DNA of 64,000 nucleotides, taken from NCBI RefSeq assembly GCF_000378045.1, contig NZ_KB899099.1, positions 62,001-126,000 on the forward strand, given 5' to 3'. The translations under genes were made by a program, and so were the position numbers. The notes under the pieces were generated by a model, which saw nothing but the letters and a program-made list of their open reading frames with translations, was not told where the DNA came from and searched no databases. Shown here one piece after another: positions 1 to 64,000 of the stretch; the stretch's first letter is position 1; every line of letters begins with the position of its first letter. This stretch comes from Marinobacterium rhizophilum DSM 18822. Lineage in GTDB: Bacteria; Pseudomonadota; Gammaproteobacteria; Pseudomonadales; Balneatricaceae.

Positions 1-289
1 CGCATACGGCTTAGGGATGCGCAGTTTGCGGCCGATGAGGCTTAGACACCGACTGCCTTCCGCAGCGACACTGCAGAAGGTGCTGACTCTAGTCGTTTTT
101 GAGACAATAGGAAGCCATAAATATCACCTATACTGCAAATCATTGTTGCAGCTGAACAAGGCAAATAAAAACTGTTATATTTTATCGACTTGAAAGAGAA
201 TCGGCGGCCGCCAAAAAAACCGGCAGCTTGCACGCTACAGCAACACTCACCCTCCACTACGCACCACAAAAGAGCAAAGGCAGCCCTCC

Positions 290-1207
290 ATGCATCGCTG
301 GGAAAGTATTGAAGCCTTCATCGAGGTCGCCCGCCTTGGAAGCCTGTCGGCAGCCGCCACCAAGCTGCGCGTTTCCAGTTCACATATCAGCCGCCTGCTG
401 AGCCACCTGGAGCAACGCCTGAATACCCAGCTATTGGTGCGCACCACAAGGCGCGTCACCCTGACTGAATCGGGCCAGTGGTTCTTTGAGCAGAGCCAGA
501 TACTGGCCGACGGTTTCACCGACGCCGAACAGCAGATCACCAGCTTCAGCAACGAGCCCCACGGCCTGCTGCGTGTCAGCTGCGGCTCCATATTCGGCGA
601 ACGCTACATAGGCCCGATGCTGACCGACTTTATGCAGCAGCAACCGCGCCTGAGCCTGGAACTGAACCTGACCAACCGCTCTGTCGACCTGATCAATGAA
701 GGTTACGATCTGGCCATTCGCCTGGGCGTACTGAAAGACTCCAATCTGGTGGCCCGCCGCCTCAGCGACCGACGCGAATACGTAGTCGCAACACCCGATT
801 ATTTCGCTGCCAAAGGCACACCACTGAGCCTGTCTGAGCTGGCACAACACAACTGCCTTCGCGGATCCAACACCAACTGGGGTTTCTGTATCGAGGGCGA
901 GCGCAAGGAGTTTCGCGCCAAGGGCAACTGGCACGCAAACTCCGGCGTGCTGGTTCTGCGGGCCGCACTGCAGGGCCTGGGTGTGGCCTGTTTGCCGGAC
1001 TATATCGTCCAGCCGCATCTGAACAGCGGCACCCTGGTCAGTGTACTGGATGAGCTGCGCTGCCAGGACAACGCAGTGTGGGCGGTGTACCCGCGCAGCC
1101 GGCACCTGTCCCCCAAGGTACGCCACTGTATCGACTACCTGGTGGAAGCTTTCGAGAATCCCGACTGGCGCAACCTGGACCGGCTGCAGATCACACCGGG
1201 CAGCTGA
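290..1207 (+). CDS. LysR-family transcriptional regulator
   Basis: A 305-residue LysR-type regulator. The N-terminal winged helix-turn-helix spans roughly residues 1-60 (FIEVARLGSLSAAATKLRVS, then the SHISRLLSHLEQ recognition helix). The substrate-binding domain follows from about residue 90 to 295, with the usual 'YDLAIRLGVL' and 'GLGVACLPDYIV' segments. Length and architecture match the YafC/DsdC-like branch of the family. The ATG at 290 is the only start that includes the complete HTH. It faces away from upstream sequence and stands alone, with the minus-strand serine dehydratase gene converging on it. The effector is unknown. The last ~35 codons are repeated twice downstream of the stop (see repeat entry), which is very unusual for a LysR gene. 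Confidence 0.9.
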   Translation: MHRWESIEAFIEVARLGSLSAAATKLRVSSSHISRLLSHLEQRLNTQLLVRTTRRVTLTESGQWFFEQSQILADGFTDAEQQITSFSNEPHGLLRVSCGSIFGERYIGPMLTDFMQQQPRLSLELNLTNRSVDLINEGYDLAIRLGVLKDSNLVARRLSDRREYVVATPDYFAAKGTPLSLSELAQHNCLRGSNTNWGFCIEGERKEFRAKGNWHANSGVLVLRAALQGLGVACLPDYIVQPHLNSGTLVSVLDELRCQDNAVWAVYPRSRHLSPKVRHCIDYLVEAFENPDWRNLDRLQITPGS

Positions 1208-1480
1208 TAGGCCCAGACCTCACACAACCCGCTGCCTATACCTGCACCTATCACCAAAAGTGCACCACTGTATCGAACACCCGACAGGAGCCTTCGAGAA
1301 TCCCGACTGGCGCAACCTGGACCGGCTGCAGATCACACCGGGCAGCTGATAGACCCGGCTACATCCAGATCCCATGCAGCCAGTACTCATACCTGCACCT
1401 ATCACCAAAAGTGCACCACTGTATCGAACACCCGACAGGAGCCTTCGAGAATCCGGACAGACGCAGCATTTACCCGTAGG
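1103..1480 (+). repeat. Tandem degenerate copies of the LysR gene 3' end
   Basis: The terminal part of the LysR gene (about 1103-1210) is followed by two further copies, about 1240-1352 and 1391-1480. The spacing is 142 bp for the first step and about 151 bp for the second. Copy 2 keeps the exact last ~18 codons plus the stop (FENPDWRNLDRLQITPGS). Copies 2 and 3 share a variant start (HLSPKVHHCIEHPTGAFENP against HLSPKVRHCIDYLVEAFENP in the gene). Copy 3 diverges after FENPD and ends at a stop near 1480. Copies 2 and 3 are closer to each other than to the gene, so they were probably amplified from one diverged tail. No start codon or ribosome-binding site precedes them, so they are probably not expressed as proteins. 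Confidence 0.85.
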
Positions 1481-1704
1481 AGTGGTGCCCCGCCACCAAT
1501 GACCGAATGCCAGCATCATTCGCCGCGAGGAAGCGCCCATGGGGTACACAGAACGTACGCACTGAAAAGAAAGCAGCAAGCCATAAGCACAATGGCGGTT
1601 CGACCATCCGCGGGAGCCCGGTCTGCGGGCGAACTTTTTCAGGTCGACAATGACAACCTTCACATTCGCCCACTGAGCGGGCTCCCACGTTTATCATCCC
1701 AGCA

Positions 1705-3081
1705 TCAACACTCGATGGCGTTGACCGCCAGACCGCCGCGGGACGTTTCCTTGTACTTGTCCTGCATGTCGCGGCCGGTTTCCAGCATGGTGCGAATAAC
1801 CTTGTCCAGCGAGATGAAGTGCTCACCGTCGCCGCGCAACGCCATCTGGGTGGCGTTGATCGACTTCATGGCGGCAATGGCATTACGTTCGATGCAGGGT
1901 ACCTGCACCAGGCCACCCACAGGGTCGCAGGTCAGGCCGAGATTGTGCTCCAGGGCGATCTCAGCGGCGTTCTCCACCTGCTCAGGGGTACCGCCCATCA
2001 CTTCGGTCAGACCCGCCGATGCCATGGCACTGGCAGACCCCACCTCACCCTGGCAGCCCACTTCGGCACCGGAAATAGAAGCATTTTTCTTGCACAGGGT
2101 ACCGACGGCGGCAGCCGCCAGCAGGAAGTCCACCACATCGTTATCGGTCGCCTGCTCCTTGAAGCGCATGTAGTACATCAGCACTGCCGGGATAATGCCC
2201 GCCGCGCCATTGGTCGGCGCCGTCACCATGCGCCCACCCGCTGCGTTTTCTTCGTTGACGGCCAGCGCATAGAGGTTGACCCAGTCCATCGCGCCCAGCG
2301 TCGAACTGATCACATTGGGCGCAGAAGCCTTGTTCAGCGAACGATACAGGCCTGCGGCGCGGCGACGTACATTGAGACCGCCCGGCAGTATGCCCTCCTG
2401 CAACAATCCCTTGCTGACGCAATCCTGCATGGCCTGCCAGATCTGCATCAATCCGGCACGGGTTTCTTCTTCAGGGCGCCAGACCTTTTCGTTTTCCATC
2501 ATCAGCTCGCTGATGCGCAGACCGTGGGTTTTGCACAGGCGCAGCAGCTCAGCGGCATTGTTGAACTCGTAAGGCAGGCTGACCTGATGCACCGCCGGTT
2601 CACCAGCCTGCGCTTCCTTCTCGTCAATCACGAAGCCACCACCCACCGAGTAATAGGTGTTGCTGAACAGCTCCTGGTCACCGCAATAGGCGCTCAGGCG
2701 CATGGCATTGGGATGATAAGGCAGGCATTCTTCAAGCAGCTGCATGTCGCGCTGCCAGTCAAAGGCCACAACCTTTTTACCCATCAGCATCAGCTCACCG
2801 GTGTTTTTCAACGCATCGACGGTGGGATCGATGATATCCGGATCGATACTGGCCGGGCGCAGCCCCATCAGCCCCATGATCACGGCCTTGTCGGTACCGT
2901 GACCAACGCCGGTTGCGCTCAGCGAGCCGAACAGCTCAACCTTCAGACGCGTCACGTCCGGAATCAGCGCCATGCCCTCGAGGTGCGCCGCAAACTCGGC
3001 CGCCGCGCTCATGGGCCCCACGGTATGAGAACTTGAAGGGCCGACCCCGATCTTGAACAAATCAAATACGCTGATACCCAT
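1705..3081 (-). CDS. sdaA: L-serine dehydratase (iron-sulfur, single chain)
   Basis: Deaminates L-serine to pyruvate and ammonia, the exit step that feeds glycine-derived serine into central metabolism. 458 residues, as expected for the one-chain bacterial enzyme. The N-terminal beta domain starts [20 protein letters not shown], which carries the family SSSHT signature. The alpha domain holds the presumed [4Fe-4S] cysteines in [10 protein letters not shown] and in [17 protein letters not shown] (two cysteines 11 apart). The start at 3081 is chosen because a GGAGG ribosome-binding site lies just upstream and MGISVF is the conserved beginning; a longer reading to 3159 lacks support. It is divergent from fdhA. 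In pseudomonads the matching gene (sdaB) sits inside the sarcosine oxidase cluster, so this one has probably moved from that neighbourhood. Confidence 0.93.
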
Positions 3082-3272
3082 GATGCCTCCGGCAGAGCTG
3101 TCGATATTCTGAAGTGAAGCAGGTACTGATGCGCATCGCGCGCCGCCGTGGTACGACAAGCCAGGCGATACTGACAGCCCTGTTCACAATCCACCGATTA
3201 TCAGGCTTTCGGCCCGGAAGCACTTGTCAGGTTGCGACCTTTATCTAACTACAAATACGCATGCAAGAACGT

Positions 3273-3313
3273 TAAGTCGCCCGCATGTCTCAATTAGATA
3301 TGCGGGCGACTTA
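3273..3313. promoter_or_regulatory. 14-bp perfect inverted repeat in the sdaA/fdhA divergent region
   Basis: TAAGTCGCCCGCAT at 3273-3286 is matched by its exact reverse complement at 3300-3313, with a 13-nt loop. It lies between two divergently transcribed genes, so it cannot be a terminator for either. No T-tract follows. It may be an operator for a dimeric regulator, a 5' leader hairpin of one of the two mRNAs, or a REP-like element. The function is inferred only from position and symmetry. Confidence 0.6.
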
Positions 3314-3459
3314 TACAGATACATAGCATCCCGCCTGAAGCACTAGGGTAGCAGTATGGATTTCAGGGGTTGCTGCAACACATCTATTGCCATCAGAGGC
3401 AGCAACACAGAGCCCCGTCCATACCGGCTAAGCCATAAAAATTAGAAGGAGTGTTGTCA

Positions 3460-4656
3460 ATGAGCAGCAACGCAAACCGCGGCGTCGTTTACAAAGGCGC
3501 CGGCAAAGTCGCCGTCGAATCCATCGCCTACCCAGAACTGGCCATTGGCAACCGCAAATGCGATCACGGCGTCATTCTGAAAGTCGTCACCACCAATATC
3601 TGCGGCAGTGACCAGCACATGGTACGCGGACGCACCACCGCCGAAGAAGGCCTGGTACTGGGTCACGAAATCACCGGCATCGTGGTGGAGTGTGGCCGCG
3701 ACGTTGAATTTATCAAACAGGGCGACCTGGTTTCCGTGCCGTTCAACATTGCCTGCGGCCGCTGCCGCAGCTGCAAGGAAGGCAAAACCGGCATCTGCCT
3801 CAATGTGAACCCTGCGCGCCCGGGTGCCGCTTATGGTTACGTTGACATGGGTGGCTGGGTCGGCGGTCAGGCCGAATACGTCATGGTGCCCTACGCTGAC
3901 TTCAACCTGCTGAAATTCCCGGATGCCGACCAGGCGATGGAAAAGATCCGCGATCTGACCCTGCTGTCCGACATCTTTCCCACGGGCTTCCACGGCTGTG
4001 TTACCGCGGGTGTTGGTCCTGGCTCCACCGTTTACATTGCCGGCGCCGGCCCCGTAGGTCTGGCAGCCGCTGTATCCGCGCATCTGCTGGGTGCGGCCTG
4101 CGTCATCGTTGGCGACATGGTTGAAGACCGCCTGGCCCAGGCCCGCAGCTTCGGCTGCGAAACCATCGACCTGACCCAGGAAGGCGATATGGCTGACAAG
4201 ATCGAGGCCATCCTTGGCGAGCGTGAAGTCGATGCCTTCGTTGACTGCGTCGGCTTTGAAGCCCATGCCTGTGGTTGCAACCACGGCAAGGAAGCGCCGG
4301 CCACGGTACTGAACTCCGCCATGAGCCTGACCCGCGCCGGCGGCCAGATCGGTATTCCGGGCCTGTACGTCACCGAAGATCCCGGTGCCGTGGATGATGC
4401 CGCCAAGCAGGGTGCCCTGAGCATGCGCTTCGGCCTGGGCTGGGCCAAGTCCCACTCCTTCCATACCGGCCAGTGCCCGGTGATGAAGTACCACCGCCCG
4501 CTGATGCAGGCCATCCTGTTCAACAAGGTGAAGATTGCCGACGCGGTCAACGTGGAAGTCATCACCCTGGATCAGGCACCGAACGGTTACGCCGAATTCG
4601 ACGGCGGCGCAGCGAAGAAATACGTTATCGATCCGCACGGAACCGTTGCGGCCTGA
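3460..4656 (+). CDS. fdhA: Glutathione-independent formaldehyde dehydrogenase
   Basis: A zinc-dependent, NAD-linked medium-chain dehydrogenase that oxidises formaldehyde to formate without glutathione and detoxifies the formaldehyde released by sarcosine oxidation. 398 residues, close to the Pseudomonas putida enzyme. Catalytic zinc site: Cys in TTNICGSDQH and His-Glu in LGHEITG. Structural zinc: four cysteines in CGRCRSCKEGKTGIC. Rossmann motif: AGAGPVGLAAAVSA. An AAGGAG ribosome-binding site at 3446-3451 fixes the ATG at 3460; the upstream GTG at 3451 overlaps that site. It is divergent from sdaA and followed by a remnant of a second fdhA 3' end and then a strong terminator. Confidence 0.95.
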   Translation: MSSNANRGVVYKGAGKVAVESIAYPELAIGNRKCDHGVILKVVTTNICGSDQHMVRGRTTAEEGLVLGHEITGIVVECGRDVEFIKQGDLVSVPFNIACGRCRSCKEGKTGICLNVNPARPGAAYGYVDMGGWVGGQAEYVMVPYADFNLLKFPDADQAMEKIRDLTLLSDIFPTGFHGCVTAGVGPGSTVYIAGAGPVGLAAAVSAHLLGAACVIVGDMVEDRLAQARSFGCETIDLTQEGDMADKIEAILGEREVDAFVDCVGFEAHACGCNHGKEAPATVLNSAMSLTRAGGQIGIPGLYVTEDPGAVDDAAKQGALSMRFGLGWAKSHSFHTGQCPVMKYHRPLMQAILFNKVKIADAVNVEVITLDQAPNGYAEFDGGAAKKYVIDPHGTVAA

Positions 4657-4755
4657 GACGCTCAGAGCCAAAAGGGCAAGGTGAGAGGCACAGGGGAAGA
4701 TCGCGGCTACAGGACGTAACTACGATCCCCCTTTATTACCTCGAATCGGCCCGCC

Positions 4756-4833
4756 GATCAGCAGCGATGCCGGGTACGACGACGGCGCAGCGAACAACAC
4801 CCTCATCGATCCGCACGGTACGGTGGCGTGCCT
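4756..4833 (+). pseudogene. Remnant of a second fdhA 3' end
   Basis: About 100 bp after the fdhA stop, one frame reads GYDDGAANNTLIDPHGTVA, matching the fdhA C-terminus (GYAEFDGGAAKKYVIDPHGTVAA). The preceding 'gatcag' at 4756 also matches the DQAPNGY region, with frame damage between. The similarity ends where the fdhA stop would be. It is a decayed tail of an fdhA homologue, not an exact copy of the neighbour, because most differences are of the kind seen between homologues (DD for FDGG, NNT for KKY). The rest of this putative gene is absent. It is probably co-transcribed with fdhA. Confidence 0.75.
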
Positions 4834-4868
4834 CAATAACACCCAACAGATAGCCGGTCGGATGCTGA

Positions 4869-4902
4869 AACGCCCCTTTCGTGAGAAAGGGGCGTTTTTT
4901 TA
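4869..4902 (+). terminator. Rho-independent terminator of fdhA
   Basis: A 12-bp stem (AACGCCCCTTTC, loop GTGA, GAAAGGGGCGTT) is followed by a run of T. It is strong and oriented to end transcription from fdhA and the tail remnant. From here to 5277 (about 375 bp) I see no convincing gene or other element. Confidence 0.93.
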
Positions 4903-5277
4903 TGCTGTTATCGCCGCCGATTATCTTATCGCAAGCCCGCGGCCGAGCCATGCAAGGCGGTGACCGGCGTCCTGCGATAAAGAACACTATCGACAGAATG
5001 AAGCACACCACAACAGTATCCAGGAGATGTTTGATGTCGTACCCGCATCGAACACACCGCACGACGGCGTCGTCAGTTTGCATGGCCAGGCAACAGTGAG
5101 GTCGACCAAGAGCTGGCCTTTGGCGAATCCTGCAGGGTCAAGGGATGAAATCAGTCACTTCGCGGCTCACCACCGGCCGCTGATCTGAACTACAGTGATT
5201 AGGGTGGCGCACTGGACCCGGTGCCAGAATGTGCTGCTGAACCCTGCATTCGCCGGATTATGAGGATGGAAAACACC

Positions 5278-5556
5278 ATGAACAAGCCGAATCCTGCGGA
5301 CAGCGAAGCATCCGTTCAGGAAAGTGAAACCCTGTCCCGGCGGGTCGCCGACGACCTGCATGAGCGCATCGAACAGGCTGCTAAAGTGGGTGAAGAACTT
5401 GAGCACGGGCTGCACGAGCGCGGTGAACAGTTAACCGACAAGAGCCGCGACATGAATACTAAGCTCACGCAGATTGTCCGCGATAACCCCTGGGCGGTGG
5501 TGGGCGGCTCCGTGGCGTTGGGTATCCTGATCGGCGTGCTGACGAGACGCCGTTAA
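5278..5556 (+). CDS. DUF883 family protein (ElaB/YqjD-like), membrane anchored
   Basis: A 92-residue protein. It has an acidic, amphipathic helical N-terminal region (residues ~15-60, rich in E, R and Q, possibly coiled coil) and a C-terminal segment DNPWAVVGGSVALGILIGVLTRRR. That arrangement of one membrane helix ending in arginines is the hallmark of the ElaB/YqjD/YgaM family. In E. coli these tail-anchored inner-membrane proteins bind ribosomes in stationary phase; that role is only inferred here. The ATG at 5278 follows GAGGATGG at a good distance. It heads a tight operon with the next two genes, the same order as E. coli yqjD-yqjE-yqjK. Confidence 0.88.
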   Translation: MNKPNPADSEASVQESETLSRRVADDLHERIEQAAKVGEELEHGLHERGEQLTDKSRDMNTKLTQIVRDNPWAVVGGSVALGILIGVLTRRR

Positions 5557-5559
5557 GGC

Positions 5560-5979
5560 ATGAAACAGTCAATGCACGCCGCCCCGCCGGACGCAGCCGA
5601 TTCCGCCGCGCCCGAAACGTTGTCACTGATAGAAGCGGCGGCCGGCGTTTTTGCCACCACACGCCAGCACCTTGCCCAACTGCTCACACTGCTCACGCTG
5701 GAGGCCCGCTACGCCGGCCTGATGCTGGGCATGACCCTGGCGATGGCGCTTATTGGTGCCCTGGCGGCATTCAGCGCCTGGGGTCTGTTGCTGGCTGCTG
5801 CACTGGCGGGGCTGCTGGCACTGGGCTGGAGCTGGAGCCTGGCGCTGAGCAGCCTGGCTTTGGCCAACGCTATGCTGGCGCTGCTCTCGCTGTGGCTGAT
5901 GCGCCGCGCACTGACGCGCATCGGCCTTGAGAGTACCCGGCGGGCACTGGGACTGGACCTGCGCAATGATGCCGACTAG
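5560..5979 (+). CDS. YqjE-like / phage holin superfamily III membrane protein
   Basis: A 139-residue protein with a short polar N-terminus, then two long hydrophobic blocks (about residues 48-90 and 94-115) that probably form a membrane hairpin or three to four helices. A basic C-terminal tail faces the cytoplasm. Size, position 3 bp after the DUF883 gene and the hydrophobic pattern match YqjE (DUF1469). No enzymatic motif is visible. It overlaps the following gene, so it is probably translationally coupled. The molecular function is unknown. Confidence 0.78.
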   Translation: MKQSMHAAPPDAADSAAPETLSLIEAAAGVFATTRQHLAQLLTLLTLEARYAGLMLGMTLAMALIGALAAFSAWGLLLAAALAGLLALGWSWSLALSSLALANAMLALLSLWLMRRALTRIGLESTRRALGLDLRNDAD

Positions 5980-6220
5980 AGCGCAGCTGCGTCGTCAGGA
6001 GCAGCAGGTACTCCAGGCGCGGCGGCAGGCGCAACGGGCACGGGAACAGTTGCGTCAATCGATCCGCGCAGGGGCAACTTCAGCACCCGGTCTGATTGCG
6101 GGGTTTGTCCTTGGATTAAGCATTGGCCGCTCAGTAGCTGCCCCCCCCAGCGACGGCAATGGATCTGCTCGTCTCCTTCAACTATTGCGTTTTCTGCTGC
6201 CGTTGCTGCGTCTGTTTTGA
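5966..6220 (+). CDS. YqjK-like small membrane protein
   Basis: An 84-residue protein starting within the end of the YqjE-like gene (14-bp overlap); the tandem ATG at 5969 is an equal alternative start. The N-terminal ~30 residues are strongly charged and probably helical (RAQLRRQEQQVLQARRQAQR). A glycine-rich hydrophobic segment (PGLIAGFVLGLSIGRSVA) and a leucine-rich end follow. It occupies the yqjK position of the yqjDEK operon. Sequence similarity to E. coli YqjK is not obvious by eye, so the call rests mainly on position and layout. Confidence 0.6.
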   Translation: MMPTRAQLRRQEQQVLQARRQAQRAREQLRQSIRAGATSAPGLIAGFVLGLSIGRSVAAPPSDGNGSARLLQLLRFLLPLLRLF

Positions 6221-6256
6221 ACGCGATAGCGACGCCCGGACGGTACGAGGACAGAC

Positions 6257-7399
6257 ATGACAGCTTCCGACAAGCCGCTCCCGGACCCCGCCACGACCCG
6301 GGACAATGCCGGGGACAATGGGAACGCCGATCCGGGCATCCCAGCCACCGCCCGGGGCGAAACGGGCTGGAGCCGGATCGAGACCCGGCTGCTGATAGGC
6401 CTGACCCTGCTGGCGGTGGTCTATACCCTGGCGCTGGCTCAGCTATTGCTGGTCCCAATCGCCCTGGCGTTGCTATTGAGCCTGGTGCTGGCCCCGGTCA
6501 TGCGCTGGCTGGCGCTGTTACGGATCCCCCGGCCGCTGAGTGCGGCCGTCATCGTGCTGCTACTGCTGTCCGGACTCAATTATGGCGTGTCGCAATCCGT
6601 CGACCCGGTCAGCGACTGGTTCGAACGGGCGCCCAAGTTGCTCAAACAGCTTGAACGCAAGATCAACCCGATCAAGAAAACCGTCGAAGACATGAGCAAG
6701 GCCGCCGACCAGGTCGACCGCATCGCTTCTGTCAACCCGGCCCAGACCGTCGAGGTGAAAGGCATCAGCTTTTCCAAGATGCTGTATGCCAACGCCCGCG
6801 AACTGGCAACCGGCGCCGTCACGACAACCCTGCTGCTGTATTTCATTCTCTCCTGGGGACAGCTGATGATTATGCGCATCAGCCACTTGCAGAACAGGGA
6901 GGGCCGCCGCAACCAGTTTATCGAGCTTTCCTTGACCCTCGAGGCGGAGATTTCCAAATATCTGTCCTGCATCACCCTGATCAATTTCGGCCTTGGCTGC
7001 ATCGTTGCCGCCGCCCTGTACCTGTTCGGCATGCCCAATCCCCTGCTCTGGGGTGCCGTGGCTGGCCTGCTGAACTTTATCCCCTATCTCGGCGGGCTGG
7101 TCACCGCACTGTTGCTCGGCGCAACCGCGCTGCTGACCTTTGACGGCCTCGCCCTACCCGCCATGGTGGTGGCTACCTTTACCCTGTTAAACATTATCGA
7201 AGGGCAGATTGTCACCCCTCTGGTACTGGGTCAGCGCCTGGCCCTCAATCCCCTGATGGTCTTCCTCAGCGTCCTTTTCTGGTTCTGGCTCTGGGGTGTG
7301 GCCGGCGCCCTGATGGCGGTTCCGATGCTGATCACGCTCAAGCTGATCGGTGACCGGGTAGAAGCGCTGCGGCCTATTGCAGTGATCGCCCAGCGCTGA
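6257..7399 (+). CDS. AI-2E family transporter (PerM/YdiK-like permease)
   Basis: A 380-residue polytopic inner-membrane protein. A polar N-terminus of ~40 residues is followed by two helices (about 42-100), a soluble helical section (110-190) and a C-terminal block of about five helices. The C-terminal block includes the signature region GMPNPLLWGAVAGLLNFIPYLG and GQIVTPLVLGQRLALNPLMVFLSVLFW. Both fit the UPF0118/AI-2E exporter family, whose members include an AI-2 exporter and several Na+/H+ antiporter-like proteins; the substrate here cannot be read. The ATG follows GAGG at 6247. It is probably the last gene of the yqjDEK-like operon (36-bp gap). Confidence 0.88.
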   Translation: MTASDKPLPDPATTRDNAGDNGNADPGIPATARGETGWSRIETRLLIGLTLLAVVYTLALAQLLLVPIALALLLSLVLAPVMRWLALLRIPRPLSAAVIVLLLLSGLNYGVSQSVDPVSDWFERAPKLLKQLERKINPIKKTVEDMSKAADQVDRIASVNPAQTVEVKGISFSKMLYANARELATGAVTTTLLLYFILSWGQLMIMRISHLQNREGRRNQFIELSLTLEAEISKYLSCITLINFGLGCIVAAALYLFGMPNPLLWGAVAGLLNFIPYLGGLVTALLLGATALLTFDGLALPAMVVATFTLLNIIEGQIVTPLVLGQRLALNPLMVFLSVLFWFWLWGVAGALMAVPMLITLKLIGDRVEALRPIAVIAQR

Positions 7400-7621
7400 C
7401 CGCCCTGAAGCACCGGCCCCCCGGCGCACCTGTCTGTAGAGCAACTGCCTGTAGAGTACCTGTCTGTTGTTCGGCTTTGCCCTCAGCCTTGTCGCAGGAT
7501 GCACTACGATCACGGGGTGGGAAACGGCGCCGCAAGAATCCAGGCCTGGCGGCAACACCCTGTGCGACGGCGGCCAAAAGAGAGCCACGGGAATCGTTTC
7601 CTGTGCTGGATCTGGAAGCAC

Positions 7622-8896
7622 CTATTCGCGGGAACGGCGCCAGAATTTGCGCATCATCGGCTTGACGCTGACGCCGTGCACCAGAATCGACAGCGTAACC
7701 ACCACCAGCGTCAGGTGAATCAGCTCGACAGCCAGCTCCTCGCCGATGCCGTGCTCGATAGCGTACATCAGGTAGTAGAGCGAGCCAATGCCACGCACAC
7801 CGAACCAGGACGTCAGACTGCGTATTCGCCACGGGGTCCGGCTGCCAGCCAGACCCGCCATCACACTCAGGGGCCGGGCGACGGTAAACAGGAACAATGC
7901 CAGTCCCGTGGCTCGCCAGCTCCAGGAATCGAGAAACAGCATGCCGCCGACCAGCAGGATCAGCACCAGCTCGGATAGCCGTTCGAGATGCTCCTTGAAC
8001 ACCAGCGAGCCGGCACTGACACGCGCCGACGCAGACTCGACAGGCACCTCTGGTATCGCCAGCGTCTGATCCCGCTCCGCGTCTGCGAATTTCAATTCGG
8101 TCTGGCGCAATGCCACGGCCGCAACGAAAACCGCCAGGAAGCCCCAGGCACTGATGCACAGACAAATGCCATACACCAATCCGATCAAGCCCAGGCCCAG
8201 AAAATCATTCAGCAACTCGACATGCCGCCCGCTGCGGCGCACATGGAGGCCGATGCGGGCGAGCCCCCAGCCGGCCACCCCACCCACAACGATCGCCGCG
8301 GCCGTGGCCCAGAGCACATCCACCAGCCACCAGCGCTGCCCTAATATCCCCAGGTCATGGAGCCCGAGCAGGCCCAGACCCAGCATGACGAACGGGAAGG
8401 CGCTGCCATCATTCATCCCCGCCTCACAGGTCAGGGTAAAGCGCAGCCGGTCGCGATCGTCGGCGTGACGAATCTGCACTTCGGTTGCCAGCACGGGATC
8501 GGTCGGCGCCAGGATGGCACCCAGTAGCACGGCCGCCCCCAACGATAACCCTAAAACGTAATAGCCAAACCCGGCCACCAGCGCCACGGTCACCGTCATG
8601 GATACAAATGCCAGCAGCACCGGCGCGCGCCAGCGCGCCAAGGTCACCGGCACCGGCATTTTTACGCCGGCGGAAAACAGCGAAATCAGCACCACCACTT
8701 CGGTGAGCACCTCAAGCAGGGCCGATTGTTCCAGCGGGTTGAAATGAAAAAGTCCGAATCCGGTTGGCCCCACCAGCAGACCCACGGACAGATACAGCAT
8801 CGCCGAGGTCACTGCAAAACGTTTGATCAGCGGGGTTGTCAGCCCCATGGCGAGCATTAGCGCGCCGACAAGTACAAACCAGCCGGCGCTATTCAT
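7622..8896 (-). CDS. CPA1-type cation:proton antiporter
   Basis: A 424-residue membrane protein with about 12 hydrophobic helices. It carries the family ion-binding region LGAILAPTDPVLATEVQ and the C-terminal SWFGVRGIGSLYYLMYAIEHG, both typical of Na+(K+)/H+ antiporters of the NhaP/CPA1 group. There is no long cytoplasmic TrkA_C or cNMP domain, so it is the short form. The expected role is pH and sodium homeostasis, useful in a marine organism. It is transcribed alone and converges with the AI-2E gene. The ATG at 8896 has a weak ribosome-binding site. Ion preference cannot be predicted. Confidence 0.88.
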   Translation of the reverse strand: MNSAGWFVLVGALMLAMGLTTPLIKRFAVTSAMLYLSVGLLVGPTGFGLFHFNPLEQSALLEVLTEVVVLISLFSAGVKMPVPVTLARWRAPVLLAFVSMTVTVALVAGFGYYVLGLSLGAAVLLGAILAPTDPVLATEVQIRHADDRDRLRFTLTCEAGMNDGSAFPFVMLGLGLLGLHDLGILGQRWWLVDVLWATAAAIVVGGVAGWGLARIGLHVRRSGRHVELLNDFLGLGLIGLVYGICLCISAWGFLAVFVAAVALRQTELKFADAERDQTLAIPEVPVESASARVSAGSLVFKEHLERLSELVLILLVGGMLFLDSWSWRATGLALFLFTVARPLSVMAGLAGSRTPWRIRSLTSWFGVRGIGSLYYLMYAIEHGIGEELAVELIHLTLVVVTLSILVHGVSVKPMMRKFWRRSRE

Positions 8897-9114
8897 GGTG
8901 GTGGATCAAGACCTTTCGGACGCAGACAGCGTTATCGGTAAAAGGGCGGGGCGTTTTCATCCGTGGCATCCTGTATCAGAAGCGCTCCCGGCAGGGAAGG
9001 CACGCTCAGTATACACGCACTGGCAGCCGGCCCCGACCAAGACACTGAGCAGGGCCCCAAGCCAGGTCCCGGGCGCTCGCGCAGGGTTCAACGCCGGCAC
9101 ACGAATTTAACTGG

Positions 9115-9147
9115 AAAGCCCCGCCCGGTCATACCCGGCGGGGCTTT
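9115..9147 (-). terminator. Hairpin terminator downstream of yebC
   Basis: AAAGCCCCGCC and GGCGGGGCTTT form an 11-bp stem at 9115-9147, 44 bp after the yebC stop as read on the minus strand. The A/T ends make it bidirectional, but the convergent side has no nearby plus-strand gene. The strip 8897-9114 between this hairpin and the antiporter start shows no gene. Confidence 0.85.
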
Positions 9148-9190
9148 CTTGGTCTGGTCCGCTCAGCCGCCTTTAAACAGCTTGGCGCCC

Positions 9191-9910
9191 CTATGCAAGT
9201 TCGACATTGTGGTACACCTGCTGCACGTCATCCAGATCGTTCAGCATGGCCATAAACTTCTCGAACAGGGCGACATCGTCCCCCGTGACCGTGGTGAAGG
9301 CGTGGGGAATAAACTGGATTTCATCCACCTCGAAATCCAGCTCGCCACAGCCATCCAGCAACGCCGTCTTGGCCTTGAAGTAATCGGTGTTGGGTGCGAA
9401 GACGGTTATCTTTCCGTCTTCATTTTCGATATCCGTCACATCGACGTCGGCCTCCATCAGTGCCTCCAGCACCGTCTCTTCGTTGTCGTAGGCGAAAACG
9501 AAGATAGCCGAATGATCGAACATATGGCTGACGCTGCCCGGCGTACCGATCTTGCTTTTGGTCTTGGTGAACGCCTGGCGAACATCGCCGAAGGTGCGGT
9601 TGGGGTTGTCGGTCAGGCACTCGATGATGGCCATGCTGCCGCCCGGGCCATAGCCTTCGTAGCGTGCCGCCGCATAATCTTCACCTGCGCCGCCTTTGGC
9701 CTTCTCGAGCGCCTTGTCGATGACATGACTGGGAACCTGGTCCTTTTTGGCACGCTCGATCAGGCTGCGCAGGGTCAGATTGCCGGCAGGGTCCGTTCCG
9801 CCCGACTTGGCGGAGACATAAATCTCACGACCATAGCGGCTGTACACCTTGGCCTTCATGTCAGACGTTTTGGCCATCGACTCTTTGCGGTTCTGATAGG
9901 CTCTGCCCAT
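9191..9910 (-). CDS. yebC: YebC/PmpR family protein (YeeN type)
   Basis: A 239-residue member of the YebC/TACO1 family. It has the characteristic N-terminus [23 protein letters not shown] and the [17 protein letters not shown] core, with three alpha/beta domains. Members have been described both as DNA-binding regulators and as factors that relieve ribosome stalling on proline-rich stretches; which applies here cannot be told. The [12 protein letters not shown] start is that of the YeeN subgroup, so a second classical YebC next to ruvC is likely elsewhere in the genome. It is a single-gene unit with its own terminator. Confidence 0.93.
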
Positions 9911-10070
9911 GCGGCTAATGCTCCGTAATGATCACAAAAAGAGCGATTCTACTGGCAACCGAGCCATCTGAACAACGCACAAATGGAAGGATGTCCCGAA
10001 CCTGCACAGGTGGGTGCATCCCGAAGCCAGGCGGCCGTAGCCGCGCCAGGCACCAAGGGCATTGAAGGTC

Positions 10071-10637
10071 TTACTTGTCGTTTTCGCTGACCACCCGGTT
10101 GAGAATATCCGGCACAAAACGCTCACTGAATCCGGCAACAAAGCCCCATACAATTGCCTTGGCATGATCCGGGGCAGATTTGGGACTCCAGGACGTCAGG
10201 AACTGCTGAAACTCAACGCAGAGATTTTCCCCCAGCTTGCAGGAAAACTCGGGGAAAAACGGTCCCACAACAATCTCTGATGCGAACACAACGTACAGAA
10301 TGGTGGAAGAAATGGCGCCCACCAGGGCCGGAATCGACGAGTAAGCGATCAGGTAGGTGTTGGTACCACGCAGAAACACCGAATAGCTCGTGATTGGAAA
10401 AATATCCTTGGACGAATAAATCCGGTTCAGCGCGCTGACAAAACTCCCCAGCACCCCGGCCAGTATTACCACCGGCAGAATCGCCAGCAGCTCGTTACCT
10501 GTCCAGTCTGAATACAACAGCGCGCAACCGGCAAAAGCAGCGATAATGAGTGTCGCGAAAAACAGCCAGAGAACGATAGAGCGATGTACGTCCATTTCCG
10601 CATTAGACTGTGTGGGTTCCGTCGGCTTATGTTCCAT
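10071..10637 (-). CDS. Hypothetical membrane protein
   Basis: A 188-residue protein that I do not recognise. It has four or five hydrophobic segments: about residues 21-43 (IVLWLFFATLIIAAFAGCALL), 50-72 (LLAILPVVILAGVLGSFVSAL), 90-125 and a short one near 165. Two cysteines flank an acidic loop (FPEFSCKLGENLCVEF, about residues 133-148), possibly a disulfide in a periplasmic loop. The SFVSALNRIYSSKDIFP segment is probably cytoplasmic. The ATG at 10637 is preferred over the GTG one codon earlier because AAGGTGAGG lies upstream of it. No operon partner. From 10641 to 11050 no further gene is visible; that strip must carry the promoter of the kinase gene. Confidence 0.7.
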   Translation of the reverse strand: MEHKPTEPTQSNAEMDVHRSIVLWLFFATLIIAAFAGCALLYSDWTGNELLAILPVVILAGVLGSFVSALNRIYSSKDIFPITSYSVFLRGTNTYLIAYSSIPALVGAISSTILYVVFASEIVVGPFFPEFSCKLGENLCVEFQQFLTSWSPKSAPDHAKAIVWGFVAGFSERFVPDILNRVVSENDK

Positions 10638-11050
10638 CACCTCACCTTTGCATCAATCAGTGCCCAGACAGACGGATTACGCTCGATTTACTCCGTCGCA
10701 TGGTTGAAGCATAGCCCCAAGTTCCACCGGCGCCGCCCGGTATGACCATGAAAATACCGCACCGCGCTGGTGCCAAAATTGGTGTCGGCGGCCTGCAGGC
10801 TCCGGATTCGTAGCACGCTATTTATGCAGAAACTGTCGCAAAATAAACCCAAGCGTTTCAGTCGGGAAGGACTATAGTGATAAGCGCAGCGGGGCCTAGC
10901 CCCGGGGATTGCTGCGGATTCCAGGCAAGTGGCCTGACAAGGGACTGTAAACGCTCTTCTACCCCTCGTTTCCTGTAACTCCCCTCGCCTGGCATCTGCC
11001 GCGTGGCGCCTGCAAGCCCGCACCGGGATGGATCTTTATCAGGAGGGGAA

Positions 11051-12901
11051 ATGGTGGTCCGGAATCATCCGATCAACAGCGTCACGCAACTGACCGCTAT
11101 CCTGAATTCGGTCCCCACGGCCATCATCGTAGCGGACCAGCACGGCACTATCGTACTAGTCAATGCACAGGCCGAGCGTCTGTTTGGCTATACCGCCACC
11201 GAGCTGCTGGGCGAAATGGTCGATATCCTGCTGCCAGCGCGCTATCGGGCCGGGCACCCGGAATTGCGTGCAGGCTTCATGCATACGCCCAAAAACCGGC
11301 CGATGGGCGCGGGCCGCGATCTCTTTGGCCTGCGCAAGGACGGTATCGAATTTCCGATTGAAATCGGCCTCAATCCCATCACCACCGACGAGGGCATCCT
11401 GGTGGTCAGCGCCATCGTCGACATCACTGAACGCAAGCGGATGGAAGCGCGCTTTCGCGCCACCGTGGAGTCGGCGCCAACGGCCATGGTCATGATCGAT
11501 CAGACCGGTACCATCCTGCTGGTCAACGCCGAGATGGAACGGCTGTTCGGCTATCACCGCGAAGAGTTGCTACAGCACAAGATTGAAGTTCTGCTGCCGG
11601 AACGTTTCAAGGCAGCCCATCCCGGAATGCGTGCGAGTTTTTTCACCACCCCGGAGTCCAGGCGCATGGGGGCCGGTCGGGACCTGTTCGCCGCACGCAA
11701 GGATGGTACCGAATTCCCGGTCGAGATCGGTCTTAATCCGGTCAATACCGACGAAGGCCAGTTCGTACTGGCCGCCATCCTCGACATCTCGGAACGCAAA
11801 CGACTGGAAACCCTGTTTCGTGCCACCGTCGAGTCGGCCCCCATCGCCATGGTCATGATCGATGCCACCGGCACCATACAACTGGTCAATAGTGAGATGG
11901 AGCGGCTTTTCGGCTACGAACGGCAAGCCCTGCTGCACCAGAAGATCGAGGTGCTGATTCCGCAGCGCTACCGGGCCCACCATCCGGGCTTGCGGACCGG
12001 CTTCTTTGACACCCCGCAAGCCCGGCGCATGGGCGCAGGACGTGACCTGAATGGCCTGCGCCGGGACGGCACCGAGTTCCCGGTGGAGATTGGCCTGAAC
12101 CCGGTCCAGACCGAGGACGGCACCCTGGTACTGGCAGCCATTATCGATCTCACCGAGCGCCAGCGGGCCGCCGATGCTGCGCTGCAGCGCACCAACGAGG
12201 CGCTGGAGCGCAGCAATATCGAACTCCAGCGCTTCGCCTATGTCGCCTCCCACGACCTGCAAACGCCGATGCGCAATGTCGCCAGCTTCGTCGAACTGCT
12301 GCAGTCCAGTTATACCGACCAGCTCGATGCGCAGGCAAACGACTGGATTCGCCGCATCGTCCAGTCCGTCAAGCAGCTGCAGACGCTGGTCCGCGACCTG
12401 CTCGAGTATTCGCGCGTCGATTCCCAGGCCCATCCGTTTACGCGGGTGCCGGGCCGCGCGGTTTTCGATGCCGCGGTCACGTTGCTGGAATCCTCGATCA
12501 GGGAGTCCGGCGCACAGGTCAGCTGCGGCGAACTGCCGGTACTGACCGGCGACCGGTCACAGCTGGTGCAACTGCTGATCAACCTGATCGGCAACAGCCT
12601 CAAATATCGGGGTAACGAAGCGCCGAAGATCCGCATCGAAGCCGACCGCCTGGACGCCGAATGGCGGCTCATGGTTCAGGACAACGGCATCGGCATTGAT
12701 CCGCGTTATCACGACCGGATCTTCGAGATCTTCGAGCGCTTGCACGACCAGCGCAGTCACCCCGGCAGCGGTATCGGACTGGCGGTCTGCCGCCGCGTGG
12801 TACACCGCCATGGCGGCAGAATCTGGGTTGAATCGGAGCCTGGTACAGGCAGCCGTTTTTATTTCACTATTCCGGAACAAGAGGGACATATTCATGAATA
12901 G
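11051..12901 (+). CDS. Three-PAS sensor histidine kinase, cytosolic
   Basis: A 616-residue kinase with no signal peptide or membrane segment. Three PAS domains (about residues 13-130, 134-250 and 255-375) are near-copies of one another: each contains LVNAxxERLFGY, then AGRDL and EFPxEIGLNP, and ends (D/T)ITERKR-like. The dimerisation/phosphoacceptor helix is FAYVASHDLQTPMRNV with the histidine near residue 400, of the phytochrome-type HisKA class. The ATPase domain shows LINLIGNSLKYRGN, DNGIGIDPRY and GSGIGLAVCRRVV. An AGGAGG site at 11041 sets the start at 11051. The stop overlaps the start of the response regulator gene by 8 bp, so kinase and regulator form a pair. The PAS ligand is unknown; a heme or flavin cannot be judged by eye. 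Confidence 0.93.
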   Translation: MVVRNHPINSVTQLTAILNSVPTAIIVADQHGTIVLVNAQAERLFGYTATELLGEMVDILLPARYRAGHPELRAGFMHTPKNRPMGAGRDLFGLRKDGIEFPIEIGLNPITTDEGILVVSAIVDITERKRMEARFRATVESAPTAMVMIDQTGTILLVNAEMERLFGYHREELLQHKIEVLLPERFKAAHPGMRASFFTTPESRRMGAGRDLFAARKDGTEFPVEIGLNPVNTDEGQFVLAAILDISERKRLETLFRATVESAPIAMVMIDATGTIQLVNSEMERLFGYERQALLHQKIEVLIPQRYRAHHPGLRTGFFDTPQARRMGAGRDLNGLRRDGTEFPVEIGLNPVQTEDGTLVLAAIIDLTERQRAADAALQRTNEALERSNIELQRFAYVASHDLQTPMRNVASFVELLQSSYTDQLDAQANDWIRRIVQSVKQLQTLVRDLLEYSRVDSQAHPFTRVPGRAVFDAAVTLLESSIRESGAQVSCGELPVLTGDRSQLVQLLINLIGNSLKYRGNEAPKIRIEADRLDAEWRLMVQDNGIGIDPRYHDRIFEIFERLHDQRSHPGSGIGLAVCRRVVHRHGGRIWVESEPGTGSRFYFTIPEQEGHIHE

Positions 12902-13367
12902 CCATCCGCTTGACCATGGACGACCGGCCGAAATCCTCCTGGTCGAGGACAATGACAACGATGTGGAACTGACGAGAATCGGCTTCAAGCGCACGCACCT
13001 GAGCATCAATCTTCACCATGTGCCCGACGGCGTCGAATGCATGGCCTTTCTGCACAAGGAAGGCCAGTATGCCGGCGTCCCGACTCCCGACCTGATCCTG
13101 CTGGACCTCAATATGCCGCGCATGAACGGACGCGAGGTGCTGGAAGCCATCAGCCAGGACGACGGACTCAGACATCTGCCGGTTGTCGTGCTGACCACCT
13201 CCGACGCGGAAAGCGATGTGCTCAGTTCCTACAAGCTGCGCTGCAGTTCCTACATCGTCAAGCCCGTCGATTTCGAGAATTTCGCCAGAGTGGTGCAGTC
13301 GCTGACCGACTACTGGTTTACCCTGGTGGTGTTGCCAACCGAACAGCGCACGCGGCGCGGCGGCTGA
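12894..13367 (+). CDS. Single-domain response regulator (Rcp1-like)
   Basis: A 157-residue receiver domain without an output domain. Acidic pocket EDNDND at residues 19-24, phosphoacceptor Asp71 in LILLDLNMPRMNG, the switch threonine in VVVLTTSD and the lysine in YIVKPVDF are all present. The layout and the LNMPRMNG motif match the Rcp1/CheY-like regulators that partner phytochrome-type kinases. It starts inside the last codons of the three-PAS kinase (ATG at 12894), so the two are translated together. Output is expected through protein contact rather than DNA binding. The C-terminal TEQRTRRGG is an unstructured basic tail. The strip 13368-13641 shows nothing recognisable. Confidence 0.92.
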   Translation: MNSHPLDHGRPAEILLVEDNDNDVELTRIGFKRTHLSINLHHVPDGVECMAFLHKEGQYAGVPTPDLILLDLNMPRMNGREVLEAISQDDGLRHLPVVVLTTSDAESDVLSSYKLRCSSYIVKPVDFENFARVVQSLTDYWFTLVVLPTEQRTRRGG

Positions 13368-13641
13368 TAACAGCCAGCGCCCGATACCAATGCCCGAAAA
13401 TCCGATCGAGAACGCCTGCTGATCGTGGGCGCGACGGGCCATTGGCAAGATGGTGCTGGAGGCCGTGGAACGGCCGAAGGTTGTGCGACAGGGCCTTGCC
13501 AATACCCAATTACGGACCCGGCTCGCCGACGGTCGTATCGGTACAGACCATGCGAGGGCATACAGGAGGACATCGTACAGACCGCACAGAACCGGTTCCG
13601 CTGCTACTGTAGCCGCATAACGAACAGCCCCCTCAACAGCG

Positions 13642-14619
13642 TCATACCTCCCCTTCGCTATCCAGCTCCTGCGGCGTCAACCAAGGTGCCCGTTCAGACA
13701 TGCCCGCAAAGACCGGGCCCAGCAGAATGGCCCGGATCGCGTCCGCCACCTGCCCGGGAATGGCACCCATCTCCCCTTCCCGCGCCAGCAGATACAGCGT
13801 ACGTGCGTGGCGGCTGCGATCCAGCTCCATCAGGCGCACATCTTCCGTCAGATAGAGCACCTGCGCCAGGCACAGCGCACTCAGGATGGCCCAGCCGTGA
13901 CCGTCGCGGACAAAGTTCATCAAGGTATGGGTGTCATCGGTTTCATAGCGCACGTTGGCCTGCACGCCCATGCGCCGCAGCACCACTTCGCTGTAGGCGC
14001 CGATATGCGTATGACGCCCGTACTTGATCATCGGCAGGCTCCGGGCCAGGGATTCAACCGATACCGGGTTCGGCAGTCCGGCCAGGTCCCGGGCGGACAC
14101 GGCCAGCAGCATGGGGTCCCGAAACAGCCGGAAGCGTTCCAGTCCATCCACGCCGGTGAGCGGGTCGTTGGACACCAGGATATCGATGTCGCGATCCAGA
14201 AAGGCCTGCATCAATGGGGGCGTCAGACCGCTGCGCAGTGTCAGCTGCTCGATAAAGGGGCTCAGCTGTGCGATCAGCTTGCTGCCGAACACTTCGGAGC
14301 AGGAGGTGATGAGCCCGAGGCGGCAATGCACCAGTCCCTGATCCGCGGCGCCACGCACGCGGGCGCTGAGGCGGCGCAGCTCCCCCAGAATGCCATCGGC
14401 ATTGCGCTTGAGGGCGTCGCCGGCGGCGGTCAGGTGCAGCGGCCGGCTGCGTCGCACCACCAGCGCGGTACCCAATTGCTCTTCGAGCTGTTTCAGGCAC
14501 TGCGAGACAGCCGACTGGGTCACACCCAGGCGACGCGCAGCATCGGTCAGGGAAGGCGACTCCGCGATCATGACGAATGTATAGAGCATATGGGTATCGA
14601 GCAGTCGCGTATCGGACAT
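13642..14619 (-). CDS. LysR-family regulator divergent from FAD oxidoreductase
   Basis: A 325-residue LysR regulator. The HTH is at about residues 8-66 (HMLYTFVMIAESPSLTDAARRLGVTQSAVSQCLKQLEEQ). The effector domain starts near residue 95 (LVHCRLGLITSC). It is divergently transcribed from the FAD oxidoreductase gene with a ~165-bp spacer, the standard arrangement for a LysR protein that controls its neighbour and itself. The likely inducer is therefore a substrate of that oxidase, probably an amine or amino acid. The spacer is AT-rich and contains TTCATAAGCTC-type sequence, but I cannot name a T-N11-A box with confidence. Confidence 0.9.
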   Translation of the reverse strand: MSDTRLLDTHMLYTFVMIAESPSLTDAARRLGVTQSAVSQCLKQLEEQLGTALVVRRSRPLHLTAAGDALKRNADGILGELRRLSARVRGAADQGLVHCRLGLITSCSEVFGSKLIAQLSPFIEQLTLRSGLTPPLMQAFLDRDIDILVSNDPLTGVDGLERFRLFRDPMLLAVSARDLAGLPNPVSVESLARSLPMIKYGRHTHIGAYSEVVLRRMGVQANVRYETDDTHTLMNFVRDGHGWAILSALCLAQVLYLTEDVRLMELDRSRHARTLYLLAREGEMGAIPGQVADAIRAILLGPVFAGMSERAPWLTPQELDSEGEV

Positions 14620-14785
14620 ACAGCACCTGATTATTAGCCGAACTTATGAAGCTCATTATAGTTGGTACTAAAGGAGCATTTATGTAGCAGGTCTAATAAA
14701 TGTTCGAAATAATCGCCTTCAGATTTAAACACCGGGTTGCCATCGCGATCCACACGACAACGTAAATGCACAGCGGACAAACACA

Positions 14786-16093
14786 ATGATTCTTCCCCAA
14801 TATGACGGTAACTGTGGCTGGTATGAAATGCTCGGAACGGTCTCGGAATTCCCGCAGCTGATGCAGGATATTCGTGTCGACGCTGCCGTGATTGGTGGAG
14901 GGTTTGTCGGCTGTGCCGCCGTGCGCCGGCTGGCGGAAAACCGCCCCGATGACAGTTTCCTGCTGATCGACGCCCTCAAGATCGGCCAGGGCGCCTCGGG
15001 GCGCAACTCGGGCTTTGTCATCGACCAGCCGCACAAGCGCGACCTGGAGCTGGGCGATAAGGAACTCAAGCGCAAGATGGTGCATTTAAACCGCACCGCC
15101 ATCGACTACCTGGAAACCCAGATCAGCCGCTACGGCATCGAATGCCAGTGGTCCCGTGCCGGAAAATACCAGGGTGCCGTAGGTGCACGCGGGGAAAAAT
15201 TCCTCGATCATTACGAGCAGCTGCTGAAGAACTTCGGTGAGCGTTACGAGCGCCTCAACCGCCAGAAAATGCAGGATACTTTCGGCACCGACTACTACAG
15301 CGCCTGCATCTTTACGCCCGGCGGCACCCTGATGCAGCCGGCGGCCCTGATGCGCGGCCTGGCCGATAATATGCCGGCCAACGTACGCATTGCCGAACAC
15401 ACGCCGCTGCTGGACATCACCCGCACCGCCAACGGATTTCTACTCAACACCGGCACGACGCGCATCGAATGCCGTCAGCTGATTCTGGGTACCAACATCT
15501 TTACCGCGGAACTGGGTTTTCTGCGTGATCGCATCCTGCCGGTGATGACTTTTGCCAGCATGACGCGACCACTCACCGATGCGGAAATGCAAAGCTATGG
15601 CGGCGAGCTCGACTGGGGCCTGACACCGGCCGACCATGCCGGTACCACGCTGCGCATGACCCAGGATCGCCGGATTATCATCCGCAACTCTTACCGCTAT
15701 GCCCATGACTACAACACGCCGCAGGACATGCTGCCCGGTATTCGCCATCGTCACCGTGAGGGCTTCGAAGCCCGTTACCCGGCGCTGAAAAATGTGCAGT
15801 TCGACTACACCTGGGGCGGGGCCAGCAGCCTGTCGGGCAATTTTGAGACCTATTTCGGCGAACTCGAACAGGGCATCTTCGCCTCCGCCTGCGACCAGAG
15901 TGTCGGCGCCGCCCGCGGCACCATCTCCGGCATGATGCTGGCCGATATGGCGTCTGGCAAGAAGACCGACCTGCTGAACAACATGCTGGAGGTTTCAGGC
16001 AAGCCCTCGCGCCTGCCACCCAAGCCGCTACTGCATATCGGTGTACCGTTGCGCATGGCCATGGCCCGTTTCGCCAGCCGCTCTGAGCTGTAA
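14786..16093 (+). CDS. FAD-dependent oxidoreductase (DAO family, PuuB-like)
   Basis: A 435-residue flavoprotein of the D-amino-acid oxidase superfamily. The FAD dinucleotide-binding motif is DAAVIGGGFVGCAAVRRLAE near residue 33, followed by the GASGRNSGFV signature typical of gamma-glutamylputrescine oxidase-like and glycine oxidase-like enzymes. The C-terminal YTWGGASSLSGNFETYFGEL and GSAC-like turn DQSVGAARGTISG close the FAD site. The substrate is probably a secondary amine or N-substituted amino acid; PuuB identity is not established because no other puu genes are present. It is followed by a cupin gene and faces its LysR regulator. Proximity to the sarcosine/betaine genes suggests amine catabolism. 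Confidence 0.86.
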   Translation: MILPQYDGNCGWYEMLGTVSEFPQLMQDIRVDAAVIGGGFVGCAAVRRLAENRPDDSFLLIDALKIGQGASGRNSGFVIDQPHKRDLELGDKELKRKMVHLNRTAIDYLETQISRYGIECQWSRAGKYQGAVGARGEKFLDHYEQLLKNFGERYERLNRQKMQDTFGTDYYSACIFTPGGTLMQPAALMRGLADNMPANVRIAEHTPLLDITRTANGFLLNTGTTRIECRQLILGTNIFTAELGFLRDRILPVMTFASMTRPLTDAEMQSYGGELDWGLTPADHAGTTLRMTQDRRIIIRNSYRYAHDYNTPQDMLPGIRHRHREGFEARYPALKNVQFDYTWGGASSLSGNFETYFGELEQGIFASACDQSVGAARGTISGMMLADMASGKKTDLLNNMLEVSGKPSRLPPKPLLHIGVPLRMAMARFASRSEL

Positions 16094-16184
16094 CCCGCGC
16101 CGCCCTCCACACATCCACCGGTGCCAGGCAAATTCACCTGGCGCTCCAATCACGCTTTGTACGCGCTTAACAGGTTGATCAAAC

Positions 16185-16535
16185 ATGTCCGCCAAACTGA
16201 TTCACGCCTCCAGCCTCAACTTCCAGCACCGTGGAGGCCCGCCGGGCGCGGCCGCCGTCGCCCGCGCCGTCAGCACCGACATGAGCGCCACCATGGGCGC
16301 CGGTGTGGCCAAATTCGATGCCTGTTCAATCGCCTGGACAGTGCTTTACGACGAAGTCGTCTATGTGGTCGACGGCGTCTTCCGCCTGGTAACCCATGAT
16401 GGCGTACTGGAAGGACAGGCCGGAGATATCATCTGGATTCCCGAAGGCACCGAGCTGAAATACGAAGGCGAACAGGCCACCATCTTTTATGCCGTTTACC
16501 CCGGCAACTGGAAAGCCCTCAACGGACTGGAGTGA
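16185..16535 (+). CDS. Cupin domain protein (EutQ-like)
   Basis: A 116-residue single cupin. The core is VLYDEVVYVVDGVFRLVTHDGVLEGQAGDIIWIPEGTELKYEGE, matching the second half of the double-stranded beta-helix. The usual first motif G(X)5HXH is reduced: there is no HxH, and an E (YDEVVYV) fills the glutamate position. This is the pattern of EutQ-type cupins, for which acetate kinase activity or a structural role has been proposed. It is 91 bp downstream of the FAD oxidoreductase gene and co-directional, so it probably acts in the same pathway. The specific reaction is unknown. Confidence 0.8.
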   Translation: MSAKLIHASSLNFQHRGGPPGAAAVARAVSTDMSATMGAGVAKFDACSIAWTVLYDEVVYVVDGVFRLVTHDGVLEGQAGDIIWIPEGTELKYEGEQATIFYAVYPGNWKALNGLE

Positions 16536-16678
16536 TTCCGCGCCGACGGCCCTGTCAGGCCCGTCACCCGGGCGTGCCTGACACTCTCATGCCGAGTCAA
16601 TAATACCCCTGCCGGCCCGCCCCCCACCTTGCTATACTGGTTACCCGGTTTCTTGACGACCTGTTAGCGACCCTGCCT

Positions 16679-17722
16679 ATGACAAACCAGCACCGCCAGC
16701 GCACCTTCGACAGCCGTTTCAAACGCAGTAACCAGGCCTACCTCAAGGACAGCGAAAGCACTTCGGCGCCCGCTATTCGTATCGGCTTCGTATTGCGCGA
16801 GCATTTTTCCATGATGGCGTTTACCGCCGCCGTCGATGGCCTCGTCACCGCCAACCTGCTGAGTAGCACCCCCCTTTACAGCTTTCGTACCCTGAGCCTG
16901 GACGGCAGCGCCATCCGCAGTGACCTGGGAATTGAAATTTCCGTGGATAGCGCCCTGCAGACGCTGAACGCGAATGAACTGGACATGCTGTTTGTCTGCG
17001 GTGGCCTGCGCTGCAATCTGCAGCCCGACAAAGCACTACAGGAGCAGCTGCGCAACGCGGCACATCATGGTCTTGTCCTCGGGGGGCTCTGGAACGGCAG
17101 CTACCTGCTGGCCCAGGCGGGCCTGATGGACGGTTATGAATGTACCGTGCATCCCGAGAGCCGCGACGGCCTGCAGGAAACCTGCCCACGGGTCACGCTG
17201 TCGAGCCATCCCTATGTAATCGACCGCGAACGGGTCTCCTGCGCCGGGGCCAGCAGCGCCCTGAGCATGATGCTGGCCGTGATCGGGCAACATTACGGCA
17301 ATGAGGTGGTCCGCGGCATCGAGGAAATCCTCAGCTGCGACAAGATCGGCGAGAGCCCCGAGCGTCCAATGCCCGCGACCACCATCGACCCCACCCTGCC
17401 GGAGCCGCTGCAGGCGGTACTGCAGCTTATGGAAGCCAATATCGAAGAGCCCCTGGGGATGGAAGAGCTGGCGGGCCTGGTGAACCTGTCGCGGCGCCAG
17501 ATCGAGCGTCTGTTTCACCGCTATATCGACAGCACTCCGTCCAAGTACTACCTGGAGCTGCGCATCACCCGCGCTCGACGTTTGCTGTTGCAGACCAACG
17601 AAACCATTGCCGCCATTACCGTAGCCTGCGGTTTTGTCAGCACCACCCACTTCAGCCACTGTTACCGCGACTATTTCGGCCAGTCACCGAGCCAGGCCCG
17701 GCAGAACCGCAGCCGGGGTTGA
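16679..17722 (+). CDS. GATase1-AraC transcriptional regulator (GbdR/SouR type)
   Basis: A 347-residue regulator. It has a DJ-1/PfpI-like class I glutamine amidotransferase domain (about residues 32-215; IRIGFVLREHFSMMAFTAAVDGL, FVCGGLRCN, GLWNGSYLLAQAGLMDGYECTVHPESRD). An AraC HTH pair follows at about 245-340 (LEELAGLVNLSRRQIERLFHRY, AACGFVSTTHFSHCYRDYFGQSPSQ). This is the architecture of GbdR, SouR, CdhR and ArgR, activators of glycine betaine, sarcosine, carnitine and arginine catabolism. With a complete sarcosine oxidase cluster 3 kb away, control of sox/glyA/fdhA is a reasonable inference. The nucleophile-elbow position carries Asn (LWNGSY) instead of a catalytic Cys, so it is a sensor rather than an enzyme. 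Confidence 0.9.
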   Translation: MTNQHRQRTFDSRFKRSNQAYLKDSESTSAPAIRIGFVLREHFSMMAFTAAVDGLVTANLLSSTPLYSFRTLSLDGSAIRSDLGIEISVDSALQTLNANELDMLFVCGGLRCNLQPDKALQEQLRNAAHHGLVLGGLWNGSYLLAQAGLMDGYECTVHPESRDGLQETCPRVTLSSHPYVIDRERVSCAGASSALSMMLAVIGQHYGNEVVRGIEEILSCDKIGESPERPMPATTIDPTLPEPLQAVLQLMEANIEEPLGMEELAGLVNLSRRQIERLFHRYIDSTPSKYYLELRITRARRLLLQTNETIAAITVACGFVSTTHFSHCYRDYFGQSPSQARQNRSRG

Positions 17723-17770
17723 ATATAAATCAGACAGAGCCGCTCGCGAAGCATCAGCCCCCACAGGGAC

Positions 17771-18145
17771 TCAGCGGGCGCTGACCATGCTTGATGTAAG
17801 TGTGGTCGCACCGACCCACTTCATACCCGCCCCGATCAGCACCAGGGTCATCAGGTAGAGTCCCCGCTGAATGGCAGTGGAACGGGCCTGGTAGCCGATG
17901 AGAATGTGCAGCAGCTGCCCCAGCATGGATTTTTCGGAAAGAATGTCGCTGGCATTCCACAACGGTGGCAGGCGGGGTAAAAGGCCCGCCTGACTCAGAT
18001 AACCTGCTGCTGCCGCCAGGCCTGCGGCCAGCAGCAGAATCAGCCAGCCGGTAACACGGAACAGCCACTGCGTCGGGATCCGCAGCAGCCCTTGAGCAGC
18101 AACCTTACCGGCAGGGGATTCTCTACGGCGGACCGATTTGCTATT
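17771..18145 (-). pseudogene. C-terminal remnant of an FTR1/EfeU-type iron permease
   Basis: One open frame runs on the minus strand from 18145 to 17771 without a plausible start. It reads RIPTQWLFRVTGWLILLL, AAGYLSQAGLLPRLPPLW, SEKSMLGQLLHILIGYQA and RGLYLMTLVLIGAGMKWVG in order. This is the C-terminus of FTR1-family permeases: the IP(x)5FF(x)VTG helix, the xxAGLLP-LW loop, the LLH-LIGY-AR turn and the last helix. About 120 residues remain of roughly 270-650. The upstream half, including the REXXE iron-binding helices, is missing; the frame runs into an in-frame stop at 18146-18148. It lies between the AraC gene and the Sel1 gene and marks a deletion or rearrangement point. Confidence 0.72.
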
Positions 18146-18205
18146 TTAATTCTGCCCATTCATATGCTTATCGCGCCCGCTCGGTGCCAAAAAGGGATTT
18201 CTGAC

Positions 18206-19084
18206 ATGTTCAATCGACCTGCTGTATCCAGAGCCCATAACGCCCGTACCCGACGCACCTCACTGCGGGCGTTCGCCACAGCGGTGGCCACATCTGCCAG
18301 CCTGGGTGTCGCGATGCTGCTTACCCCGCCGGCCTTGGCCGCCGAGCCCGTTGCCGACTTCATGACCGGCTTCAACGCATACGAAGCCGGGGATTACACC
18401 CTGGCACTGATGCACTTTACCCCCCTGGCCGAACGGGGTGATGCCGCGGCCCAGTACAACCTGGGCCTCATATACTCAGAAGGTCTGGGCGTTACCCGGG
18501 ACCCGGTTAACGCAGCCCGCTGGTTTACCCCGGTAGCGGAGAAAGGCAATAGCCGAGCCCAGTTCATACTGGCGGGCATGTACGAGCAGGGGGACGGCGT
18601 TGTGGAAAACCATGACACGGCCACGTACTGGTACCAAAAGGCCGCCGAGCAGGGACACATGTACGCCCAGTACCACCTGGCGGGCAAGTACTACACCGGC
18701 CGCGGCATCCCGCAGAACCTGCCGGCGGCGGCGCAGTGGTACCGGCGGGCGGCGGAGCTGGGGCATGTCAACGCGCAGTTCAATCTGGCACTGATGTATG
18801 AAAAGGGCCTTGGCCTGACCCAGAACGACAGCAATGCCTACAGGTGGTATCAGATTGCCGCCAAGCAGGGGTTCGCCGACGCCCAGACACACCTGGGCCT
18901 CATGTATCTCCACGGCCGCGGTGTAACACAGGACGACAAGCTTGCTTACCAGTGGTTGAGTATCGCCAAATCCAGCGGTGCCGATACTCCGGCACTGGAC
19001 ATGCTCACAAGCAGACTCAGCATGGGTGAAATCGCGCAGGCACAGGAACAGGCCAAGCTCTGGCTGAAAGCGAACAGACGCTAG
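18206..19084 (+). CDS. Secreted Sel1-repeat (TPR-like) protein
   Basis: A 292-residue protein. A long basic N-region and a hydrophobic stretch ending in PPALAAEP (about residues 20-48) look like a signal peptide, so the protein is probably periplasmic. Six Sel1-like repeats of 36 residues follow (for example AAAQYNLGLIYSEGLGVTRD, MYAQYHLAGKYYTGRGIPQN, ADAQTHLGLMYLHGRGVTQD), ending near residue 265. Such proteins act as protein-interaction scaffolds. The ATG at 18206 with AAGGG upstream is preferred over a start at 18092, which would place charged sequence before the signal. No operon partner. The strip 19085-19288 holds no gene, only hairpins. Confidence 0.88.
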   Translation: MFNRPAVSRAHNARTRRTSLRAFATAVATSASLGVAMLLTPPALAAEPVADFMTGFNAYEAGDYTLALMHFTPLAERGDAAAQYNLGLIYSEGLGVTRDPVNAARWFTPVAEKGNSRAQFILAGMYEQGDGVVENHDTATYWYQKAAEQGHMYAQYHLAGKYYTGRGIPQNLPAAAQWYRRAAELGHVNAQFNLALMYEKGLGLTQNDSNAYRWYQIAAKQGFADAQTHLGLMYLHGRGVTQDDKLAYQWLSIAKSSGADTPALDMLTSRLSMGEIAQAQEQAKLWLKANRR

Positions 19085-19217
19085 CACGTAATCAGCTGAA
19101 TCTGAACGATCAGGGAGGCAATGAACCGGCGTCCCAAGGGACTTTGATAGGGCCCCGAACCTGGCAGTTTGGGGGGAGCTCTACGAGCGGTTGCCAGGCC
19201 CAGGGGTAGGGTTGCAT

Positions 19218-19281
19218 CAAGTGCCGACAGCGGTACTGGCAGCCTGTCGGACTTGACGCTAATTTAGTGCGGCTAAGCCGC
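19218..19281. repeat. REP-like imperfect hairpin plus GC hairpin after purU
   Basis: CAAGTGCCGACAG at 19218-19230 pairs with CTGTCGGACTTG at 19244-19255 with one bulged base, forming a long extragenic hairpin. A second small hairpin (GCGGCTAAGCCGC, 19269-19281) lies just after the purU stop as read on the minus strand. They sit in the convergent space between the Sel1 gene and purU and could stabilise or end both transcripts. No strong T-tract follows. A genome-wide copy count would tell whether the larger one is a dispersed REP element. Confidence 0.5.
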
Positions 19282-19288
19282 CAGGCTG

Positions 19289-20155
19289 TTAGTCAGAAAA
19301 AACCACAGTACGCTGGCCCAGCACAAAGACACGTTTTTCAATGTGGTAGCGAATAGCCTTGAACAGCGTCACACGCTCGATGTCCTGACCCTTCTCCACC
19401 AGATCTTCCGGATACTGGGCATGATCCACCGGCTGAATGCCCTGGGTGATGATCGGCCCTTCATCCAGATCGTTATTTACATAGTGCGCCGTAGCACCCA
19501 CCAGCTTGACACCCTTGGCCCAGGCCTGGTGATAGGGCTTGGCACCCTTGAAGCCCGGCAGCAGTGAGTGGTGAATGTTGATGGCCCAGCCATCCAGCTT
19601 GCGACACAGGTCCGGCGACAACACCTGCATGTAGCGCGCCAGTACCACGAGTTCGGTATCGTACTGCTGAATCAGCTTCCAGACCTCGGCTTCCTGCTCC
19701 GCCTTGGTATCCGGCGTAATGGGCAGGTGGTGGTACGGAATGCCGTGCCACTGCGCCAACGACTCAAGATCCGGGTGATTGGAGATAATCACCGGGATTT
19801 CGATGTTCAGCTGACCGGTACGAAACCGGTACAGCAGGTCATTGAGGCAATGGTCATACTTGGACACCAAAATCGCCACGCGCGGCTTGTGATCCGGCGT
19901 GCGCAGCTGCCATTCCATGTCAAAACCCGCTGCCCGCTCGGCAAAGGCGGCATTGAAAGCCGCCTCGCTGAAAGCATCATCTTCCGGGCGAAATTCGACT
20001 CGAATGCAGAAACGATCCAACTCGCGGTCGTCAAAGGACTGCATTTCCAGCACATAGTTGCGGGTTTCGGCCAGAAACCGGGTCACCACATCAACGGTAC
20101 CCAAGCGGCTCGGGCAGTGCGCCGTGAATATCCACGGCTTGATTTTTGCTGTCAT
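19289..20155 (-). CDS. purU: Formyltetrahydrofolate deformylase
   Basis: Hydrolyses 10-formyl-THF to formate and THF, returning the folate carrier loaded by sarcosine and glycine oxidation. 288 residues. The N-terminal ACT-like domain (about 8-85) begins IFTAHCPSRLGTVDVVTRFL. The formyltransferase-fold catalytic domain shows NIHHSLLPGFKGAKPYHQA and GATAHYVNNDLDEGPIITQ, containing the catalytic Asn/His/Asp set of the family. It is co-directional with soxG and is the last gene of the sarcosine cluster, although a 393-bp repeat region separates it from soxG. Confidence 0.94.
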   Translation of the reverse strand: MTAKIKPWIFTAHCPSRLGTVDVVTRFLAETRNYVLEMQSFDDRELDRFCIRVEFRPEDDAFSEAAFNAAFAERAAGFDMEWQLRTPDHKPRVAILVSKYDHCLNDLLYRFRTGQLNIEIPVIISNHPDLESLAQWHGIPYHHLPITPDTKAEQEAEVWKLIQQYDTELVVLARYMQVLSPDLCRKLDGWAINIHHSLLPGFKGAKPYHQAWAKGVKLVGATAHYVNNDLDEGPIITQGIQPVDHAQYPEDLVEKGQDIERVTLFKAIRYHIEKRVFVLGQRTVVFSD

Positions 20156-20167
20156 TTCACGTCCTCG

Positions 20168-20540
20168 TTAGTCGCAGCCTGCTGCAGATACCACGCCGGC
20201 CTGCGGATTCAACCTCTGGGCCCAGAGCCCGAAGACCTGGGTCAGCGAAAGAGTGCGAAGCGGCGACGAATCACCCGTGCACAGCACCCGCAATCACCTC
20301 ACTCAGTCTTTAACCACCAGGCCGAACTCAGCACAAGCGTCCTGCAGCCTAAGCCACAGGCCTGTCAGCGAAAGAGTGGAAGCTGCGACGAATCACCCGT
20401 ACACAGCTCCAGCAGTCATATAGCTCAGCCCTTAACGACACCAGGCCGAACTCGGCACAAGCGTCCTGCAGCCTAAGCCACAGGCCTGTCAGCGAAAGAG
20501 TGGAAGCTGCGACGAATCACCCGTGCACAGCTCCAGCAGT
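20168..20540 (-). repeat. Three degenerate tandem copies of the soxG 3' end
   Basis: Between soxG and purU there are three units of about 121 bp (about 20168-20290, 20301-20411 and 20423-20540). Each resembles the last ~110 bp of soxG as read on the minus strand. One frame of the unit nearest soxG reads LWLRLQDACAEFGLV, matching LWLWLQDASAEYGLVVKD at the end of SoxG. All units share a short insertion (CTCTTTCGCTGA-like) that breaks the soxG frame. The two units nearest soxG are almost identical; the third is more decayed. The pattern suggests that one diverged soxG tail was captured and then tandemly amplified. It lies inside a predicted operon, so it is transcribed. Confidence 0.85.
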
Positions 20541-20548
20541 CTACTCGC

Positions 20549-21232
20549 TTAGTCCTTAACGACCAGTCCATACTCGGCAGATGCATCCTGCAACCACAGC
20601 CAAAGATAGTCTGCAAAGCTACGACGAATCACCAGCTCCCAGTTTTGCTCGCCGGTGCGACGGATCACAGCCTGGCTCTTGGCAAAGACGCTAGTGACGA
20701 CTTTGCCAACCGGGAAGTTACTGTCGTGCACGTCGTACGGGGTGCTTTTCTTCAGCACCGCGCGCGCATCGGGACCCGACAGTTCCAGCACTGTCTGACC
20801 GCCGCTGACGTTGACGATGGCGATATGACCGCTCATAGCCTCGCGCAGACGATTCTCCAGATCAAAAGCCTCGCGACCCGGCGCGATCAGCAGCCACTCA
20901 TCGGGGGCGATCCAGCGCACTGAAAGAGCGCCTGATTCGGCCGAGGTCAACGGCTGCGTGGGCAGATCAAACCCCAACACCGCCTGGGCACCGGCCAGAA
21001 AAGCCGCGTTGTCCTGGCTGCCACGAATTACCAGGTGACCCAGCAGCTTATGCTCCTGCAAAGTCACGCCGCCGGTCTTGGCGCCCTGACGGGCTTTGGT
21101 GGCGAGATCCGCATTGTACAGCGGCGACTCGGCACGGACAGCAGGGCCAGCCAGCTGATCCATCAAGGCTATGCTTGCAGCGGATGCGCCCTGCTCAGCG
21201 GTCGGTTTTGTTGGTGCAATGATGTCAGACAT
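20549..21232 (-). CDS. soxG: Sarcosine oxidase gamma subunit
   Basis: The 227-residue gamma subunit of heterotetrameric sarcosine oxidase, a GcvT-like fold that helps form the folate-binding compartment. The core EWLLIAPGREAFDLENRLREA and VELSGPDARAVLKK-type segment (LELSGPDARAVLKKSTPYDVH) are characteristic, as is the end YLWLWLQDASAEYG. The start overlaps the end of soxA by 8 bp, indicating translational coupling. Downstream lie three degenerate copies of its own 3' end. Confidence 0.94.
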   Translation of the reverse strand: MSDIIAPTKPTAEQGASAASIALMDQLAGPAVRAESPLYNADLATKARQGAKTGGVTLQEHKLLGHLVIRGSQDNAAFLAGAQAVLGFDLPTQPLTSAESGALSVRWIAPDEWLLIAPGREAFDLENRLREAMSGHIAIVNVSGGQTVLELSGPDARAVLKKSTPYDVHDSNFPVGKVVTSVFAKSQAVIRRTGEQNWELVIRRSFADYLWLWLQDASAEYGLVVKD

Positions 21233-24200
21233 TTTGACGCTCCCCCTTGGGATCCAGGAACACCGGGTTGCAAATTTCGGCTTCGATCACGCTGCCATCG
21301 GCCTGCGGATAGTACACGGTCTCGCCCATGCGGTTGTGACCGTTGCGGATCATCCCCAGGGCCACCGAGTGACCGAGGTTGGCACTGTAGTAGCTTGAGG
21401 TCACATGACCCAGCAGAGTCATCGGGATCGGCTGCTTGGGGTTATCGACCGCCTGCGCACCTTCCGGAATAACCACCTTTGGATCACGGGTTTTCAGGCC
21501 CACCAATTGCTTGCGATCGGTGCGAATGCAATCCGCACGGGCCATGCCGCGCTTGCCGATGTAGCTGAACGGCTTGGCGTTGGATACACACCAGCTCATC
21601 CCCAAATCGATCGGTGTCACGGATCCGTCGGTGTCCTGCCCGGCGATGATGAAACCTTTCTCAGCACGCAGTACGTGCATGGTCTCGGTACCATAAGGCG
21701 TCAGGTTGTACTTGGCGCCGTGCTCGAACAGTTTTTCCCACACGTGCATGCCGTAGTTGGCCTGGACGTTGATCTCGTAAGACAGCTCACCGGTAAAGGA
21801 GATACGGAACACGCGTGCAGGCACGCCCGCCACATTGCCCTGACGCCAGTCCATGAACTTGAAGGTGTCACGGTCCAGGTCGATATCGGTCAGCTCGGCC
21901 AGCAGCTTGCGGCTGTTGGGACCGGAAATCGTCATGGTGGCCCAGTGATCGGTCACGCTGCTGAAATACACTTCCAGCTCCGGCCACTCGGTCTGATGGT
22001 ATATCTCCAGCCACTCCAGTACAGCAGCAGCGCCGCCTGAGGTGGTGGTCATCAGGAAGTGATTCTCGGCCAGGCACGAGGTGACACCGTCGTCGAACAC
22101 CATGCCGTCTTCACCACACATCAGGCCGTAGCGGCACTTGCCCACCGCGAGCTTCGCCCAGGCGTTGGTGTAGACACGGCCCAGGAACTCGCGCGCGTCC
22201 TTACCCTGAATATCGATCTTGCCCAGGGTGGAAGCGTCGAGAATACCCACGCTGTCGCGGGTCGCCTTACACTCGCGATCCAGCGCCTGCTGCATGGATT
22301 CGCCGGCCTGGGGGAAGTACCAGGGGCGTTTCCACTGACCCACGTCCTCGAACAGCGCGCCGTTAGAGACATGCCACTTGTGCATAGCGCTATAACGCTC
22401 TGGCTCGAACAGCTCTTTGCAGTTGCGACCTGCAATCGCACCGAAGGCGATCGGCGTATAGTTCGGACGGAATACGGTTGTACCGACTTCCGGGATCGTT
22501 TTGCCTACGACCTTGGCAGTGATCGCCATGCCGTTGATGTTACCAAGCTTGCCCTGGTCAGTACCGAAGCCCATCGCGGTGTAGCGTTTGACGTGCTCGA
22601 TCGCCTCGAAACCTTCACGAGTCGCCACTTCGATACCCGCGGCGGTAACGTCGTTCTGGTAATCCACAAACTGTTTCGGCGCCCGCGACGTCGGTTTGGT
22701 GTGTGGAATATGGAACAGCGCCATGGCTTTGCCTTCACGCACTTCTTCAGCCAGCGGCAGAGAAATACCCTTGGCAGCGTCTCCAAAACCTGCGGCTTCG
22801 CAGGCTTTAGCACCGGCACGGGCACCCTCTTCCAGCACAGCCTTGAGACTGTAGGTGCCATTGATACCGCCGGCACAGTGCTGTTTCTGCACGGTTTTGC
22901 CAGGTACAAAGCCAATGATGTCGTCGCGCCATTCAGGGCGGCTGCCAGTGTGGCAGGACAGGTGAATGACCGGGCTCCAGCCACCGGAGCTGGCGACGGT
23001 ATCGCAGCTCAGACGCTCAACCGAACCACTGAGGCCATCGCCGGACGCGTTCAGCGGTGCGATGGATACTCCACGCACGCGCTTGCTGCCCTGCACTTCA
23101 ATCACCGCGGAACCGGCAATGATATTCAGACCACGGGACTTGGCCGCTTCAATGCGGTCGCCCTTGGGGTTCTGACGCGTATCAACAATAGCCACAACCT
23201 TGCGACCGGCATCGTGCCAGTCCAGCGCGGTCTGGTACGCATGGTCGTTGGTGGTCATCAGTACCAGCTCGTTACCCGGCACCACGCCGTAACGGTTGAT
23301 GTAGGTCGACACAGCGGAGGCCACCATGCAGCCCGGTACATCGTTGTTGCCGAATACCAGCGGACGCTCGTGCGCACCGGTTGCCAGTACAACCTGCTCA
23401 GCACGCACGCGGTGCATGCGATGACGCGTCTGGCCGGCCGGCGCCTTGTCGGCGATATGGTCGGTACGGTTCTCGTGAATCGTCAGGAAGTTGTGGTCGT
23501 GGTAGCCGTTCACGGTGGAGCGCGGCAACAACAGCACTTCGGGATTCGATTTCAGCTCTTCAACCACAGTGGCAACCCACTCGGCCGCCGGACGGCCATT
23601 GAGGGTTTCGCGGGTATCCAGCAGGCTTCCGCCAAACTCGCTCTGCTCGTCGGCCAGGATCACGCGGGCACCGCTGCGTGCTGCAACCAGCGCCGCTGCC
23701 AGACCCGCAGGCCCAGAACCGACGATCATCAGATCGCAGTGATGGTTGACGCTGTCATAGAGGTCCGGGTCCAGTTCTTTCGCCGCGCGGCCGAGACCGG
23801 CTGCCTTACGGATGAACTTCTCGTAGGTTTCCCACATGGACTTCGGGTACATGAAGGTCTTGTAGTAAAAGCCCGGCGGCATCATGTTGCCACCGATTTT
23901 ACCGAAGATGCCCATCATGTCGGACTCTGCGCTCGGCCAGCCGTTAGTGGCGCCGCACACCAGTCCGTCAAACAGAGACTGTTGCGTCGCACGAACGTTG
24001 GGCACCTGGGTCGCTTCGGTTGCGCCCATCTGCAGAACGGCATTCGGCTCTTCGGCACCGGCCGCAACGATTCCGCGCGGACGGCTGTACTTGAAGCTGC
24101 GGCCGACGATATCAACGCCGTTGGCCAGCAGTGCTGAGGCGATGGTATCGCCCAGGTGACCTTTATACTGACGACCGTTATAGCTGAAGGTCAGCACCTT

Positions 24201-24248
24201 AGACCGGTCGATGCGCCCACCGGAGGCGAGACGGTTTTTCTGACTCAT
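21225..24248 (-). CDS. soxA: Sarcosine oxidase alpha subunit
   Basis: The 1007-residue alpha subunit. Order of domains: an N-terminal ferredoxin-like 2Fe-2S fold module (about 15-100, LTFSYNGRQYKGHLGDTIASALLANG), an NAD-binding Rossmann domain (MIVGSGPAGLAAALVAARSG near residue 175), a pyridine-nucleotide oxidoreductase core (LATGAHERPLVFGNNDVPGC), and a C-terminal GcvT-like folate-binding half (about 600-1000; ITGELSYEINV-type segment, ISFTGELSYEINVQANYG). It works with SoxB, D and G to oxidise sarcosine and pass the methyl to THF as 5,10-methylene-THF. Length is normal and the frame is intact. A 692-codon open frame on the opposite strand is only a codon-bias shadow. Confidence 0.97.
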   Translation of the reverse strand: MSQKNRLASGGRIDRSKVLTFSYNGRQYKGHLGDTIASALLANGVDIVGRSFKYSRPRGIVAAGAEEPNAVLQMGATEATQVPNVRATQQSLFDGLVCGATNGWPSAESDMMGIFGKIGGNMMPPGFYYKTFMYPKSMWETYEKFIRKAAGLGRAAKELDPDLYDSVNHHCDLMIVGSGPAGLAAALVAARSGARVILADEQSEFGGSLLDTRETLNGRPAAEWVATVVEELKSNPEVLLLPRSTVNGYHDHNFLTIHENRTDHIADKAPAGQTRHRMHRVRAEQVVLATGAHERPLVFGNNDVPGCMVASAVSTYINRYGVVPGNELVLMTTNDHAYQTALDWHDAGRKVVAIVDTRQNPKGDRIEAAKSRGLNIIAGSAVIEVQGSKRVRGVSIAPLNASGDGLSGSVERLSCDTVASSGGWSPVIHLSCHTGSRPEWRDDIIGFVPGKTVQKQHCAGGINGTYSLKAVLEEGARAGAKACEAAGFGDAAKGISLPLAEEVREGKAMALFHIPHTKPTSRAPKQFVDYQNDVTAAGIEVATREGFEAIEHVKRYTAMGFGTDQGKLGNINGMAITAKVVGKTIPEVGTTVFRPNYTPIAFGAIAGRNCKELFEPERYSAMHKWHVSNGALFEDVGQWKRPWYFPQAGESMQQALDRECKATRDSVGILDASTLGKIDIQGKDAREFLGRVYTNAWAKLAVGKCRYGLMCGEDGMVFDDGVTSCLAENHFLMTTTSGGAAAVLEWLEIYHQTEWPELEVYFSSVTDHWATMTISGPNSRKLLAELTDIDLDRDTFKFMDWRQGNVAGVPARVFRISFTGELSYEINVQANYGMHVWEKLFEHGAKYNLTPYGTETMHVLRAEKGFIIAGQDTDGSVTPIDLGMSWCVSNAKPFSYIGKRGMARADCIRTDRKQLVGLKTRDPKVVIPEGAQAVDNPKQPIPMTLLGHVTSSYYSANLGHSVALGMIRNGHNRMGETVYYPQADGSVIEAEICNPVFLDPKGERQNV

Positions 24249-24260
24249 AATGTCCGCTCC

Positions 24261-24551
24261 TTAGCTGGCGGTGGCGACCACACTGGGCCGCTCTCCGATC
24301 TTGTAGACTTCTTTGATTTCGTAACTAACGGTATCGCGTGTAACGTTAAAGAACTTGCGACAGCCCGTAGCGTGGATCCAAAGTTCATGATGCAGACCGC
24401 GCGGATTCTTGCGGAAGAACAGGTACTCGCCCCATTCCTTGTCGGTGCAGTTGTCCGGATCCAGCGGACGGGCAATATGAGCCTGCCCCTTGGAGTGGAA
24501 CTCTTCCTCGTCGCGATGCTCGCCGCAGTGCGGACAATAAATCAATAGCAT
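24261..24551 (-). CDS. soxD: Sarcosine oxidase delta subunit
   Basis: The 96-residue delta subunit. The N-terminal MLLIYCPHCGEHRDEEEFH carries the Cys-x2-Cys...His pattern that holds zinc in the Corynebacterium enzyme, and W(G)EYLFFRKNPRG is conserved. It lies 11 bp after soxB and 12 bp before soxA in a tight operon. Confidence 0.95.
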   Translation of the reverse strand: MLLIYCPHCGEHRDEEEFHSKGQAHIARPLDPDNCTDKEWGEYLFFRKNPRGLHHELWIHATGCRKFFNVTRDTVSYEIKEVYKIGERPSVVATAS

Positions 24552-24562
24552 TTCGTGAGTCC

Positions 24563-25816
24563 TCAGTGAGCAACGCCAGCGGCGCCGTGTTCATCGATCA
24601 GCGCACCGGTGTGGAAACGGTACATGGAGAAAGGTTCGGCAATCGGATGCGGTTTGCCATGCGCCAGCGTATGAGCAAACAGGTTACCGGAGCCCGGAGT
24701 ACCCTTGAATCCACCTGTACCCCAACCACAGTTGAAGAACAGGTTCTTCACCGGGGTGTCGGAAATGATCGGACTGGCATCCGGGCACGCATCGACGATA
24801 CCGCCCCACTGACGGTTCATCCGCACGCGGCTGGTGCACGGGAACATTTCAACGATGGCCTGAATCGTGTGCTCGATGATGCCGTAGGAACCGCGCTGGC
24901 CGTACCCTACCCAACCATCGATACCGGCACCGATAACCAGGTCACCCTTGTCTGACTGGCTCATGTAACCGTGTACATGGTTGGACATTACAACCGTATC
25001 CAGGAAGGGCTTGATCGGCTCGGAAACAAGCGCCTGCAGCGGATGGGATTCAACCGGCAGTTCGAAACCGGCCATTTTAGCCAGTACGCCACTGTTACCG
25101 GCGACCACGCAACCCACACGGTCAGCCTTGAGGACACCGTACTGCTTGGTTTTGACACCAGTGATCTTGCCTTCACTGATCTCCATATCGATGACTTCGC
25201 AGTTCTGGATCAGGTCTACACCCAGAGCATCAGCTGCACGGGCATAACCCCAGGCCACGGCATCGTGACGGGCGTTACCGGCACGACGCTGCACAGACGC
25301 CCCCATAATCGGGTAACGTGCGCCCTTGGAGCAGTCGAGGGATGGAATCTCTTTTTGCAGCTGCTCGGCATCAACCATTTCGTTATCGATACCCTGCAAC
25401 CTGTTGGCGGCCACCAGGCGTTCGTTGCTACGCATGTCCCCCAGTGTATGGCAGGTATGGTATACGCCACGCTGGGAGAACATCACGTTGTAGTTCAGGT
25501 CCTGTGAAAGACCTTCCCACAGTTTCATGGAATGTTCGTACAGGGCAGCGGACTCATCCCACAGGTAGTTTGAACGCACAATAGTGGTGTTACGAGCAAT
25601 GTTGCCACCGCCCAGATGCCCCTTCTCCAGCACGGCCACGTTGGTGATACCGTGCTCTTTCGCCAGGTAGTAAGCCGTTGCCAGACCGTGACCACCAGCG
25701 CCGATGATGATGACATCATACTTCTTCTTCGGCGTTGGATTGCGCCAGACGCGCTGCCAGTCTTCATGGTAATGCAGGGCATGTTTCAACAGCCCGAAAC
25801 CGGAATAATGCTGCAT
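24563..25816 (-). CDS. soxB: Sarcosine oxidase beta subunit
   Basis: The 417-residue catalytic subunit that binds covalent FMN and non-covalent FAD and oxidises sarcosine. The FAD motif is [24 protein letters not shown] near residue 33, and the family [21 protein letters not shown] follows. The C-terminal [17 protein letters not shown] is also diagnostic. The start at 25816 ([20 protein letters not shown]) is the conserved one and has GGGGGAG upstream; the reading to 25861 adds unsupported residues. The gene is separated from glyA by 97 bp that contain a hairpin. Confidence 0.96.
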
Positions 25817-25880
25817 AGTGCCAGCTCCCCCTAAACGCCCGGCCACGCCGGGAAATAACATGCTTGAATAACGTTAAACC

Positions 25881-25900
25881 CGGGCACCCGCAGGTGCCCG
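25881..25900 (-). promoter_or_regulatory. Intercistronic hairpin between glyA and soxB
   Basis: An 8-bp perfect stem (CGGGCACC, loop of 4, GGTGCCCG) lies in the 97-bp glyA-soxB gap. It has no T-tract on the minus strand, so it more likely sets relative mRNA stability or partial attenuation than full termination. Confidence 0.5.
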
Positions 25901-25913
25901 TGACGAATCAGGC

Positions 25914-27173
25914 TTAACGGTACGCCGGAAAGTCCGCACAGAGGGCGTGGACCTTGTCTTTAACAGCAGTGATGGTGGCTTCAGCGTCACCTGCCTGCAT
26001 GGCATCCAGGATGTCGGCAATCCAGCCAGCCAGGGCTTCGCACTGCTCTTCCTTGAAACCACGCGTGGTGATAACAGGCGAGCCGATGCGCAGACCCGAG
26101 GTCACGAAGGGTGACTGCGGATCGTTCGGTACAGCATTTTTGTTGACCGTAATGGAGGCGCGACCCAGGGCTGCGTCTGCGTCTTTGCCGGTCAGGCCCT
26201 GCTTAATCAGGCTGAGCAGGAACAGATGGTTCTCGGTGCCGCCAGAAACGACATCGTAACCGCGATCGATAAACACCTTGGCCAGTACCTTGGCGTTCTT
26301 GACGACCTGTGCCTGGTACTCTTTGAATTCAGGCTGCAGCGCTTCCTTGAAAGCCACGGCTTTGGCAGCGATAACGTGCATCAGCGGGCCGCCCTGGCCA
26401 CCCGGGAAAACAGCAGAGTTCAGCTTCTTTTCCAGGTCGGCATTGGCTTTAGCCAGAATCAGGCCGCCACGGGGGCCGCGCAGGGTTTTGTGAGTGGTGG
26501 TGGTTACCACGTCAGCAAAAGGTACCGGGTTGGGGTACTGATCTGCGGCGATAAGACCCGCCACGTGTGCCATGTCGACAAACAGGTAGGCACCTACGGC
26601 ATCGGCGATTTCACGGAAACGCGCCCAGTCGACAATTTGGGAGTAGGCGGAGAAACCGGCCACGATCATCTTGGGTTTGTGTTCACGGGCCAGGGCTTCA
26701 ACCTGGTCGTAATCGATTTCGCCGTTCTCAGTCAGGCCGTACTGTACGGCGTTATAGATCTTGCCGGAGAAGTTGACATGGGAACCGTGGGTCAGGTGGC
26801 CACCGTGTGCCAGGCTCATGCCCAGGACAGTATCGCCCGGCTCGCACAGCGCCATGTAAACAGCGGCATTGGCCTGGGAGCCGGAGTGCGGCTGCACGTT
26901 AGCGTAATCAGCGCCAAACATTTCCTTGGCACGGTCGATGGCCAGCTGCTCAACCACGTCAACGTATTCGCAACCACCGTAATAGCGCTTGCCCGGGTAA
27001 CCTTCGGCATACTTGTTGGTCAGCTGCGAGCCCTGCGCCTGCATCACCAGCGGGCTGGTGTAGTTCTCGGAGGCGATCAGTTCAATATGGTCTTCCTGAC
27101 GCTGTGTCTCAGCGGTCATGGCCGCCCACAGGTCTGCATCAAAATTTTCAATCAGGTCGTTTTTATTAAACAT
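25914..27173 (-). CDS. glyA: Serine hydroxymethyltransferase
   Basis: A PLP enzyme that combines glycine with 5,10-methylene-THF to give serine, here using both products of sarcosine oxidation. 419 residues. The PLP lysine lies in [16 protein letters not shown], and [20 protein letters not shown] and [14 protein letters not shown] are typical. GAGGAG precedes the ATG at 27173 at normal spacing. It is the first gene of the glyA-soxBDAG-purU series, as in pseudomonads, where this copy is devoted to betaine catabolism; a second housekeeping glyA is likely elsewhere. The strip 27174-27441 probably holds its promoter; I could not identify a glycine riboswitch in it. Confidence 0.96.
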
Positions 27174-27441
27174 CTAAAAAGTCTCCTCGCCAGGACATTC
27201 AGCCGGGAATTGGTTCACAAGGTTTTATCGGCACGCAGCACGTACCACAAGTAGGATCAACAAATCCAGCGCCACAGGCGTGGATGTTGCGATAGAGTTT
27301 AAAACGGACAGGCAGCTCCCCCACAGAACAACGCGTCATGCAACCGATAGTAGTCCTCAACTGCAAAGTGAAAGTGTTCACCGGCGCCCTGATGATATTC
27401 AATTACGACACGCAACCCTGTCGCTGTCGCACAGAAGCATA

Positions 27442-28362
27442 CTATCGCTGCAGGGAGACAGGTTGGCGCGCAGCCAGCACACCGCTGGCCAGCAGAGCAC
27501 CGGTCATAACGACGACCACCCCCAGAAGACTCAACAGCGACGACGCCTCGCCGAGAAGCGGAATGGCAGCAAGCGCCGCCAGTGCCGGCGTGAATGAGCC
27601 CAGCGCTGCCGTCTTCTCGGCTCCCAGGGCGCGAATTGCTACAGCATAGCTAAAACTACCTAGAATGCCTGCGCCAAGGCCCTGCGCCAGCAAATAAGGC
27701 CAGAGTTCGGCCCAGCCGACCGACAGCAGATTCGATTCCACCCGCCCGAATCCAAGCAATGCCACCAGCCCCAGGGATGACAGTCCACATAGCAGCGCCG
27801 TCGCCTGCAGGGCACCAACACCCAGTACGCGCAGGCCCAGGGTATAAAACGCCCATAGAAGGCTGGCGGCGAGAAACGCCAGATGCCCGCGCCAGTAACC
27901 GGTGTGCGTCTCGAACAGGCCATTACCCAGCAACAGCAGCACGCCACCGGCAATAACCGTCAACCCCAGCAGGCGACGCCGGGACAGGGATTCGCCAAAC
28001 ACCAGCACCGCCAGAGCGGTCACAAACAGCGGTGCCGTACCGGGCACCAGGGCTCCGGCGTGGGCCACGGGCGCAAAGCCGCTGCCATAGGAAATAAGAT
28101 AAAAGAATGGCAGGCCGCCAAGTAACAGCATCACGCCATAAGGCCAGCGGACCTGACGGAAAGACGCATCGCGCTGCAACAGGCAGGGCCAGAAGCACAA
28201 CGCCGGCAGGCCGAAGCGCAGCAGCGCCAGATCCGTGGGCGTGAGCACAGACTGGCTCTCGGCCCGCAGTGACAACAGAAAGCCGACCCAGATCAGCAGA
28301 GTCACGGCCATGGCGGTCAGGCCCGTGGCATTCATCGCCGGTTCGCCGCGATATTGATTCAT
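27442..28362 (-). CDS. EamA/DMT-family transporter
   Basis: About 306 residues with ten predicted membrane helices in two homologous halves, the EamA arrangement. Visible segments include LTAMAVTLLIWVGFLLSLRAE, YGSGFAPVAHAGALVPGTAPLFVTALAVLVFGE and YAVAIRALGAEKTAALGSFTPALAAL. Probably exports or imports a small metabolite or amino acid. The start at 28362 is preferred because a GGGCGGG-type site precedes it; 28335 (MNATGL) is a possible alternative. It is divergent from an Lrp/AsnC gene, which probably regulates it and hints at an amino acid as cargo. Confidence 0.86.
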   Translation of the reverse strand: MNQYRGEPAMNATGLTAMAVTLLIWVGFLLSLRAESQSVLTPTDLALLRFGLPALCFWPCLLQRDASFRQVRWPYGVMLLLGGLPFFYLISYGSGFAPVAHAGALVPGTAPLFVTALAVLVFGESLSRRRLLGLTVIAGGVLLLLGNGLFETHTGYWRGHLAFLAASLLWAFYTLGLRVLGVGALQATALLCGLSSLGLVALLGFGRVESNLLSVGWAELWPYLLAQGLGAGILGSFSYAVAIRALGAEKTAALGSFTPALAALAAIPLLGEASSLLSLLGVVVVMTGALLASGVLAARQPVSLQR

Positions 28363-28512
28363 TTTCCCGCCCTGCACCGTATAAGTTCAGGCGCCATTAT
28401 CGGCCAAAGGCAGAAAACGATTCGTGCCACTTCACTTGCAAAACAGGCCATCTTGAGCTGATTATTGCGCATAACCTCAAGGTTTTGGCAGTAACATTCA
28501 ACCGGACTGTAG

Positions 28513-28980
28513 ATGACTAAAAAACAGGATCTCGATACCACTGACCTGAAGATACTGCGTGCCCTGCAGCATGACGGCCGCCTCAGCAATGCCGACATCG
28601 CCGAGGCGGTCGCACTCTCGCCCTCCCCCTGCCTGCGCCGCCTGCGGCGCCTCGAACGCGACGGCGTCATCCAGGGATATCGAATACAGCTCGATCGCCA
28701 GACCATCGGTCTTGGCATGACCGTGTATGTCCAGGTCAAACTGCAGGATCACGGCATCGAATCGGTGGCGGGATTTGAACAGGCGCTAATGGGCATGTCG
28801 CAGGTCATCAACGCCCATACGGTATCGGGCTCAGCCGACTACCTGCTGGAAGTGGTTGTCAGCGACCTGCCCGACTACGACCTTTGGGTCCGTCAGATGC
28901 AGGCGCTGCGCATGGTGCGGGAAATCGAAAGCAACTTTGCACTGCGCGAAGTAAAGTCGCAGGCGCCCCTGCCGCTTTAA
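28513..28980 (+). CDS. Lrp/AsnC-family transcriptional regulator
   Basis: A 155-residue regulator. The N-terminal HTH (LDTTDLKILRALQHDGRLSNADIAEAVALSPSPCLRRLRRLERDG) is followed by the RAM/ligand-binding domain (about 75-150) with GSADYLLEVVVSDLPDYDLWV. It resembles the BkdR/DecR subgroup. It is divergent from the EamA transporter with ~150 bp between starts, so it probably senses the transported amino acid and controls both. The strip 28981-29147 shows only short inverted sequences. Confidence 0.92.
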   Translation: MTKKQDLDTTDLKILRALQHDGRLSNADIAEAVALSPSPCLRRLRRLERDGVIQGYRIQLDRQTIGLGMTVYVQVKLQDHGIESVAGFEQALMGMSQVINAHTVSGSADYLLEVVVSDLPDYDLWVRQMQALRMVREIESNFALREVKSQAPLPL

Positions 28981-29147
28981 GCCTCCCCGGGAACAGGCCC
29001 CTATGAGTCTTTGACTATAGGTGCAAGCGCGCCGGCATCACGGCGCAGCGCTGAAGGCCAGACCGAGGTTTGTTGGGACGCTGTAACAAAGAGTCCTGAT
29101 CGTGCTGGACGCCCCGCAGGGCGGACCCTGATCATGGGCGTCGCAGA

Positions 29148-29546
29148 TCACGCCCCCACGGTGGTGGCCTGAAACACGATATACAGGCAGCACGCCATTG
29201 CAGCGCCGAAAATCAGCGAACGTAACGCCGCCATATTGGCAATGTAAAACACGGCATGCAGAACCCGGCAGGCCAGAAAAAGCAACGCGACCCCTGTCAG
29301 GCTCGCCAGCTCGACACCGCTGGCATAGGCGATAAAGCAGGTGACACCAAAGATCGAGAGTGCTTCCCAGGCATTGGCCTGGGCGGCCTGGGCACGGGCG
29401 CCAGGCCCTTCGAGCCGTGACTGCTGCAGGCGCGGGTTGTTGTTGTCAAAGGCCCCGAACTGGCGGGCACGAAAATAATTTCCCAGGCCCGCGAGCACAA
29501 TCGGCATCACTGACACGATAAAAAGCACATACAAAATGACTGGCAT
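29148..29546 (-). CDS. MAPEG family membrane protein
   Basis: A 132-residue protein with four hydrophobic helices and the MAPEG core RLEGPGARAQAAQANAWEALSIFG (N-x-WE-like), followed by ACRVLHAVFYIANMAALRSLIF. Bacterial members resemble microsomal glutathione transferases and leukotriene synthases, but most have no known substrate. It is a single gene, 75 bp downstream of the HAD phosphatase stop on the same strand, with no metabolic context to suggest a role. Confidence 0.85.
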   Translation of the reverse strand: MPVILYVLFIVSVMPIVLAGLGNYFRARQFGAFDNNNPRLQQSRLEGPGARAQAAQANAWEALSIFGVTCFIAYASGVELASLTGVALLFLACRVLHAVFYIANMAALRSLIFGAAMACCLYIVFQATTVGA

Positions 29547-29621
29547 GATAGATCCCTCTGTTTTATCCAGGACCCTGCATTCAGGGCCGCTACACTTCTA
29601 CGCCGGCAATCAGCATTTGTA

Positions 29622-30338
29622 TCATTCAGCTTGAGAGTATGCTTCCAGCCTGCCCTGCAGTTCGATCAAATCCCCCACCACCGGAACACCGGGCGCAAAG
29701 GGATTACTGCCCTTTACCACACCGACAAAGGGCATCAGGTTATGCACCGCCGCTATGTAGTCGACCCGACCGTCACCCACCATCAGACAGCGCGCAGCAT
29801 CCAGCCGATGCGCGCTCAGCAGTTCGGCGATGTTGATCTCCTTTTCCACCGGCGTCCCCCGCACCTCGACAAAGTAACCCGCCATGCCACGAGCCTCGAC
29901 AACCTGCTGCAACTCGGTCTCGGGCGTACCGGACACCACGAACATGGGCAGGTCGCGTGCCTTGAGCTCACGCAGTAGCGCATCGGCCCCGGCGACTTCC
30001 GGCGAGCGAATGACGGCTTCCATGCTGCGTTCGGCAAATTGCTGGCACAGCGCTTCCAGCGCGGTTTCATTCAACGGCTCACCGAGCAGCTCGCTATACA
30101 CATGACGCAGCTTGGTGCTGCGGGCCCGTCCCGTGTTATGGAGAAAGAATTGCAGGATCTGCTGCCTGAGCGCCTCATCACGCTCGGCAAAGAGCGACAG
30201 GAAGGCCTCGGCCTTGATATCCAGTGACTGCGCCAGCGCATCGTCAAAATCAAAAAACACCGCCTGCAGGTTTTCCAGTGCAGGCAGACTGCTTCGGCCC
30301 GAAAGGCCGTCAAGTTCGCTATCGATCACGCGTTTCAT
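29622..30338 (-). CDS. HAD-family phosphatase-like hydrolase
   Basis: A 238-residue HAD-like protein. Motif I is AVFFDFDDALAQS, which has the aspartate nucleophile and the second aspartate but Asp-Ala where DGTL is usual. Motif II is FVVSGTPE and motif IV is MVGDGRVDYIAA. The cap is alpha-helical (about 60-130). It is phosphoglycolate phosphatase-like in layout. The start MKRVIDS at 30338 sits immediately after a GGAGG that is rather close; a start a few codons downstream cannot be excluded. It lies 110 bp downstream of the LacI-type regulator, co-directional, and might dephosphorylate an intermediate of the catabolic locus, but nothing in the sequence proves this. Confidence 0.78.
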   Translation of the reverse strand: MKRVIDSELDGLSGRSSLPALENLQAVFFDFDDALAQSLDIKAEAFLSLFAERDEALRQQILQFFLHNTGRARSTKLRHVYSELLGEPLNETALEALCQQFAERSMEAVIRSPEVAGADALLRELKARDLPMFVVSGTPETELQQVVEARGMAGYFVEVRGTPVEKEINIAELLSAHRLDAARCLMVGDGRVDYIAAVHNLMPFVGVVKGSNPFAPGVPVVGDLIELQGRLEAYSQAE

Positions 30339-30448
30339 CCTCCGAATTTCCGTACTCTGTGCGCCCAGCCAGCGCACCACAGCCACTCTAGCATGCGCCT
30401 GCCGACGGCAAGGATATGAGCGATCAAAAGACAGGAGGCCCCGGTGCT

Positions 30449-31483
30449 CTAGGGCAGGTTTTCCTTGAATACCAGCTCCATACTGAGCTTTGAAACCCCC
30501 GTCAGCGGGGCTTTTCCAGCACGCACATTTTCAAAGATCTTGAGCGTATTCTGCACGATGCTATCCGGACTTTGAGTGATCACCAGGTCCATGGTGTCTT
30601 CGAGCAGAAAGGTGCGGGTATCCGTTGTCAGACCGTGACCGATGAAAACGATGTCCTTGTCACGCCCTTTTTCGCGAAGCGCCCGCGCGATGCCATCGGA
30701 CGCGCCACCAACATTATAGATCCCGATCAGGTCGGGATATTCGGCCAGCAGCTTCAAGGTATGGTGATAATTTTCACTACGATCATCGTGCCCTTCCCGG
30801 GCCGCGATAACACTAAACTTCAGGGATTCCTCGCCCATCAGGCTCAGGAAGCCCATCTCCCGCTCTTCGTGCGCACGGTAGGTGCGGCTGGCCGAGATCA
30901 GCGCTATGCGCCCACTGTCGTGTTTCGACAACCGGCCCAGCAGATAGGCAGCCGTACGCCCGACCGCCCGGTTATCGAGCCCGACATAGGCCGTGCGGCT
31001 GACACTGGATATGTCGGACACGATAGTGACGATGTGTTTGCCTCGGGCAGCCAGCGTACCAATCGTTTCACGCACCAGGGGATGGTCGATCGCCATAAAT
31101 GCTATACCGTCCGCCTTTTCGCCGTGACGCTTCAGTGCATCGGACAGATGCTTTGGATTAAAGCTGTCGATAAAGAAGCAGCGCGGACGGACGTTATGAT
31201 CTGACGATTTTTCGGTGGTGTCCTTAATGGTCTCACCCAGCAGGCGCAGATAAGGGTTTGTTCCCGCTGGAAGCAGGAATACGACCTTGAGGGGCCGCGG
31301 ACGCAACGTGCGCAGTATCTCATCTTCGGGCAGGTAGCCCAGTTCTGCCGCCGCCTGCAGCACCCGTTTGGCGGTCAGTTCACGCACGCCAGGGCGTTTG
31401 TTTAATACCCGGTCCACCGTGGCCGGCGAAATACCGGCCCGTTCGGCTATGTCCCTGATTATAGGTCCGTTTGTCTTTGGCAT
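30449..31483 (-). CDS. LacI-family transcriptional regulator
   Basis: A 344-residue LacI/GalR protein. The DNA-binding domain is at residues 5-60 (IIRDIAERAGISPATVDRVLNKRPGV). The periplasmic-binding-like effector domain follows, with YVGLDNRAVGRTAAYLLGR, IYNVGGASDGIARAL and FIGHGL. The ATVDRVLN helix is that of the sugar/acid-sugar responsive subgroup. The start at 31483 (MPKTNG) is preferred; the reading to 31501 begins with TTG. It is divergent from the TRAP operon, so it should control it and respond to the imported compound or a derivative. Confidence 0.92.
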   Translation of the reverse strand: MPKTNGPIIRDIAERAGISPATVDRVLNKRPGVRELTAKRVLQAAAELGYLPEDEILRTLRPRPLKVVFLLPAGTNPYLRLLGETIKDTTEKSSDHNVRPRCFFIDSFNPKHLSDALKRHGEKADGIAFMAIDHPLVRETIGTLAARGKHIVTIVSDISSVSRTAYVGLDNRAVGRTAAYLLGRLSKHDSGRIALISASRTYRAHEEREMGFLSLMGEESLKFSVIAAREGHDDRSENYHHTLKLLAEYPDLIGIYNVGGASDGIARALREKGRDKDIVFIGHGLTTDTRTFLLEDTMDLVITQSPDSIVQNTLKIFENVRAGKAPLTGVSKLSMELVFKENLP

Positions 31484-31516
31484 GGTTTGAATTTCGCTCA
31501 ATAAACATCAAAAACC

Positions 31517-31532
31517 ATCATTTTATAATGAT
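31517..31532. promoter_or_regulatory. Candidate LacI-type operator
   Basis: ATCATTTTATAATGAT has 6-bp perfectly symmetric arms around TTAT. It lies in the 147-bp gap between the lacI-type start (31483) and the TRAP binding-protein start (31631), where a divergent operator is expected. A typical LacI-family site has a CG centre, which is lacking here, so this is only a candidate. Confidence 0.4.
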
Positions 31533-31630
31533 TGCCCGCTAGCATTACTCAACTTAGACTAACACCAGTCAAGCGTTATCTCCAAAGACACTGATCTCAA
31601 AATAATCATAAACCCTCATGGGAGATCATC

Positions 31631-32644
31631 ATGATCAGCACCGCCTTAAAACGTCGTACTTTTGCTGTCCTGCTCGGAGCCGCGGCTTGCGCCCTGGGTG
31701 GAATTTCCGCCTCGGCCCAAGCGGTAACGCTGAACTACGGCCACATGAACTCACCCTCCAGTATCGCAGGCCTCCAGGCAACCTGGCTGGCAGAGGAGGT
31801 TGCCAAGAACACCGGGGGCGAAGTGAATATCGAGGTCTACCCTTCGTCCCAGCTGGGCAAGATTCAGGAACTCGCAGAAGGCGTTTCAACCGGTTCCATC
31901 GCGCTTTCCCACAACACGGCCGGCGGAATAGGCTCTCTCTATGCTCCGTTCGCGGCGCTCGACACGCCCTACCTGTACGACAATGTCGACCACCTGATGA
32001 AAGTGGTCGATGTGGACTCTCCCGTGATGCAGGAACTGAATAAGGGCCTGATCGAAAACAGCGGGGTAAGGGTACTGTATGCGTTCTATTTCGGTACCAG
32101 GCAGTTGACCGCCGACCGGGCGATCAAGGAGCCGGCTGACTTGGCCGGTGTAAAAATCAGGGCGATCCCCTTTCCGATTTACCTCAGTGCGGTGGAAGGA
32201 CTCGGTGCCGTACCCGTACCGGTAGACTGGTCTGAGGTGCCTACAGCCCTGGCAACAGGTATCGTTTCTGGACAAGAAAACCCGGTCAATGTCGTGCTTG
32301 ATCACAAGATTTACGACATCCAGTCCCACCTCATGCTGACTGGTCATATCTCGGCCGCCGAAATGGTGGTGATCAATGAGGACATCTGGCAGTCCTTCTC
32401 GCCTGAAACAAAAGATGCTGTGACCAAGGCGGCACAAACCGTGCGTGAGCGCGCCACCCAGCAAGTGCTGAACCAGGAAGCCGAAGAGCTTCAGTCGCTG
32501 AAAGACGCCGGCATGACCGTTATCGGACCGCAGGATGGACTGCAAACAGGCGCCTTCCGCAGTCATGTTCAAGCCTTGGTCAAAGAGCGCTTCAGCGAAC
32601 AGTACGGTGATCTCTATTCCAAGATCGAGCAGGCCGCGCACTAA
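31631..32644 (+). CDS. TRAP transporter solute-binding protein (DctP family)
   Basis: A 337-residue periplasmic protein. The signal peptide is about residues 1-29 (RRTFAVLLGAAACALGGISASAQA). The DctP fold follows, with LNYGHMNSPSSIAGLQATWLAEEV, VNIEVYPSSQLGKIQELAEGV and the ligand-carboxylate arginine region KIRAIPFPIYL. GGGAGATC precedes the ATG. First gene of the operon; the substrate is probably an organic or sugar acid, since nearly all DctP proteins bind a carboxylate through a conserved arginine. A 218-bp gap to the next gene, longer than others in the operon, may let the binding protein be made in excess. Confidence 0.93.
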   Translation: MISTALKRRTFAVLLGAAACALGGISASAQAVTLNYGHMNSPSSIAGLQATWLAEEVAKNTGGEVNIEVYPSSQLGKIQELAEGVSTGSIALSHNTAGGIGSLYAPFAALDTPYLYDNVDHLMKVVDVDSPVMQELNKGLIENSGVRVLYAFYFGTRQLTADRAIKEPADLAGVKIRAIPFPIYLSAVEGLGAVPVPVDWSEVPTALATGIVSGQENPVNVVLDHKIYDIQSHLMLTGHISAAEMVVINEDIWQSFSPETKDAVTKAAQTVRERATQQVLNQEAEELQSLKDAGMTVIGPQDGLQTGAFRSHVQALVKERFSEQYGDLYSKIEQAAH

Positions 32645-32862
32645 GGCACTGCCAACACCCATCCGGCGGGGTGGCACCGGTCGAAATCAAGACGCAGCTT
32701 CAAGACACAGCCCAGCCCTGCCGGGGAACGACAACAACGCGCCCGGCTGCGCCGACATCCCAGGGAGTAGCCGGGACCTGTTCGCAGTCTCCCGGCCAGC
32801 AGAATGCGGGCGCCGTTTGCGGGCTTCGGATCCATGATCCTTGATCTATCGCGAGGAATAAC

Positions 32863-33348
32863 ATGCAACAGAAGCACGGACCCGTTCACGTCATGCTGGA
32901 GCGAATATGCTCCATGCTGAGCAGGATAGCCGAACTCCTGCTGGGGCTGATGTCACTGCTGATACTTGGACAGGTGGTGTGCCGCAACGCCTTTGACCTG
33001 GGCTTGCCCTGGGCGGATGAGCTGGCCCGATTTACCTGCATTGCGCTGGTGTTCCTGGCAATTCCGACACTGCTGCTGCGTAACCGCCATATTGCGGTCG
33101 ACATCGTCTACAACATGCTCGGTAGCCGATACAAAACAGGACTTCGCCGACTCAACTGCCTGCTCACGCTGTTCTTCTGCACGATCGTCCTTTACAGCTT
33201 TTACAAATTCCTTATTCGGGCGGGGAAATTTTCAACCCCGTCGCTGGAGATGTCCAACTGGGTCTTTTATTCGCCCGCACTGATTGGTATCGCCATGCTG
33301 GCGGTGGTGGCGCTTTACCTTCTGTTTGCGCCATCAAAAGAAAAGTAG
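32863..33348 (+). CDS. TRAP transporter small membrane subunit (DctQ family)
   Basis: A 161-residue protein with four membrane helices, the usual DctQ form: LLLGLMSLLILGQVVCRNAF, the conserved GLPWADELARFTCIALVFLAIPTLLL, RNRHIAVDIVYNML and the last helix near 135-155. GAGGAATAAC precedes the ATG. It pairs with the DctM gene 25 bp downstream. Confidence 0.93.
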   Translation: MQQKHGPVHVMLERICSMLSRIAELLLGLMSLLILGQVVCRNAFDLGLPWADELARFTCIALVFLAIPTLLLRNRHIAVDIVYNMLGSRYKTGLRRLNCLLTLFFCTIVLYSFYKFLIRAGKFSTPSLEMSNWVFYSPALIGIAMLAVVALYLLFAPSKEK

Positions 33349-33373
33349 CCCCACGCAAGAGACCATCTGAATC

Positions 33374-34654
33374 ATGATGAGCATTATCCTAGTTGTCCTG
33401 TTTCTGGGGACATTACTGATGCGATTGCCGGTGGCCCTCTGCCTGGGCCTGGCTTCTGCAGTCACCATACTCCTGTTCGACCTACCCATCACCGTTCTGG
33501 CGCAACGCATGGTCAACGCTCTGGACTCGTCGCCGCTGATGGCCGTGCCACTGTTCATTTTTGCAGCCAACCTGCTGAGTGCCGCCGGGGTTACCAACCA
33601 CCTTTTTGATCTCGTGCGCATGCTTGTCGGCTGGATCCGCGGGGGAACCGCACAGGTCAGCATTCTTGTCAGTCTGATTTTTTCCGGTATTTCGGGCGCA
33701 GCGCTGGCGGATATCGGCGCGCTGGGCGGTATTCAGATAAAGATGATGCGCGAGCAAGGCTACCGCGAAGACTTTGCCGCCGGTATTACCATGGCAGCCG
33801 CCACGATCGGCCCGATATTTCCGCCCAGTATTCCCATTATCATATTTGCCACCACAGCCAATGTGTCTGCGGTGAAGCTGCTGCTGGCAGGAATCATTCC
33901 CGCACTGCTCATCACCCTGCTGCTGATACTGCAGGTGGCCATTCTGGCCCACATCTACAAAATGCCTCGCGATAATATGGCATTCGACACGCGCGCCTTT
34001 GCCCGCAAGCTGGTGCTGTCCATCCCCGCCCTGTTTGCACCGATTCTGCTGATTGGCGGGCTCATGTCCGGCCTGTTTGGACCGACCGAGGTGGCCGGCG
34101 TCACAGTGGCTTACGCCATATTCATCGGCCTCTTCGTTTACCGCAAGCTCGACTGGTCGGGTATCACCAGAGCAGCACGCGAAACGGTCGATGCAACGGC
34201 CAGCGTGCTGTTCATCGTCGCGACGGCGGCACTTTTTGCCTGGGTGCTGACGATGGATCGCGTCCCGTTAAAAGCCAGCACCTTTTTGCTGGGACTGTCC
34301 GACGACCCCTTGATGCTGTTGCTGATCATCAACGGATTACTGCTGGTGGTGGGCATGGTACTGGAGTCCATCGCAGCCATCCTGATTATTGCTCCCATTA
34401 TCACACCGGCGCTGGTCGCCGCTGGCGTCGATCCCCTGCAGCTGGGCATCGTTTTCGTCCTCAACCTGATGATTGGCCTGTTGACCCCGCCCATGGGCAT
34501 GAGTCTCTACATGGTCAGCATCATTGCCGACATGCCATTGCATAAGGTTATTCGAGGCGTGGTGCCCTTCCTATTGCCCCTGTTGCTGTCACTTCTGGCA
34601 GTCACTTGTGTTCCGGCAATCTCAACCTGGTTACCCGGCCTAATAATGAAGTGA
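33374..34654 (+). CDS. TRAP transporter large membrane subunit (DctM family)
   Basis: A 426-residue polytopic protein with about 12 helices. Family signatures include ALDSSPLMAVPLFIFAANLL, SLIFSGISGAALADIGALGGIQIKMM and TMAAATIGPIFPPSIPIIIF. It forms the Na+-driven permease with DctQ. The end VLNLMIGLLTPPMGMSLYMV is also typical. Only 7 bp separate it from the VOC gene, so transport and catabolism are one transcript. Confidence 0.95.
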   Translation: MMSIILVVLFLGTLLMRLPVALCLGLASAVTILLFDLPITVLAQRMVNALDSSPLMAVPLFIFAANLLSAAGVTNHLFDLVRMLVGWIRGGTAQVSILVSLIFSGISGAALADIGALGGIQIKMMREQGYREDFAAGITMAAATIGPIFPPSIPIIIFATTANVSAVKLLLAGIIPALLITLLLILQVAILAHIYKMPRDNMAFDTRAFARKLVLSIPALFAPILLIGGLMSGLFGPTEVAGVTVAYAIFIGLFVYRKLDWSGITRAARETVDATASVLFIVATAALFAWVLTMDRVPLKASTFLLGLSDDPLMLLLIINGLLLVVGMVLESIAAILIIAPIITPALVAAGVDPLQLGIVFVLNLMIGLLTPPMGMSLYMVSIIADMPLHKVIRGVVPFLLPLLLSLLAVTCVPAISTWLPGLIMK

Positions 34655-34661
34655 GGACAAA

Positions 34662-35201
34662 ATGAGCAGATTTCTCGGAGAAATTCGCCAGCTCGGCTAT
34701 GTCGTGCAGGATATAGAGAAGGCCATGGACTACTGGTCAAAGACCATGGGTGTCGGCCCCTGGTTTTACAATCCGAAGGTGCCCATAGAAGACTACCACT
34801 ACGACGGCAAGCCCTATGAGGTGCACAACTCGGTCGCCCTGGCCAATTCTGGCTACGTGCAGGTGGAACTGATTCAGACGCGCAACGATGCGCCTTCCAT
34901 GTATCGCGACTTTTTGCAGGCAGGTCATACCGGTTTGCAGCATGTCGCCTACTGGACCGAACACTTCGATGAAGACCTGGAATGCATGCTCGCCCAGGGC
35001 TTTCGAGTCAAGATGAGCGGAATGGTCGGGGCTCAGGGCCGCTTTGTCTATTTCGATCGTGAAATGCACCCCGGCACGGTTATTGAGCTTTCCGAAGTCC
35101 TCGGCCCCAAGGGGCGGCTGTTCAAACAGATTCATGACGCCTCCATCAACTGGGATGCGAATGATCCGATCCGCCCTTTCCCTTCCTTGTCGGAGATCTG
35201 A
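34662..35201 (+). CDS. VOC-fold protein (glyoxalase/epimerase-like)
   Basis: A 179-residue protein of the vicinal-oxygen-chelate superfamily with two beta-alpha-beta-beta-beta modules. Module 1 begins IRQLGYVVQDIEKAMDYWSKTMGVGPW. Module 2 contains GHTGLQHVAYWTEHFDEDLECM and ends FDREMHPGTVIELSE. Candidate metal ligands are His of LQHVAY and Glu of VIELSE, with Glu in VELIQ of the first module. Overall it resembles methylmalonyl-CoA epimerase-like or lactoylglutathione lyase-like proteins, but no family gives a reaction. It is the first enzyme gene of the operon, between the permease and a RuBisCO-like protein, so it probably isomerises or cleaves the imported acid or the RLP product. Confidence 0.82.
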   Translation: MSRFLGEIRQLGYVVQDIEKAMDYWSKTMGVGPWFYNPKVPIEDYHYDGKPYEVHNSVALANSGYVQVELIQTRNDAPSMYRDFLQAGHTGLQHVAYWTEHFDEDLECMLAQGFRVKMSGMVGAQGRFVYFDREMHPGTVIELSEVLGPKGRLFKQIHDASINWDANDPIRPFPSLSEI

Positions 35202-35205
35202 AACC

Positions 35206-36477
35206 GTGCAATTGATAGAAGCCGAGTACCTGATCGAAACCCCGCTCGACCCGCAGAAAATTGCCCAGGTCATCGCCGGTGAGCAAAGCAGTGGTACCTT
35301 CGTGCGCCTGGCATCCGAAACGGATGAGCTGCGCGAACGCGCCGCGGCCCGCATTCTTGCAGTCGAGGAACTCGAGCCCGTTGCGAGCCCCAGTCTGCAC
35401 AGCGCCTTCCTCGAGGCCCGCGGTATTGGTGGCCCGTATCGCAGGGCAAGGGTGCGCATCGGCTTCCCTGCCGACAATATCGGCGTGAATCTGGCAACGC
35501 TGGCCGCAACCGTGTCTGGCAACCTCTATGACCTCGGGGAAGTGACAGGACTCAAGCTGCTGGATATTCAGCTGCCCGCGCCCTACCGTGCCCGCTATTC
35601 GCTGCCCCAGGCCGGCATTGCAGGAACCCGCGCCCGACTGAACCTGCAGGGGCGCCCCTTTTTCGGCACGATCATCAAGCCAAACATTGGCATGCAAGTG
35701 GATGAGATTGCCGACCTTGTCGAACTGCTTTGCGAATCCGGCGTGGATTTCATCAAGGATGACGAAGTCTGTGCCAACCCAGCCTGTGCTCCGCTGGACA
35801 AGCGCATACCCGCCGTCATGGAGCGGGTTCGCCGTTACCGCGACCGTACCGGTCGCGACGTGATGATGGCGTTCAATATTACCGATGAAACCGACGCCAT
35901 GCGCCGGCACGCCGACCTGATCGAACAGGAAAGCGGAGCCTGCGCGATGGTCAGCATGAACTGGGTCGGATTATCGGCCATGCAGACCTTGCGGGGATCA
36001 ACCCCACTGATTCTGCATGGGCACCGCAATGGCTATGGTGGCTGGGCCCGCCACCCGGCACTGGGTATCGCCTTTCCTGCCTACCAGGCACTTTATCGAC
36101 TGACTGGCCTGGATCACATGCACGTCCATGGCATGGGTGGAAAGTTTTCCGACAGCGATGCCGAGGTGACCGAAGCGGCACGCCTTTGTGCCCGGCCACT
36201 GTCACCGGATGGCCCGGCGAATGACTGTGTATTGCCGGTGTTTTCCTCCGGTCAGTGGGCCGGGACCCTGCCGGCCACTGTCAACGCGGTGGGCTCGTCG
36301 GATTTCATGTTTTTGGCCGGCGGCGGCATTCTGGCACACCCGGGCGGCCCGCAGGCCGGGGTCCGCAGCCTGCAGCAGGCCTGGGACGCCGTGGTTGCCG
36401 GCGAGGCTCTGGAAAAACATGCAACCCGCCATGCCGAACTCGCGGGCGCACTGTCATTCTATGAAGGCAAGGCCTAG
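35206..36477 (+). CDS. RuBisCO-like protein (OiaX/OiaT-type, acid-sugar pathway)
   Basis: A 423-residue form IV RuBisCO-like protein. Counting from GTG at 35206, the active-site set of true RuBisCO is largely kept: Lys158 (TIIKPN, equivalent to Lys175), carbamylation Lys184 with Asp186 and Glu187 (DFIKDDE), His273-Arg274, His306, loop-6 Lys313 (MGGKF), Ser348 and GGG at 372-374. Asn160 replaces RuBisCO Lys177. Together with the DUF1537 kinase next door this matches the RLPs of D-apiose catabolism, which decarboxylate or transcarboxylate 3-oxo-isoapionate 4-phosphate. The GTG start follows GGAG at 35192 and comes 4 bp after the VOC stop; an upstream reading to 35044 overlaps the VOC gene. The exact substrate is inferred, not shown. 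Confidence 0.85.
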   Translation: MQLIEAEYLIETPLDPQKIAQVIAGEQSSGTFVRLASETDELRERAAARILAVEELEPVASPSLHSAFLEARGIGGPYRRARVRIGFPADNIGVNLATLAATVSGNLYDLGEVTGLKLLDIQLPAPYRARYSLPQAGIAGTRARLNLQGRPFFGTIIKPNIGMQVDEIADLVELLCESGVDFIKDDEVCANPACAPLDKRIPAVMERVRRYRDRTGRDVMMAFNITDETDAMRRHADLIEQESGACAMVSMNWVGLSAMQTLRGSTPLILHGHRNGYGGWARHPALGIAFPAYQALYRLTGLDHMHVHGMGGKFSDSDAEVTEAARLCARPLSPDGPANDCVLPVFSSGQWAGTLPATVNAVGSSDFMFLAGGGILAHPGGPQAGVRSLQQAWDAVVAGEALEKHATRHAELAGALSFYEGKA

Positions 36478-36488
36478 GAATTTCACCA

Positions 36489-37781
36489 ATGCCAGACTTC
36501 GTTTTTTGTGCGGATGATTTTACCGGTGCATCCGACACTCTCGCCACGCTGACCCGCAACGGCCTGACGTCAAGACTCTACCTGCGCTCGGAAGACCTCG
36601 CTGCCAATCCCGACATCCAGACGCTCGATGCCGTCGGTATCGCGAGTTCGCTGCGATCGATGTCACAGCAAGCCGCGGTAGGCGAGATGAACCACATGGG
36701 AGCGAACCTGGCCCGAATTGGCGGCCGGTTTCATCACCTAAAAGTCTGTTCAACATTCGATAGCTCACCGGATATCGGCAATCTATGCGCGACAGCCGAT
36801 GCCTATTCGCAGCAAATCGAAGCAGACTGGACCGCGGTTATCGGCGGCCAGCCCTCCCTGGGGCGCTACTGCATATTCGGACATTTGTTTGCCGCGGACA
36901 GCAACGGCGTGATTCACCGTATCGACCGCCACCCAGTCATGCGGACCCATCCGATCACGCCAATGCAGGAGTCCGACCTGCGCCTGCATTTTCGGCAACA
37001 GGGCTGGTTAGAAACGGGGCTGGTCGACATTACCTCCTACAGACGCGGCGCCACGGAATTGGCGGCAGAACTCCGTTGTCGAATCGCAGACGGCGAAACC
37101 CGCACCCTGTTTGACGTGAGTGCGGACGAGGACCTCCAGGTCATAGGCCTGGCACTACAGACACTTAGCGATACCTGTCGCATCTTGAGTGTTGGATCCA
37201 GCAGCGTGGCGCAAGCATTGTCTCCGCTCTGCCCGGGGACAATCGACCCGCAAAGGCACGGGCCACACGACAGCCTTATAAAGGGCCCCGTTCTCGCATT
37301 TGCAGGCAGCCGGTCGACGCTAACCTCACAACAGGTTGAGGCCGCATTGGACTATGTAAAGCTAGAGCTTGAGCCTTCGGACCTGATCCACGCCCCAGAG
37401 CGTGACCGCATTATTCGACAAGGGGCTGACATTCTGGCAATGGGCAGCAACCTGCTGCTCTATCTCTCTGCCAATACCGGACACCTGTTAAGTGGTCGCG
37501 AGTTGGCACTGGCGACCGGCACGCTGCTGGATGCCATAGTGAGCCAATCTGCCATCGGTTTGCTGGCCATTGCTGGCGGCGACACATCGAGTATTGCCGT
37601 TCAGACAATGGACATTGACTGCCTGTCCTTTATCGGGGATTTCGAGCGCGGAGTCCCCCTGATTCGGGCCCACAGTTACATACCTAACTTGAACGAACTC
37701 CCCATGATCCTCAAAGGCGGACAGATGGGTACTGTCGACATATTCAATCGGATTGCGGCCCTCGCGGGCGAGCCCCGATAA
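36489..37781 (+). CDS. Four-carbon acid sugar kinase family protein (DUF1537)
   Basis: A 430-residue kinase of the OtnK/DtnK/OiaK family. N-terminal domain: FVFCADDFTGASDTLATL, the substrate-binding motif of the family. C-terminal nucleotide-binding domain: AFAGSRSTLTSQQV, AIAGGDTSSIAVQTM and LPMILKGGQMG. The family phosphorylates 3-oxo-tetronate, 3-oxo-isoapionate and related acid sugars at C4. Eleven bases separate it from the RLP gene, and the product of such a kinase is the RLP substrate in apionate catabolism, so the two probably act in sequence. It is the last gene of the operon and converges on recA. Confidence 0.9.
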   Translation: MPDFVFCADDFTGASDTLATLTRNGLTSRLYLRSEDLAANPDIQTLDAVGIASSLRSMSQQAAVGEMNHMGANLARIGGRFHHLKVCSTFDSSPDIGNLCATADAYSQQIEADWTAVIGGQPSLGRYCIFGHLFAADSNGVIHRIDRHPVMRTHPITPMQESDLRLHFRQQGWLETGLVDITSYRRGATELAAELRCRIADGETRTLFDVSADEDLQVIGLALQTLSDTCRILSVGSSSVAQALSPLCPGTIDPQRHGPHDSLIKGPVLAFAGSRSTLTSQQVEAALDYVKLELEPSDLIHAPERDRIIRQGADILAMGSNLLLYLSANTGHLLSGRELALATGTLLDAIVSQSAIGLLAIAGGDTSSIAVQTMDIDCLSFIGDFERGVPLIRAHSYIPNLNELPMILKGGQMGTVDIFNRIAALAGEPR

Positions 37782-37953
37782 CCGCACCGGTAGTGCGCAG
37801 CGGGTCACCCATCTGGTGGGCAACAGGCCGCCGCACCCCGCCCCCGTGGTATGCCGAATGGCATGCGGTATTTTCGGCGCCAACATTCCGGCGTAATCCG
37901 CGGCCTGGTCGCGCTAGCCTGGTACGGCACCATGTGGGCGCTACGCAGGCAAC

Positions 37954-37981
37954 AAAAAAGGCTCCCTCGGGAGCCTTTTTT
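37954..37981. terminator. Bidirectional terminator between the kinase gene and recA
   Basis: AAAAAAGGCTCC, loop CTCG, GGAGCCTTTTTT: a near-perfect 12-bp stem with A and T tracts on both sides. It ends recA (minus strand, stop at 38003) and also serves the catabolic operon coming from the left. No recX gene follows recA on this side. Confidence 0.93.
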
Positions 37982-38002
37982 CAGATATTCAGTCGAACCG
38001 CG

Positions 38003-39049
38003 TCAGAACTGCAGTTCTTCGGTTTCACTGGCCTTGTCGTCAGCGGCTTCCCTGGGCTTGGGCTTGACCAGCAGCTTTTCACGAATGGCGTTTTCTATTT
38101 CGGTCGCAATCTCGGGATGCTGCTCAAGGTACTTGGCCGCGTTGGCCTTGCCCTGGCCGATCTTGTCACCCTTGTAGGCATACCAGGCGCCGGACTTGTC
38201 CACCAGCCCCTGCTGCACACCCAGGTCGATCACTTCGCCCATGCGATAGATGCCCTGACCGTAAAGAATCTGGAACTCGGCCTGACGGAACGGCGGTGCC
38301 ACCTTGTTCTTGACGACCTTGACGCGGGTTTCGTTACCGGTGACTTCATCACCCTGTTTCACCGCACCAATGCGACGAATATCCAGACGCACCGAAGCGT
38401 AGAACTTCAACGCGTTACCGCCTGTGGTGGTTTCGGGTGAACCGAACATGACACCGATCTTCATGCGGATCTGGTTGATGAAAATCATCAGGCAGTTGGT
38501 GTTCTTGATGTTGCCGGTCAGCTTGCGCAGCGCCTGGGACATCAGGCGCGCCTGCAGACCCACGTGGGAATCACCCATCTCGCCTTCGATTTCAGCCTTG
38601 GGGGTCAGGGCTGCAACGGAGTCGACCACGATCACGTCAACGGCAGCGGAACGCACCAGCATGTCGGCAATCTCCAGCGCCTGCTCGCCGGTATCCGGCT
38701 GAGACACCAGCAGAGCGTCGACATCCACGCCCAGCTTTTCGGCATAGATCGGGTCCAGCGCATGCTCGGCATCGATAAAGGCACAGGTTTTGCCAGCGCG
38801 TTGCGCCTCGGCAATGGCCTGCAGGGTCAGCGTGGTTTTACCCGACGATTCCGGGCCATAGATTTCAACGATACGCCCGTAGGGCAGGCCGCCAATGCCC
38901 AGCGCGATATCCAGGCCGAGGGAGCCGGTGGACACCGCTGGAATGGCTTCGCGCGGCTGATCGCCCATGCGCATAACCGCGCCTTTGCCGAATTGCCGTT
39001 CAATCTGACCCAGTGCCGCGTCGAGTGCTTTCTTTCTGTTCGCGTCCAT
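38003..39049 (-). CDS. recA: Recombinase RecA
   Basis: 348 residues, full length. Walker A motif [10 protein letters not shown]; loop L1/L2 regions and [21 protein letters not shown] are intact, and the acidic end [12 protein letters not shown] is typical. It forms the ATP-dependent filament for recombination and triggers LexA cleavage. The start at 39049 ([21 protein letters not shown]) has AGGGG upstream; a longer frame to 39082 adds residues not found in RecA. A LexA box lies 50 bp upstream. pncC is the next gene upstream on the same strand. Confidence 0.98.
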
Positions 39050-39099
39050 TTTCAACCCCTTGCGCTTAATCGAATACAGCACTCTGGCGCCTGACCGGA

Positions 39100-39119
39100 T
39101 ACTGTATGTTTGGACAGTA
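39100..39119 (-). promoter_or_regulatory. LexA (SOS) box of recA
   Basis: TACTGTATGTTTGGACAGTA fits CTGT-N8-ACAG with symmetric flanking TA/TA. It is placed 50 bp upstream of the recA start, where it would cover the promoter. LexA repression of recA is standard in gammaproteobacteria. Confidence 0.9.
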
Positions 39120-39187
39120 TTATTCCAGATCGCTTTCGGAATGCAACCTATTTGAGTGCTTTTTATACGATAGGCACCGACAACGGA

Positions 39188-39667
39188 CTAGCTTCGCTCC
39201 AGCATGCCCAAGAGGCCTTGCAAGGCAATCTCCACCGCCTGACGCCGCACTGCCTCACGATCACCTGCCAACAGATGGCACTGCGCCCGGGTCGGCTGAC
39301 CCTCACAGGCCCAGGCAAACCAGACAGTACCCACGGGCTTGAGCTCGCTGCCACCGCCAGGTCCTGCAATGCCGCTGACCGATACGGCCAGCTGCACACC
39401 GCTCTGGCGTCGCGCGCCTTCGGCCATGGCCCGCACCACCGCCTCGCTTACCGCGCCTTCCTGCTCGATCAACTCAGAGGACACGCCCAGCATGCGCGCC
39501 TTGGCGGCATTGGAATAGGTGACAAAACCGCCATCAAACCAATCTGAGCTGCCGGCCAGTGCCGTCAGCGCCTGCGCCACCCAGCCGCCGGTACAGGACT
39601 CCGCCGTTGCGAGCATCCAGTTGCGCTCCAGCATCCGCTGCGCGATCTTTTCCACCCACTGCTGCAT
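39188..39667 (-). CDS. pncC: Nicotinamide-nucleotide amidase (CinA C-terminal domain)
   Basis: Deamidates nicotinamide mononucleotide to nicotinate mononucleotide in the pyridine nucleotide cycle. 159 residues, the short PncC form without the N-terminal COG1058 domain. Motifs: AESCTGGWVAQALT, FDGGFVTYSNAAKARMLGV and VSVSGIAGPGGGSELKPVGTVWFA. The start at 39667 has GGGAGGGTGG upstream. It precedes recA, the usual pncC-recA order in gammaproteobacteria. In relatives the gene upstream on the other side is mutS, which here lies 24 kb away. Confidence 0.95.
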   Translation of the reverse strand: MQQWVEKIAQRMLERNWMLATAESCTGGWVAQALTALAGSSDWFDGGFVTYSNAAKARMLGVSSELIEQEGAVSEAVVRAMAEGARRQSGVQLAVSVSGIAGPGGGSELKPVGTVWFAWACEGQPTRAQCHLLAGDREAVRRQAVEIALQGLLGMLERS

Positions 39668-39739
39668 ACCACCCTCCCTGAACATTCGTTTTGTCCAACA
39701 TGCCTGCCTGACACACCGGACGCAACCGGCCAACCGAAT

Positions 39740-40915
39740 TCAGATACAAAGAAAAGGACGAATACGCTCCAGGGTCACTCTGCCGATACCGCGCACCTGG
39801 ATCAGCGCGTCCAGACTGCCGAAAGGACGCTCCAGGATGATGGCCCTTGCCAGACGCGCCGAGAGAAACTTCACCTTCTCAAGCTCCCGGGCACTGGCGC
39901 GATTGATCGACACCAGGCTGACGGCCGAAGACGCTTCGACGGGCTCCTTGGCGGGCGCTTTGTGGGGAGCATCCACGGGCGCCCCAGCTAAAGGGATCTC
40001 AACTGCCTGGCACGCGGGCAAGTGGGGCACCGACTCCAGAGGTGGTAACTGGACCGGTTCGCACGACTTCGGCTCAGCTTCGATCGGCGCTTCCGCGAGC
40101 GGCGCCTGTTCAGGCTCAGCTTCCAGCTCGCACGGACCCTCCTCCACAGGATCAGCCGGTATCGGAGTCTCGCCAACAGACCTGGGCAGGACACGGTAGT
40201 CGCGGGTCAGGCGCCCGGCTTCACTCCACTCGCGCAACATCAGCACCAGGTATGCATCGCCAGCCGGTACCGCCATCAAGTCCAGGTTGAAACGGTTTTG
40301 CAGCCACTCGAAGCCGCCACACAGCGTACCCAGCTGCGTGGTGGTGGCCAGCAGGGTGCCGCTGAATGCGCCCCCCCGGTAGGGCTCGTGCAACGCCCAG
40401 AGTTCCAGCGTCAGCGAGCCGGACAGGTTGCTGGCGGCACGCGGATTGAGAATGCGCTCAACCCTCAAGTCCACATGAGCCGAAGCCAGTTCGCACTCAA
40501 CCTCGCCCAGCAGCATTGGCTGGGTGAACGCCTGGCGGTTATCGAAATTGACGTAATCATGCAGCTGTACCGCACCACTGCCGTCCACGGCCACAAGCGT
40601 CAGGACGATGGCATAATCTTCCTGCCCGGCTGGCGGCAGGGCCAGCGTGCTTTGCTCGGCGACAGAAACAGTCGTGTCCTGAATATCGATTGGACATTCA
40701 GCGACCTTGATTCCCTGCAACGTACCGCCATCAAAGCGTGAGTGGCAGGCCCAAAGCTGCAGCAGACAACGCTGCTGGCCCAACGATTGCGGGTCGAGAA
40801 TGGTCACATCGGCGCCAAGCCGTGCGCGGTCACCCTCGATACGGTAATGGAAATCACCGCTTAACCGGGCAACAGGATACCGAGTGTGTCTGGATGGGTC
40901 GTCTTGGTTAATCAT
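39740..40915 (-). CDS. Protein with two repeated beta domains and a C-terminal helix-hairpin-helix
   Basis: A 391-residue protein I do not recognise as a whole. Residues ~15-125 and ~130-240 look like two copies of one domain (compare LLQLWACHSRFDGGTLQGIKVAE with LTLELWALHEPYRGGAFSGTLLA). A Pro/Glu/Ala-rich linker spans about 245-325. A ComEA/DUF655-like helix-hairpin-helix ends the protein (SINRASARELEKVKFLSARLARAIILERPFGSLDALIQVRGIG). The hairpin module usually binds DNA or partner proteins. There is no signal peptide, so it is probably cytosolic. It begins 72 bp upstream of pncC on the same strand, but nothing ties it to NAD or DNA repair. Confidence 0.72.
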   Translation of the reverse strand: MINQDDPSRHTRYPVARLSGDFHYRIEGDRARLGADVTILDPQSLGQQRCLLQLWACHSRFDGGTLQGIKVAECPIDIQDTTVSVAEQSTLALPPAGQEDYAIVLTLVAVDGSGAVQLHDYVNFDNRQAFTQPMLLGEVECELASAHVDLRVERILNPRAASNLSGSLTLELWALHEPYRGGAFSGTLLATTTQLGTLCGGFEWLQNRFNLDLMAVPAGDAYLVLMLREWSEAGRLTRDYRVLPRSVGETPIPADPVEEGPCELEAEPEQAPLAEAPIEAEPKSCEPVQLPPLESVPHLPACQAVEIPLAGAPVDAPHKAPAKEPVEASSAVSLVSINRASARELEKVKFLSARLARAIILERPFGSLDALIQVRGIGRVTLERIRPFLCI

Positions 40916-41397
40916 GTATGTCTACTCTGCTCACGTTGGCGTGCAAAACGCGCAGCATTATAAGGCCATAATCCGGTAAGAAAATGACAGACCACAGCTT
41001 GCAGGTAAAAAATTAAAGATCGACGCAGATAACCGCCCGTTAGCGCCTAACTCAAAACATTTACGCACCATCAAGGTGCGTTTTCATATCGACGGGCCTG
41101 TCGATATGCAATCCTGTACTGCCGCGATATAAATGGACCCCCGCTTTCGGCCACCTGATCGAGCACGCCTTCGCAATCAGTCCTTCAACGGCGATGGACG
41201 ATGGTTATCGCAACTGTTTCGCGCCTCAACGCGATCCATCGCCTTGAAACCCGGCAACTTCAACCACCGATCGGTCGCTCGCGCTTTGCTGTTGTTACAG
41301 CAAGGTATTGATCAACCCCGACACTGGGCATTACCGATGCCTCAAAACGCATGATCAGTACGAATCAGCGCCCACCGGGGCCTGTTGCTTCGTTTTG
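40916..41397. other. Intergenic region with two hairpins
   Basis: 482 bp without a convincing gene. ACGCACC-ATCAA-GGTGCGT followed by TTTT (41063-41084) looks like a terminator on the plus strand. Directly after it CATATCGAC-GGGCCT-GTCGATATG (41085-41108) forms a 9-bp-stem hairpin. A 73-codon plus-strand open frame from 41133 has no ribosome-binding site and no family resemblance. Confidence 0.55.
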
Positions 41398-42177
41398 TCA
41401 GTACCGGGCCAGCCCCCTGGAGCCGGTCACAACGCCTCGCACTGCAGCATACCGCCCTGGGCCCTGGAGTAACGCGCCTGAGTCCCTGTCCCAGAACTCG
41501 ACATTTCGCCCCGTAAAACGGGCACCGCTACCGGACGCTTTGCGGTAAAGCAGCATCTGATCCTCGCCGTCATTGAGCATCAGTGAAGGCAGCCGGGTAT
41601 TGTTGTCGAAGTACGCTGCAAGGCGACGTCCGTCGTCACAGGTATAAGTCACGGCGGCGGGCACCAGCACATCGCCGGTCTTGACCTCCAGTTCTGTGAT
41701 GCGCTGGTCATACTCGGTACACACACACTCAGGTAGCGCCTGCGCTTTCCAGCAATCGCCCCTGCCCTTGATCCATCCGCGCTGCATCGCTTGCAGAGAG
41801 GGAACCTCACTCGGCTCAAACTGGTTCAGAGCCTTGCGATAGAGCTCATCCATTCTTAGATCTAGCCGCGCCAGCGCGCTATCGGAACAGACCAGCGCCT
41901 GCACGCTGCCACGCGCCCGAGCGCAGTCAAAGCTCGACTGAACGCGCTCTGCGTCCAGCGGCAAAAACTCCAGAATTGAGCCGTCGGCGAAGGTCGCGAG
42001 ATAAATTCGCCCGTCACGCATTACAACAGAGCGAACATGGGAAAGGTCACGCAGAAAGCGGTGATCGATCGAGCCCTCACCACAAAACATGCGCGTCGCT
42101 GCAACAGGGCCCAGTTCCAGGCCGGACGCTGGACTGTATGTCCAGCTGCCGTTGCCCGCATTACAGTCTGCCTGCAC
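41398..42177 (-). pseudogene. 5'-truncated META-DUF1311-MliC protein gene
   Basis: 259 codons remain. The first ~65 residues are the second half of a META/HslJ domain (DCNAGNGSWTYSPASGLELG in place of the usual GCN...Y core, then TRMFCGEG). A DUF1311/LprI-like middle follows (about 80-150, SFDCARARGSVQALVCSDSALARLD). An MliC lysozyme-inhibitor domain comes last (about 165-240; VTYTCDDGRRLAAYFDNN, GRNVEFW). Intact relatives are periplasmic lipoproteins that protect against lysozyme. Here the frame starts at a GTG in mid-domain, an in-frame stop lies 7 codons upstream, no ribosome-binding site is visible, and the signal peptide and first META strands are lacking. The broken edge abuts the exopolysaccharide cluster. 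Confidence 0.7.
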
Positions 42178-42185
42178 AACCGTGG

Positions 42186-42962
42186 CTAGCTGCTATGCAG
42201 TACGCCGGTCCAGACCCTGGATGGCCAGGGTGGACCTTCAGCGGCAGAGGCCGGCACGCAAACGCCGCGGCTGAATTTCAACTCGTCAGGCAGAGCGCCG
42301 CAGAGCAGCGGGGTCTGCCCGATACGATCGGCCAGATTGAACAGCGACCGGGTCTGGGCCTGGCTGTATTCGACGGTACGCCGTGCCGATTCCAGAATCT
42401 GCCGGCGCTGTTCAGGCTCAAGCTGCGGCCAGGCGATGAGCCCTACTTTGGCAAGTCCGCGATTGATCGTCATGCGCCAGGGGCCGTTCTCGAAGCCGCG
42501 CGCCAGGGCCCGGTCGAATTCTTCGTCGAACTCCAGCAGGTGCAGCTTGACGAAGGCCAGCTGCACCCAGGTGTCGGGCCAGTCCGGACGGGCCGCGATG
42601 GCGAGCCGGTAAGCATCCCGCGCCTGCAGCCGGGAAGGCTCAGCCTCTGCATCGCCGAAATCGAGCTGCTGGTGCTTCCATGCGTAGACCTTGCCGAGCC
42701 GCGCGTAGTAGTCCCCGTTGGCGCCGGGATAGAAGGCCACCGCCCGCTGTGCGGCGGCCTCGGCAATATCCCAGGCCTGCAGCGAAGGCAGCACGCCCTG
42801 CCGCTCCCAGTCCTCGACAAAGCGCTCCGCCTGGTGGGCGGCAACACCCGCAATCAGCAGCCGCAGGCCGACGACGGCCAGTGCCAAGCTGCAGCACAGC
42901 AAGATGCCAAGCCCGAGCTGGCGCAGGCGTGGCGGTATTTGTCGGTTTGTAGCAGTGTTCAT
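42186..42962 (-). CDS. VpsP-like polysaccharide biosynthesis protein
   Basis: A 258-residue protein with one N-terminal membrane helix (about 15-40, LGLGILLCCSLALAVVGLRLLIAGV) and a TPR-like helical periplasmic region (AWDIAEAAAQRAVAFYPGANGDYYARLGKVYAW, ARPDWPDTWVQLAFVKLHLLEFDEEF). This matches VpsP of Vibrio exopolysaccharide loci. The exact role is unknown; it may organise the export complex. The start overlaps the phosphatase gene stop by 4 bp. The last residues (PPWPSRVWTGVLHSS) end only 8 bp before the truncated META gene. Confidence 0.75.
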   Translation of the reverse strand: MNTATNRQIPPRLRQLGLGILLCCSLALAVVGLRLLIAGVAAHQAERFVEDWERQGVLPSLQAWDIAEAAAQRAVAFYPGANGDYYARLGKVYAWKHQQLDFGDAEAEPSRLQARDAYRLAIAARPDWPDTWVQLAFVKLHLLEFDEEFDRALARGFENGPWRMTINRGLAKVGLIAWPQLEPEQRRQILESARRTVEYSQAQTRSLFNLADRIGQTPLLCGALPDELKFSRGVCVPASAAEGPPWPSRVWTGVLHSS

Positions 42963-43687
42963 CGATCGAAGTGGTCCAGCGCGATTTTCCAGGGGTTTAG
43001 GCTCACCAGCTCTGCGGCACGCTGGGCGCCGATCAGCTGCTCAGCAGCCTTGACGGCGTTACGCAGACAGGGAGGACGGCGGTCGCGGTTGTGGGCATCG
43101 GTCGCCAGAATGGTGACATGACCCTGCAGTAGCAGGTCGGTGGCGATCTCCGCGGCCTGCTCGCCGAAATGGCCCGTCAGGGATGATGCCGTCACCTGCA
43201 GCAGGCAACCCTGCTCAAGGAACGGCCTGAGCCGCGACGGCTGGCGCATGATGCCCTTGTTGCGTTCGGGGTGGGCGATCATCGGCAGGACACCGCGGCC
43301 CTTCAGCCACTGCGTCAGGCGCTCGGCGCCAAAGGGGATCTCGCCATGGGGGAACTCCAGCAGCATCACCTTGCTGCCTTCCCATTGACCGAGGAACGGG
43401 ATCCTGTCCTCGGCAACGCCGGTCATCAATTCCAGCCCGAAGCGCACTTCAGCCGCTGCGGCCACCTGCAGTTCGATGCCGGCGCTTGCCAACGCCTCAC
43501 GGAACTGTTGCAGCGCCGCCGCAATGGACTGCGGCGTATTGTCATAACGCCCGGGATGGATGTGGGGCGTGCAGACCATATGCGTGATGCCTTCCACAAC
43601 GGCCATGCGCGCCAGTTCCAGCGAGGCCTCAACGTCGGGGGCGCCGTCATCGATGCCCGGGAGCAGGTGGTTGTGCAGGTCTATCAT
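42959..43687 (-). CDS. PHP-type tyrosine phosphatase (CpsB/CapC family)
   Basis: A 242-residue metal-dependent protein-tyrosine phosphatase. PHP motifs: IDLHNHLLPGIDDGAPD, THMVCTPHIHPG, EVRF and ATDAHNRDRRPP. It dephosphorylates the tyrosine cluster of the Wzc-type kinase encoded just upstream (10-bp gap) and so controls polymer length. The start at 43687 has GAGGAGG upstream; the reading to 43756 overlaps the kinase gene. This PHP form is more usual in Gram-positive capsule loci than the Wzb type of enterobacteria. Confidence 0.9.
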   Translation of the reverse strand: MIDLHNHLLPGIDDGAPDVEASLELARMAVVEGITHMVCTPHIHPGRYDNTPQSIAAALQQFREALASAGIELQVAAAAEVRFGLELMTGVAEDRIPFLGQWEGSKVMLLEFPHGEIPFGAERLTQWLKGRGVLPMIAHPERNKGIMRQPSRLRPFLEQGCLLQVTASSLTGHFGEQAAEIATDLLLQGHVTILATDAHNRDRRPPCLRNAVKAAEQLIGAQRAAELVSLNPWKIALDHFDR

Positions 43688-43697
43688 GGACACCTCC

Positions 43698-45953
43698 TCA
43701 GGCCGGCTGGTCGCTGCTGTAGCCGTAGTCGTAGTACGCACCGTGGCTGTAACCATTTTTCTTTGCCTTTTCGATGTCGACCTGGTTCAGCACGACACCC
43801 GAGACCGGCGCCCGGTTCTGCAGCAGTCGACCGATACCGTCGCGTACCAGCTGCACCGAGGTGGACTCGGCCTTGACCACATAGATGACCGAGCTTGCCA
43901 GCGCTGACAGCATCAGCGCATCGCTCACGGCCTGCATCGGCGGCGAGTCGATAATGATGTGATCGTACTTGCTGCCCAGCACTTCCAGCGTTTCGGCGAA
44001 GCGCTTGGAGGACAGCAGTTCCAGCGGGTTCGGCGGCACGGTGCCGGCGCTGATCAGGTCAACTCCGTCCAGCGGATATATACAGTCTTCCAGTTTCGCG
44101 ATACCGGCAATCAGGTTGGCGAGGCCGGGCGTGCCGACCGGCAGCTCAAAGTTTTTCGCGGCGGTGGGACGGCGCATGTCGGCGTCGATCAGCAGCACCT
44201 TCTCCATCTGGCCAAGTGCCTGCGCCAAGTTGGCGGCGACGGAGCTCTTGCCCTCGCCGGGGATCGACGAGGTGACCAGCAGCACCTTCTGCTCCTTGTT
44301 GAGCCCCGACAGCACCACGCCGGTGCGCAGCGTACGGATGGCCTCAAGGAAGGCTCGATCCGTCTCGCCGCCGCGCCCGAACATCTGGGCGACATCCTTG
44401 CGTAGCTTGTCCTTGAGCAGCGGCAAGATGCCGAGTACCGGCAGGTTAAGCTGCTCCTCGATCTCCTCGGTGCTTTTGAAGGTGTTGTTGAGCATTTCCA
44501 GCAGCAGGGCGAGGCCGACGCCGGCCATGAGTGCCAGCAAGCCCGCCGCGATGACGATCAGTTTGCGGTTCGGCTTGACCGGCACCTCGGGTCGTACGGC
44601 CCTGTCGACGATACGGGCGTTGGCGCTCTGCAGGTCAGCGGTGGCGGAGGTTTCCTTCAGGCGGTTGAGAAAGGTGTTGTACAACGCCTGGTTGCTATCG
44701 ACCTCACGCTGCAGTTCACGCAGCTTGAACTCCTTGCGGGTGATCGCCTGAATCTCGTCCTTGTTAAGTTCGAACGACGACTGCAGTGCATCTTCGTTGG
44801 CGACCGCGAGCTGGTAGGCCCGTTCGATACTCGCGACCACCTGCTCCACCTGCGATTTCAGGCTGGCCGTGGCGGTATTCAACTCGGAGCGGGCAGCTAT
44901 CATGCTGGGGTGCTTGGGCCCGTAGCGGTTGGACAGCTCCTGGACTTTAGACAGCGCCTGCGCTTCCTGCGCCTTGAACTGCTGCACCAGCGGGTTGCTC
45001 ATCACGGCCGGTGCTGCGGTCAGCCTTTGCCAGCCGCCGCCCTTCAACTCGGCGACCTGCCGGTACTGGCTTTCTGCCGCATCACGGTCGCGGCGGGTAT
45101 CGACCAGGCGATCGCTAGTACGGGACAGCTCACCGGCACTCACGGTGGTCACCCCCCCCTGAAGGTCGACCAGATTCTCCTGGTCCCGGAATGCCTGCAA
45201 CTGCCGTTCAGACTCTTGCAGACTGACCTTCAGCGTCTCCAGCCGCTCGTTTATCCAGCGGGTGGCATTGTTGGTCATCTCCAGCTTGGCTTCCATCTGG
45301 CTGTCGATATAGGTGCGGGCCAGAGCGTTAGCTGCCCGGGCGGCGGTCGACGCATCGGCCATCTCAATCTGGACCTTGACCAGTTGGGTCTTGGGAACCG
45401 GCGTGATAGTCGTGCGCTTCATGAAGGTGTCGACCGCGGCCCTGAAAGCCTGCGCTTCGGCCAGCTCAGGATCGACTTCGGCAACGTCCTCTGGCGTGGT
45501 AAAGGGCAACCAGGCATTGAAGTCGAGCAAGCCCCTGATATCGATCAAGGAGGCTGATTGCTGGCGCGGGTCGAACTCCGGATGGGTGTTAAGACTGAGT
45601 TCGTGCACGACCCGCTCGGCCAGTTCGCGGGATTTAAGCAGCTCGAACTGTGTCTGCAGATACCCGCTACTGTTGCCGTCCAGACCATAGACCTGCTGAA
45701 TCGACAATACCTGGGCGGCTTTCTCCTCGATCATCAGGGTCGAGGCAGCACGGTACACAGGGGTCATGGCCAGGGCCACCAGCGTCGCGAGCATCATCAC
45801 CACCAGCATCAGGGTGGCGATGCTCCACTTGCGGCGCCAGATTGGCTGCCAGAGACGCAGCAGGTCGAGTTCATCATCCCGAATACGTTCCGGTTGCCGC
45901 TCGCCAAGCCGGTCGGGAAACGCAGGCTGTTGCGGAATCAGTTGGTTTTCCAT
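43698..45953 (-). CDS. Wzc-like polysaccharide co-polymerase and BY-kinase
   Basis: 751 residues. Wzz domain with a first membrane helix (about 42-65), a long periplasmic coiled-coil region (about 170-430), a second helix (about 467-487), then a cytosolic bacterial tyrosine kinase. Kinase motifs: Walker A SSIPGEGKSS (near 560), Walker A' LLIDADMRRPT and Walker B HIIIDSPP. The C-terminal tyrosine cluster is YSHGAYYDYGYSS. It controls chain length and export with the Wza-like protein. It is three bases from the export gene and 10 from the phosphatase gene, so all three are translated together. Confidence 0.94.
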   Translation of the reverse strand: MENQLIPQQPAFPDRLGERQPERIRDDELDLLRLWQPIWRRKWSIATLMLVVMMLATLVALAMTPVYRAASTLMIEEKAAQVLSIQQVYGLDGNSSGYLQTQFELLKSRELAERVVHELSLNTHPEFDPRQQSASLIDIRGLLDFNAWLPFTTPEDVAEVDPELAEAQAFRAAVDTFMKRTTITPVPKTQLVKVQIEMADASTAARAANALARTYIDSQMEAKLEMTNNATRWINERLETLKVSLQESERQLQAFRDQENLVDLQGGVTTVSAGELSRTSDRLVDTRRDRDAAESQYRQVAELKGGGWQRLTAAPAVMSNPLVQQFKAQEAQALSKVQELSNRYGPKHPSMIAARSELNTATASLKSQVEQVVASIERAYQLAVANEDALQSSFELNKDEIQAITRKEFKLRELQREVDSNQALYNTFLNRLKETSATADLQSANARIVDRAVRPEVPVKPNRKLIVIAAGLLALMAGVGLALLLEMLNNTFKSTEEIEEQLNLPVLGILPLLKDKLRKDVAQMFGRGGETDRAFLEAIRTLRTGVVLSGLNKEQKVLLVTSSIPGEGKSSVAANLAQALGQMEKVLLIDADMRRPTAAKNFELPVGTPGLANLIAGIAKLEDCIYPLDGVDLISAGTVPPNPLELLSSKRFAETLEVLGSKYDHIIIDSPPMQAVSDALMLSALASSVIYVVKAESTSVQLVRDGIGRLLQNRAPVSGVVLNQVDIEKAKKNGYSHGAYYDYGYSSDQPA

Positions 45954-45955
45954 AA

Positions 45956-46492
45956 TCAGAAGAAGCTCTGTTCAATAGTGATGATATCGCCCGGCATGAT
46001 CAGGGTGTCGAGCGCCCTCTCCTGCGGTGTGCGGTTGCCGTCCCGAATAACACTGAACTTGCTCTTGGAAGCACGCTCAGTGAATCCGCCGGCCAGGGCG
46101 ATCGCCTTGCGCAGCGTCAGACCCGGTTTGAACGGGTAGCCGCCGGGGCTCTTGACCTCGCCGTTGACGAAGAAATCGCGGTACTCCAGGATGCGCACCG
46201 AAATCCGGGGATCGACCAGGTAGTCGCCTTTCAGACCGCTGACGAGCATGTGTTCCAGCTGCGCGGCGGTCTTGCCCATCGCATCGATTTCGCCGAAAAA
46301 CGGATAGGAGAACTTGCCCGCATCATTGAGGCGAACCTCGTCCAGACTCAGGTCGCCTTCGCCGAAGACGTTGATACTGATGACATCGCCGGACCCGAGC
46401 CTGTACTGGTCGTCGTCGGCCGCCCAGGTCGTAGCGCTTAGCAGAAACAGGCCGGCCAACAGCCAGACGCCCGACAGGTAACGCGCAATCAT
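45956..46492 (-). CDS. Polysaccharide export protein (Wza/EpsA family, short form)
   Basis: 178 residues: a signal peptide (LSGVWLLAGLFLLSATTWAA), a Poly_export domain (YRLGSGDVISINVFGEGDLSLDEV) and one SLBB domain (FFVNGEVKSPGGYPFKPGLTLRKAIALAGG). It lacks the lipobox cysteine and the C-terminal membrane-spanning helix of E. coli Wza (about 380 residues), so on its own it probably cannot form the outer-membrane pore. The beta-barrel protein encoded next may supply the channel, as in VpsM/VpsN-type systems. Confidence 0.92.
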   Translation of the reverse strand: MIARYLSGVWLLAGLFLLSATTWAADDDQYRLGSGDVISINVFGEGDLSLDEVRLNDAGKFSYPFFGEIDAMGKTAAQLEHMLVSGLKGDYLVDPRISVRILEYRDFFVNGEVKSPGGYPFKPGLTLRKAIALAGGFTERASKSKFSVIRDGNRTPQERALDTLIMPGDIITIEQSFF

Positions 46493-46567
46493 GTGGTTCT
46501 CCTAAATCGCAGTTATCAGAAAACGGTACGGAGCCAGCGCCCCATTTCGATCAAAAAAGATTATTAA

Positions 46568-47779
46568 TCATAAACTTAGCTTCAAACCGGCCGAATACAG
46601 GCTGCGTTCGAAGTTTTCCAGCGCGACATTCGAGTCGCGCTCGCGATAGCGGTAGCCGAGTTCCAGCGACAGCCAGCGGCGAACATCCCAGGTGAGTCCG
46701 ACACGATAACTGTCGGTGATGTCCTCGCGGTTGGCCGCGTTGTCGTAATTCATTTTTGACCTGACATAGCCCAGGTCGCTCGAGAAGAAGGAACTCCATT
46801 TGTGGCTCCATGCCAGACCCGCCGTTCGGTTCTCGATGAACTGCTCCTCGTTACTACCTTCGTTGATGCCGTGGCGTGCGGTCAGCCGGAACGCAGAGTA
46901 GGTGCGAGGTTTCCATGTCAGGTCCGCATGCCAGGCGGTGAGGCTGGGGTCGCGCTCTCCTGGAGCATCGAAATCCTTTTTCTCGTGGCCGATCTTCAAG
47001 GTACCGGAGGTCTTGGCGGTGGCATCAAAAGCCAGGCCAGCAAAATAGGAGTGGTTGACGCTGTCGAGCGACCTGAGGGTGCTGCTGTCAACAGATCTGA
47101 GCCTGACATAGTCGAATTCGGTCAAGCTGACTTCAAACAGCGCGCGGGTCTTGGGCGCAAGCCGGTAGAACGCCGTGGCGCCCAGGCTGCGAGTATCCCG
47201 GTCCTTGTCCTGGTTCAGCGTGCCGCGGTTATCATAGCGCTTGCGTTCCTGGTCCACGGCCAGCTCGAGCTGCATCGTCGCGGACTCGATACCCAGGCCA
47301 TAGACGGCACCAACGTTGCTGGTGTGGTACTTGTCGTTTTCCGCCAGCGACGTGGCATCGGCGGCGCTTTCCACCCGGTCGTAGCCGGCATTCAGGTCAA
47401 GGCGGTGGCGACTGCTGAATTCCAAATGCGCATTGGCGTCCAGATGGTGATCGGTATTGTCGTTGCCATGGCTGGAGTGATAGATGTCGGATTCCAGCGC
47501 ATAGCGCAGACGATAGATGTTCAGCCGGTCCTCCGCCGCGAGTTCAAACGCCGGCTCGATGGTGGTGATCCAGCTGGATGCCTCATTTGGTGCGGCGGTC
47601 TCGCGAAAATTGTCGTCGTAGGCCTCGGTCAGGCGCAGAGTCGGCGTGAGCGACATTCCACCCAGACGGATATCAGCCGGGTTACCGGCGAGAACCTGTA
47701 CCGGCAGAATGACCAGGGCTGCGACCAGCAAGTGCCGCTGTCGCAGGTTAACAGGCATCGGGTTCATGTTCAGGGGCAT
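46568..47779 (-). CDS. Outer-membrane beta-barrel protein (VpsM/BBP2-like)
   Basis: 403 residues. Signal peptide about 1-32 (HLLVAALVILPVQVLAG), then many alternating polar/hydrophobic strands with paired tyrosines and arginines (for example HRLDLNAGYDRVESA, WLSLELGYRYRERDS) and a C-terminal strand ending in Leu. This is the BBP2/OMP_b-brl pattern found in VpsM and other exopolysaccharide loci. It is the likely outer-membrane exit for the polymer with the pore-less Wza-like protein. A 75-bp gap separates it from that gene. Confidence 0.85.
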   Translation of the reverse strand: MPLNMNPMPVNLRQRHLLVAALVILPVQVLAGNPADIRLGGMSLTPTLRLTEAYDDNFRETAAPNEASSWITTIEPAFELAAEDRLNIYRLRYALESDIYHSSHGNDNTDHHLDANAHLEFSSRHRLDLNAGYDRVESAADATSLAENDKYHTSNVGAVYGLGIESATMQLELAVDQERKRYDNRGTLNQDKDRDTRSLGATAFYRLAPKTRALFEVSLTEFDYVRLRSVDSSTLRSLDSVNHSYFAGLAFDATAKTSGTLKIGHEKKDFDAPGERDPSLTAWHADLTWKPRTYSAFRLTARHGINEGSNEEQFIENRTAGLAWSHKWSSFFSSDLGYVRSKMNYDNAANREDITDSYRVGLTWDVRRWLSLELGYRYRERDSNVALENFERSLYSAGLKLSL

Positions 47780-47845
47780 GGCTCAAAATCATCAAGTTGG
47801 GGTAAATGCCGGGCCGGCATGCGCCGACCCGGCGGTCAGCGCCGC

Positions 47846-48055
47846 TTAGTGCGGGCTGGCCGGGGGAGTACCGCCTACTCCCCAGCCGTTACCATTGTTG
47901 GCACCCTGACCATTACCGTTACCTTCGCCAGGTGTGGTATCGGACATGCTGGTTGCCATCACGGCTTTATCAGACGGTGCTGCAGAAGCAGCAGTGGTGG
48001 TCAGGGTCGACGCCAGAGCGCCAGCCATGACCAGAGCAGTTAACGCTTTGCGCAT
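47846..48055 (-). CDS. Small secreted Gly/Asn-rich protein
   Basis: A 69-residue protein that I do not recognise. The signal peptide is residues 1-25 (ALTALVMAGALASTLTTTAASA). The mature ~44 residues are SDKAVMATSMSDTTPGEG followed by a Gly/Asn-rich end (GNGNGQGANNGNGWGVGG, then TPPASPH). AGGAAG precedes the ATG at good spacing, so it is a real gene. It is the first gene of the minus-strand export operon, upstream of the beta-barrel gene. A matrix, adhesion or polymer-binding role is possible; nothing in the sequence shows it. Confidence 0.75.
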   Translation of the reverse strand: MRKALTALVMAGALASTLTTTAASAAPSDKAVMATSMSDTTPGEGNGNGQGANNGNGWGVGGTPPASPH

Positions 48056-48895
48056 ATTAACTTCCTCGTGGGTTGATGATTGAAGTACATAGACCAGACA
48101 ACAGAGCTATCCGCGAATATGTGGATACTTTTCAGTCGCACAAAAAAGCCGATGGGCTACAGCCAGCAAGCCTTACCGAACCTCTATGAACGCTAAGAAG
48201 CCTATATATACTGCCAAATAAATTCACCTTTTAAAATGATTACATGCATCGCTGCGATGCAAAAAATAATTAACTGAAAATTCGGAAAATCTGTCGCTAT
48301 TAAGTAGCGTCCCTGACAGGCAACAGTCTATAAATCGAGAATAAAAAAGCTGAGCACTAACTGAATAATTCCACTCATCCAAGAAATATCCTGCAGCATA
48401 ATGAGCACCGCATACAGGTGGGGGACTGACGGATCAGCGTATTCTGGCAGCCGATCCAACTGGATAAGAACAAGGGCCATTCAGCTGTAAAGCTATGATT
48501 TTAAGATGAAATAGTCATGATTTTTGCTGTATTCTGTCTCACCTGAGCGACTGGAGAGCCTGTCGAGACCAGGCCCTGTGGCACCAACTACGACTGAGTA
48601 CCGAGTATTGTCGCCAAAGAATGACGGTTAATATAAGAACGGGGTTACGGACATAGATAGCTCTTTATTTGGCAGTAATCGATACATATTCCGCCAAATA
48701 AAAGGCATTTTTATTTCAAAATATAAGATGCTGCGACGCACAATAAGTGAATTTTATATTTAACCAAATCTATTTGTATCCATAACGCGACACTTGAGCA
48801 TTAACATCCCGTTAATTAAAAGCTCGCTAGCATCCGCGGACCGGTTTATTTATGATTCAGGTTGCCGGCATTCTCAACATACACCGGATATAGTT
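48056..48895. promoter_or_regulatory. Divergent control region of the exopolysaccharide cluster with repeated motifs
   Basis: 840 AT-rich bases without a gene. CTGCCAAATAAA (48211-48222) recurs as its exact reverse complement at 48664-48675 and, with one change, in direct orientation at 48691-48702. About 36 bp after each direct copy comes a second element: GCATCGCTGCGATGC (48246-48260, a palindrome) and GATGCTGCGACGCA (48727-48740). So a composite of about 50 bp occurs twice, one upstream of each divergent unit. This suggests a shared regulator of export and polymerase genes. No regulator is encoded in the cluster. Confidence 0.6.
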
Positions 48896-50269
48896 ATGAA
48901 TCGAAAACGTACACTACTCGATAACTGCCTGATTGCAGCCACGCTCTTGCTGCTGCTCTGGCTGCCGATACCGCTGGGCAGCAACCGGGACTGGTCCGCC
49001 GGTTTTCTGGTACTGGTCAGCGCTCTGCTATGCGGCCTTTTCTGTATCTCCAAATGGCGTGCGGCGCCGGTCGATACCCCAATATGCCGCCAGGCCTGGC
49101 CGATGGTCGCACTGCTCGCCGTCCCCCAGTTATGGGTAGCACTGCAAATCCTGCTGGGCCTCAGCCAGGATGTCGGCGCAAGCGTGCAATACCTGATGCT
49201 GGGCTGTGCCTACACATTGCTCTTCATCCTGATCGTGGGGCTGTTCAATACCCGCCGGCGTCTCACGCTGTTACTCAGTGTGCTGGTAGTCAGCGGTACG
49301 ATGCAGGCTTTTTATGGCACCCTGATGACCCTGTCCGGCATTGAATGGCTGCTGACAAGCAGCAAGGACGCCTATCTCGGCAATGCCACCGGCACCTACG
49401 TCAACCGCAATCACCTTGCAGGTTACCTTGAGATGACGCTTGCCTGCGGCATCGGCCTGCTGCTGGCACTGCGTGATGGCCGCCCGTTTCGCTGGCGCTA
49501 TATCCTCGAGCTGCTGGAAGGACCCAAGACCCGCCTGCGCCTCGCGCTGGTGATCATGGTCATCGCGCTTGTAATGACGCATTCCCGAATGGGCAATGCC
49601 GCCTTCTTTGCCAGCCTGATGATCGTCGGCGCTCTCTTCACCCTGATCAACCGGGAGCATCGACTTCGCAACAGCCTGATCATTACCAGCCTGGTCTTAA
49701 TCGACGTGTTGGTGATTAGCCAGTATTTCGGTCTTGAAAAGCTCAAGGACCGACTGCTGGAGACACAATTTGAGGACCAGGTGGTCGATGGCGAGGTGGT
49801 CGCGAGTGCGAACGAACAGCGTGATGACATCATGGGCTACGCGCTACCGCTGCTGCAGAAACATCCGGTGACCGGTATCGGCGCGGGGGCTTTCGAGTCC
49901 AGTTTCCAGCGCTACCCCGGCCCTGATATCCGGCTGCATTTCGACCATGCCCACAACGACTACCTGCAGTTTGCAATCGAATTTGGACTGATCGGATTAC
50001 TGCCGCTCGCGCTATTCGTCGCGCTCGCGTTTTACCAAGCCCTCAGGGCACTGTGGCGAAGCCAGTCCTGGTATCGCAGCGGAGTGGGCTTCGGCGCAGC
50101 AATGGGATTGCTGGCGCTGATGATTCACTCAGCCACCGACTTCAATTTGCAGATCCCCGCTAATGCGGCAACCTTCGTGGTAATGGCAGCGGTCGCAGTA
50201 CTGGCGAATCATCACCGCAAGCCGTCCCGCCGGCGCCGTCGTCAAGGCAGCGAGGTAGTTGCGACCTGA
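48896..50269 (+). CDS. O-antigen ligase/Wzy-family membrane protein
   Basis: 457 residues with about 11 membrane helices and one large periplasmic loop (about 275-360). The PF04932 signature is present: YVNRNHLAGYLEMTL, MTHSRMGNAAF and the loop motif RLHFDHAHNDYLQFAIEFG. The start at 48896 is preferred over 48794, which would add an unlikely polar leader. It acts either as polymerase or as ligase. It is the only plus-strand gene in the cluster and a second Wzy candidate lies at 58.3 kb, so the two may divide these roles. Confidence 0.85.
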   Translation: MNRKRTLLDNCLIAATLLLLLWLPIPLGSNRDWSAGFLVLVSALLCGLFCISKWRAAPVDTPICRQAWPMVALLAVPQLWVALQILLGLSQDVGASVQYLMLGCAYTLLFILIVGLFNTRRRLTLLLSVLVVSGTMQAFYGTLMTLSGIEWLLTSSKDAYLGNATGTYVNRNHLAGYLEMTLACGIGLLLALRDGRPFRWRYILELLEGPKTRLRLALVIMVIALVMTHSRMGNAAFFASLMIVGALFTLINREHRLRNSLIITSLVLIDVLVISQYFGLEKLKDRLLETQFEDQVVDGEVVASANEQRDDIMGYALPLLQKHPVTGIGAGAFESSFQRYPGPDIRLHFDHAHNDYLQFAIEFGLIGLLPLALFVALAFYQALRALWRSQSWYRSGVGFGAAMGLLALMIHSATDFNLQIPANAATFVVMAAVAVLANHHRKPSRRRRRQGSEVVAT

Positions 50270-50279
50270 AGCAACAGCC

Positions 50280-50624
50280 TCAGGCTGCCACGGCCCGGCC
50301 ACGGCACCACAACCACCAAAGCGCGCCAGCGAGCAAGGTTCCAGCGATGTTGGCCAGCGCATCCTCCAGACTGAAGATGCGCTGCGGCTGAAACCAGTGC
50401 TGCGCGACTTCCAGTACCGGCCCCAGCAGCAGAAACAGGCTCCAGAAACGAACACCAGACCAAGATGGCAGCGCCAGGCATCCGCTGAAGGTCAGTGCGA
50501 AAAACGCCAGCAGGTGCATAGCCTTGTCCGACTGCTCAAACAATTCCGGTGGTGGTGCCTGCCGGAACAGCCCATATGCCAATGCCATACAGAGGCCAGC
50601 AAAAAGCACAGCTCTAATATTCAT
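50280..50624 (-). CDS. VanZ-like family protein
   Basis: A 114-residue protein with three or four helices. The VanZ motif region is LFEQSDKAMHLLAFFALTFSGCLAL and FSLEDALANIAGTLLAGALWW (D-x-x-x-N-x-x-G). VanZ homologues of this size are frequent in exopolysaccharide loci and have no defined reaction. It converges with the ligase gene (10-bp gap) and is followed upstream by manC on the same strand. Confidence 0.85.
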   Translation of the reverse strand: MNIRAVLFAGLCMALAYGLFRQAPPPELFEQSDKAMHLLAFFALTFSGCLALPSWSGVRFWSLFLLLGPVLEVAQHWFQPQRIFSLEDALANIAGTLLAGALWWLWCRGRAVAA

Positions 50625-50734
50625 GCCTTAGCATCCAGCAAGTCAGAAATTTTCGAAGGGGAAGTCAGCCGTAGGCGCGAGACAGCACGCGTATCATGCC
50701 TCAATGCCTACAGCTTTTCTCATGTTCTCGCCTT

Positions 50735-52201
50735 TCAAGCCCGCCCGTACAGGTCCTCGAACCTTACGATATCGTCCTCTGCGAGATAGGAGCCGGACTG
50801 CACCTCGATCAGTTCAAGCGGAATCTTGCCGGGGTTTTCCAGCGAATGCACCACACCGACGGGAATGTAAACAGACTGGTTCTCGGTCAGCAATTGCTCG
50901 TTGTCACCACAGCGTACCTTTGCCGTACCGGAAACCACCACCCAATGCTCGGCGCGATGATGGTGCATCTGAATAGACAGTTTCTCGCCGGGCTTTACGG
51001 TAATACATTTGACCTGGTAACGCTGGCCATTGTCGATGGAATCGTACTTGCCCCAGGGACGGTAGACCTCACGGTGAAGTTTGTACTCACTTCGCCCTTC
51101 AAGCTTGAGTCGGTTCACCAGGTGTTTTACATCCTGCACTCGGTCTTTGGCGGCGACCAGCACAGCATCCTTCGTTTCGACAATTACCATGTCCTGCAAG
51201 CCCACCGTTGTCACCAGCTTGTGACTGGCATGGATAAGGCAGTCGCTGGTGTCATGCGTCATGACATCGCCGTGATTGACATTGCCCTGTTCATCCTTGG
51301 CATTCACCTCCCAGAGCGACGACCAGGAGCCGACATCGCTCCAGCCCGCATCCAGCGGCATGACTACAACGGTATCTTCTCCGCTGCACAGCGGCTCCAT
51401 CACCGCATAGTCGATAGACTCATCCGGGCAGGCGACAAAAGCCGCTTTATCCACGCGCACAAAGTCCATATCCTGGCGTGTGCCAGCCATCGCGCTGGAA
51501 CAGGCGACATGAATATCGGGCCGAAATTCGCGCAATGCATCGAGATAACAACTAGCGCGAAACAGGAACATGCCACTGTTCCAGTAATACTCGCCACTGG
51601 CGACGTATGTTTCAGCCGTCGACAAATCCGGTTTCTCGACAAAGCGATCGACCACGTACGATTGTAACGAAGCCGCGGAACTATCATGACCGCCATCGTT
51701 CGACGCTTGCAGCGCGAGACTCTCCAGTGGCATGCCACGGCGGATATAGCCGTAACCGGTTTCAGGGCCGGTGGCAACAATACCAAAAGTGACCAGCTTG
51801 CCCTGCTCTGCAAGTGGCGCTGCCGCCCGCACGGCCCGTTGAAACCCTTCTGTATCCTGAATTACATGGTCGGCAGCCAGCACCAGCAACAATGGGTCTT
51901 CCCCCTGTGCAAGCGCATCCATCGCCGCCAGAGCGATGGCAGGCGCAGTATTGCGTCCAACCGGCTCCAGCAGTATCGATGCGGTAATGCTCTGCGCACG
52001 TAACTGTTCGGCCACAATAAAACGATGCTCTTCATTGCAGATCAGAATCGGCGCGGCGTCACAGAGCCCATCTATCCGCGCCAGCGTGTCCTGCAGCATG
52101 GTCTGATCAGAGGCTAACGGCAGAAACTGTTTAGGATAAAGCGCACGAGAAAGGGGCCACAGGCGCGAACCTGATCCGCCAGCCATAATTACTGGTTTCA
52201 T
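50735..52201 (-). CDS. manC: Mannose-1-phosphate guanylyltransferase / mannose-6-phosphate isomerase
   Basis: A bifunctional type II enzyme of 488 residues. Nucleotidyltransferase: [27 protein letters not shown], the pyrophosphorylase signature; [10 protein letters not shown] and [11 protein letters not shown] are sugar-binding. The C-terminal cupin isomerase domain contains [19 protein letters not shown] and [10 protein letters not shown]. It makes GDP-mannose from mannose-6-phosphate, so the polymer probably contains mannose or a derivative. No gmd/fcl is present, so fucose is not predicted from this cluster. A palindromic tandem repeat lies ~220 bp upstream. Confidence 0.95.
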
Positions 52202-52420
52202 TGCATAAATCCTTAATGATTAATTAAATATCCCTGGATGTCCGAAGCCATAATCTTCACGATAAAAATAGAATCTGGCTCTGAGCTTAAAACCCCGGAC
52301 ATTGAACACAGGCCACTTCTATTTCTTGATAAACATTATGAACCCGCATCAAAATAACTTGACTACTCTGGGTATTGGCTCAATTATACAAGGAGCTGGT
52401 GTATCAAAAAATGACACTAC

Positions 52421-52442
52421 ACGTCAGCTGACGTCAGTTGAC
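52421..52442. promoter_or_regulatory. Palindromic tandem repeat upstream of manC
   Basis: ACGTCAGCTG followed by ACGTCAGTTG (10-bp tandem units) creates a perfect 14-bp palindrome ACGTCAGCTGACGT at 52421-52434 and an overlapping TGACGTCA. It lies in the 287-bp gap between the manC start and the end of the Alg13-like gene. It looks like a regulator binding site for manC. No known consensus is matched with confidence. Confidence 0.45.
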
Positions 52443-52488
52443 AATCACCATATCAAATGTAAATTTACACAAGATTAATTATGCACTA

Positions 52489-52962
52489 TCAACCAACAAA
52501 ATCAGCCACTGCTTTTATTAAGCCCTGTAAGTTTTCATTATTCGAAACATCAACAGGATTGTATTTTTCTGCCTGATCCATTGCATCACAAAATTCAGCA
52601 TAGTTACTGGCGCAAAACAAATTAGGCAGGCCGCTTAGTGAATCAACGGTATCCATTTGATGATTGTTTATATGCTCATTTAAAGATGACTGTCTGGGCA
52701 CAACAATAATCGCCTTATTCAGATCCAAGGCCCGTATTATGTTACCCATACCCGCATGGGAAACTATAATGTCAGCCTGATCGAAATGACCACTAAAATA
52801 AGGCTCGCTAATGTTTTTATGATAGCCGTCTTCGGGGGAGAATTTATTAGAGCTACCGACCTGAAAAACAATATCTTTGTATTGTTTCGCTTTCTGCCAT
52901 TCAATGAGGTATTCGACAAGTCGATCAAAAGGCAGTTGAGTCCCAACAGTACAAAATATCAT
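52489..52962 (-). CDS. Glycosyltransferase, Alg13/PssE-like subunit
   Basis: 157 residues, the C-terminal donor-binding half of a GT28 enzyme. It starts MIFCTVGTQLPFDRLVEYL, and ADIIVSHAGMGNIIRALDLNKAIIVVPR is the typical nucleotide-sugar site. Proteins of this kind work only with an Alg14-like membrane partner, encoded immediately upstream with no gap. In rhizobia the PssD-PssE pair transfers glucuronate to the lipid-linked glucose; with ugd and a WcaJ-like gene in this cluster the same step is likely here. Confidence 0.88.
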   Translation of the reverse strand: MIFCTVGTQLPFDRLVEYLIEWQKAKQYKDIVFQVGSSNKFSPEDGYHKNISEPYFSGHFDQADIIVSHAGMGNIIRALDLNKAIIVVPRQSSLNEHINNHQMDTVDSLSGLPNLFCASNYAEFCDAMDQAEKYNPVDVSNNENLQGLIKAVADFVG

Positions 52963-53451
52963 CTATATTACCTTCCCCACATAGGTTGCTCCATGCTTGC
53001 CATTAAGGTGTTCCCATTGAGTAAACACCTTATTCGCAGTGACACACGCAAGCCGACCCGAAAGCGACAGTTTTTTAGTATTCGCGATACTGTCGACCCA
53101 CAAAGTTTTACATCCCATTAGGCGAGCTATTACCAATGTAATAATACCAGGAGCAGCCCCGGTTGAAACAACATGGGTCGGCTTTAACTTTCTTACCAAC
53201 CACAAAGATTTAGGGACAAAAAGTAGAGTTGGAAGTAAGTTCTTTCTGTTAAAGTCTGGTATTTTATTCTTAGAATAAAAATCAAACCCAGCATTATCGG
53301 CACAGGACAAGTCAACTGTCGCCACTGAAACGAGATGCCCTTCAAAAGCGGGCAGAATACGCTTCATCTGAACCCAGTGCCCACCACCGGAACAAATAAC
53401 CAAAACATGCTTACTCACGGGTACATGATCGTTGCAGCTTGTCTTTTCCAT
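52963..53451 (-). CDS. Glycosyltransferase, Alg14/PssD-like subunit
   Basis: 162 residues. The Alg14 features are VLVICSGGGHWVQMKRILPAF, then THVVSTGAAPGIITLVIARLMGCKTLWVDSIAN. It anchors and completes the acceptor half of the glycosyltransferase with the Alg13-like protein. The ATG at 53451 has GGAGA at 8 bp and is preferred, although it lies 37 bp inside the end of the GT4 gene; a GTG at 53418 overlapping that gene's stop is the alternative. Confidence 0.88.
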   Translation of the reverse strand: MEKTSCNDHVPVSKHVLVICSGGGHWVQMKRILPAFEGHLVSVATVDLSCADNAGFDFYSKNKIPDFNRKNLLPTLLFVPKSLWLVRKLKPTHVVSTGAAPGIITLVIARLMGCKTLWVDSIANTKKLSLSGRLACVTANKVFTQWEHLNGKHGATYVGKVI

Positions 53452-54386
53452 CGCTCAGTTCTCCGTTGCATCAATGTTTTGGTACGCTCAGCCATGCCGT
53501 CCAGGTCTGATAAGACTTTTTGAATTGCTCCAGCTAAACTTTCGGGATCATCATTATCTATAAGCTGAGCAGCGTCAGAGTACAAATCCCTAAGTGTTGT
53601 AGTATTAGAAAGTATCAATGGCTTACAGGCACTTAAACCTTCATTTGCAACACTTAGCTGAACATTCTGCCTTGTCGTCATACCAAGAACCATCGTGGCA
53701 TTGAGCAATAAAGCGTCATACTCCGGTTTACTCAGATAATTGGTAAAAAATACGTTTTTCGGTATTTCAACATTATCCGAGTTAACGAATTTTTTTGAGT
53801 TACCGGTTATATAGAAATTAATATCGGATAACTTTGCCGCCTTTAGAACAGTTTCGATCGGCTCATCAATATCAAATGAGCAGGGAAAAATTATATACTT
53901 TTCATTTTGATCGTCTCGCTTGGATACAGAGTCCAAGTCATACTGAAAAGGGTAATCCTCAAGAACATGGACTATATTCTCGTTAATACCGAGCGCTTTT
54001 AACTCTTCACTCACTGCCTTGTTATGCGCCAGAACAACATCCATCTTATTAAGCAATGCACGAGCAAATGGAAATTTCATCCACTTATCACGTAGCATAC
54101 TATTATGTAAATCTGCAATAATCGCGCAATCTTTCTTAAAGACAAACTTGTATATAAAAGCTATATGCAGCAGCAAACTAGGTGGCAATTGTATCCACAG
54201 CTGATCTGGTCGTTCAGTGAACAGAATCGCAAACGTTTTTACAATTTTGACGATGTAGTCCAGTGGTTTACTGATTATAGAACTACCGAAAGACGTATGG
54301 ATATGCCTGAGGTCATATCCCCAATGTTCCTGCATGCAATCAGCCCTTCGCTGGTATTTGACCCATGCAACCATAATTTTTTTCAT
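53415..54386 (-). CDS. Glycosyltransferase (GT4-like)
   Basis: 323 residues with a GT-B layout. The N-terminal acceptor half includes WIQLPPSLLLHIAFIYKFVFKKDCAIIADLHNS. The C-terminal half contains YDALLLNATMVLGMTTRQNVQLSVANEGLSACKPLILSNT, where the GT4 EGLSAxKP motif binds the donor sugar. Donor and linkage unknown, but mannose from GDP-mannose is possible because ManC is present and no other mannosyltransferase is obvious. AT-rich codon use. The stop overlaps the Alg14-like gene. Confidence 0.85.
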   Translation of the reverse strand: MKKIMVAWVKYQRRADCMQEHWGYDLRHIHTSFGSSIISKPLDYIVKIVKTFAILFTERPDQLWIQLPPSLLLHIAFIYKFVFKKDCAIIADLHNSMLRDKWMKFPFARALLNKMDVVLAHNKAVSEELKALGINENIVHVLEDYPFQYDLDSVSKRDDQNEKYIIFPCSFDIDEPIETVLKAAKLSDINFYITGNSKKFVNSDNVEIPKNVFFTNYLSKPEYDALLLNATMVLGMTTRQNVQLSVANEGLSACKPLILSNTTTLRDLYSDAAQLIDNDDPESLAGAIQKVLSDLDGMAERTKTLMQRRTERWKRQAATIMYP

Positions 54387-54390
54387 AAAC

Positions 54391-54933
54391 TTATATTCCG
54401 TACCAGATGGGAAATTCGCTTGAGTAAGCTATGTTTGAATTTCTTTTTCCTACAGGCCTTGCTGGGTTACCGGCGTAAATCGTATAGGCATCCAGGCTTT
54501 TAGTCACAACACTACCTGGATAAACCACAGCACCTTCACCTATAATTACGCCAGGCATCACCAATGCATTAGGAAAAATCCAGGCATTATCTTTTATCAC
54601 AACGGTCTTTGAGACAGTTTTAGAGAATGGGTCATTAATATCGTGGCCCATTGTATATATTTTTACACAATGGGAAATGTTCACGTTATTACCAATAACT
54701 AATTTCCCGCGAGCATCCAGAAAGCACTGGTAATTAACTGTAGTCCGATTGCCAATTGTGAGATTTCCAGGACAGAAAAGTTTGACGCCGCGGTGAATGG
54801 TAGCTTTTTCACCTACGGAAATACCAAAGCAGCGAAGTAAAAACCTTCTTACGCAGAAAAATAAGCTCAAACTTAATATAGTATTAAAAAAGCTCACAAT
54901 AATTTTTTGAATATTCAGCTTGATAATTTTCAT
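54391..54933 (-). CDS. Hexapeptide-repeat acyltransferase (LbH family)
   Basis: 180 residues with a left-handed beta-helix of isoleucine-patch repeats: IHRGVKLFCPGNLTIGNRTTVNY, LVIGNNVNISHCVKIYT, VVIKDNAWIFPNALVMPGVIIGEGAVVYPGSVVTKSLD. The pattern and length match WbbJ/CysE-type O-acetyltransferases that decorate exopolysaccharide. Predicted to add acetyl groups to a repeating-unit sugar. It lies 4 bp from the glycosyltransferase gene and 4 bp from the lyase gene. Confidence 0.9.
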   Translation of the reverse strand: MKIIKLNIQKIIVSFFNTILSLSLFFCVRRFLLRCFGISVGEKATIHRGVKLFCPGNLTIGNRTTVNYQCFLDARGKLVIGNNVNISHCVKIYTMGHDINDPFSKTVSKTVVIKDNAWIFPNALVMPGVIIGEGAVVYPGSVVTKSLDAYTIYAGNPARPVGKRNSNIAYSSEFPIWYGI

Positions 54934-54937
54934 GCTT

Positions 54938-55735
54938 TTATTTGCCCAGGAGATGATCGCTTATGGTAATGCTACTAACCTGGATAAAAGTATCCTGCGC
55001 AGCTGCAAACTTTGGTTTATTACCCCCAAAAAATGAAGAGAAAAGAATACCATCTATTAACAATCCGTCATCATATCGGTATGTGACTTCGTGATTACTA
55101 TAAACTAATTCATGGTCAAGCCACACCTGCAGAATACCATTAGACTGGCCAACTGAATTCAATCTAACTTTCTGTGTTATATGATGCCACTGCCCTCTTT
55201 TGTAAGACCAACTATTCGCACCCAGAGCAGTTCCCCACACTTTACTCGTCGGGAGGTAGGCATAAACGGCGCCGGCACCCGCCGCTAGCCACAAAAATCT
55301 GGAACTGAAGCCGTCATACCCCGTTGGAATCCGTCCACCGGTATTCCCAGTTCCGCCGAAAAGACCGGGAAGCTTACCTCCGTTAACGAAGTCGAAGTCA
55401 TTGGCGAATCTCAAATCGTAATCCAGGTAAAGACAGTCGTAACTTTGTTCAAAATTGACCCTTACATTGATTCCGCCAACTGGTTTTTTTAGCTCCAGCA
55501 TCGATTTTGGATCATAGCTTCCCTTAGGATAACTAATTTTTATTGCCTTATTATTATTTTTACGCTCAACCACATCAATATTACTGCTGTCGGCTCTTAC
55601 TGTATCACTTATATAGTCAGTTATATCCAATGCAAACCGATCATCTTTTGTGTTACAGGGTTCTTGTGCTAATACTGTCGATACGGGTTGTAACGATACA
55701 ATAAAAGCGAGCCATCCAGACCTAAGATGTCGCAT
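54938..55735 (-). CDS. Secreted polysaccharide lyase (PL14-like)
   Basis: 265 residues. Signal peptide about 1-24 (LRSGWLAFIVSLQPVSTVLA). The rest resembles the PL14 beta-jelly-roll lyase domain: GGKLPGLFGGTGNTGGRIPTG, GFSSRFLWLAAGAGAVYAYLP, GQWHHITQKVRLN and GILQVWLDHELVYSN. PL14 enzymes cleave alginate or glucuronan-type uronate polymers. Located inside the cluster, it may trim or degrade the cell's own uronate-containing polymer. The start at 55735 follows the pyruvyltransferase stop; the reading to 55765 overlaps it. Confidence 0.78.
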   Translation of the reverse strand: MRHLRSGWLAFIVSLQPVSTVLAQEPCNTKDDRFALDITDYISDTVRADSSNIDVVERKNNNKAIKISYPKGSYDPKSMLELKKPVGGINVRVNFEQSYDCLYLDYDLRFANDFDFVNGGKLPGLFGGTGNTGGRIPTGYDGFSSRFLWLAAGAGAVYAYLPTSKVWGTALGANSWSYKRGQWHHITQKVRLNSVGQSNGILQVWLDHELVYSNHEVTYRYDDGLLIDGILFSSFFGGNKPKFAAAQDTFIQVSSITISDHLLGK

Positions 55736-55739
55736 GTAA

Positions 55740-56900
55740 CTATCTATTGCTCCGTATCCAGTCAAGCAAATCCTTTTCAGACCGTTGTGATAACACTTCT
55801 AAAGTCTCATATTCTTTCTTGAGGTTTTGTTCAAGAACTGTTCGCCTACTGGGGAATTCACTTATTTCCGACAAAATAGAGTCTGCTGATGGCTCACTCA
55901 CCAATCGAGTTCCAGTAGGTAGCATTTTATGTATTTCTTTTAGCTTTGGTTCAATTTCAATTGCTATTGTAGGCGTATTGAAAGCGGCGGCGAGCATCAC
56001 GCCATGAGCTCTGGCGCTCACAATTACTTTTGAACTTTGGCAAAGGTTATAGAAGAAAGTACTTGGCGATGTTCCATCAACTTCCCAAAAAACCCATTCG
56101 AATTCAGGCGCCCTGGCTACAAGATGCTCATCCCTGTCCTTATATAGGCAGATAAATCTAACCTTTTGTCCCTGGTTTCTTAGGGTGGTAGCTGCATCAA
56201 ACATTGCCGTAAGACATGCTTGACCCCTTTCGCTATGTGGCCAGTCACGAACAATGAAGGATACAAAACCGTCCTCATCGATTACGTTTTTGTTTTCTAG
56301 AGCAAGCTGTTCACTCTTGCTAATCCAAAGTTTTCTATTAAAGCTAGGATCAGTAAAAATGTTGGCCGATCTATTTGGAACGAAGTTTTTATACAAAGCG
56401 GCGCTGGTCGATTCACGAACCGAAATATAACTCAACGACGGCAGAATCTTTTTAGTTCTATCAAGATTTTTTCCTTCGCTTTCAAACGGCCCCAAACCTA
56501 TACAATAAGCTGCAACGTGTTGTGCAAAATAGAGGTTATCATAAGCGCCTCTCGCCTTCATCAGCAGGCGAGTCAGTGTATCAAGCAAGCCGGACTGTCG
56601 CTTTATAATAGTAACAACCTTGGATAGTACACTTTTGGGCTTGGAGACCGGTGGTAAGAAAGAAAAGAACTGTCCACCTCCTCCAAGTATAACGACATCT
56701 GCGGAGAAGGGCTTCTTGATATGGATGAAGTTTGCTTCTGGCAAAATGTATTTACCAAGTACTGGATCCTCAACACCAATATAGATGTCTTTGCTATCAA
56801 ATACCTTTCGCATCGACTTATAAGTAGAAACCATTAAAATGTCATCACCTATATTCCCAGGCCCGTAAGCACCACGGATATAACATTTTACTTTTTTCAT
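55740..56900 (-). CDS. Polysaccharide pyruvyltransferase family protein
   Basis: 386 residues. The N-terminus KCYIRGAYGPGNIGDDILMVSTY is the family signature (GNxGDDxL). VVILGGGGQFF and KVIVSARAHGVMLAAAFNTPTIAIEIEPK follow, the last being the conserved acceptor/donor region. It transfers pyruvate from PEP to form a ketal on a terminal sugar, adding a negative charge to the polymer. Overlaps the flippase gene by 4 bp. Confidence 0.9.
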   Translation of the reverse strand: MKKVKCYIRGAYGPGNIGDDILMVSTYKSMRKVFDSKDIYIGVEDPVLGKYILPEANFIHIKKPFSADVVILGGGGQFFSFLPPVSKPKSVLSKVVTIIKRQSGLLDTLTRLLMKARGAYDNLYFAQHVAAYCIGLGPFESEGKNLDRTKKILPSLSYISVRESTSAALYKNFVPNRSANIFTDPSFNRKLWISKSEQLALENKNVIDEDGFVSFIVRDWPHSERGQACLTAMFDAATTLRNQGQKVRFICLYKDRDEHLVARAPEFEWVFWEVDGTSPSTFFYNLCQSSKVIVSARAHGVMLAAAFNTPTIAIEIEPKLKEIHKMLPTGTRLVSEPSADSILSEISEFPSRRTVLEQNLKKEYETLEVLSQRSEKDLLDWIRSNR

Positions 56901-58306
56901 ATTAATTTCTTCTCTTTAAAAAACGGAAACATGACAACTAAAAAAAGAACAGAAAGAACGGAAAAATTCAACGCCATTGAATTTGAATAATTGGCAACAA
57001 TCATGCTAGACATGAAACAGGCTGTGATTAACAGTATCGATCTTGAAAACATGACAGAGAAAGAGACTAGGCTGTGCCAATAAAAAACTGGCAGGAACAA
57101 TACCAGGCTTGTTATATGGGCCAACAGAATTGACTTCGAAAGCGATACAGCCGAGAGCACAGGGGTTAACTGAAGAAACGTTAAGAATGAAACCAGCCAA
57201 AATGCATTACTTACTATACTAATCCATCCCTTTCCTTTTAACGCAATCACGCGTGCAATTCCACTCTTGAACGCACTTATATACAGTGCAGCTGAAATCA
57301 TCAAAGCACACTGCATATAGTCGTCCGGCGCAAAATCATCGAGCACATATTCGCCCCAAAATCGTAATGAAAGAACGATTGGAACGATAAAAACAAAGGC
57401 AGCAAGCATTGTGGGCAGATAATTAAGCGGGTTTCTCTCATATGATATATTTGTTTGAGAGAGCTTTGGCATAATGACTCCACCGAGCGAGATAATGACT
57501 TGGGTCAGTATCATTCCAAATTGCCACACCAATGCAAAAAGTGATGCCTGGGCCAGTCCATTGGGAGTCTCAGATAGTAGTTTTGTTGAATACCAGTAAG
57601 CAGGCGTAACAAACATACTTGTGACAAGCAACGGTATGAAAACTTTCCTGGTGACTTCTCCACCCTCTAGCTTTAATGATACGTAATTTAATGCTTTATT
57701 CTTTTTAATAAACATTAAGGCATGTATCAATGCAGTTGTAATTGAGTGTATTAACAACCCCTGGATAGCACCAAATATTCCATCTTTTGTAATCAGATAC
57801 ATAGACAGTGGGGTAAGGAGCACTACAGGTATAATGTTTGCCATTGCCAACAGTTTAAATGCTTGCTGTCCTTGAAGGACGCCTGCAATTACACCTATGG
57901 CAATGTTTAGCGGAACCAATGAAAGAAGAATGTAGATCTCTGCTTTATCAGCAGTACCGGCCGTCAGAAATTCAATTGACGCTTCAATATCATATAGCGT
58001 TGCTGCGCATACGCAAAACCAGATCAACAGAGCTAAAACCACAAGATTTAAGCATCCCGATACCGATTTATCGTCAAGAACGCCATTGCTGACCGATAGA
58101 ATCTTGTTAGCCGACACAGTAATGGATTGTGTCAATATTCCAGAAATAACTGAGACAAGAAAGATAAAGACAGAAAGAGCACCGTGCTCTTCTGAAGTTA
58201 AAACATAGGCACAAAAAAAGCTTACAAAAAAAATAAAAAACTTATTACAACTAGAAGCAATAAGATTCAACAGTGCGCTTTCCAAGAATGAATCTTTGAA
58301 TTTCAT
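56897..58306 (-). CDS. Wzx-like polysaccharide flippase
   Basis: 469 residues with about 14 membrane helices, the MOP/PST layout, beginning LLNLIASSCNKFFIFFVSFFCAYVLTSEEHGALSVFIFL. It would move the lipid-linked repeat unit across the inner membrane. AT-rich and poorly conserved, as expected for Wzx, so the call rests on topology and position between the Wzy and glycosyltransferase genes. It overlaps both neighbours by 4 bp. Confidence 0.85.
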   Translation of the reverse strand: MKFKDSFLESALLNLIASSCNKFFIFFVSFFCAYVLTSEEHGALSVFIFLVSVISGILTQSITVSANKILSVSNGVLDDKSVSGCLNLVVLALLIWFCVCAATLYDIEASIEFLTAGTADKAEIYILLSLVPLNIAIGVIAGVLQGQQAFKLLAMANIIPVVLLTPLSMYLITKDGIFGAIQGLLIHSITTALIHALMFIKKNKALNYVSLKLEGGEVTRKVFIPLLVTSMFVTPAYWYSTKLLSETPNGLAQASLFALVWQFGMILTQVIISLGGVIMPKLSQTNISYERNPLNYLPTMLAAFVFIVPIVLSLRFWGEYVLDDFAPDDYMQCALMISAALYISAFKSGIARVIALKGKGWISIVSNAFWLVSFLTFLQLTPVLSAVSLSKSILLAHITSLVLFLPVFYWHSLVSFSVMFSRSILLITACFMSSMIVANYSNSMALNFSVLSVLFLVVMFPFFKEKKLI

Positions 58307-59475
58307 TTTTTATTTACCCATAAAAAACTAGCTATCAGTCCGATGCAATAAGGCTGGTATGGTGTCGCGCTCACTAAGAAGACACTAAAAATAAAGATTC
58401 GAGCCGGAATTGAAATTTTTGATGACGGTATTGCTGTAAAAGCAAACCCCGCTAACAAGACAAAGCCAACCAATCCATATTTAGTAATATATGTCAGGTA
58501 AGCACTATCAATATTGGAATGTGTAGTTTCCAAACCTCTATAAGCAAACCACGGGATTTCAAATGTTGTTCCCGCCCCCAGACCAAACAAATAGTTTAGA
58601 CCTGAAAATTCATTTATACGCTCAACTGCTGGTCCAAACCGGATCAGCAATTGTTCTGCTATACGATCAGCGGACAGATTATCAATAATACGGGTTGCAT
58701 TAAGCTCAATACTCAAGAGGTAGAAGGAAAATGCAAGCAATACCGCAGCTAACGCAGCATAAGCGACTCTTTTTGGCCTGTTGAGATTACTCCCAATCGC
58801 CGATATTCCCAAACTTAGCAAGATAAACCTAGAGTTCGCAAGGAGCACCGATGCTACAGAGAATAGAATAGATATAATTTTCAAACGGGACTTTGATGTA
58901 GAACTTACAAAACACGATATCAAGTAAATGGCACAATAATATGAGGAAGCATCAAGATATCGGAAAGAGTTCTCTTCGTAGTACTCATCTTGAAACCCAT
59001 AGAGTCCAGAGCTTATGAAGAAAAGTTTAACGAAGCTTGCCGCACCTGAAATAACAAACATTTTTTGCTTAAAGCTATCATCAAATAAATCCTCCGTTTT
59101 TTTATAAAGATCCAGAACAGCAACAAGAAAAATGATGTTAAGAACAGGCCTTATATCTTTGATGTAATATTTATCCAAATCTACATACATCAAAGCTGCC
59201 GCTAGAAACACAAAATGCAATAACAATGTTGCTATAGAAAATGGATGAGCTCTTATTTTCAATCGTCCACTTGTCGCAAACTCTAAAAACAGCCGAACGA
59301 TATAAGCAATCGTGAACCCATCATAAAAATAAACCCCCTGTAAGGATATTATCTGACTATAGGCGTTGCTGCTTGGAAAGACACAGGCAATCAGCAATAT
59401 TGAAATTATTGCATGCTTTCTTTTTGGCAGCAGCGCCGAAAGAAAAGATATTATCAGAAATATTAAGAAAATCAC
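58303..59475 (-). CDS. Wzy-like polysaccharide polymerase
   Basis: 390 residues with 10-11 membrane helices and a large periplasmic loop (about 245-320) ending FGLGAGTTFEIPWFAYRGLETTHSNIDSAYLTYITKYGLVGF. A GxGxG, a histidine and an NxDS-like stretch are typical of O-antigen polymerase family members. It would polymerise repeat units on the periplasmic side. The overlap with wzx (4 bp) and its position make it the dedicated polymerase, in addition to the ligase-like protein at 48.9 kb. Confidence 0.8.
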   Translation of the reverse strand: MIFLIFLIISFLSALLPKRKHAIISILLIACVFPSSNAYSQIISLQGVYFYDGFTIAYIVRLFLEFATSGRLKIRAHPFSIATLLLHFVFLAAALMYVDLDKYYIKDIRPVLNIIFLVAVLDLYKKTEDLFDDSFKQKMFVISGAASFVKLFFISSGLYGFQDEYYEENSFRYLDASSYYCAIYLISCFVSSTSKSRLKIISILFSVASVLLANSRFILLSLGISAIGSNLNRPKRVAYAALAAVLLAFSFYLLSIELNATRIIDNLSADRIAEQLLIRFGPAVERINEFSGLNYLFGLGAGTTFEIPWFAYRGLETTHSNIDSAYLTYITKYGLVGFVLLAGFAFTAIPSSKISIPARIFIFSVFLVSATPYQPYCIGLIASFLWVNKK

Positions 59476-59506
59476 GATGTTCCTAACAGCAGGGTTCTTT
59501 TAAAAA

Positions 59507-60835
59507 TTATGATTGGCGACCAATAGAATGATATTGAATGCCTTGCCGTGCCAACCTTTTCACTTCGAAAAGGTTTCGCCCATCAAATATCACAGGCTGC
59601 TTCAACTGTTTTTTGATCAAGTCAAAGTCAGGTGCCTTGAATGCAGGCCACTCGGTAACAATCACCAGCATATCCGCACTTTTCAGCGCCGCTTCCTTGG
59701 TACCACACAGGCTAAGATCATCTCGACTGCCGTAGATGCGTTGAGTTTCTTCCATCGCTTCCGGATCATAGGCTTGAACAATGGCGCCAGCATTCCACAG
59801 TGCTTCCATCAGTACACGGCTGGGGGCTTCACGCATATCATCTGTATTAGGTTTGAAACTAAGACCCCAGAGCGCAACAGTCCTGCCCGCCAGGTCACCG
59901 TTAAAGTGTTTGTAGATTTTCTTGAACAGGGTGGTTTTCTGCTCATTGTTGCGGCTTTCTACGGCTTTCAACACCTTGGCATCGAAGTCGATGCTATCCG
60001 CAGTGCGAACCAGTGCCTGTACGTCTTTGGGGAAACATGACCCACCGTACCCCGCTCCGGGGTAGATAAAATGGTATCCGATACGCGGGTCGGAGCCGAT
60101 ACCCTGCCTCACCATTTCGATATCTGCACCGAGCTGTTCCGCCAGGTTGGCCATTTCGTTCATGAAACTGATTTTGGTTGCCAGCATGCAGTTGGCGGCA
60201 TACTTGGTCAGCTCGGCGCTACGCACGTCCATGACGATGATCTTTTCATGGTTGCGATTGAACGGCGCATAGAGCTCGCGCATCACTTCTTCCGCCACTT
60301 CACTGTCAGTACCGATAATGATGCGGTCAGGCTTCATGCAGTCGGCGACGGCGGAACCCTCTTTGAGAAATTCCGGGTTGGAAACGACGGCAAAGGTCAG
60401 GTCGCTGCGATCGCGGCGCGCCAACACCTCTGCGACCCGGGCGCCGACCCTGTCGGCAGTGCCCACCGGGACAGTCGACTTGTCGATTATTGTCTGTGGC
60501 CGTTCCATGTGTTCGGCAATGGTTTCCCCCACGGCCAGAACGTACTGCAGATCGGCCGAGCCGTCCTCATCGGGCGGTGTACCGACCGCGATAAACTGCA
60601 CATCGCCATGTTTCACAGCCTCGGCTGCATCGGTGGTAAAGCTCAGCCGGCCAGCAGCGAAATTATCGCGCACGAGATTCGCAAGCCCCGGCTCATAGAT
60701 CGGGATCTGGCCCTGTTTCAGGCGTTCGACCTTGTTTTCGTCGATATCCACGCAAATGACGTCGTGACCGACCTCGGCCAGTACGGCCCCCTGTACCAGA
60801 CCGACGTAACCAATCCCGAATACGGTAACTTTCAT
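59507..60835 (-). CDS. ugd: UDP-glucose 6-dehydrogenase
   Basis: 442 residues. The Rossmann start is [31 protein letters not shown]. The catalytic cysteine lies in [18 protein letters not shown], and [23 protein letters not shown] is the central helix. It supplies UDP-glucuronate for the Alg13/14-like transferase. GC-rich codon use contrasts with the AT-rich genes to its left, so it may have a different origin within the cluster. The 31-bp gap to the polymerase gene suggests shared transcription. Confidence 0.95.
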
Positions 60836-60926
60836 TAACAGATCCTTTTAATTCCTTAGTGGCCGAACGCAGAACTCCTGGCCGGGTTCCCCCTGTTCCG
60901 CCACGGGTTCAGAAGCGCAATAGACT

Positions 60927-62321
60927 TTAGTAAATGTCCTTGGATACCAGAGACAGCGGTGTTTTGAGCAATATCTTGATGTCCAGCCACACCGACCAGT
61001 TGCTGATATATTTCAGATCGAACTCTACACGTTTGGCCATCTTGTCGATGGTCTCGGTTTCGCCGCGGGCACCGCTGATTTGCGCCAGGCCGGTGATACC
61101 GGGCTTGATACGATGGCGCGCCATGTAAGCGGTGATCTTGTCGGCGTAATAGTCGTTATGCGCCAGCGCATGGGGGCGCGGGCCAACAAGCGACATGTCT
61201 CCGAGCAGGACATTGAACAGCTGCGGCAGTTCGTCGATCGAGGTACGGCGGATAAAGCGACCGACTGCGGTGATGCGGGGGTCTTCACGGGTTGCCTGTT
61301 TAACCTGGGTATCCTGATGCACCCGCATTGAACGGAATTTCCACACCTTGATGATATTGCCGTTCCAGCCGTGGCGTTGCTGCTTGAACAATACCGGCCC
61401 CGGAGATGAAAGCTTTACGGCAATGGCGGTGCCTATCAGCAGCGGGCTCAGCATTACGATAGCCAGCAAGGCAACGCTTCGATCCAGTACGCTTTTGATG
61501 AAGGCTCCACGGTGTTGCGCCGTAAGTGGACACTCATTCAGGTGTATGGCTGGCAGTGTCCCGATGGAGGATACCGACTGATTCAGCAACACCAGTGAGG
61601 CCAGGTCGGGAATCCATACGACATCGACGTTGACATCCAGCAGGTCGATATACAGACGTTCAATCTCGTTCATTCGACTAAAGGGCAGTGCGATATAGAG
61701 TCGGCGAACGCCCTGCTCGGCAATAATCTGGCGGATCTGCTCCAATTTGCCGAGCCGCGGGTATCGGCTGTCGGCGGTCAGAGACTCAGTACCCGCCTCC
61801 ACCAGCCCCATCAGCGGCTCGTGCCGGTCATTGACGAGCACGTCAGCCAAACGCAGAGCCAGGTCGTCGGAGCCAATGATCAGGGCCTTGCGATTTTCAC
61901 GCAGGCTCTGATGATAGCGGCGTGACAGATCGTGCAGGGGCAGGAAAGCCGCCGCCTGCACCAGATATCCGAGTAGCATCCATTTCAGCAGCACTTCCCG
62001 GGAATAGAGTTCGCTGCTCTTGGTAATAAAAGCGACAACGGCCAGCATGGCCAGCACAAGCGACCAGCCGCCCAGCAGACGTATCAGGCCGGTAAAGGAG
62101 CCTTCGCGCCTCCTGTCGTAAACGTTCATGAGTGTGTAGGCCGGCACCGATCCCAACAAAGCCACGGCCATCAGAATACGGTATTGCGATTCGAAATCAC
62201 CGGTTTTCAACCAGGTAAGCAGGCCCAGTACCCCAGTGACCAGGGTCATGGCGACAAACCACTGAATCCAGAATGTCAGTCCTCTTGGGTGTGGTAGCGA
62301 CGCGTTTTTCTCAAACATCAT
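60927..62321 (-). CDS. Undecaprenyl-phosphate glucose phosphotransferase (WcaJ/PssY-like)
   Basis: 464 residues. Four N-terminal membrane helices (about 12-125), a CoA-binding-like domain (about 145-235, KALIIGSDDLALRLADVLVND), a membrane-embedded helix (about 280-300) and the bacterial sugar transferase domain (VLFKQQRHGWNGNIIKVWKFRSM, TSIDELPQLFNVLLGDMSLVGPRPHA, RHRIKPGITGLAQISGARGE). It starts repeat-unit assembly by moving glucose-1-phosphate (sometimes galactose) to undecaprenyl phosphate. Tandem ATG at 62321/62318 after GGGAG. First gene of the glycosyltransferase operon as transcribed. Confidence 0.94.
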   Translation of the reverse strand: MMFEKNASLPHPRGLTFWIQWFVAMTLVTGVLGLLTWLKTGDFESQYRILMAVALLGSVPAYTLMNVYDRRREGSFTGLIRLLGGWSLVLAMLAVVAFITKSSELYSREVLLKWMLLGYLVQAAAFLPLHDLSRRYHQSLRENRKALIIGSDDLALRLADVLVNDRHEPLMGLVEAGTESLTADSRYPRLGKLEQIRQIIAEQGVRRLYIALPFSRMNEIERLYIDLLDVNVDVVWIPDLASLVLLNQSVSSIGTLPAIHLNECPLTAQHRGAFIKSVLDRSVALLAIVMLSPLLIGTAIAVKLSSPGPVLFKQQRHGWNGNIIKVWKFRSMRVHQDTQVKQATREDPRITAVGRFIRRTSIDELPQLFNVLLGDMSLVGPRPHALAHNDYYADKITAYMARHRIKPGITGLAQISGARGETETIDKMAKRVEFDLKYISNWSVWLDIKILLKTPLSLVSKDIY

Positions 62322-63555
62322 AGACTCCCTTCGGCATCGGGCTGGCCCGGTGATCCGTTACTGGTTGAAAAAACGAAGCAGGCAATGCGTTTACAGAGGG
62401 CGCAGAAAGGGAGAGCGCAACCAGCAGTAGAAAAAAGACACGCTACCGCCCCAAGGTTGACAGGACTATCCCTAACGCCCGAACTACGATGAGTTATTTT
62501 TGTGTTTTAAACGATTGTTTGAATGCTTTTTAACGCAACTGCGTAACGCTTGTATAGTGTGTCAAATATGCGACATATTTCATTAAGTTATGCTTATAAA
62601 GCCTAATCAGAATTATCAGAAAATCTTTATTAATTTATTAAAAAATCCAAAAACAAAGATCAAAAATATCTTAAACGACCTCAATATATATATTAAGTGC
62701 ATGAAATACATAGATTTTCTTATTTTTCGTATTTTTATAAAATCAAACCTTTATGCTAGCTTAATAGTATTGTCATTCCCCATCAGACTAGACATCTATA
62801 ATAAAAATATTCTGGTTTATTAACTGATTTTTCCGATTTATAAGACGCCATATATATTCAACTTACACTATTCTTTCGCACCTGCGTTATCAAAGTATAG
62901 AGTGGAAAAATCGCGACACATTGCAAAACAACATAGCAACTTAGTTTTTAATCTGTGCATCCACGCGGACCCCGGTGGAGCATATGACGCTGCACAAAGA
63001 GATTCATGCTGCTGTCGCGCGGCGAACGCGCATGCCCAAGGATGACCCGTCGGCAGCGGGACATCGAGCACTGGCGGTAGGGCTGGCAGGCCGTTGTGTA
63101 TAGGATGATGCGCGAATCCCCAGAGCCCTGACCGCACTGTTCTGGCTGCGACAGCGTTCAGGCAAGACGCTCTCGCCCCGGAAATCGAGCAAGTGATAGT
63201 GCGAAAAAACTTGATCGCCTGCCTGAGTACCTGAAAGGTTTGCCATACGGCGACAGTTGCCAGAATGCTATGCCGATCGCATCCTGACAGGGATTTTGCG
63301 GCTTGCGGCGCACATTGCTAACGACAGCGACTGAAGTTGCCCCGAACAAGTCGCAGCTTCGCTACATGCCAGCGGACCACAAGTATCGAACAGGGCAGGA
63401 CCAGGCCACGACCTTCGCCTGCATGGTGTCGGCAACTGAATCTCCGGTTCGCTTCGAATCAAGCGCCGAATCACGTAAAATGCGTGACCCATTGTTCTTT
63501 AAGCAACTCAGGCCATGCACGGCCTGAGTGTTCAACCCAGGCCACGACTATCCCC
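62322..63555. other. Gene-poor region between the exopolysaccharide cluster and mutS
   Basis: About 1.2 kb. 62480-62880 is very AT-rich and carries the promoter region of the leftward glycosyltransferase operon; a 77-codon lysine/isoleucine-rich frame at 62590-62823 is probably a composition artefact. 62880-63500 returns to high GC but all open frames are short, overlapping and unrecognised, suggesting decayed sequence at the right edge of the cluster. A hairpin at 63507-63528 precedes mutS. No att site, tRNA or insertion sequence is visible. Confidence 0.5.
63507..63528. terminator. Hairpin upstream of mutS
   Basis: CTCAGGCC-ATGCAC-GGCCTGAG is an 8-bp perfect stem ending 27 bp before the mutS start. 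It may end transcription entering from the left or act in the mutS leader. Only a weak T-tract follows on the plus strand. Confidence 0.5.
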
Positions 63556-64000
63556 ATGAGCATTCAGCCCGGCAATCTCGACCAGCATACTCCGATGATG
63601 CAGCAATACCTGCGTCTGAAAGCAGACCATCCCGACCAGCTGCTGTTCTATCGCATGGGCGATTTTTACGAACTGTTCCACGACGATGCCCGCAAGGCCT
63701 CTGAGTTGCTCGGCATTTCCCTTACCGCGCGCGGCAAGTCCGGCGGCAACCCGATTCCCATGGCCGGTATCCCCTACCATGCCGCCGATGGCTATATTGC
63801 CAAGATTGTGCGGGCCGGCGAATCGGTGGCGATCTGTGAGCAGGTCGGCGATCCGGCAACGACCAAGGGACCGGTGGAGCGCAAAGTGATGCGCATCGTG
63901 ACCCCCGGCACCCTGACCGACGAGTCGCTGCTGGACGAACACCGGGACAACCTGATCGTGGCGCTGGAACAGCGCGAAATGGATATTGGCCTTGCCATTC
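63556..64000 (+). CDS. mutS: DNA mismatch repair protein MutS (5' part)
   Basis: The first 148 codons, running off the right edge. The mismatch-recognition Phe-x-Glu is present in [14 protein letters not shown], followed by [30 protein letters not shown] and [23 protein letters not shown], typical of MutS domain I. It scans and binds mismatches and recruits MutL. In relatives it is divergent from pncC-recA; here it is 24 kb from pncC because of the intervening exopolysaccharide cluster. Confidence 0.97.

Follow-up and report, generated by a model that had tools for sequence, protein, structure and literature searches.

We describe a gene set in which a LacI-family regulator accompanies a TRAP transporter, a VOC-superfamily protein, a RuBisCO-like protein (RLP) and a DUF1537-family kinase, and which recurs as a coherent unit, nearly unchanged, in many unrelated bacteria. 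The reading that we moderately favor is that of a self-contained catabolic cassette, in which the VOC protein would act as a redox-neutral isomerase that replaces the oxidoisomerase ApnO and feeds a 3-oxo-isoapionate-type acid to the kinase and the RLP. The copy analyzed here lies in a 64,000-nucleotide stretch of Marinobacterium rhizophilum DSM 18822 DNA (the window), where the original prediction saw an incomplete or variant isoapionate-type pathway. That interpretation is partly supported. However, the cassette has little of the appearance of an incomplete pathway, being conserved as a unit and carrying its own operator-like repeat.

Seven open reading frames fill positions 30449–37781, encoding LacI on the minus strand and, on the plus strand, DctP, DctQ, DctM, the VOC protein, the RLP and the DUF1537 kinase. 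In a Pfam profile search, all seven proteins score above the gathering cut-offs of the families named below, and both families and order match those predicted. The description of the operon as gap-free holds from DctQ through the kinase, where successive gaps measure 25, 7, 4 and 11 bp, but not for DctP and DctQ, which are 218 bp apart. As had also been claimed, no dehydrogenase, oxidoisomerase or separate decarboxylase is present among the open reading frames or Pfam matches.

The closest known systems use one of two RLPs, namely OiaX of Agrobacterium radiobacter K84, a 3-oxo-isoapionate 4-phosphate decarboxylase of the D-apiose/D-apionate branch, and OiaT of Xanthobacter autotrophicus, a 3-oxo-isoapionate 4-phosphate transcarboxylase/hydrolase (PMC6302742). 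Most of the 80 nearest loci share the gene order of this cassette; they are the best 80 of at least 553, more distant relatives falling outside these counts. A kinase gene is present in all 80 and a LacI homologue in 73, and the VOC gene precedes the RLP gene in 76 of the 78 loci that have upstream sequence; no VOC gene was found near the RLP gene in L087 and L088, both from metagenome-assembled genomes. Queries for ApnO, the TIM-like LerI, DerI, GarR-like and Gfo/Idh proteins gave no blastp match among the called genes of the 80 loci (codon-scored calling, which missed genes of L081 that another search found) and no tblastn match at 1e-5 in their DNA. The cassette differs in this from the OiaK/OiaX branch with its ApnO, Gfo/Idh, LerI and DerI enzymes, and it appears to lack the oxidizing enzyme that the known apiose pathway needs. 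A search of the window's own genome gave no ApnO homologue at E ≤ 1e-40, and of 23 genomes with the cassette, a set that includes this one and in which 15 are Bradyrhizobium, 20 gave no ApnO match; the scans by phylum, order and genus covered samples of genomes. TIM-like and DerI genes adjoin two of three OiaX loci. The OiaX-labelled locus L112 has neither LerI nor DerI in its 17 kb, and their absence from the cassette therefore carries little weight. A further OiaX locus, L151, shows no ApnO in its stretch. A literature search on the cassette found no paper.

The LacI-family regulator (30449–31501, minus strand; PF00356, 54.9 bits; PF13407 (Peripla_BP_4), 115.5 bits) is divergent from the operon. 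Next to it lies an operator-like direct repeat, CATCA-AAAAC-CATCA (31506–31520, plus strand), which recurs between LacI and transporter genes: 54 of 71 such intergenic regions contain a match to ATCAAAAACCATCA with at most two mismatches, compared with a mean of 0.1 and a maximum of 1 in shuffled intergenic sets (n=20). The window genome has a single exact copy of the 15-mer, at the cassette, and the exact form was found in 10 of the 12 genomes searched, each time as a single copy and always at the cassette. The palindrome ATCATTTTATAATGAT was considered as the LacI operator and rejected; similar palindromes occur in L012 and L013 but were not seen across the set, where the direct repeat recurs instead. 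A sigma-70-like promoter, TAAACA-16-TATAAT (31502–31529, plus strand), overlaps the repeat, and is a consensus match only, the region having three such sites versus 3.2 in shuffles.

The transporter genes encode the TRAP solute-binding protein DctP (31631–32644; PF03480, 206.9 bits), the small permease DctQ (32863–33348; PF04290, 93.4 bits) and the large permease DctM (33374–34654; PF06808, 369.3 bits), all on the plus strand, which bears out the claim of a carboxylate-type importer. Arg157 of DctP, invariant in a 35-row alignment, falls in line with the Arg in the 'GTR' stretch of SiaP. Across related loci, which include one in Thalassospira lucentensis, two TRAP types and one ABC type (present in Acidovorax) are found around a constant VOC-RLP-kinase core. 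The YiaMNO transporter for 2,3-diketo-L-gulonate was rejected as an assignment, with 251.7 bits for the YiaN model against a cut-off of 800. A paralogous TRAP protein of solved structure, PDB 4oan, matches the type-2 DctP of L055 at 450 bits; the ligand reportedly built into its density, 2-acetolactate, is a dideoxy analogue of 3-oxo-isoapionate. We do not use this ligand as direct proof of substrate, because the gene 100% identical to 4oan is a paralogue outside any RLP cassette, beside what appears by eye to be an AMP-dependent ligase gene. A literature search for 4OAN returned unrelated papers only.

The RLP gene (35206–36477, plus strand; PF00016 (RuBisCO_large), 223.4 bits, with RuBisCO_large_N also matched) probably starts at the GTG at 35206, four bases past the VOC stop codon. 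Its product has as its best NCBIfam match the OiaX model NF042437 (401 bits; equivalog cut-off, 700), and that of the kinase is the OiaK model NF042436 (216 bits; equivalog cut-off, 700). Thus, the predicted kinship of the pair to isoapionate-type enzymes stands, but both proteins fall below the equivalog cut-offs. The protein is not a methionine-salvage MtnW enzyme, as the original prediction required, scoring 125.5 bits for TIGR03332 (cut-off, 513.6) and 142.7 bits for NF007095 (cut-off, 409). Assignment as a carboxylating RuBisCO also fails, with 218.7 bits for form III against 497 and no Lys at 177; all 46 aligned clade members have Asn at the position of RuBisCO K177.

In the RLP tree, these proteins form a clade of their own (support 97/96) beside the RLPs that accompany ApnO-like oxidoisomerases. 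The alignment confirms the active-site residues noted earlier, with equivalents of RuBisCO E60, N123 and H327 retained in the cassette RLP. The ApnO-associated sister RLPs carry the same residues, whereas the OiaX group has D, G and Q at these positions (three rows). By elimination and from the family membership of the genomes, we presume that the sister RLPs are OiaT, from which the cassette RLP would differ by its separate clade and by the Asn at the K177 position. Taken together, the residues would favor a transcarboxylase/hydrolase over a decarboxylase of the OiaX kind. The structure PDB 3nwr ('A rubisco-like protein') matches the RLP at 588 bits over nearly its full length, with the next match at 205, and is therefore a member or close relative of the clade. 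We take its source to be Burkholderia fungorum, and know of no function for this solved structure; a literature search combining 3NWR with rubisco-like found no paper. These data define a coherent, widely spread RLP clade with a solved structure and constant partners.

The kinase (36489–37781, plus strand) belongs to the DUF1537 family, since both PF07005 (SBD_N; 159 bits) and PF17042 (NBD_C; 71.7 bits) are matched above their gathering cut-offs, and its gene adjoins that of the RLP, as in the OiaK/OiaX branch. The cassette kinases form no clade of their own in a quick tree.

The VOC protein (34662–35201, plus strand; PF13669 (Glyoxalase_4), 91.8 bits) is predicted with a pLDDT of 94 to adopt the fold of methylmalonyl-CoA epimerase, the best structural match being 3gm5 (E 2.1e-13). 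Q10, E69, H94 and E142 are invariant in an alignment of 42 VOC sequences and are candidate metal ligands, positioned by homology; the protein is probably a metal enzyme. Its fold and its pattern of His plus acid or amide ligands resemble those of the epimerase/glyoxalase branch, but Gln replaces the usual first His, no CoA pathway genes lie in the operon, and the epimerase model TIGR03081 (cut-off, 115) gives 28.2 bits. In the Streptomyces coelicolor epimerase we take E43 to be catalytic. No conserved counterpart of this residue was seen among the 42 sequences, and the chemistry of the VOC protein may therefore differ from that of the epimerase. An Fe(II) extradiol-type (2-His-1-carboxylate) dioxygenase was rejected because the candidate ligands include a single His. 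Across 398 genomes, the eight VOC genes that score above 300 bits, among them that of the window, are all part of the cassette, and relatives at 205–238 bits occur in 11 places, in contexts without an RLP.

Evidence bearing on the VOC step comes from Bradyrhizobium, in which 15 of 242 genomes carry the VOC gene. Four of these have the usual RLP-kinase pair; in the other 11, the same LacI, TRAP and VOC genes precede a sister RLP and an OiaK-like kinase of the ApnO-associated type. In trees, the VOC and LacI proteins of these 11 loci nest among cassette proteins, and their RLPs and kinases among ApnO/SDR-associated ones. The kinase of L143, for example, scores 551 bits for OiaK, within the range of three ApnO-locus kinases (470–590), and sister kinases likewise fall below the OiaK cut-off. 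The exchange, in which a pair of presumed OiaT kin replaced the cassette pair, is one evolutionary event in one lineage. Because the same LacI, TRAP and VOC genes precede either pair, both pairs probably accept the product of the VOC protein. This supports the suggestion that the VOC protein stands in for the known isomerizing step, occupying the place that ApnO has in the OiaT branch. The results overall narrow the role of the RLP to the metabolic step of OiaK and its RLP, presumably fed by a VOC protein and not by an NAD-dependent oxidoisomerase.

We infer the substrate and each reaction, the VOC step and the RLP products included, as follows. The TRAP system, or elsewhere the ABC system, would import one carboxylic acid that is already as oxidized as a keto acid. 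Isomerization by the VOC protein, without redox change, would convert it to a 3-oxo-isoapionate-type acid with a 3-oxo and a 4-hydroxyl group, a step performed elsewhere by NAD-dependent ApnO, and the kinase would phosphorylate the 4-hydroxyl. Finally, the RLP would split this phosphorylated 3-oxo acid. For the split, OiaT-like transcarboxylation/hydrolysis, yielding 3-phosphoglycerate and a small acid, is more probable than decarboxylation of the OiaX kind. If the VOC protein is a sugar-acid isomerase, this would to our knowledge be a new reaction for its superfamily. An apiuronate-like branched uronate would fit as substrate. One speculative and less probable reading would make the VOC protein an aldose-ketose isomerase acting on a branched uronic acid, with the kinase and the RLP then giving 3-phosphoglycerate and glycolate (or lactate) by RuBisCO-like transcarboxylation/hydrolysis. 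Apiuronate, OHC-CHOH-C(OH)(CH2OH)-COOH, would be converted directly to 3-oxo-isoapionate with no redox step, and L-aceric acid of rhamnogalacturonan II to the next higher homologue. Such a route would be redox-neutral, serving branched uronates by way of the RuBisCO superfamily and a VOC-family sugar-acid isomerase. For certain branched acid sugars we know of no bacterial pathway, and if the VOC protein is such an isomerase, the cassette may provide the first.

Other readings of the same genes appear improbable to differing degrees. The RLP could be an OiaX-like decarboxylase that releases a tetrulose phosphate, OiaX being its best curated match, but the sub-threshold score, the divergent residues of the three OiaX rows and the lack of LerI or DerI matches in the 80 loci make this unlikely. 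Decarboxylation also figures in a four-carbon variant, which we consider doubtful. Here, an imported tetruronate, 2-oxo-tetronate or 3-oxo-tetronate would be isomerized or epimerized at C2 by the VOC protein and phosphorylated to 3-oxo-tetronate 4-phosphate, from which the RLP, taking over from the class II aldolase OtnC, would form DHAP. In 3-oxo-tetronate, a carboxylate and a ketone flank the C2-H, which resembles that of methylmalonyl-CoA in this respect, the top fold matches of the VOC protein are methylmalonyl-CoA epimerases, and the kinase scores 165 bits for the 3-oxo-tetronate kinase model NF043035 (below its cut-off of 350). However, the OiaK score is higher (216 bits here, and 309 and 310 for the cassette kinases of L019 and L073), and it was an OiaK-like pair that once replaced the cassette pair.

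Less likely still is direct import of the 3-oxo acid, 3-oxo-isoapionate or a near relative, with the VOC protein in an accessory role such as repair, lactone opening or mutarotation. The 2-acetolactate reportedly modelled in the paralogous 4oan and the two loci that lack the VOC gene would agree with this. Nonetheless, the VOC gene is nearly universal in the cassette and, within the sample, specific to it, the 4oan-identical gene lies outside RLP cassettes, and beta-keto acids are unstable outside cells.

Some relatives of the cassette that we favor as a self-contained unit carry an additional gene. An SDR gene lies between those for LacI and DctP in L060, L061 and L073, and related SDRs (56–61%) are encoded near L065, L085, L140 and L145; we treat these as optional entry enzymes.

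The seven genes predicted at 30449-37781 of the window, a reverse-strand LacI gene divergent from genes for a DctP-Q-M transporter, a VOC protein, a RuBisCO-like protein (RLP) and a DUF1537 kinase, are borne out, with all seven proteins exceeding their Pfam cut-offs. A GTG codon at 35206 is the probable start of the RLP. Its top NCBIfam model is OiaX, the decarboxylase of the known D-apiose/isoapionate pathway (401 bits, where the cut-off is 700), and membership in MtnW, which the original prediction had set against its own reading, is not indicated among the NCBIfam models, where it scores 125.5 bits, far under OiaX. The kinase best matches OiaK (216 bits against 700), followed by 3-oxo-tetronate kinase (165 against 350).

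To establish how the cassette is conserved, a species-genome collection was scanned once with a three-sequence RLP alignment, yielding at least 553 relatives among 593 stretches. The best 80 of these were analysed, and their RLPs are 56-74% identical to that of the window. Among these best 80 of at least 553, the kinase is present at all loci, the VOC gene at 76 (62-82% identity, on the strand of the RLP in 76 of 76) and LacI at 73. The four loci lacking VOC comprise two contigs that start at or within the RLP (L078, L086) and two metagenome-assembled genomes with no VOC gene nearby (L087, L088). The commonest order in the 80 loci is LacI (reverse strand), transporter, VOC, RLP and kinase; a fused permease lies on the opposite side of LacI in L065, L082, L085, L090 and L091, and an extra SDR is found in L060, L061 and L073. 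The importer is a window-like DctP-Q-M in 19 of the 80 loci, a second TRAP type (DctP and/or DctM, mostly fused DctQM) in 48 and a polar-amino-acid-type ABC transporter in nine, with no transporter visible in four. That the importer varies while the VOC-RLP-kinase core stays suggests that the imported compound is a carboxylate and that the three core proteins form one pathway. Transporters aside, each further clustered family occurs in at most 11 of the 80 loci. Homologues of ApnO (an NAD-dependent oxidoisomerase), TIM-like LerI, DerI, GarR-like and Gfo/Idh proteins gave zero matches among the called genes of these loci, as did the same five queries by tblastn at 1e-5 against their DNA. Three plasmid-borne relatives (L108, L109, L115; RLP identity 59-64%) carry the complete cassette. 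The pathway, originally described as incomplete or variant, is real, conserved and probably complete. Probable decay is seen in single genomes, with one internal TAG in the VOC gene of L225 (G958) and one internal TGA in the RLP gene of L252 (G1231).

The gap between LacI and the transporter contains a direct repeat, CATCA-AAAAC-CATCA (window 31506-31520). It recurs with at most two mismatches in 54 of 71 LacI-transporter regions, including 13 of 15 Bradyrhizobium loci, against a shuffled mean of 0.1. The exact 15-mer occurs in 10 of 12 genomes searched, in one copy each and always at the cassette; G566 has a cassette site with one mismatch, and G567 (Thalassospira) has none at one mismatch or fewer. 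Ten more one-mismatch sites lie away from the cassette in the 12 genomes. The regulon may therefore consist of nothing but the cassette, a point in favour of a complete pathway. The window repeat falls inside a promoter-like site, and such sites occur at chance frequency. LacI-family operators are normally palindromes, so a putative site that is a direct repeat, on the forward strand in all rows shown, is unusual for this family.

A search of 398 genomes from the phylum with a 42-sequence VOC alignment found matches in 25. Eight places, among them that of the window, score above 300 bits and all lie within the cassette; 11 places at 205-238 bits are all in surroundings without an RLP, and of eight weaker ones (90-133 bits) the three examined have no RLP. 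As far as this sample goes, the VOC family is cassette-specific. The VOC model (pLDDT 94) best matches methylmalonyl-CoA epimerases, and Q10, E69, H94 and E142, invariant across the 42 sequences, occupy what we take to be the metal-ligand sites of the VOC superfamily.

A tree built from 68 RLPs places the window protein in a 46-row clade (support 97/96) in which VOC adjoins the RLP in 44 rows. On the other side stand the OiaX group and RLPs whose neighbours are ApnO, SDR or other genes; the deep branching order is unsure because the program warned of long branches. The family placement proposed in the original prediction gives a clade set apart from OiaX, with OiaT, the transcarboxylase/hydrolase, represented by presumed kin only. 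By RuBisCO numbering mapped through motifs, the window clade keeps the counterparts of E60 (45 of 46 rows, one gap) and of N123, K175, K201, D203, E204, H294, R295, H327 and K334 (46 of 46), and has Asn at K177 in all 46. Seven ApnO-associated RLPs likewise have E (one gap), N and H at E60, N123 and H327; these positions are D, G and Q in the OiaX group (three rows: L112, L151 and L152). The S379 position, which is misaligned with the reference, was left out. Two OiaX-group members exceed the OiaX cut-off, L151 (G403) with 786 bits and L152 (G333) with 780. Two of the three OiaX loci have a TIM-like gene together with a homologue of DerI (that of L152 scores 254.7 bits, above its cut-off of 240), which is what an erythrulose-phosphate product predicts; neither gene was found at L112, the cassette loci or the remaining RLP loci retrieved. 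Decarboxylation and transcarboxylation/hydrolysis of 3-oxo-isoapionate 4-phosphate are described for D-apiose RLPs of Agrobacterium and Xanthobacter (PMC6302742). By elimination, the ApnO-associated RLPs are candidates for the transcarboxylase/hydrolase activity. A search of 248 genomes from a single family found relatives of the L141 RLP (E <= 1e-130) in 19, and nine genomes of genus g208 carry it at 87-100% identity.

ApnO converts apionate to 3-oxo-isoapionate with NAD+. As the cassette has no oxidoreductase, one would expect it to start from an isomer of this 3-oxo acid. The 1,2-proton shift is glyoxalase I chemistry and close to enolisation by an epimerase; by such a shift the VOC protein would turn an aldehyde isomer into the ketone, and apiuronate, the aldehyde isomer of 3-oxo-isoapionate, is a candidate substrate. 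An alpha-ketol shift on 2-oxo-apionate would be an alternative chemistry for this step. ApnO is found in just three of 23 cassette genomes, and the cassette therefore does not need it. G568, which carries the cassette locus L028, also has a second RLP (L134, 51% identical to the window protein) with ApnO-like and kinase genes, so both routes can coexist.

The identity of the VOC product is addressed by Bradyrhizobium (genus g186, inferred), where VOC at E <= 1e-85 is present in 15 of 242 sampled genomes. Four of these carry the usual cassette RLP and kinase. The other 11 combine the same LacI, second TRAP type and VOC with a sister-type RLP and kinase, belonging with the ApnO-associated RLPs and their OiaK-like kinases. 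The 11 form a single clade in all four gene trees, and ten are 81-93% (RLP) and 79-93% (kinase) identical to the eleventh, L143; the exchange is a single event rather than eleven separate ones. The VOC and LacI of these genomes nest within the cassette family (nearest VOC neighbours weakly supported, 0.55), and their RLP and kinase group beside the ApnO- or SDR-linked enzymes of L138, L140, L141 and L142. The simplest reading of these sequences is that both RLP-kinase pairs accept the VOC product, which would then be the kind of substrate that OiaK uses: 3-oxo-isoapionate or a close homologue. The L143 kinase scores 551 bits against OiaK, and three kinases from ApnO loci score 470, 484 and 590. 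Two points count against a common substrate: all four scores fall under the OiaK cut-off of 700, and the replacement could have come after a change of substrate. The 24 sister kinases group as one clade (0.98) when the kinase tree is rooted, and no clade there consists of the cassette kinases alone. The cassette is a new variant among DUF1537-RLP acid-sugar pathways, with an inferred substrate. The assignment of g186 to Bradyrhizobium draws on L226, whose RLP and kinase are 100% identical to those of the Bradyrhizobium locus L073.

Horizontal transfer is the likely origin of the window cassette. Its closest RLPs among the best 80 of at least 553 are those of Thalassospira, an alphaproteobacterium (71-74%); none of 11 other genomes sampled from the window's own family has a match, and across the order 10 of 293 genomes, its own counted, have an RLP/RuBisCO match of any kind at E <= 1e-20.

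Two scanned loci, L139 (6259-14705) and L144 (4018-12540), hold a related RLP-kinase pair, with neither ApnO nor VOC, adjoining GH127 and GH42 genes; these loci may represent a further way of feeding that pair. An MFS transporter and an Asp/Glu-racemase-like protein are also present in L139 (scanned) and L144 (by eye). GH127 includes an aceric-acid hydrolase (PMC5698469), and its position here is at most suggestive. At the RLP loci L138, L140 and L145, SDRs and a TRAP protein resembling type 2 take the place of VOC and ApnO, with the kinase found in L138 and L140. On a Natronosalvus rutilus plasmid (L113), a haloarchaeal RLP (47%) and DUF1537 kinase accompany a different VOC, an SDR and an Asp/Glu-racemase-like protein. 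Adjacent to these is a 258-aa protein with no Pfam match that shares a GSHGG-SS motif with a 282-aa protein of L142 (by eye). At L135, a gene 100% identical to PDB 4oan is accompanied by genes for a fused DctQM and, judged by eye, an AMP-ligase-like protein. In the family searched, 108 of the 248 genomes have relatives of this gene (E <= 1e-120), and its TRAP system is separate and common. Elsewhere in the window, 52000-60800 is an island of low GC content (0.40-0.41 over 52001-60000, compared with mostly 0.57-0.62 in the rest) that encodes glycosyltransferases, a polysaccharide pyruvyl transferase, a polysaccharide-lyase-14-like protein and UDP-glucose/GDP-mannose dehydrogenase, with a sugar transferase gene just past it; it is a surface polysaccharide cluster.
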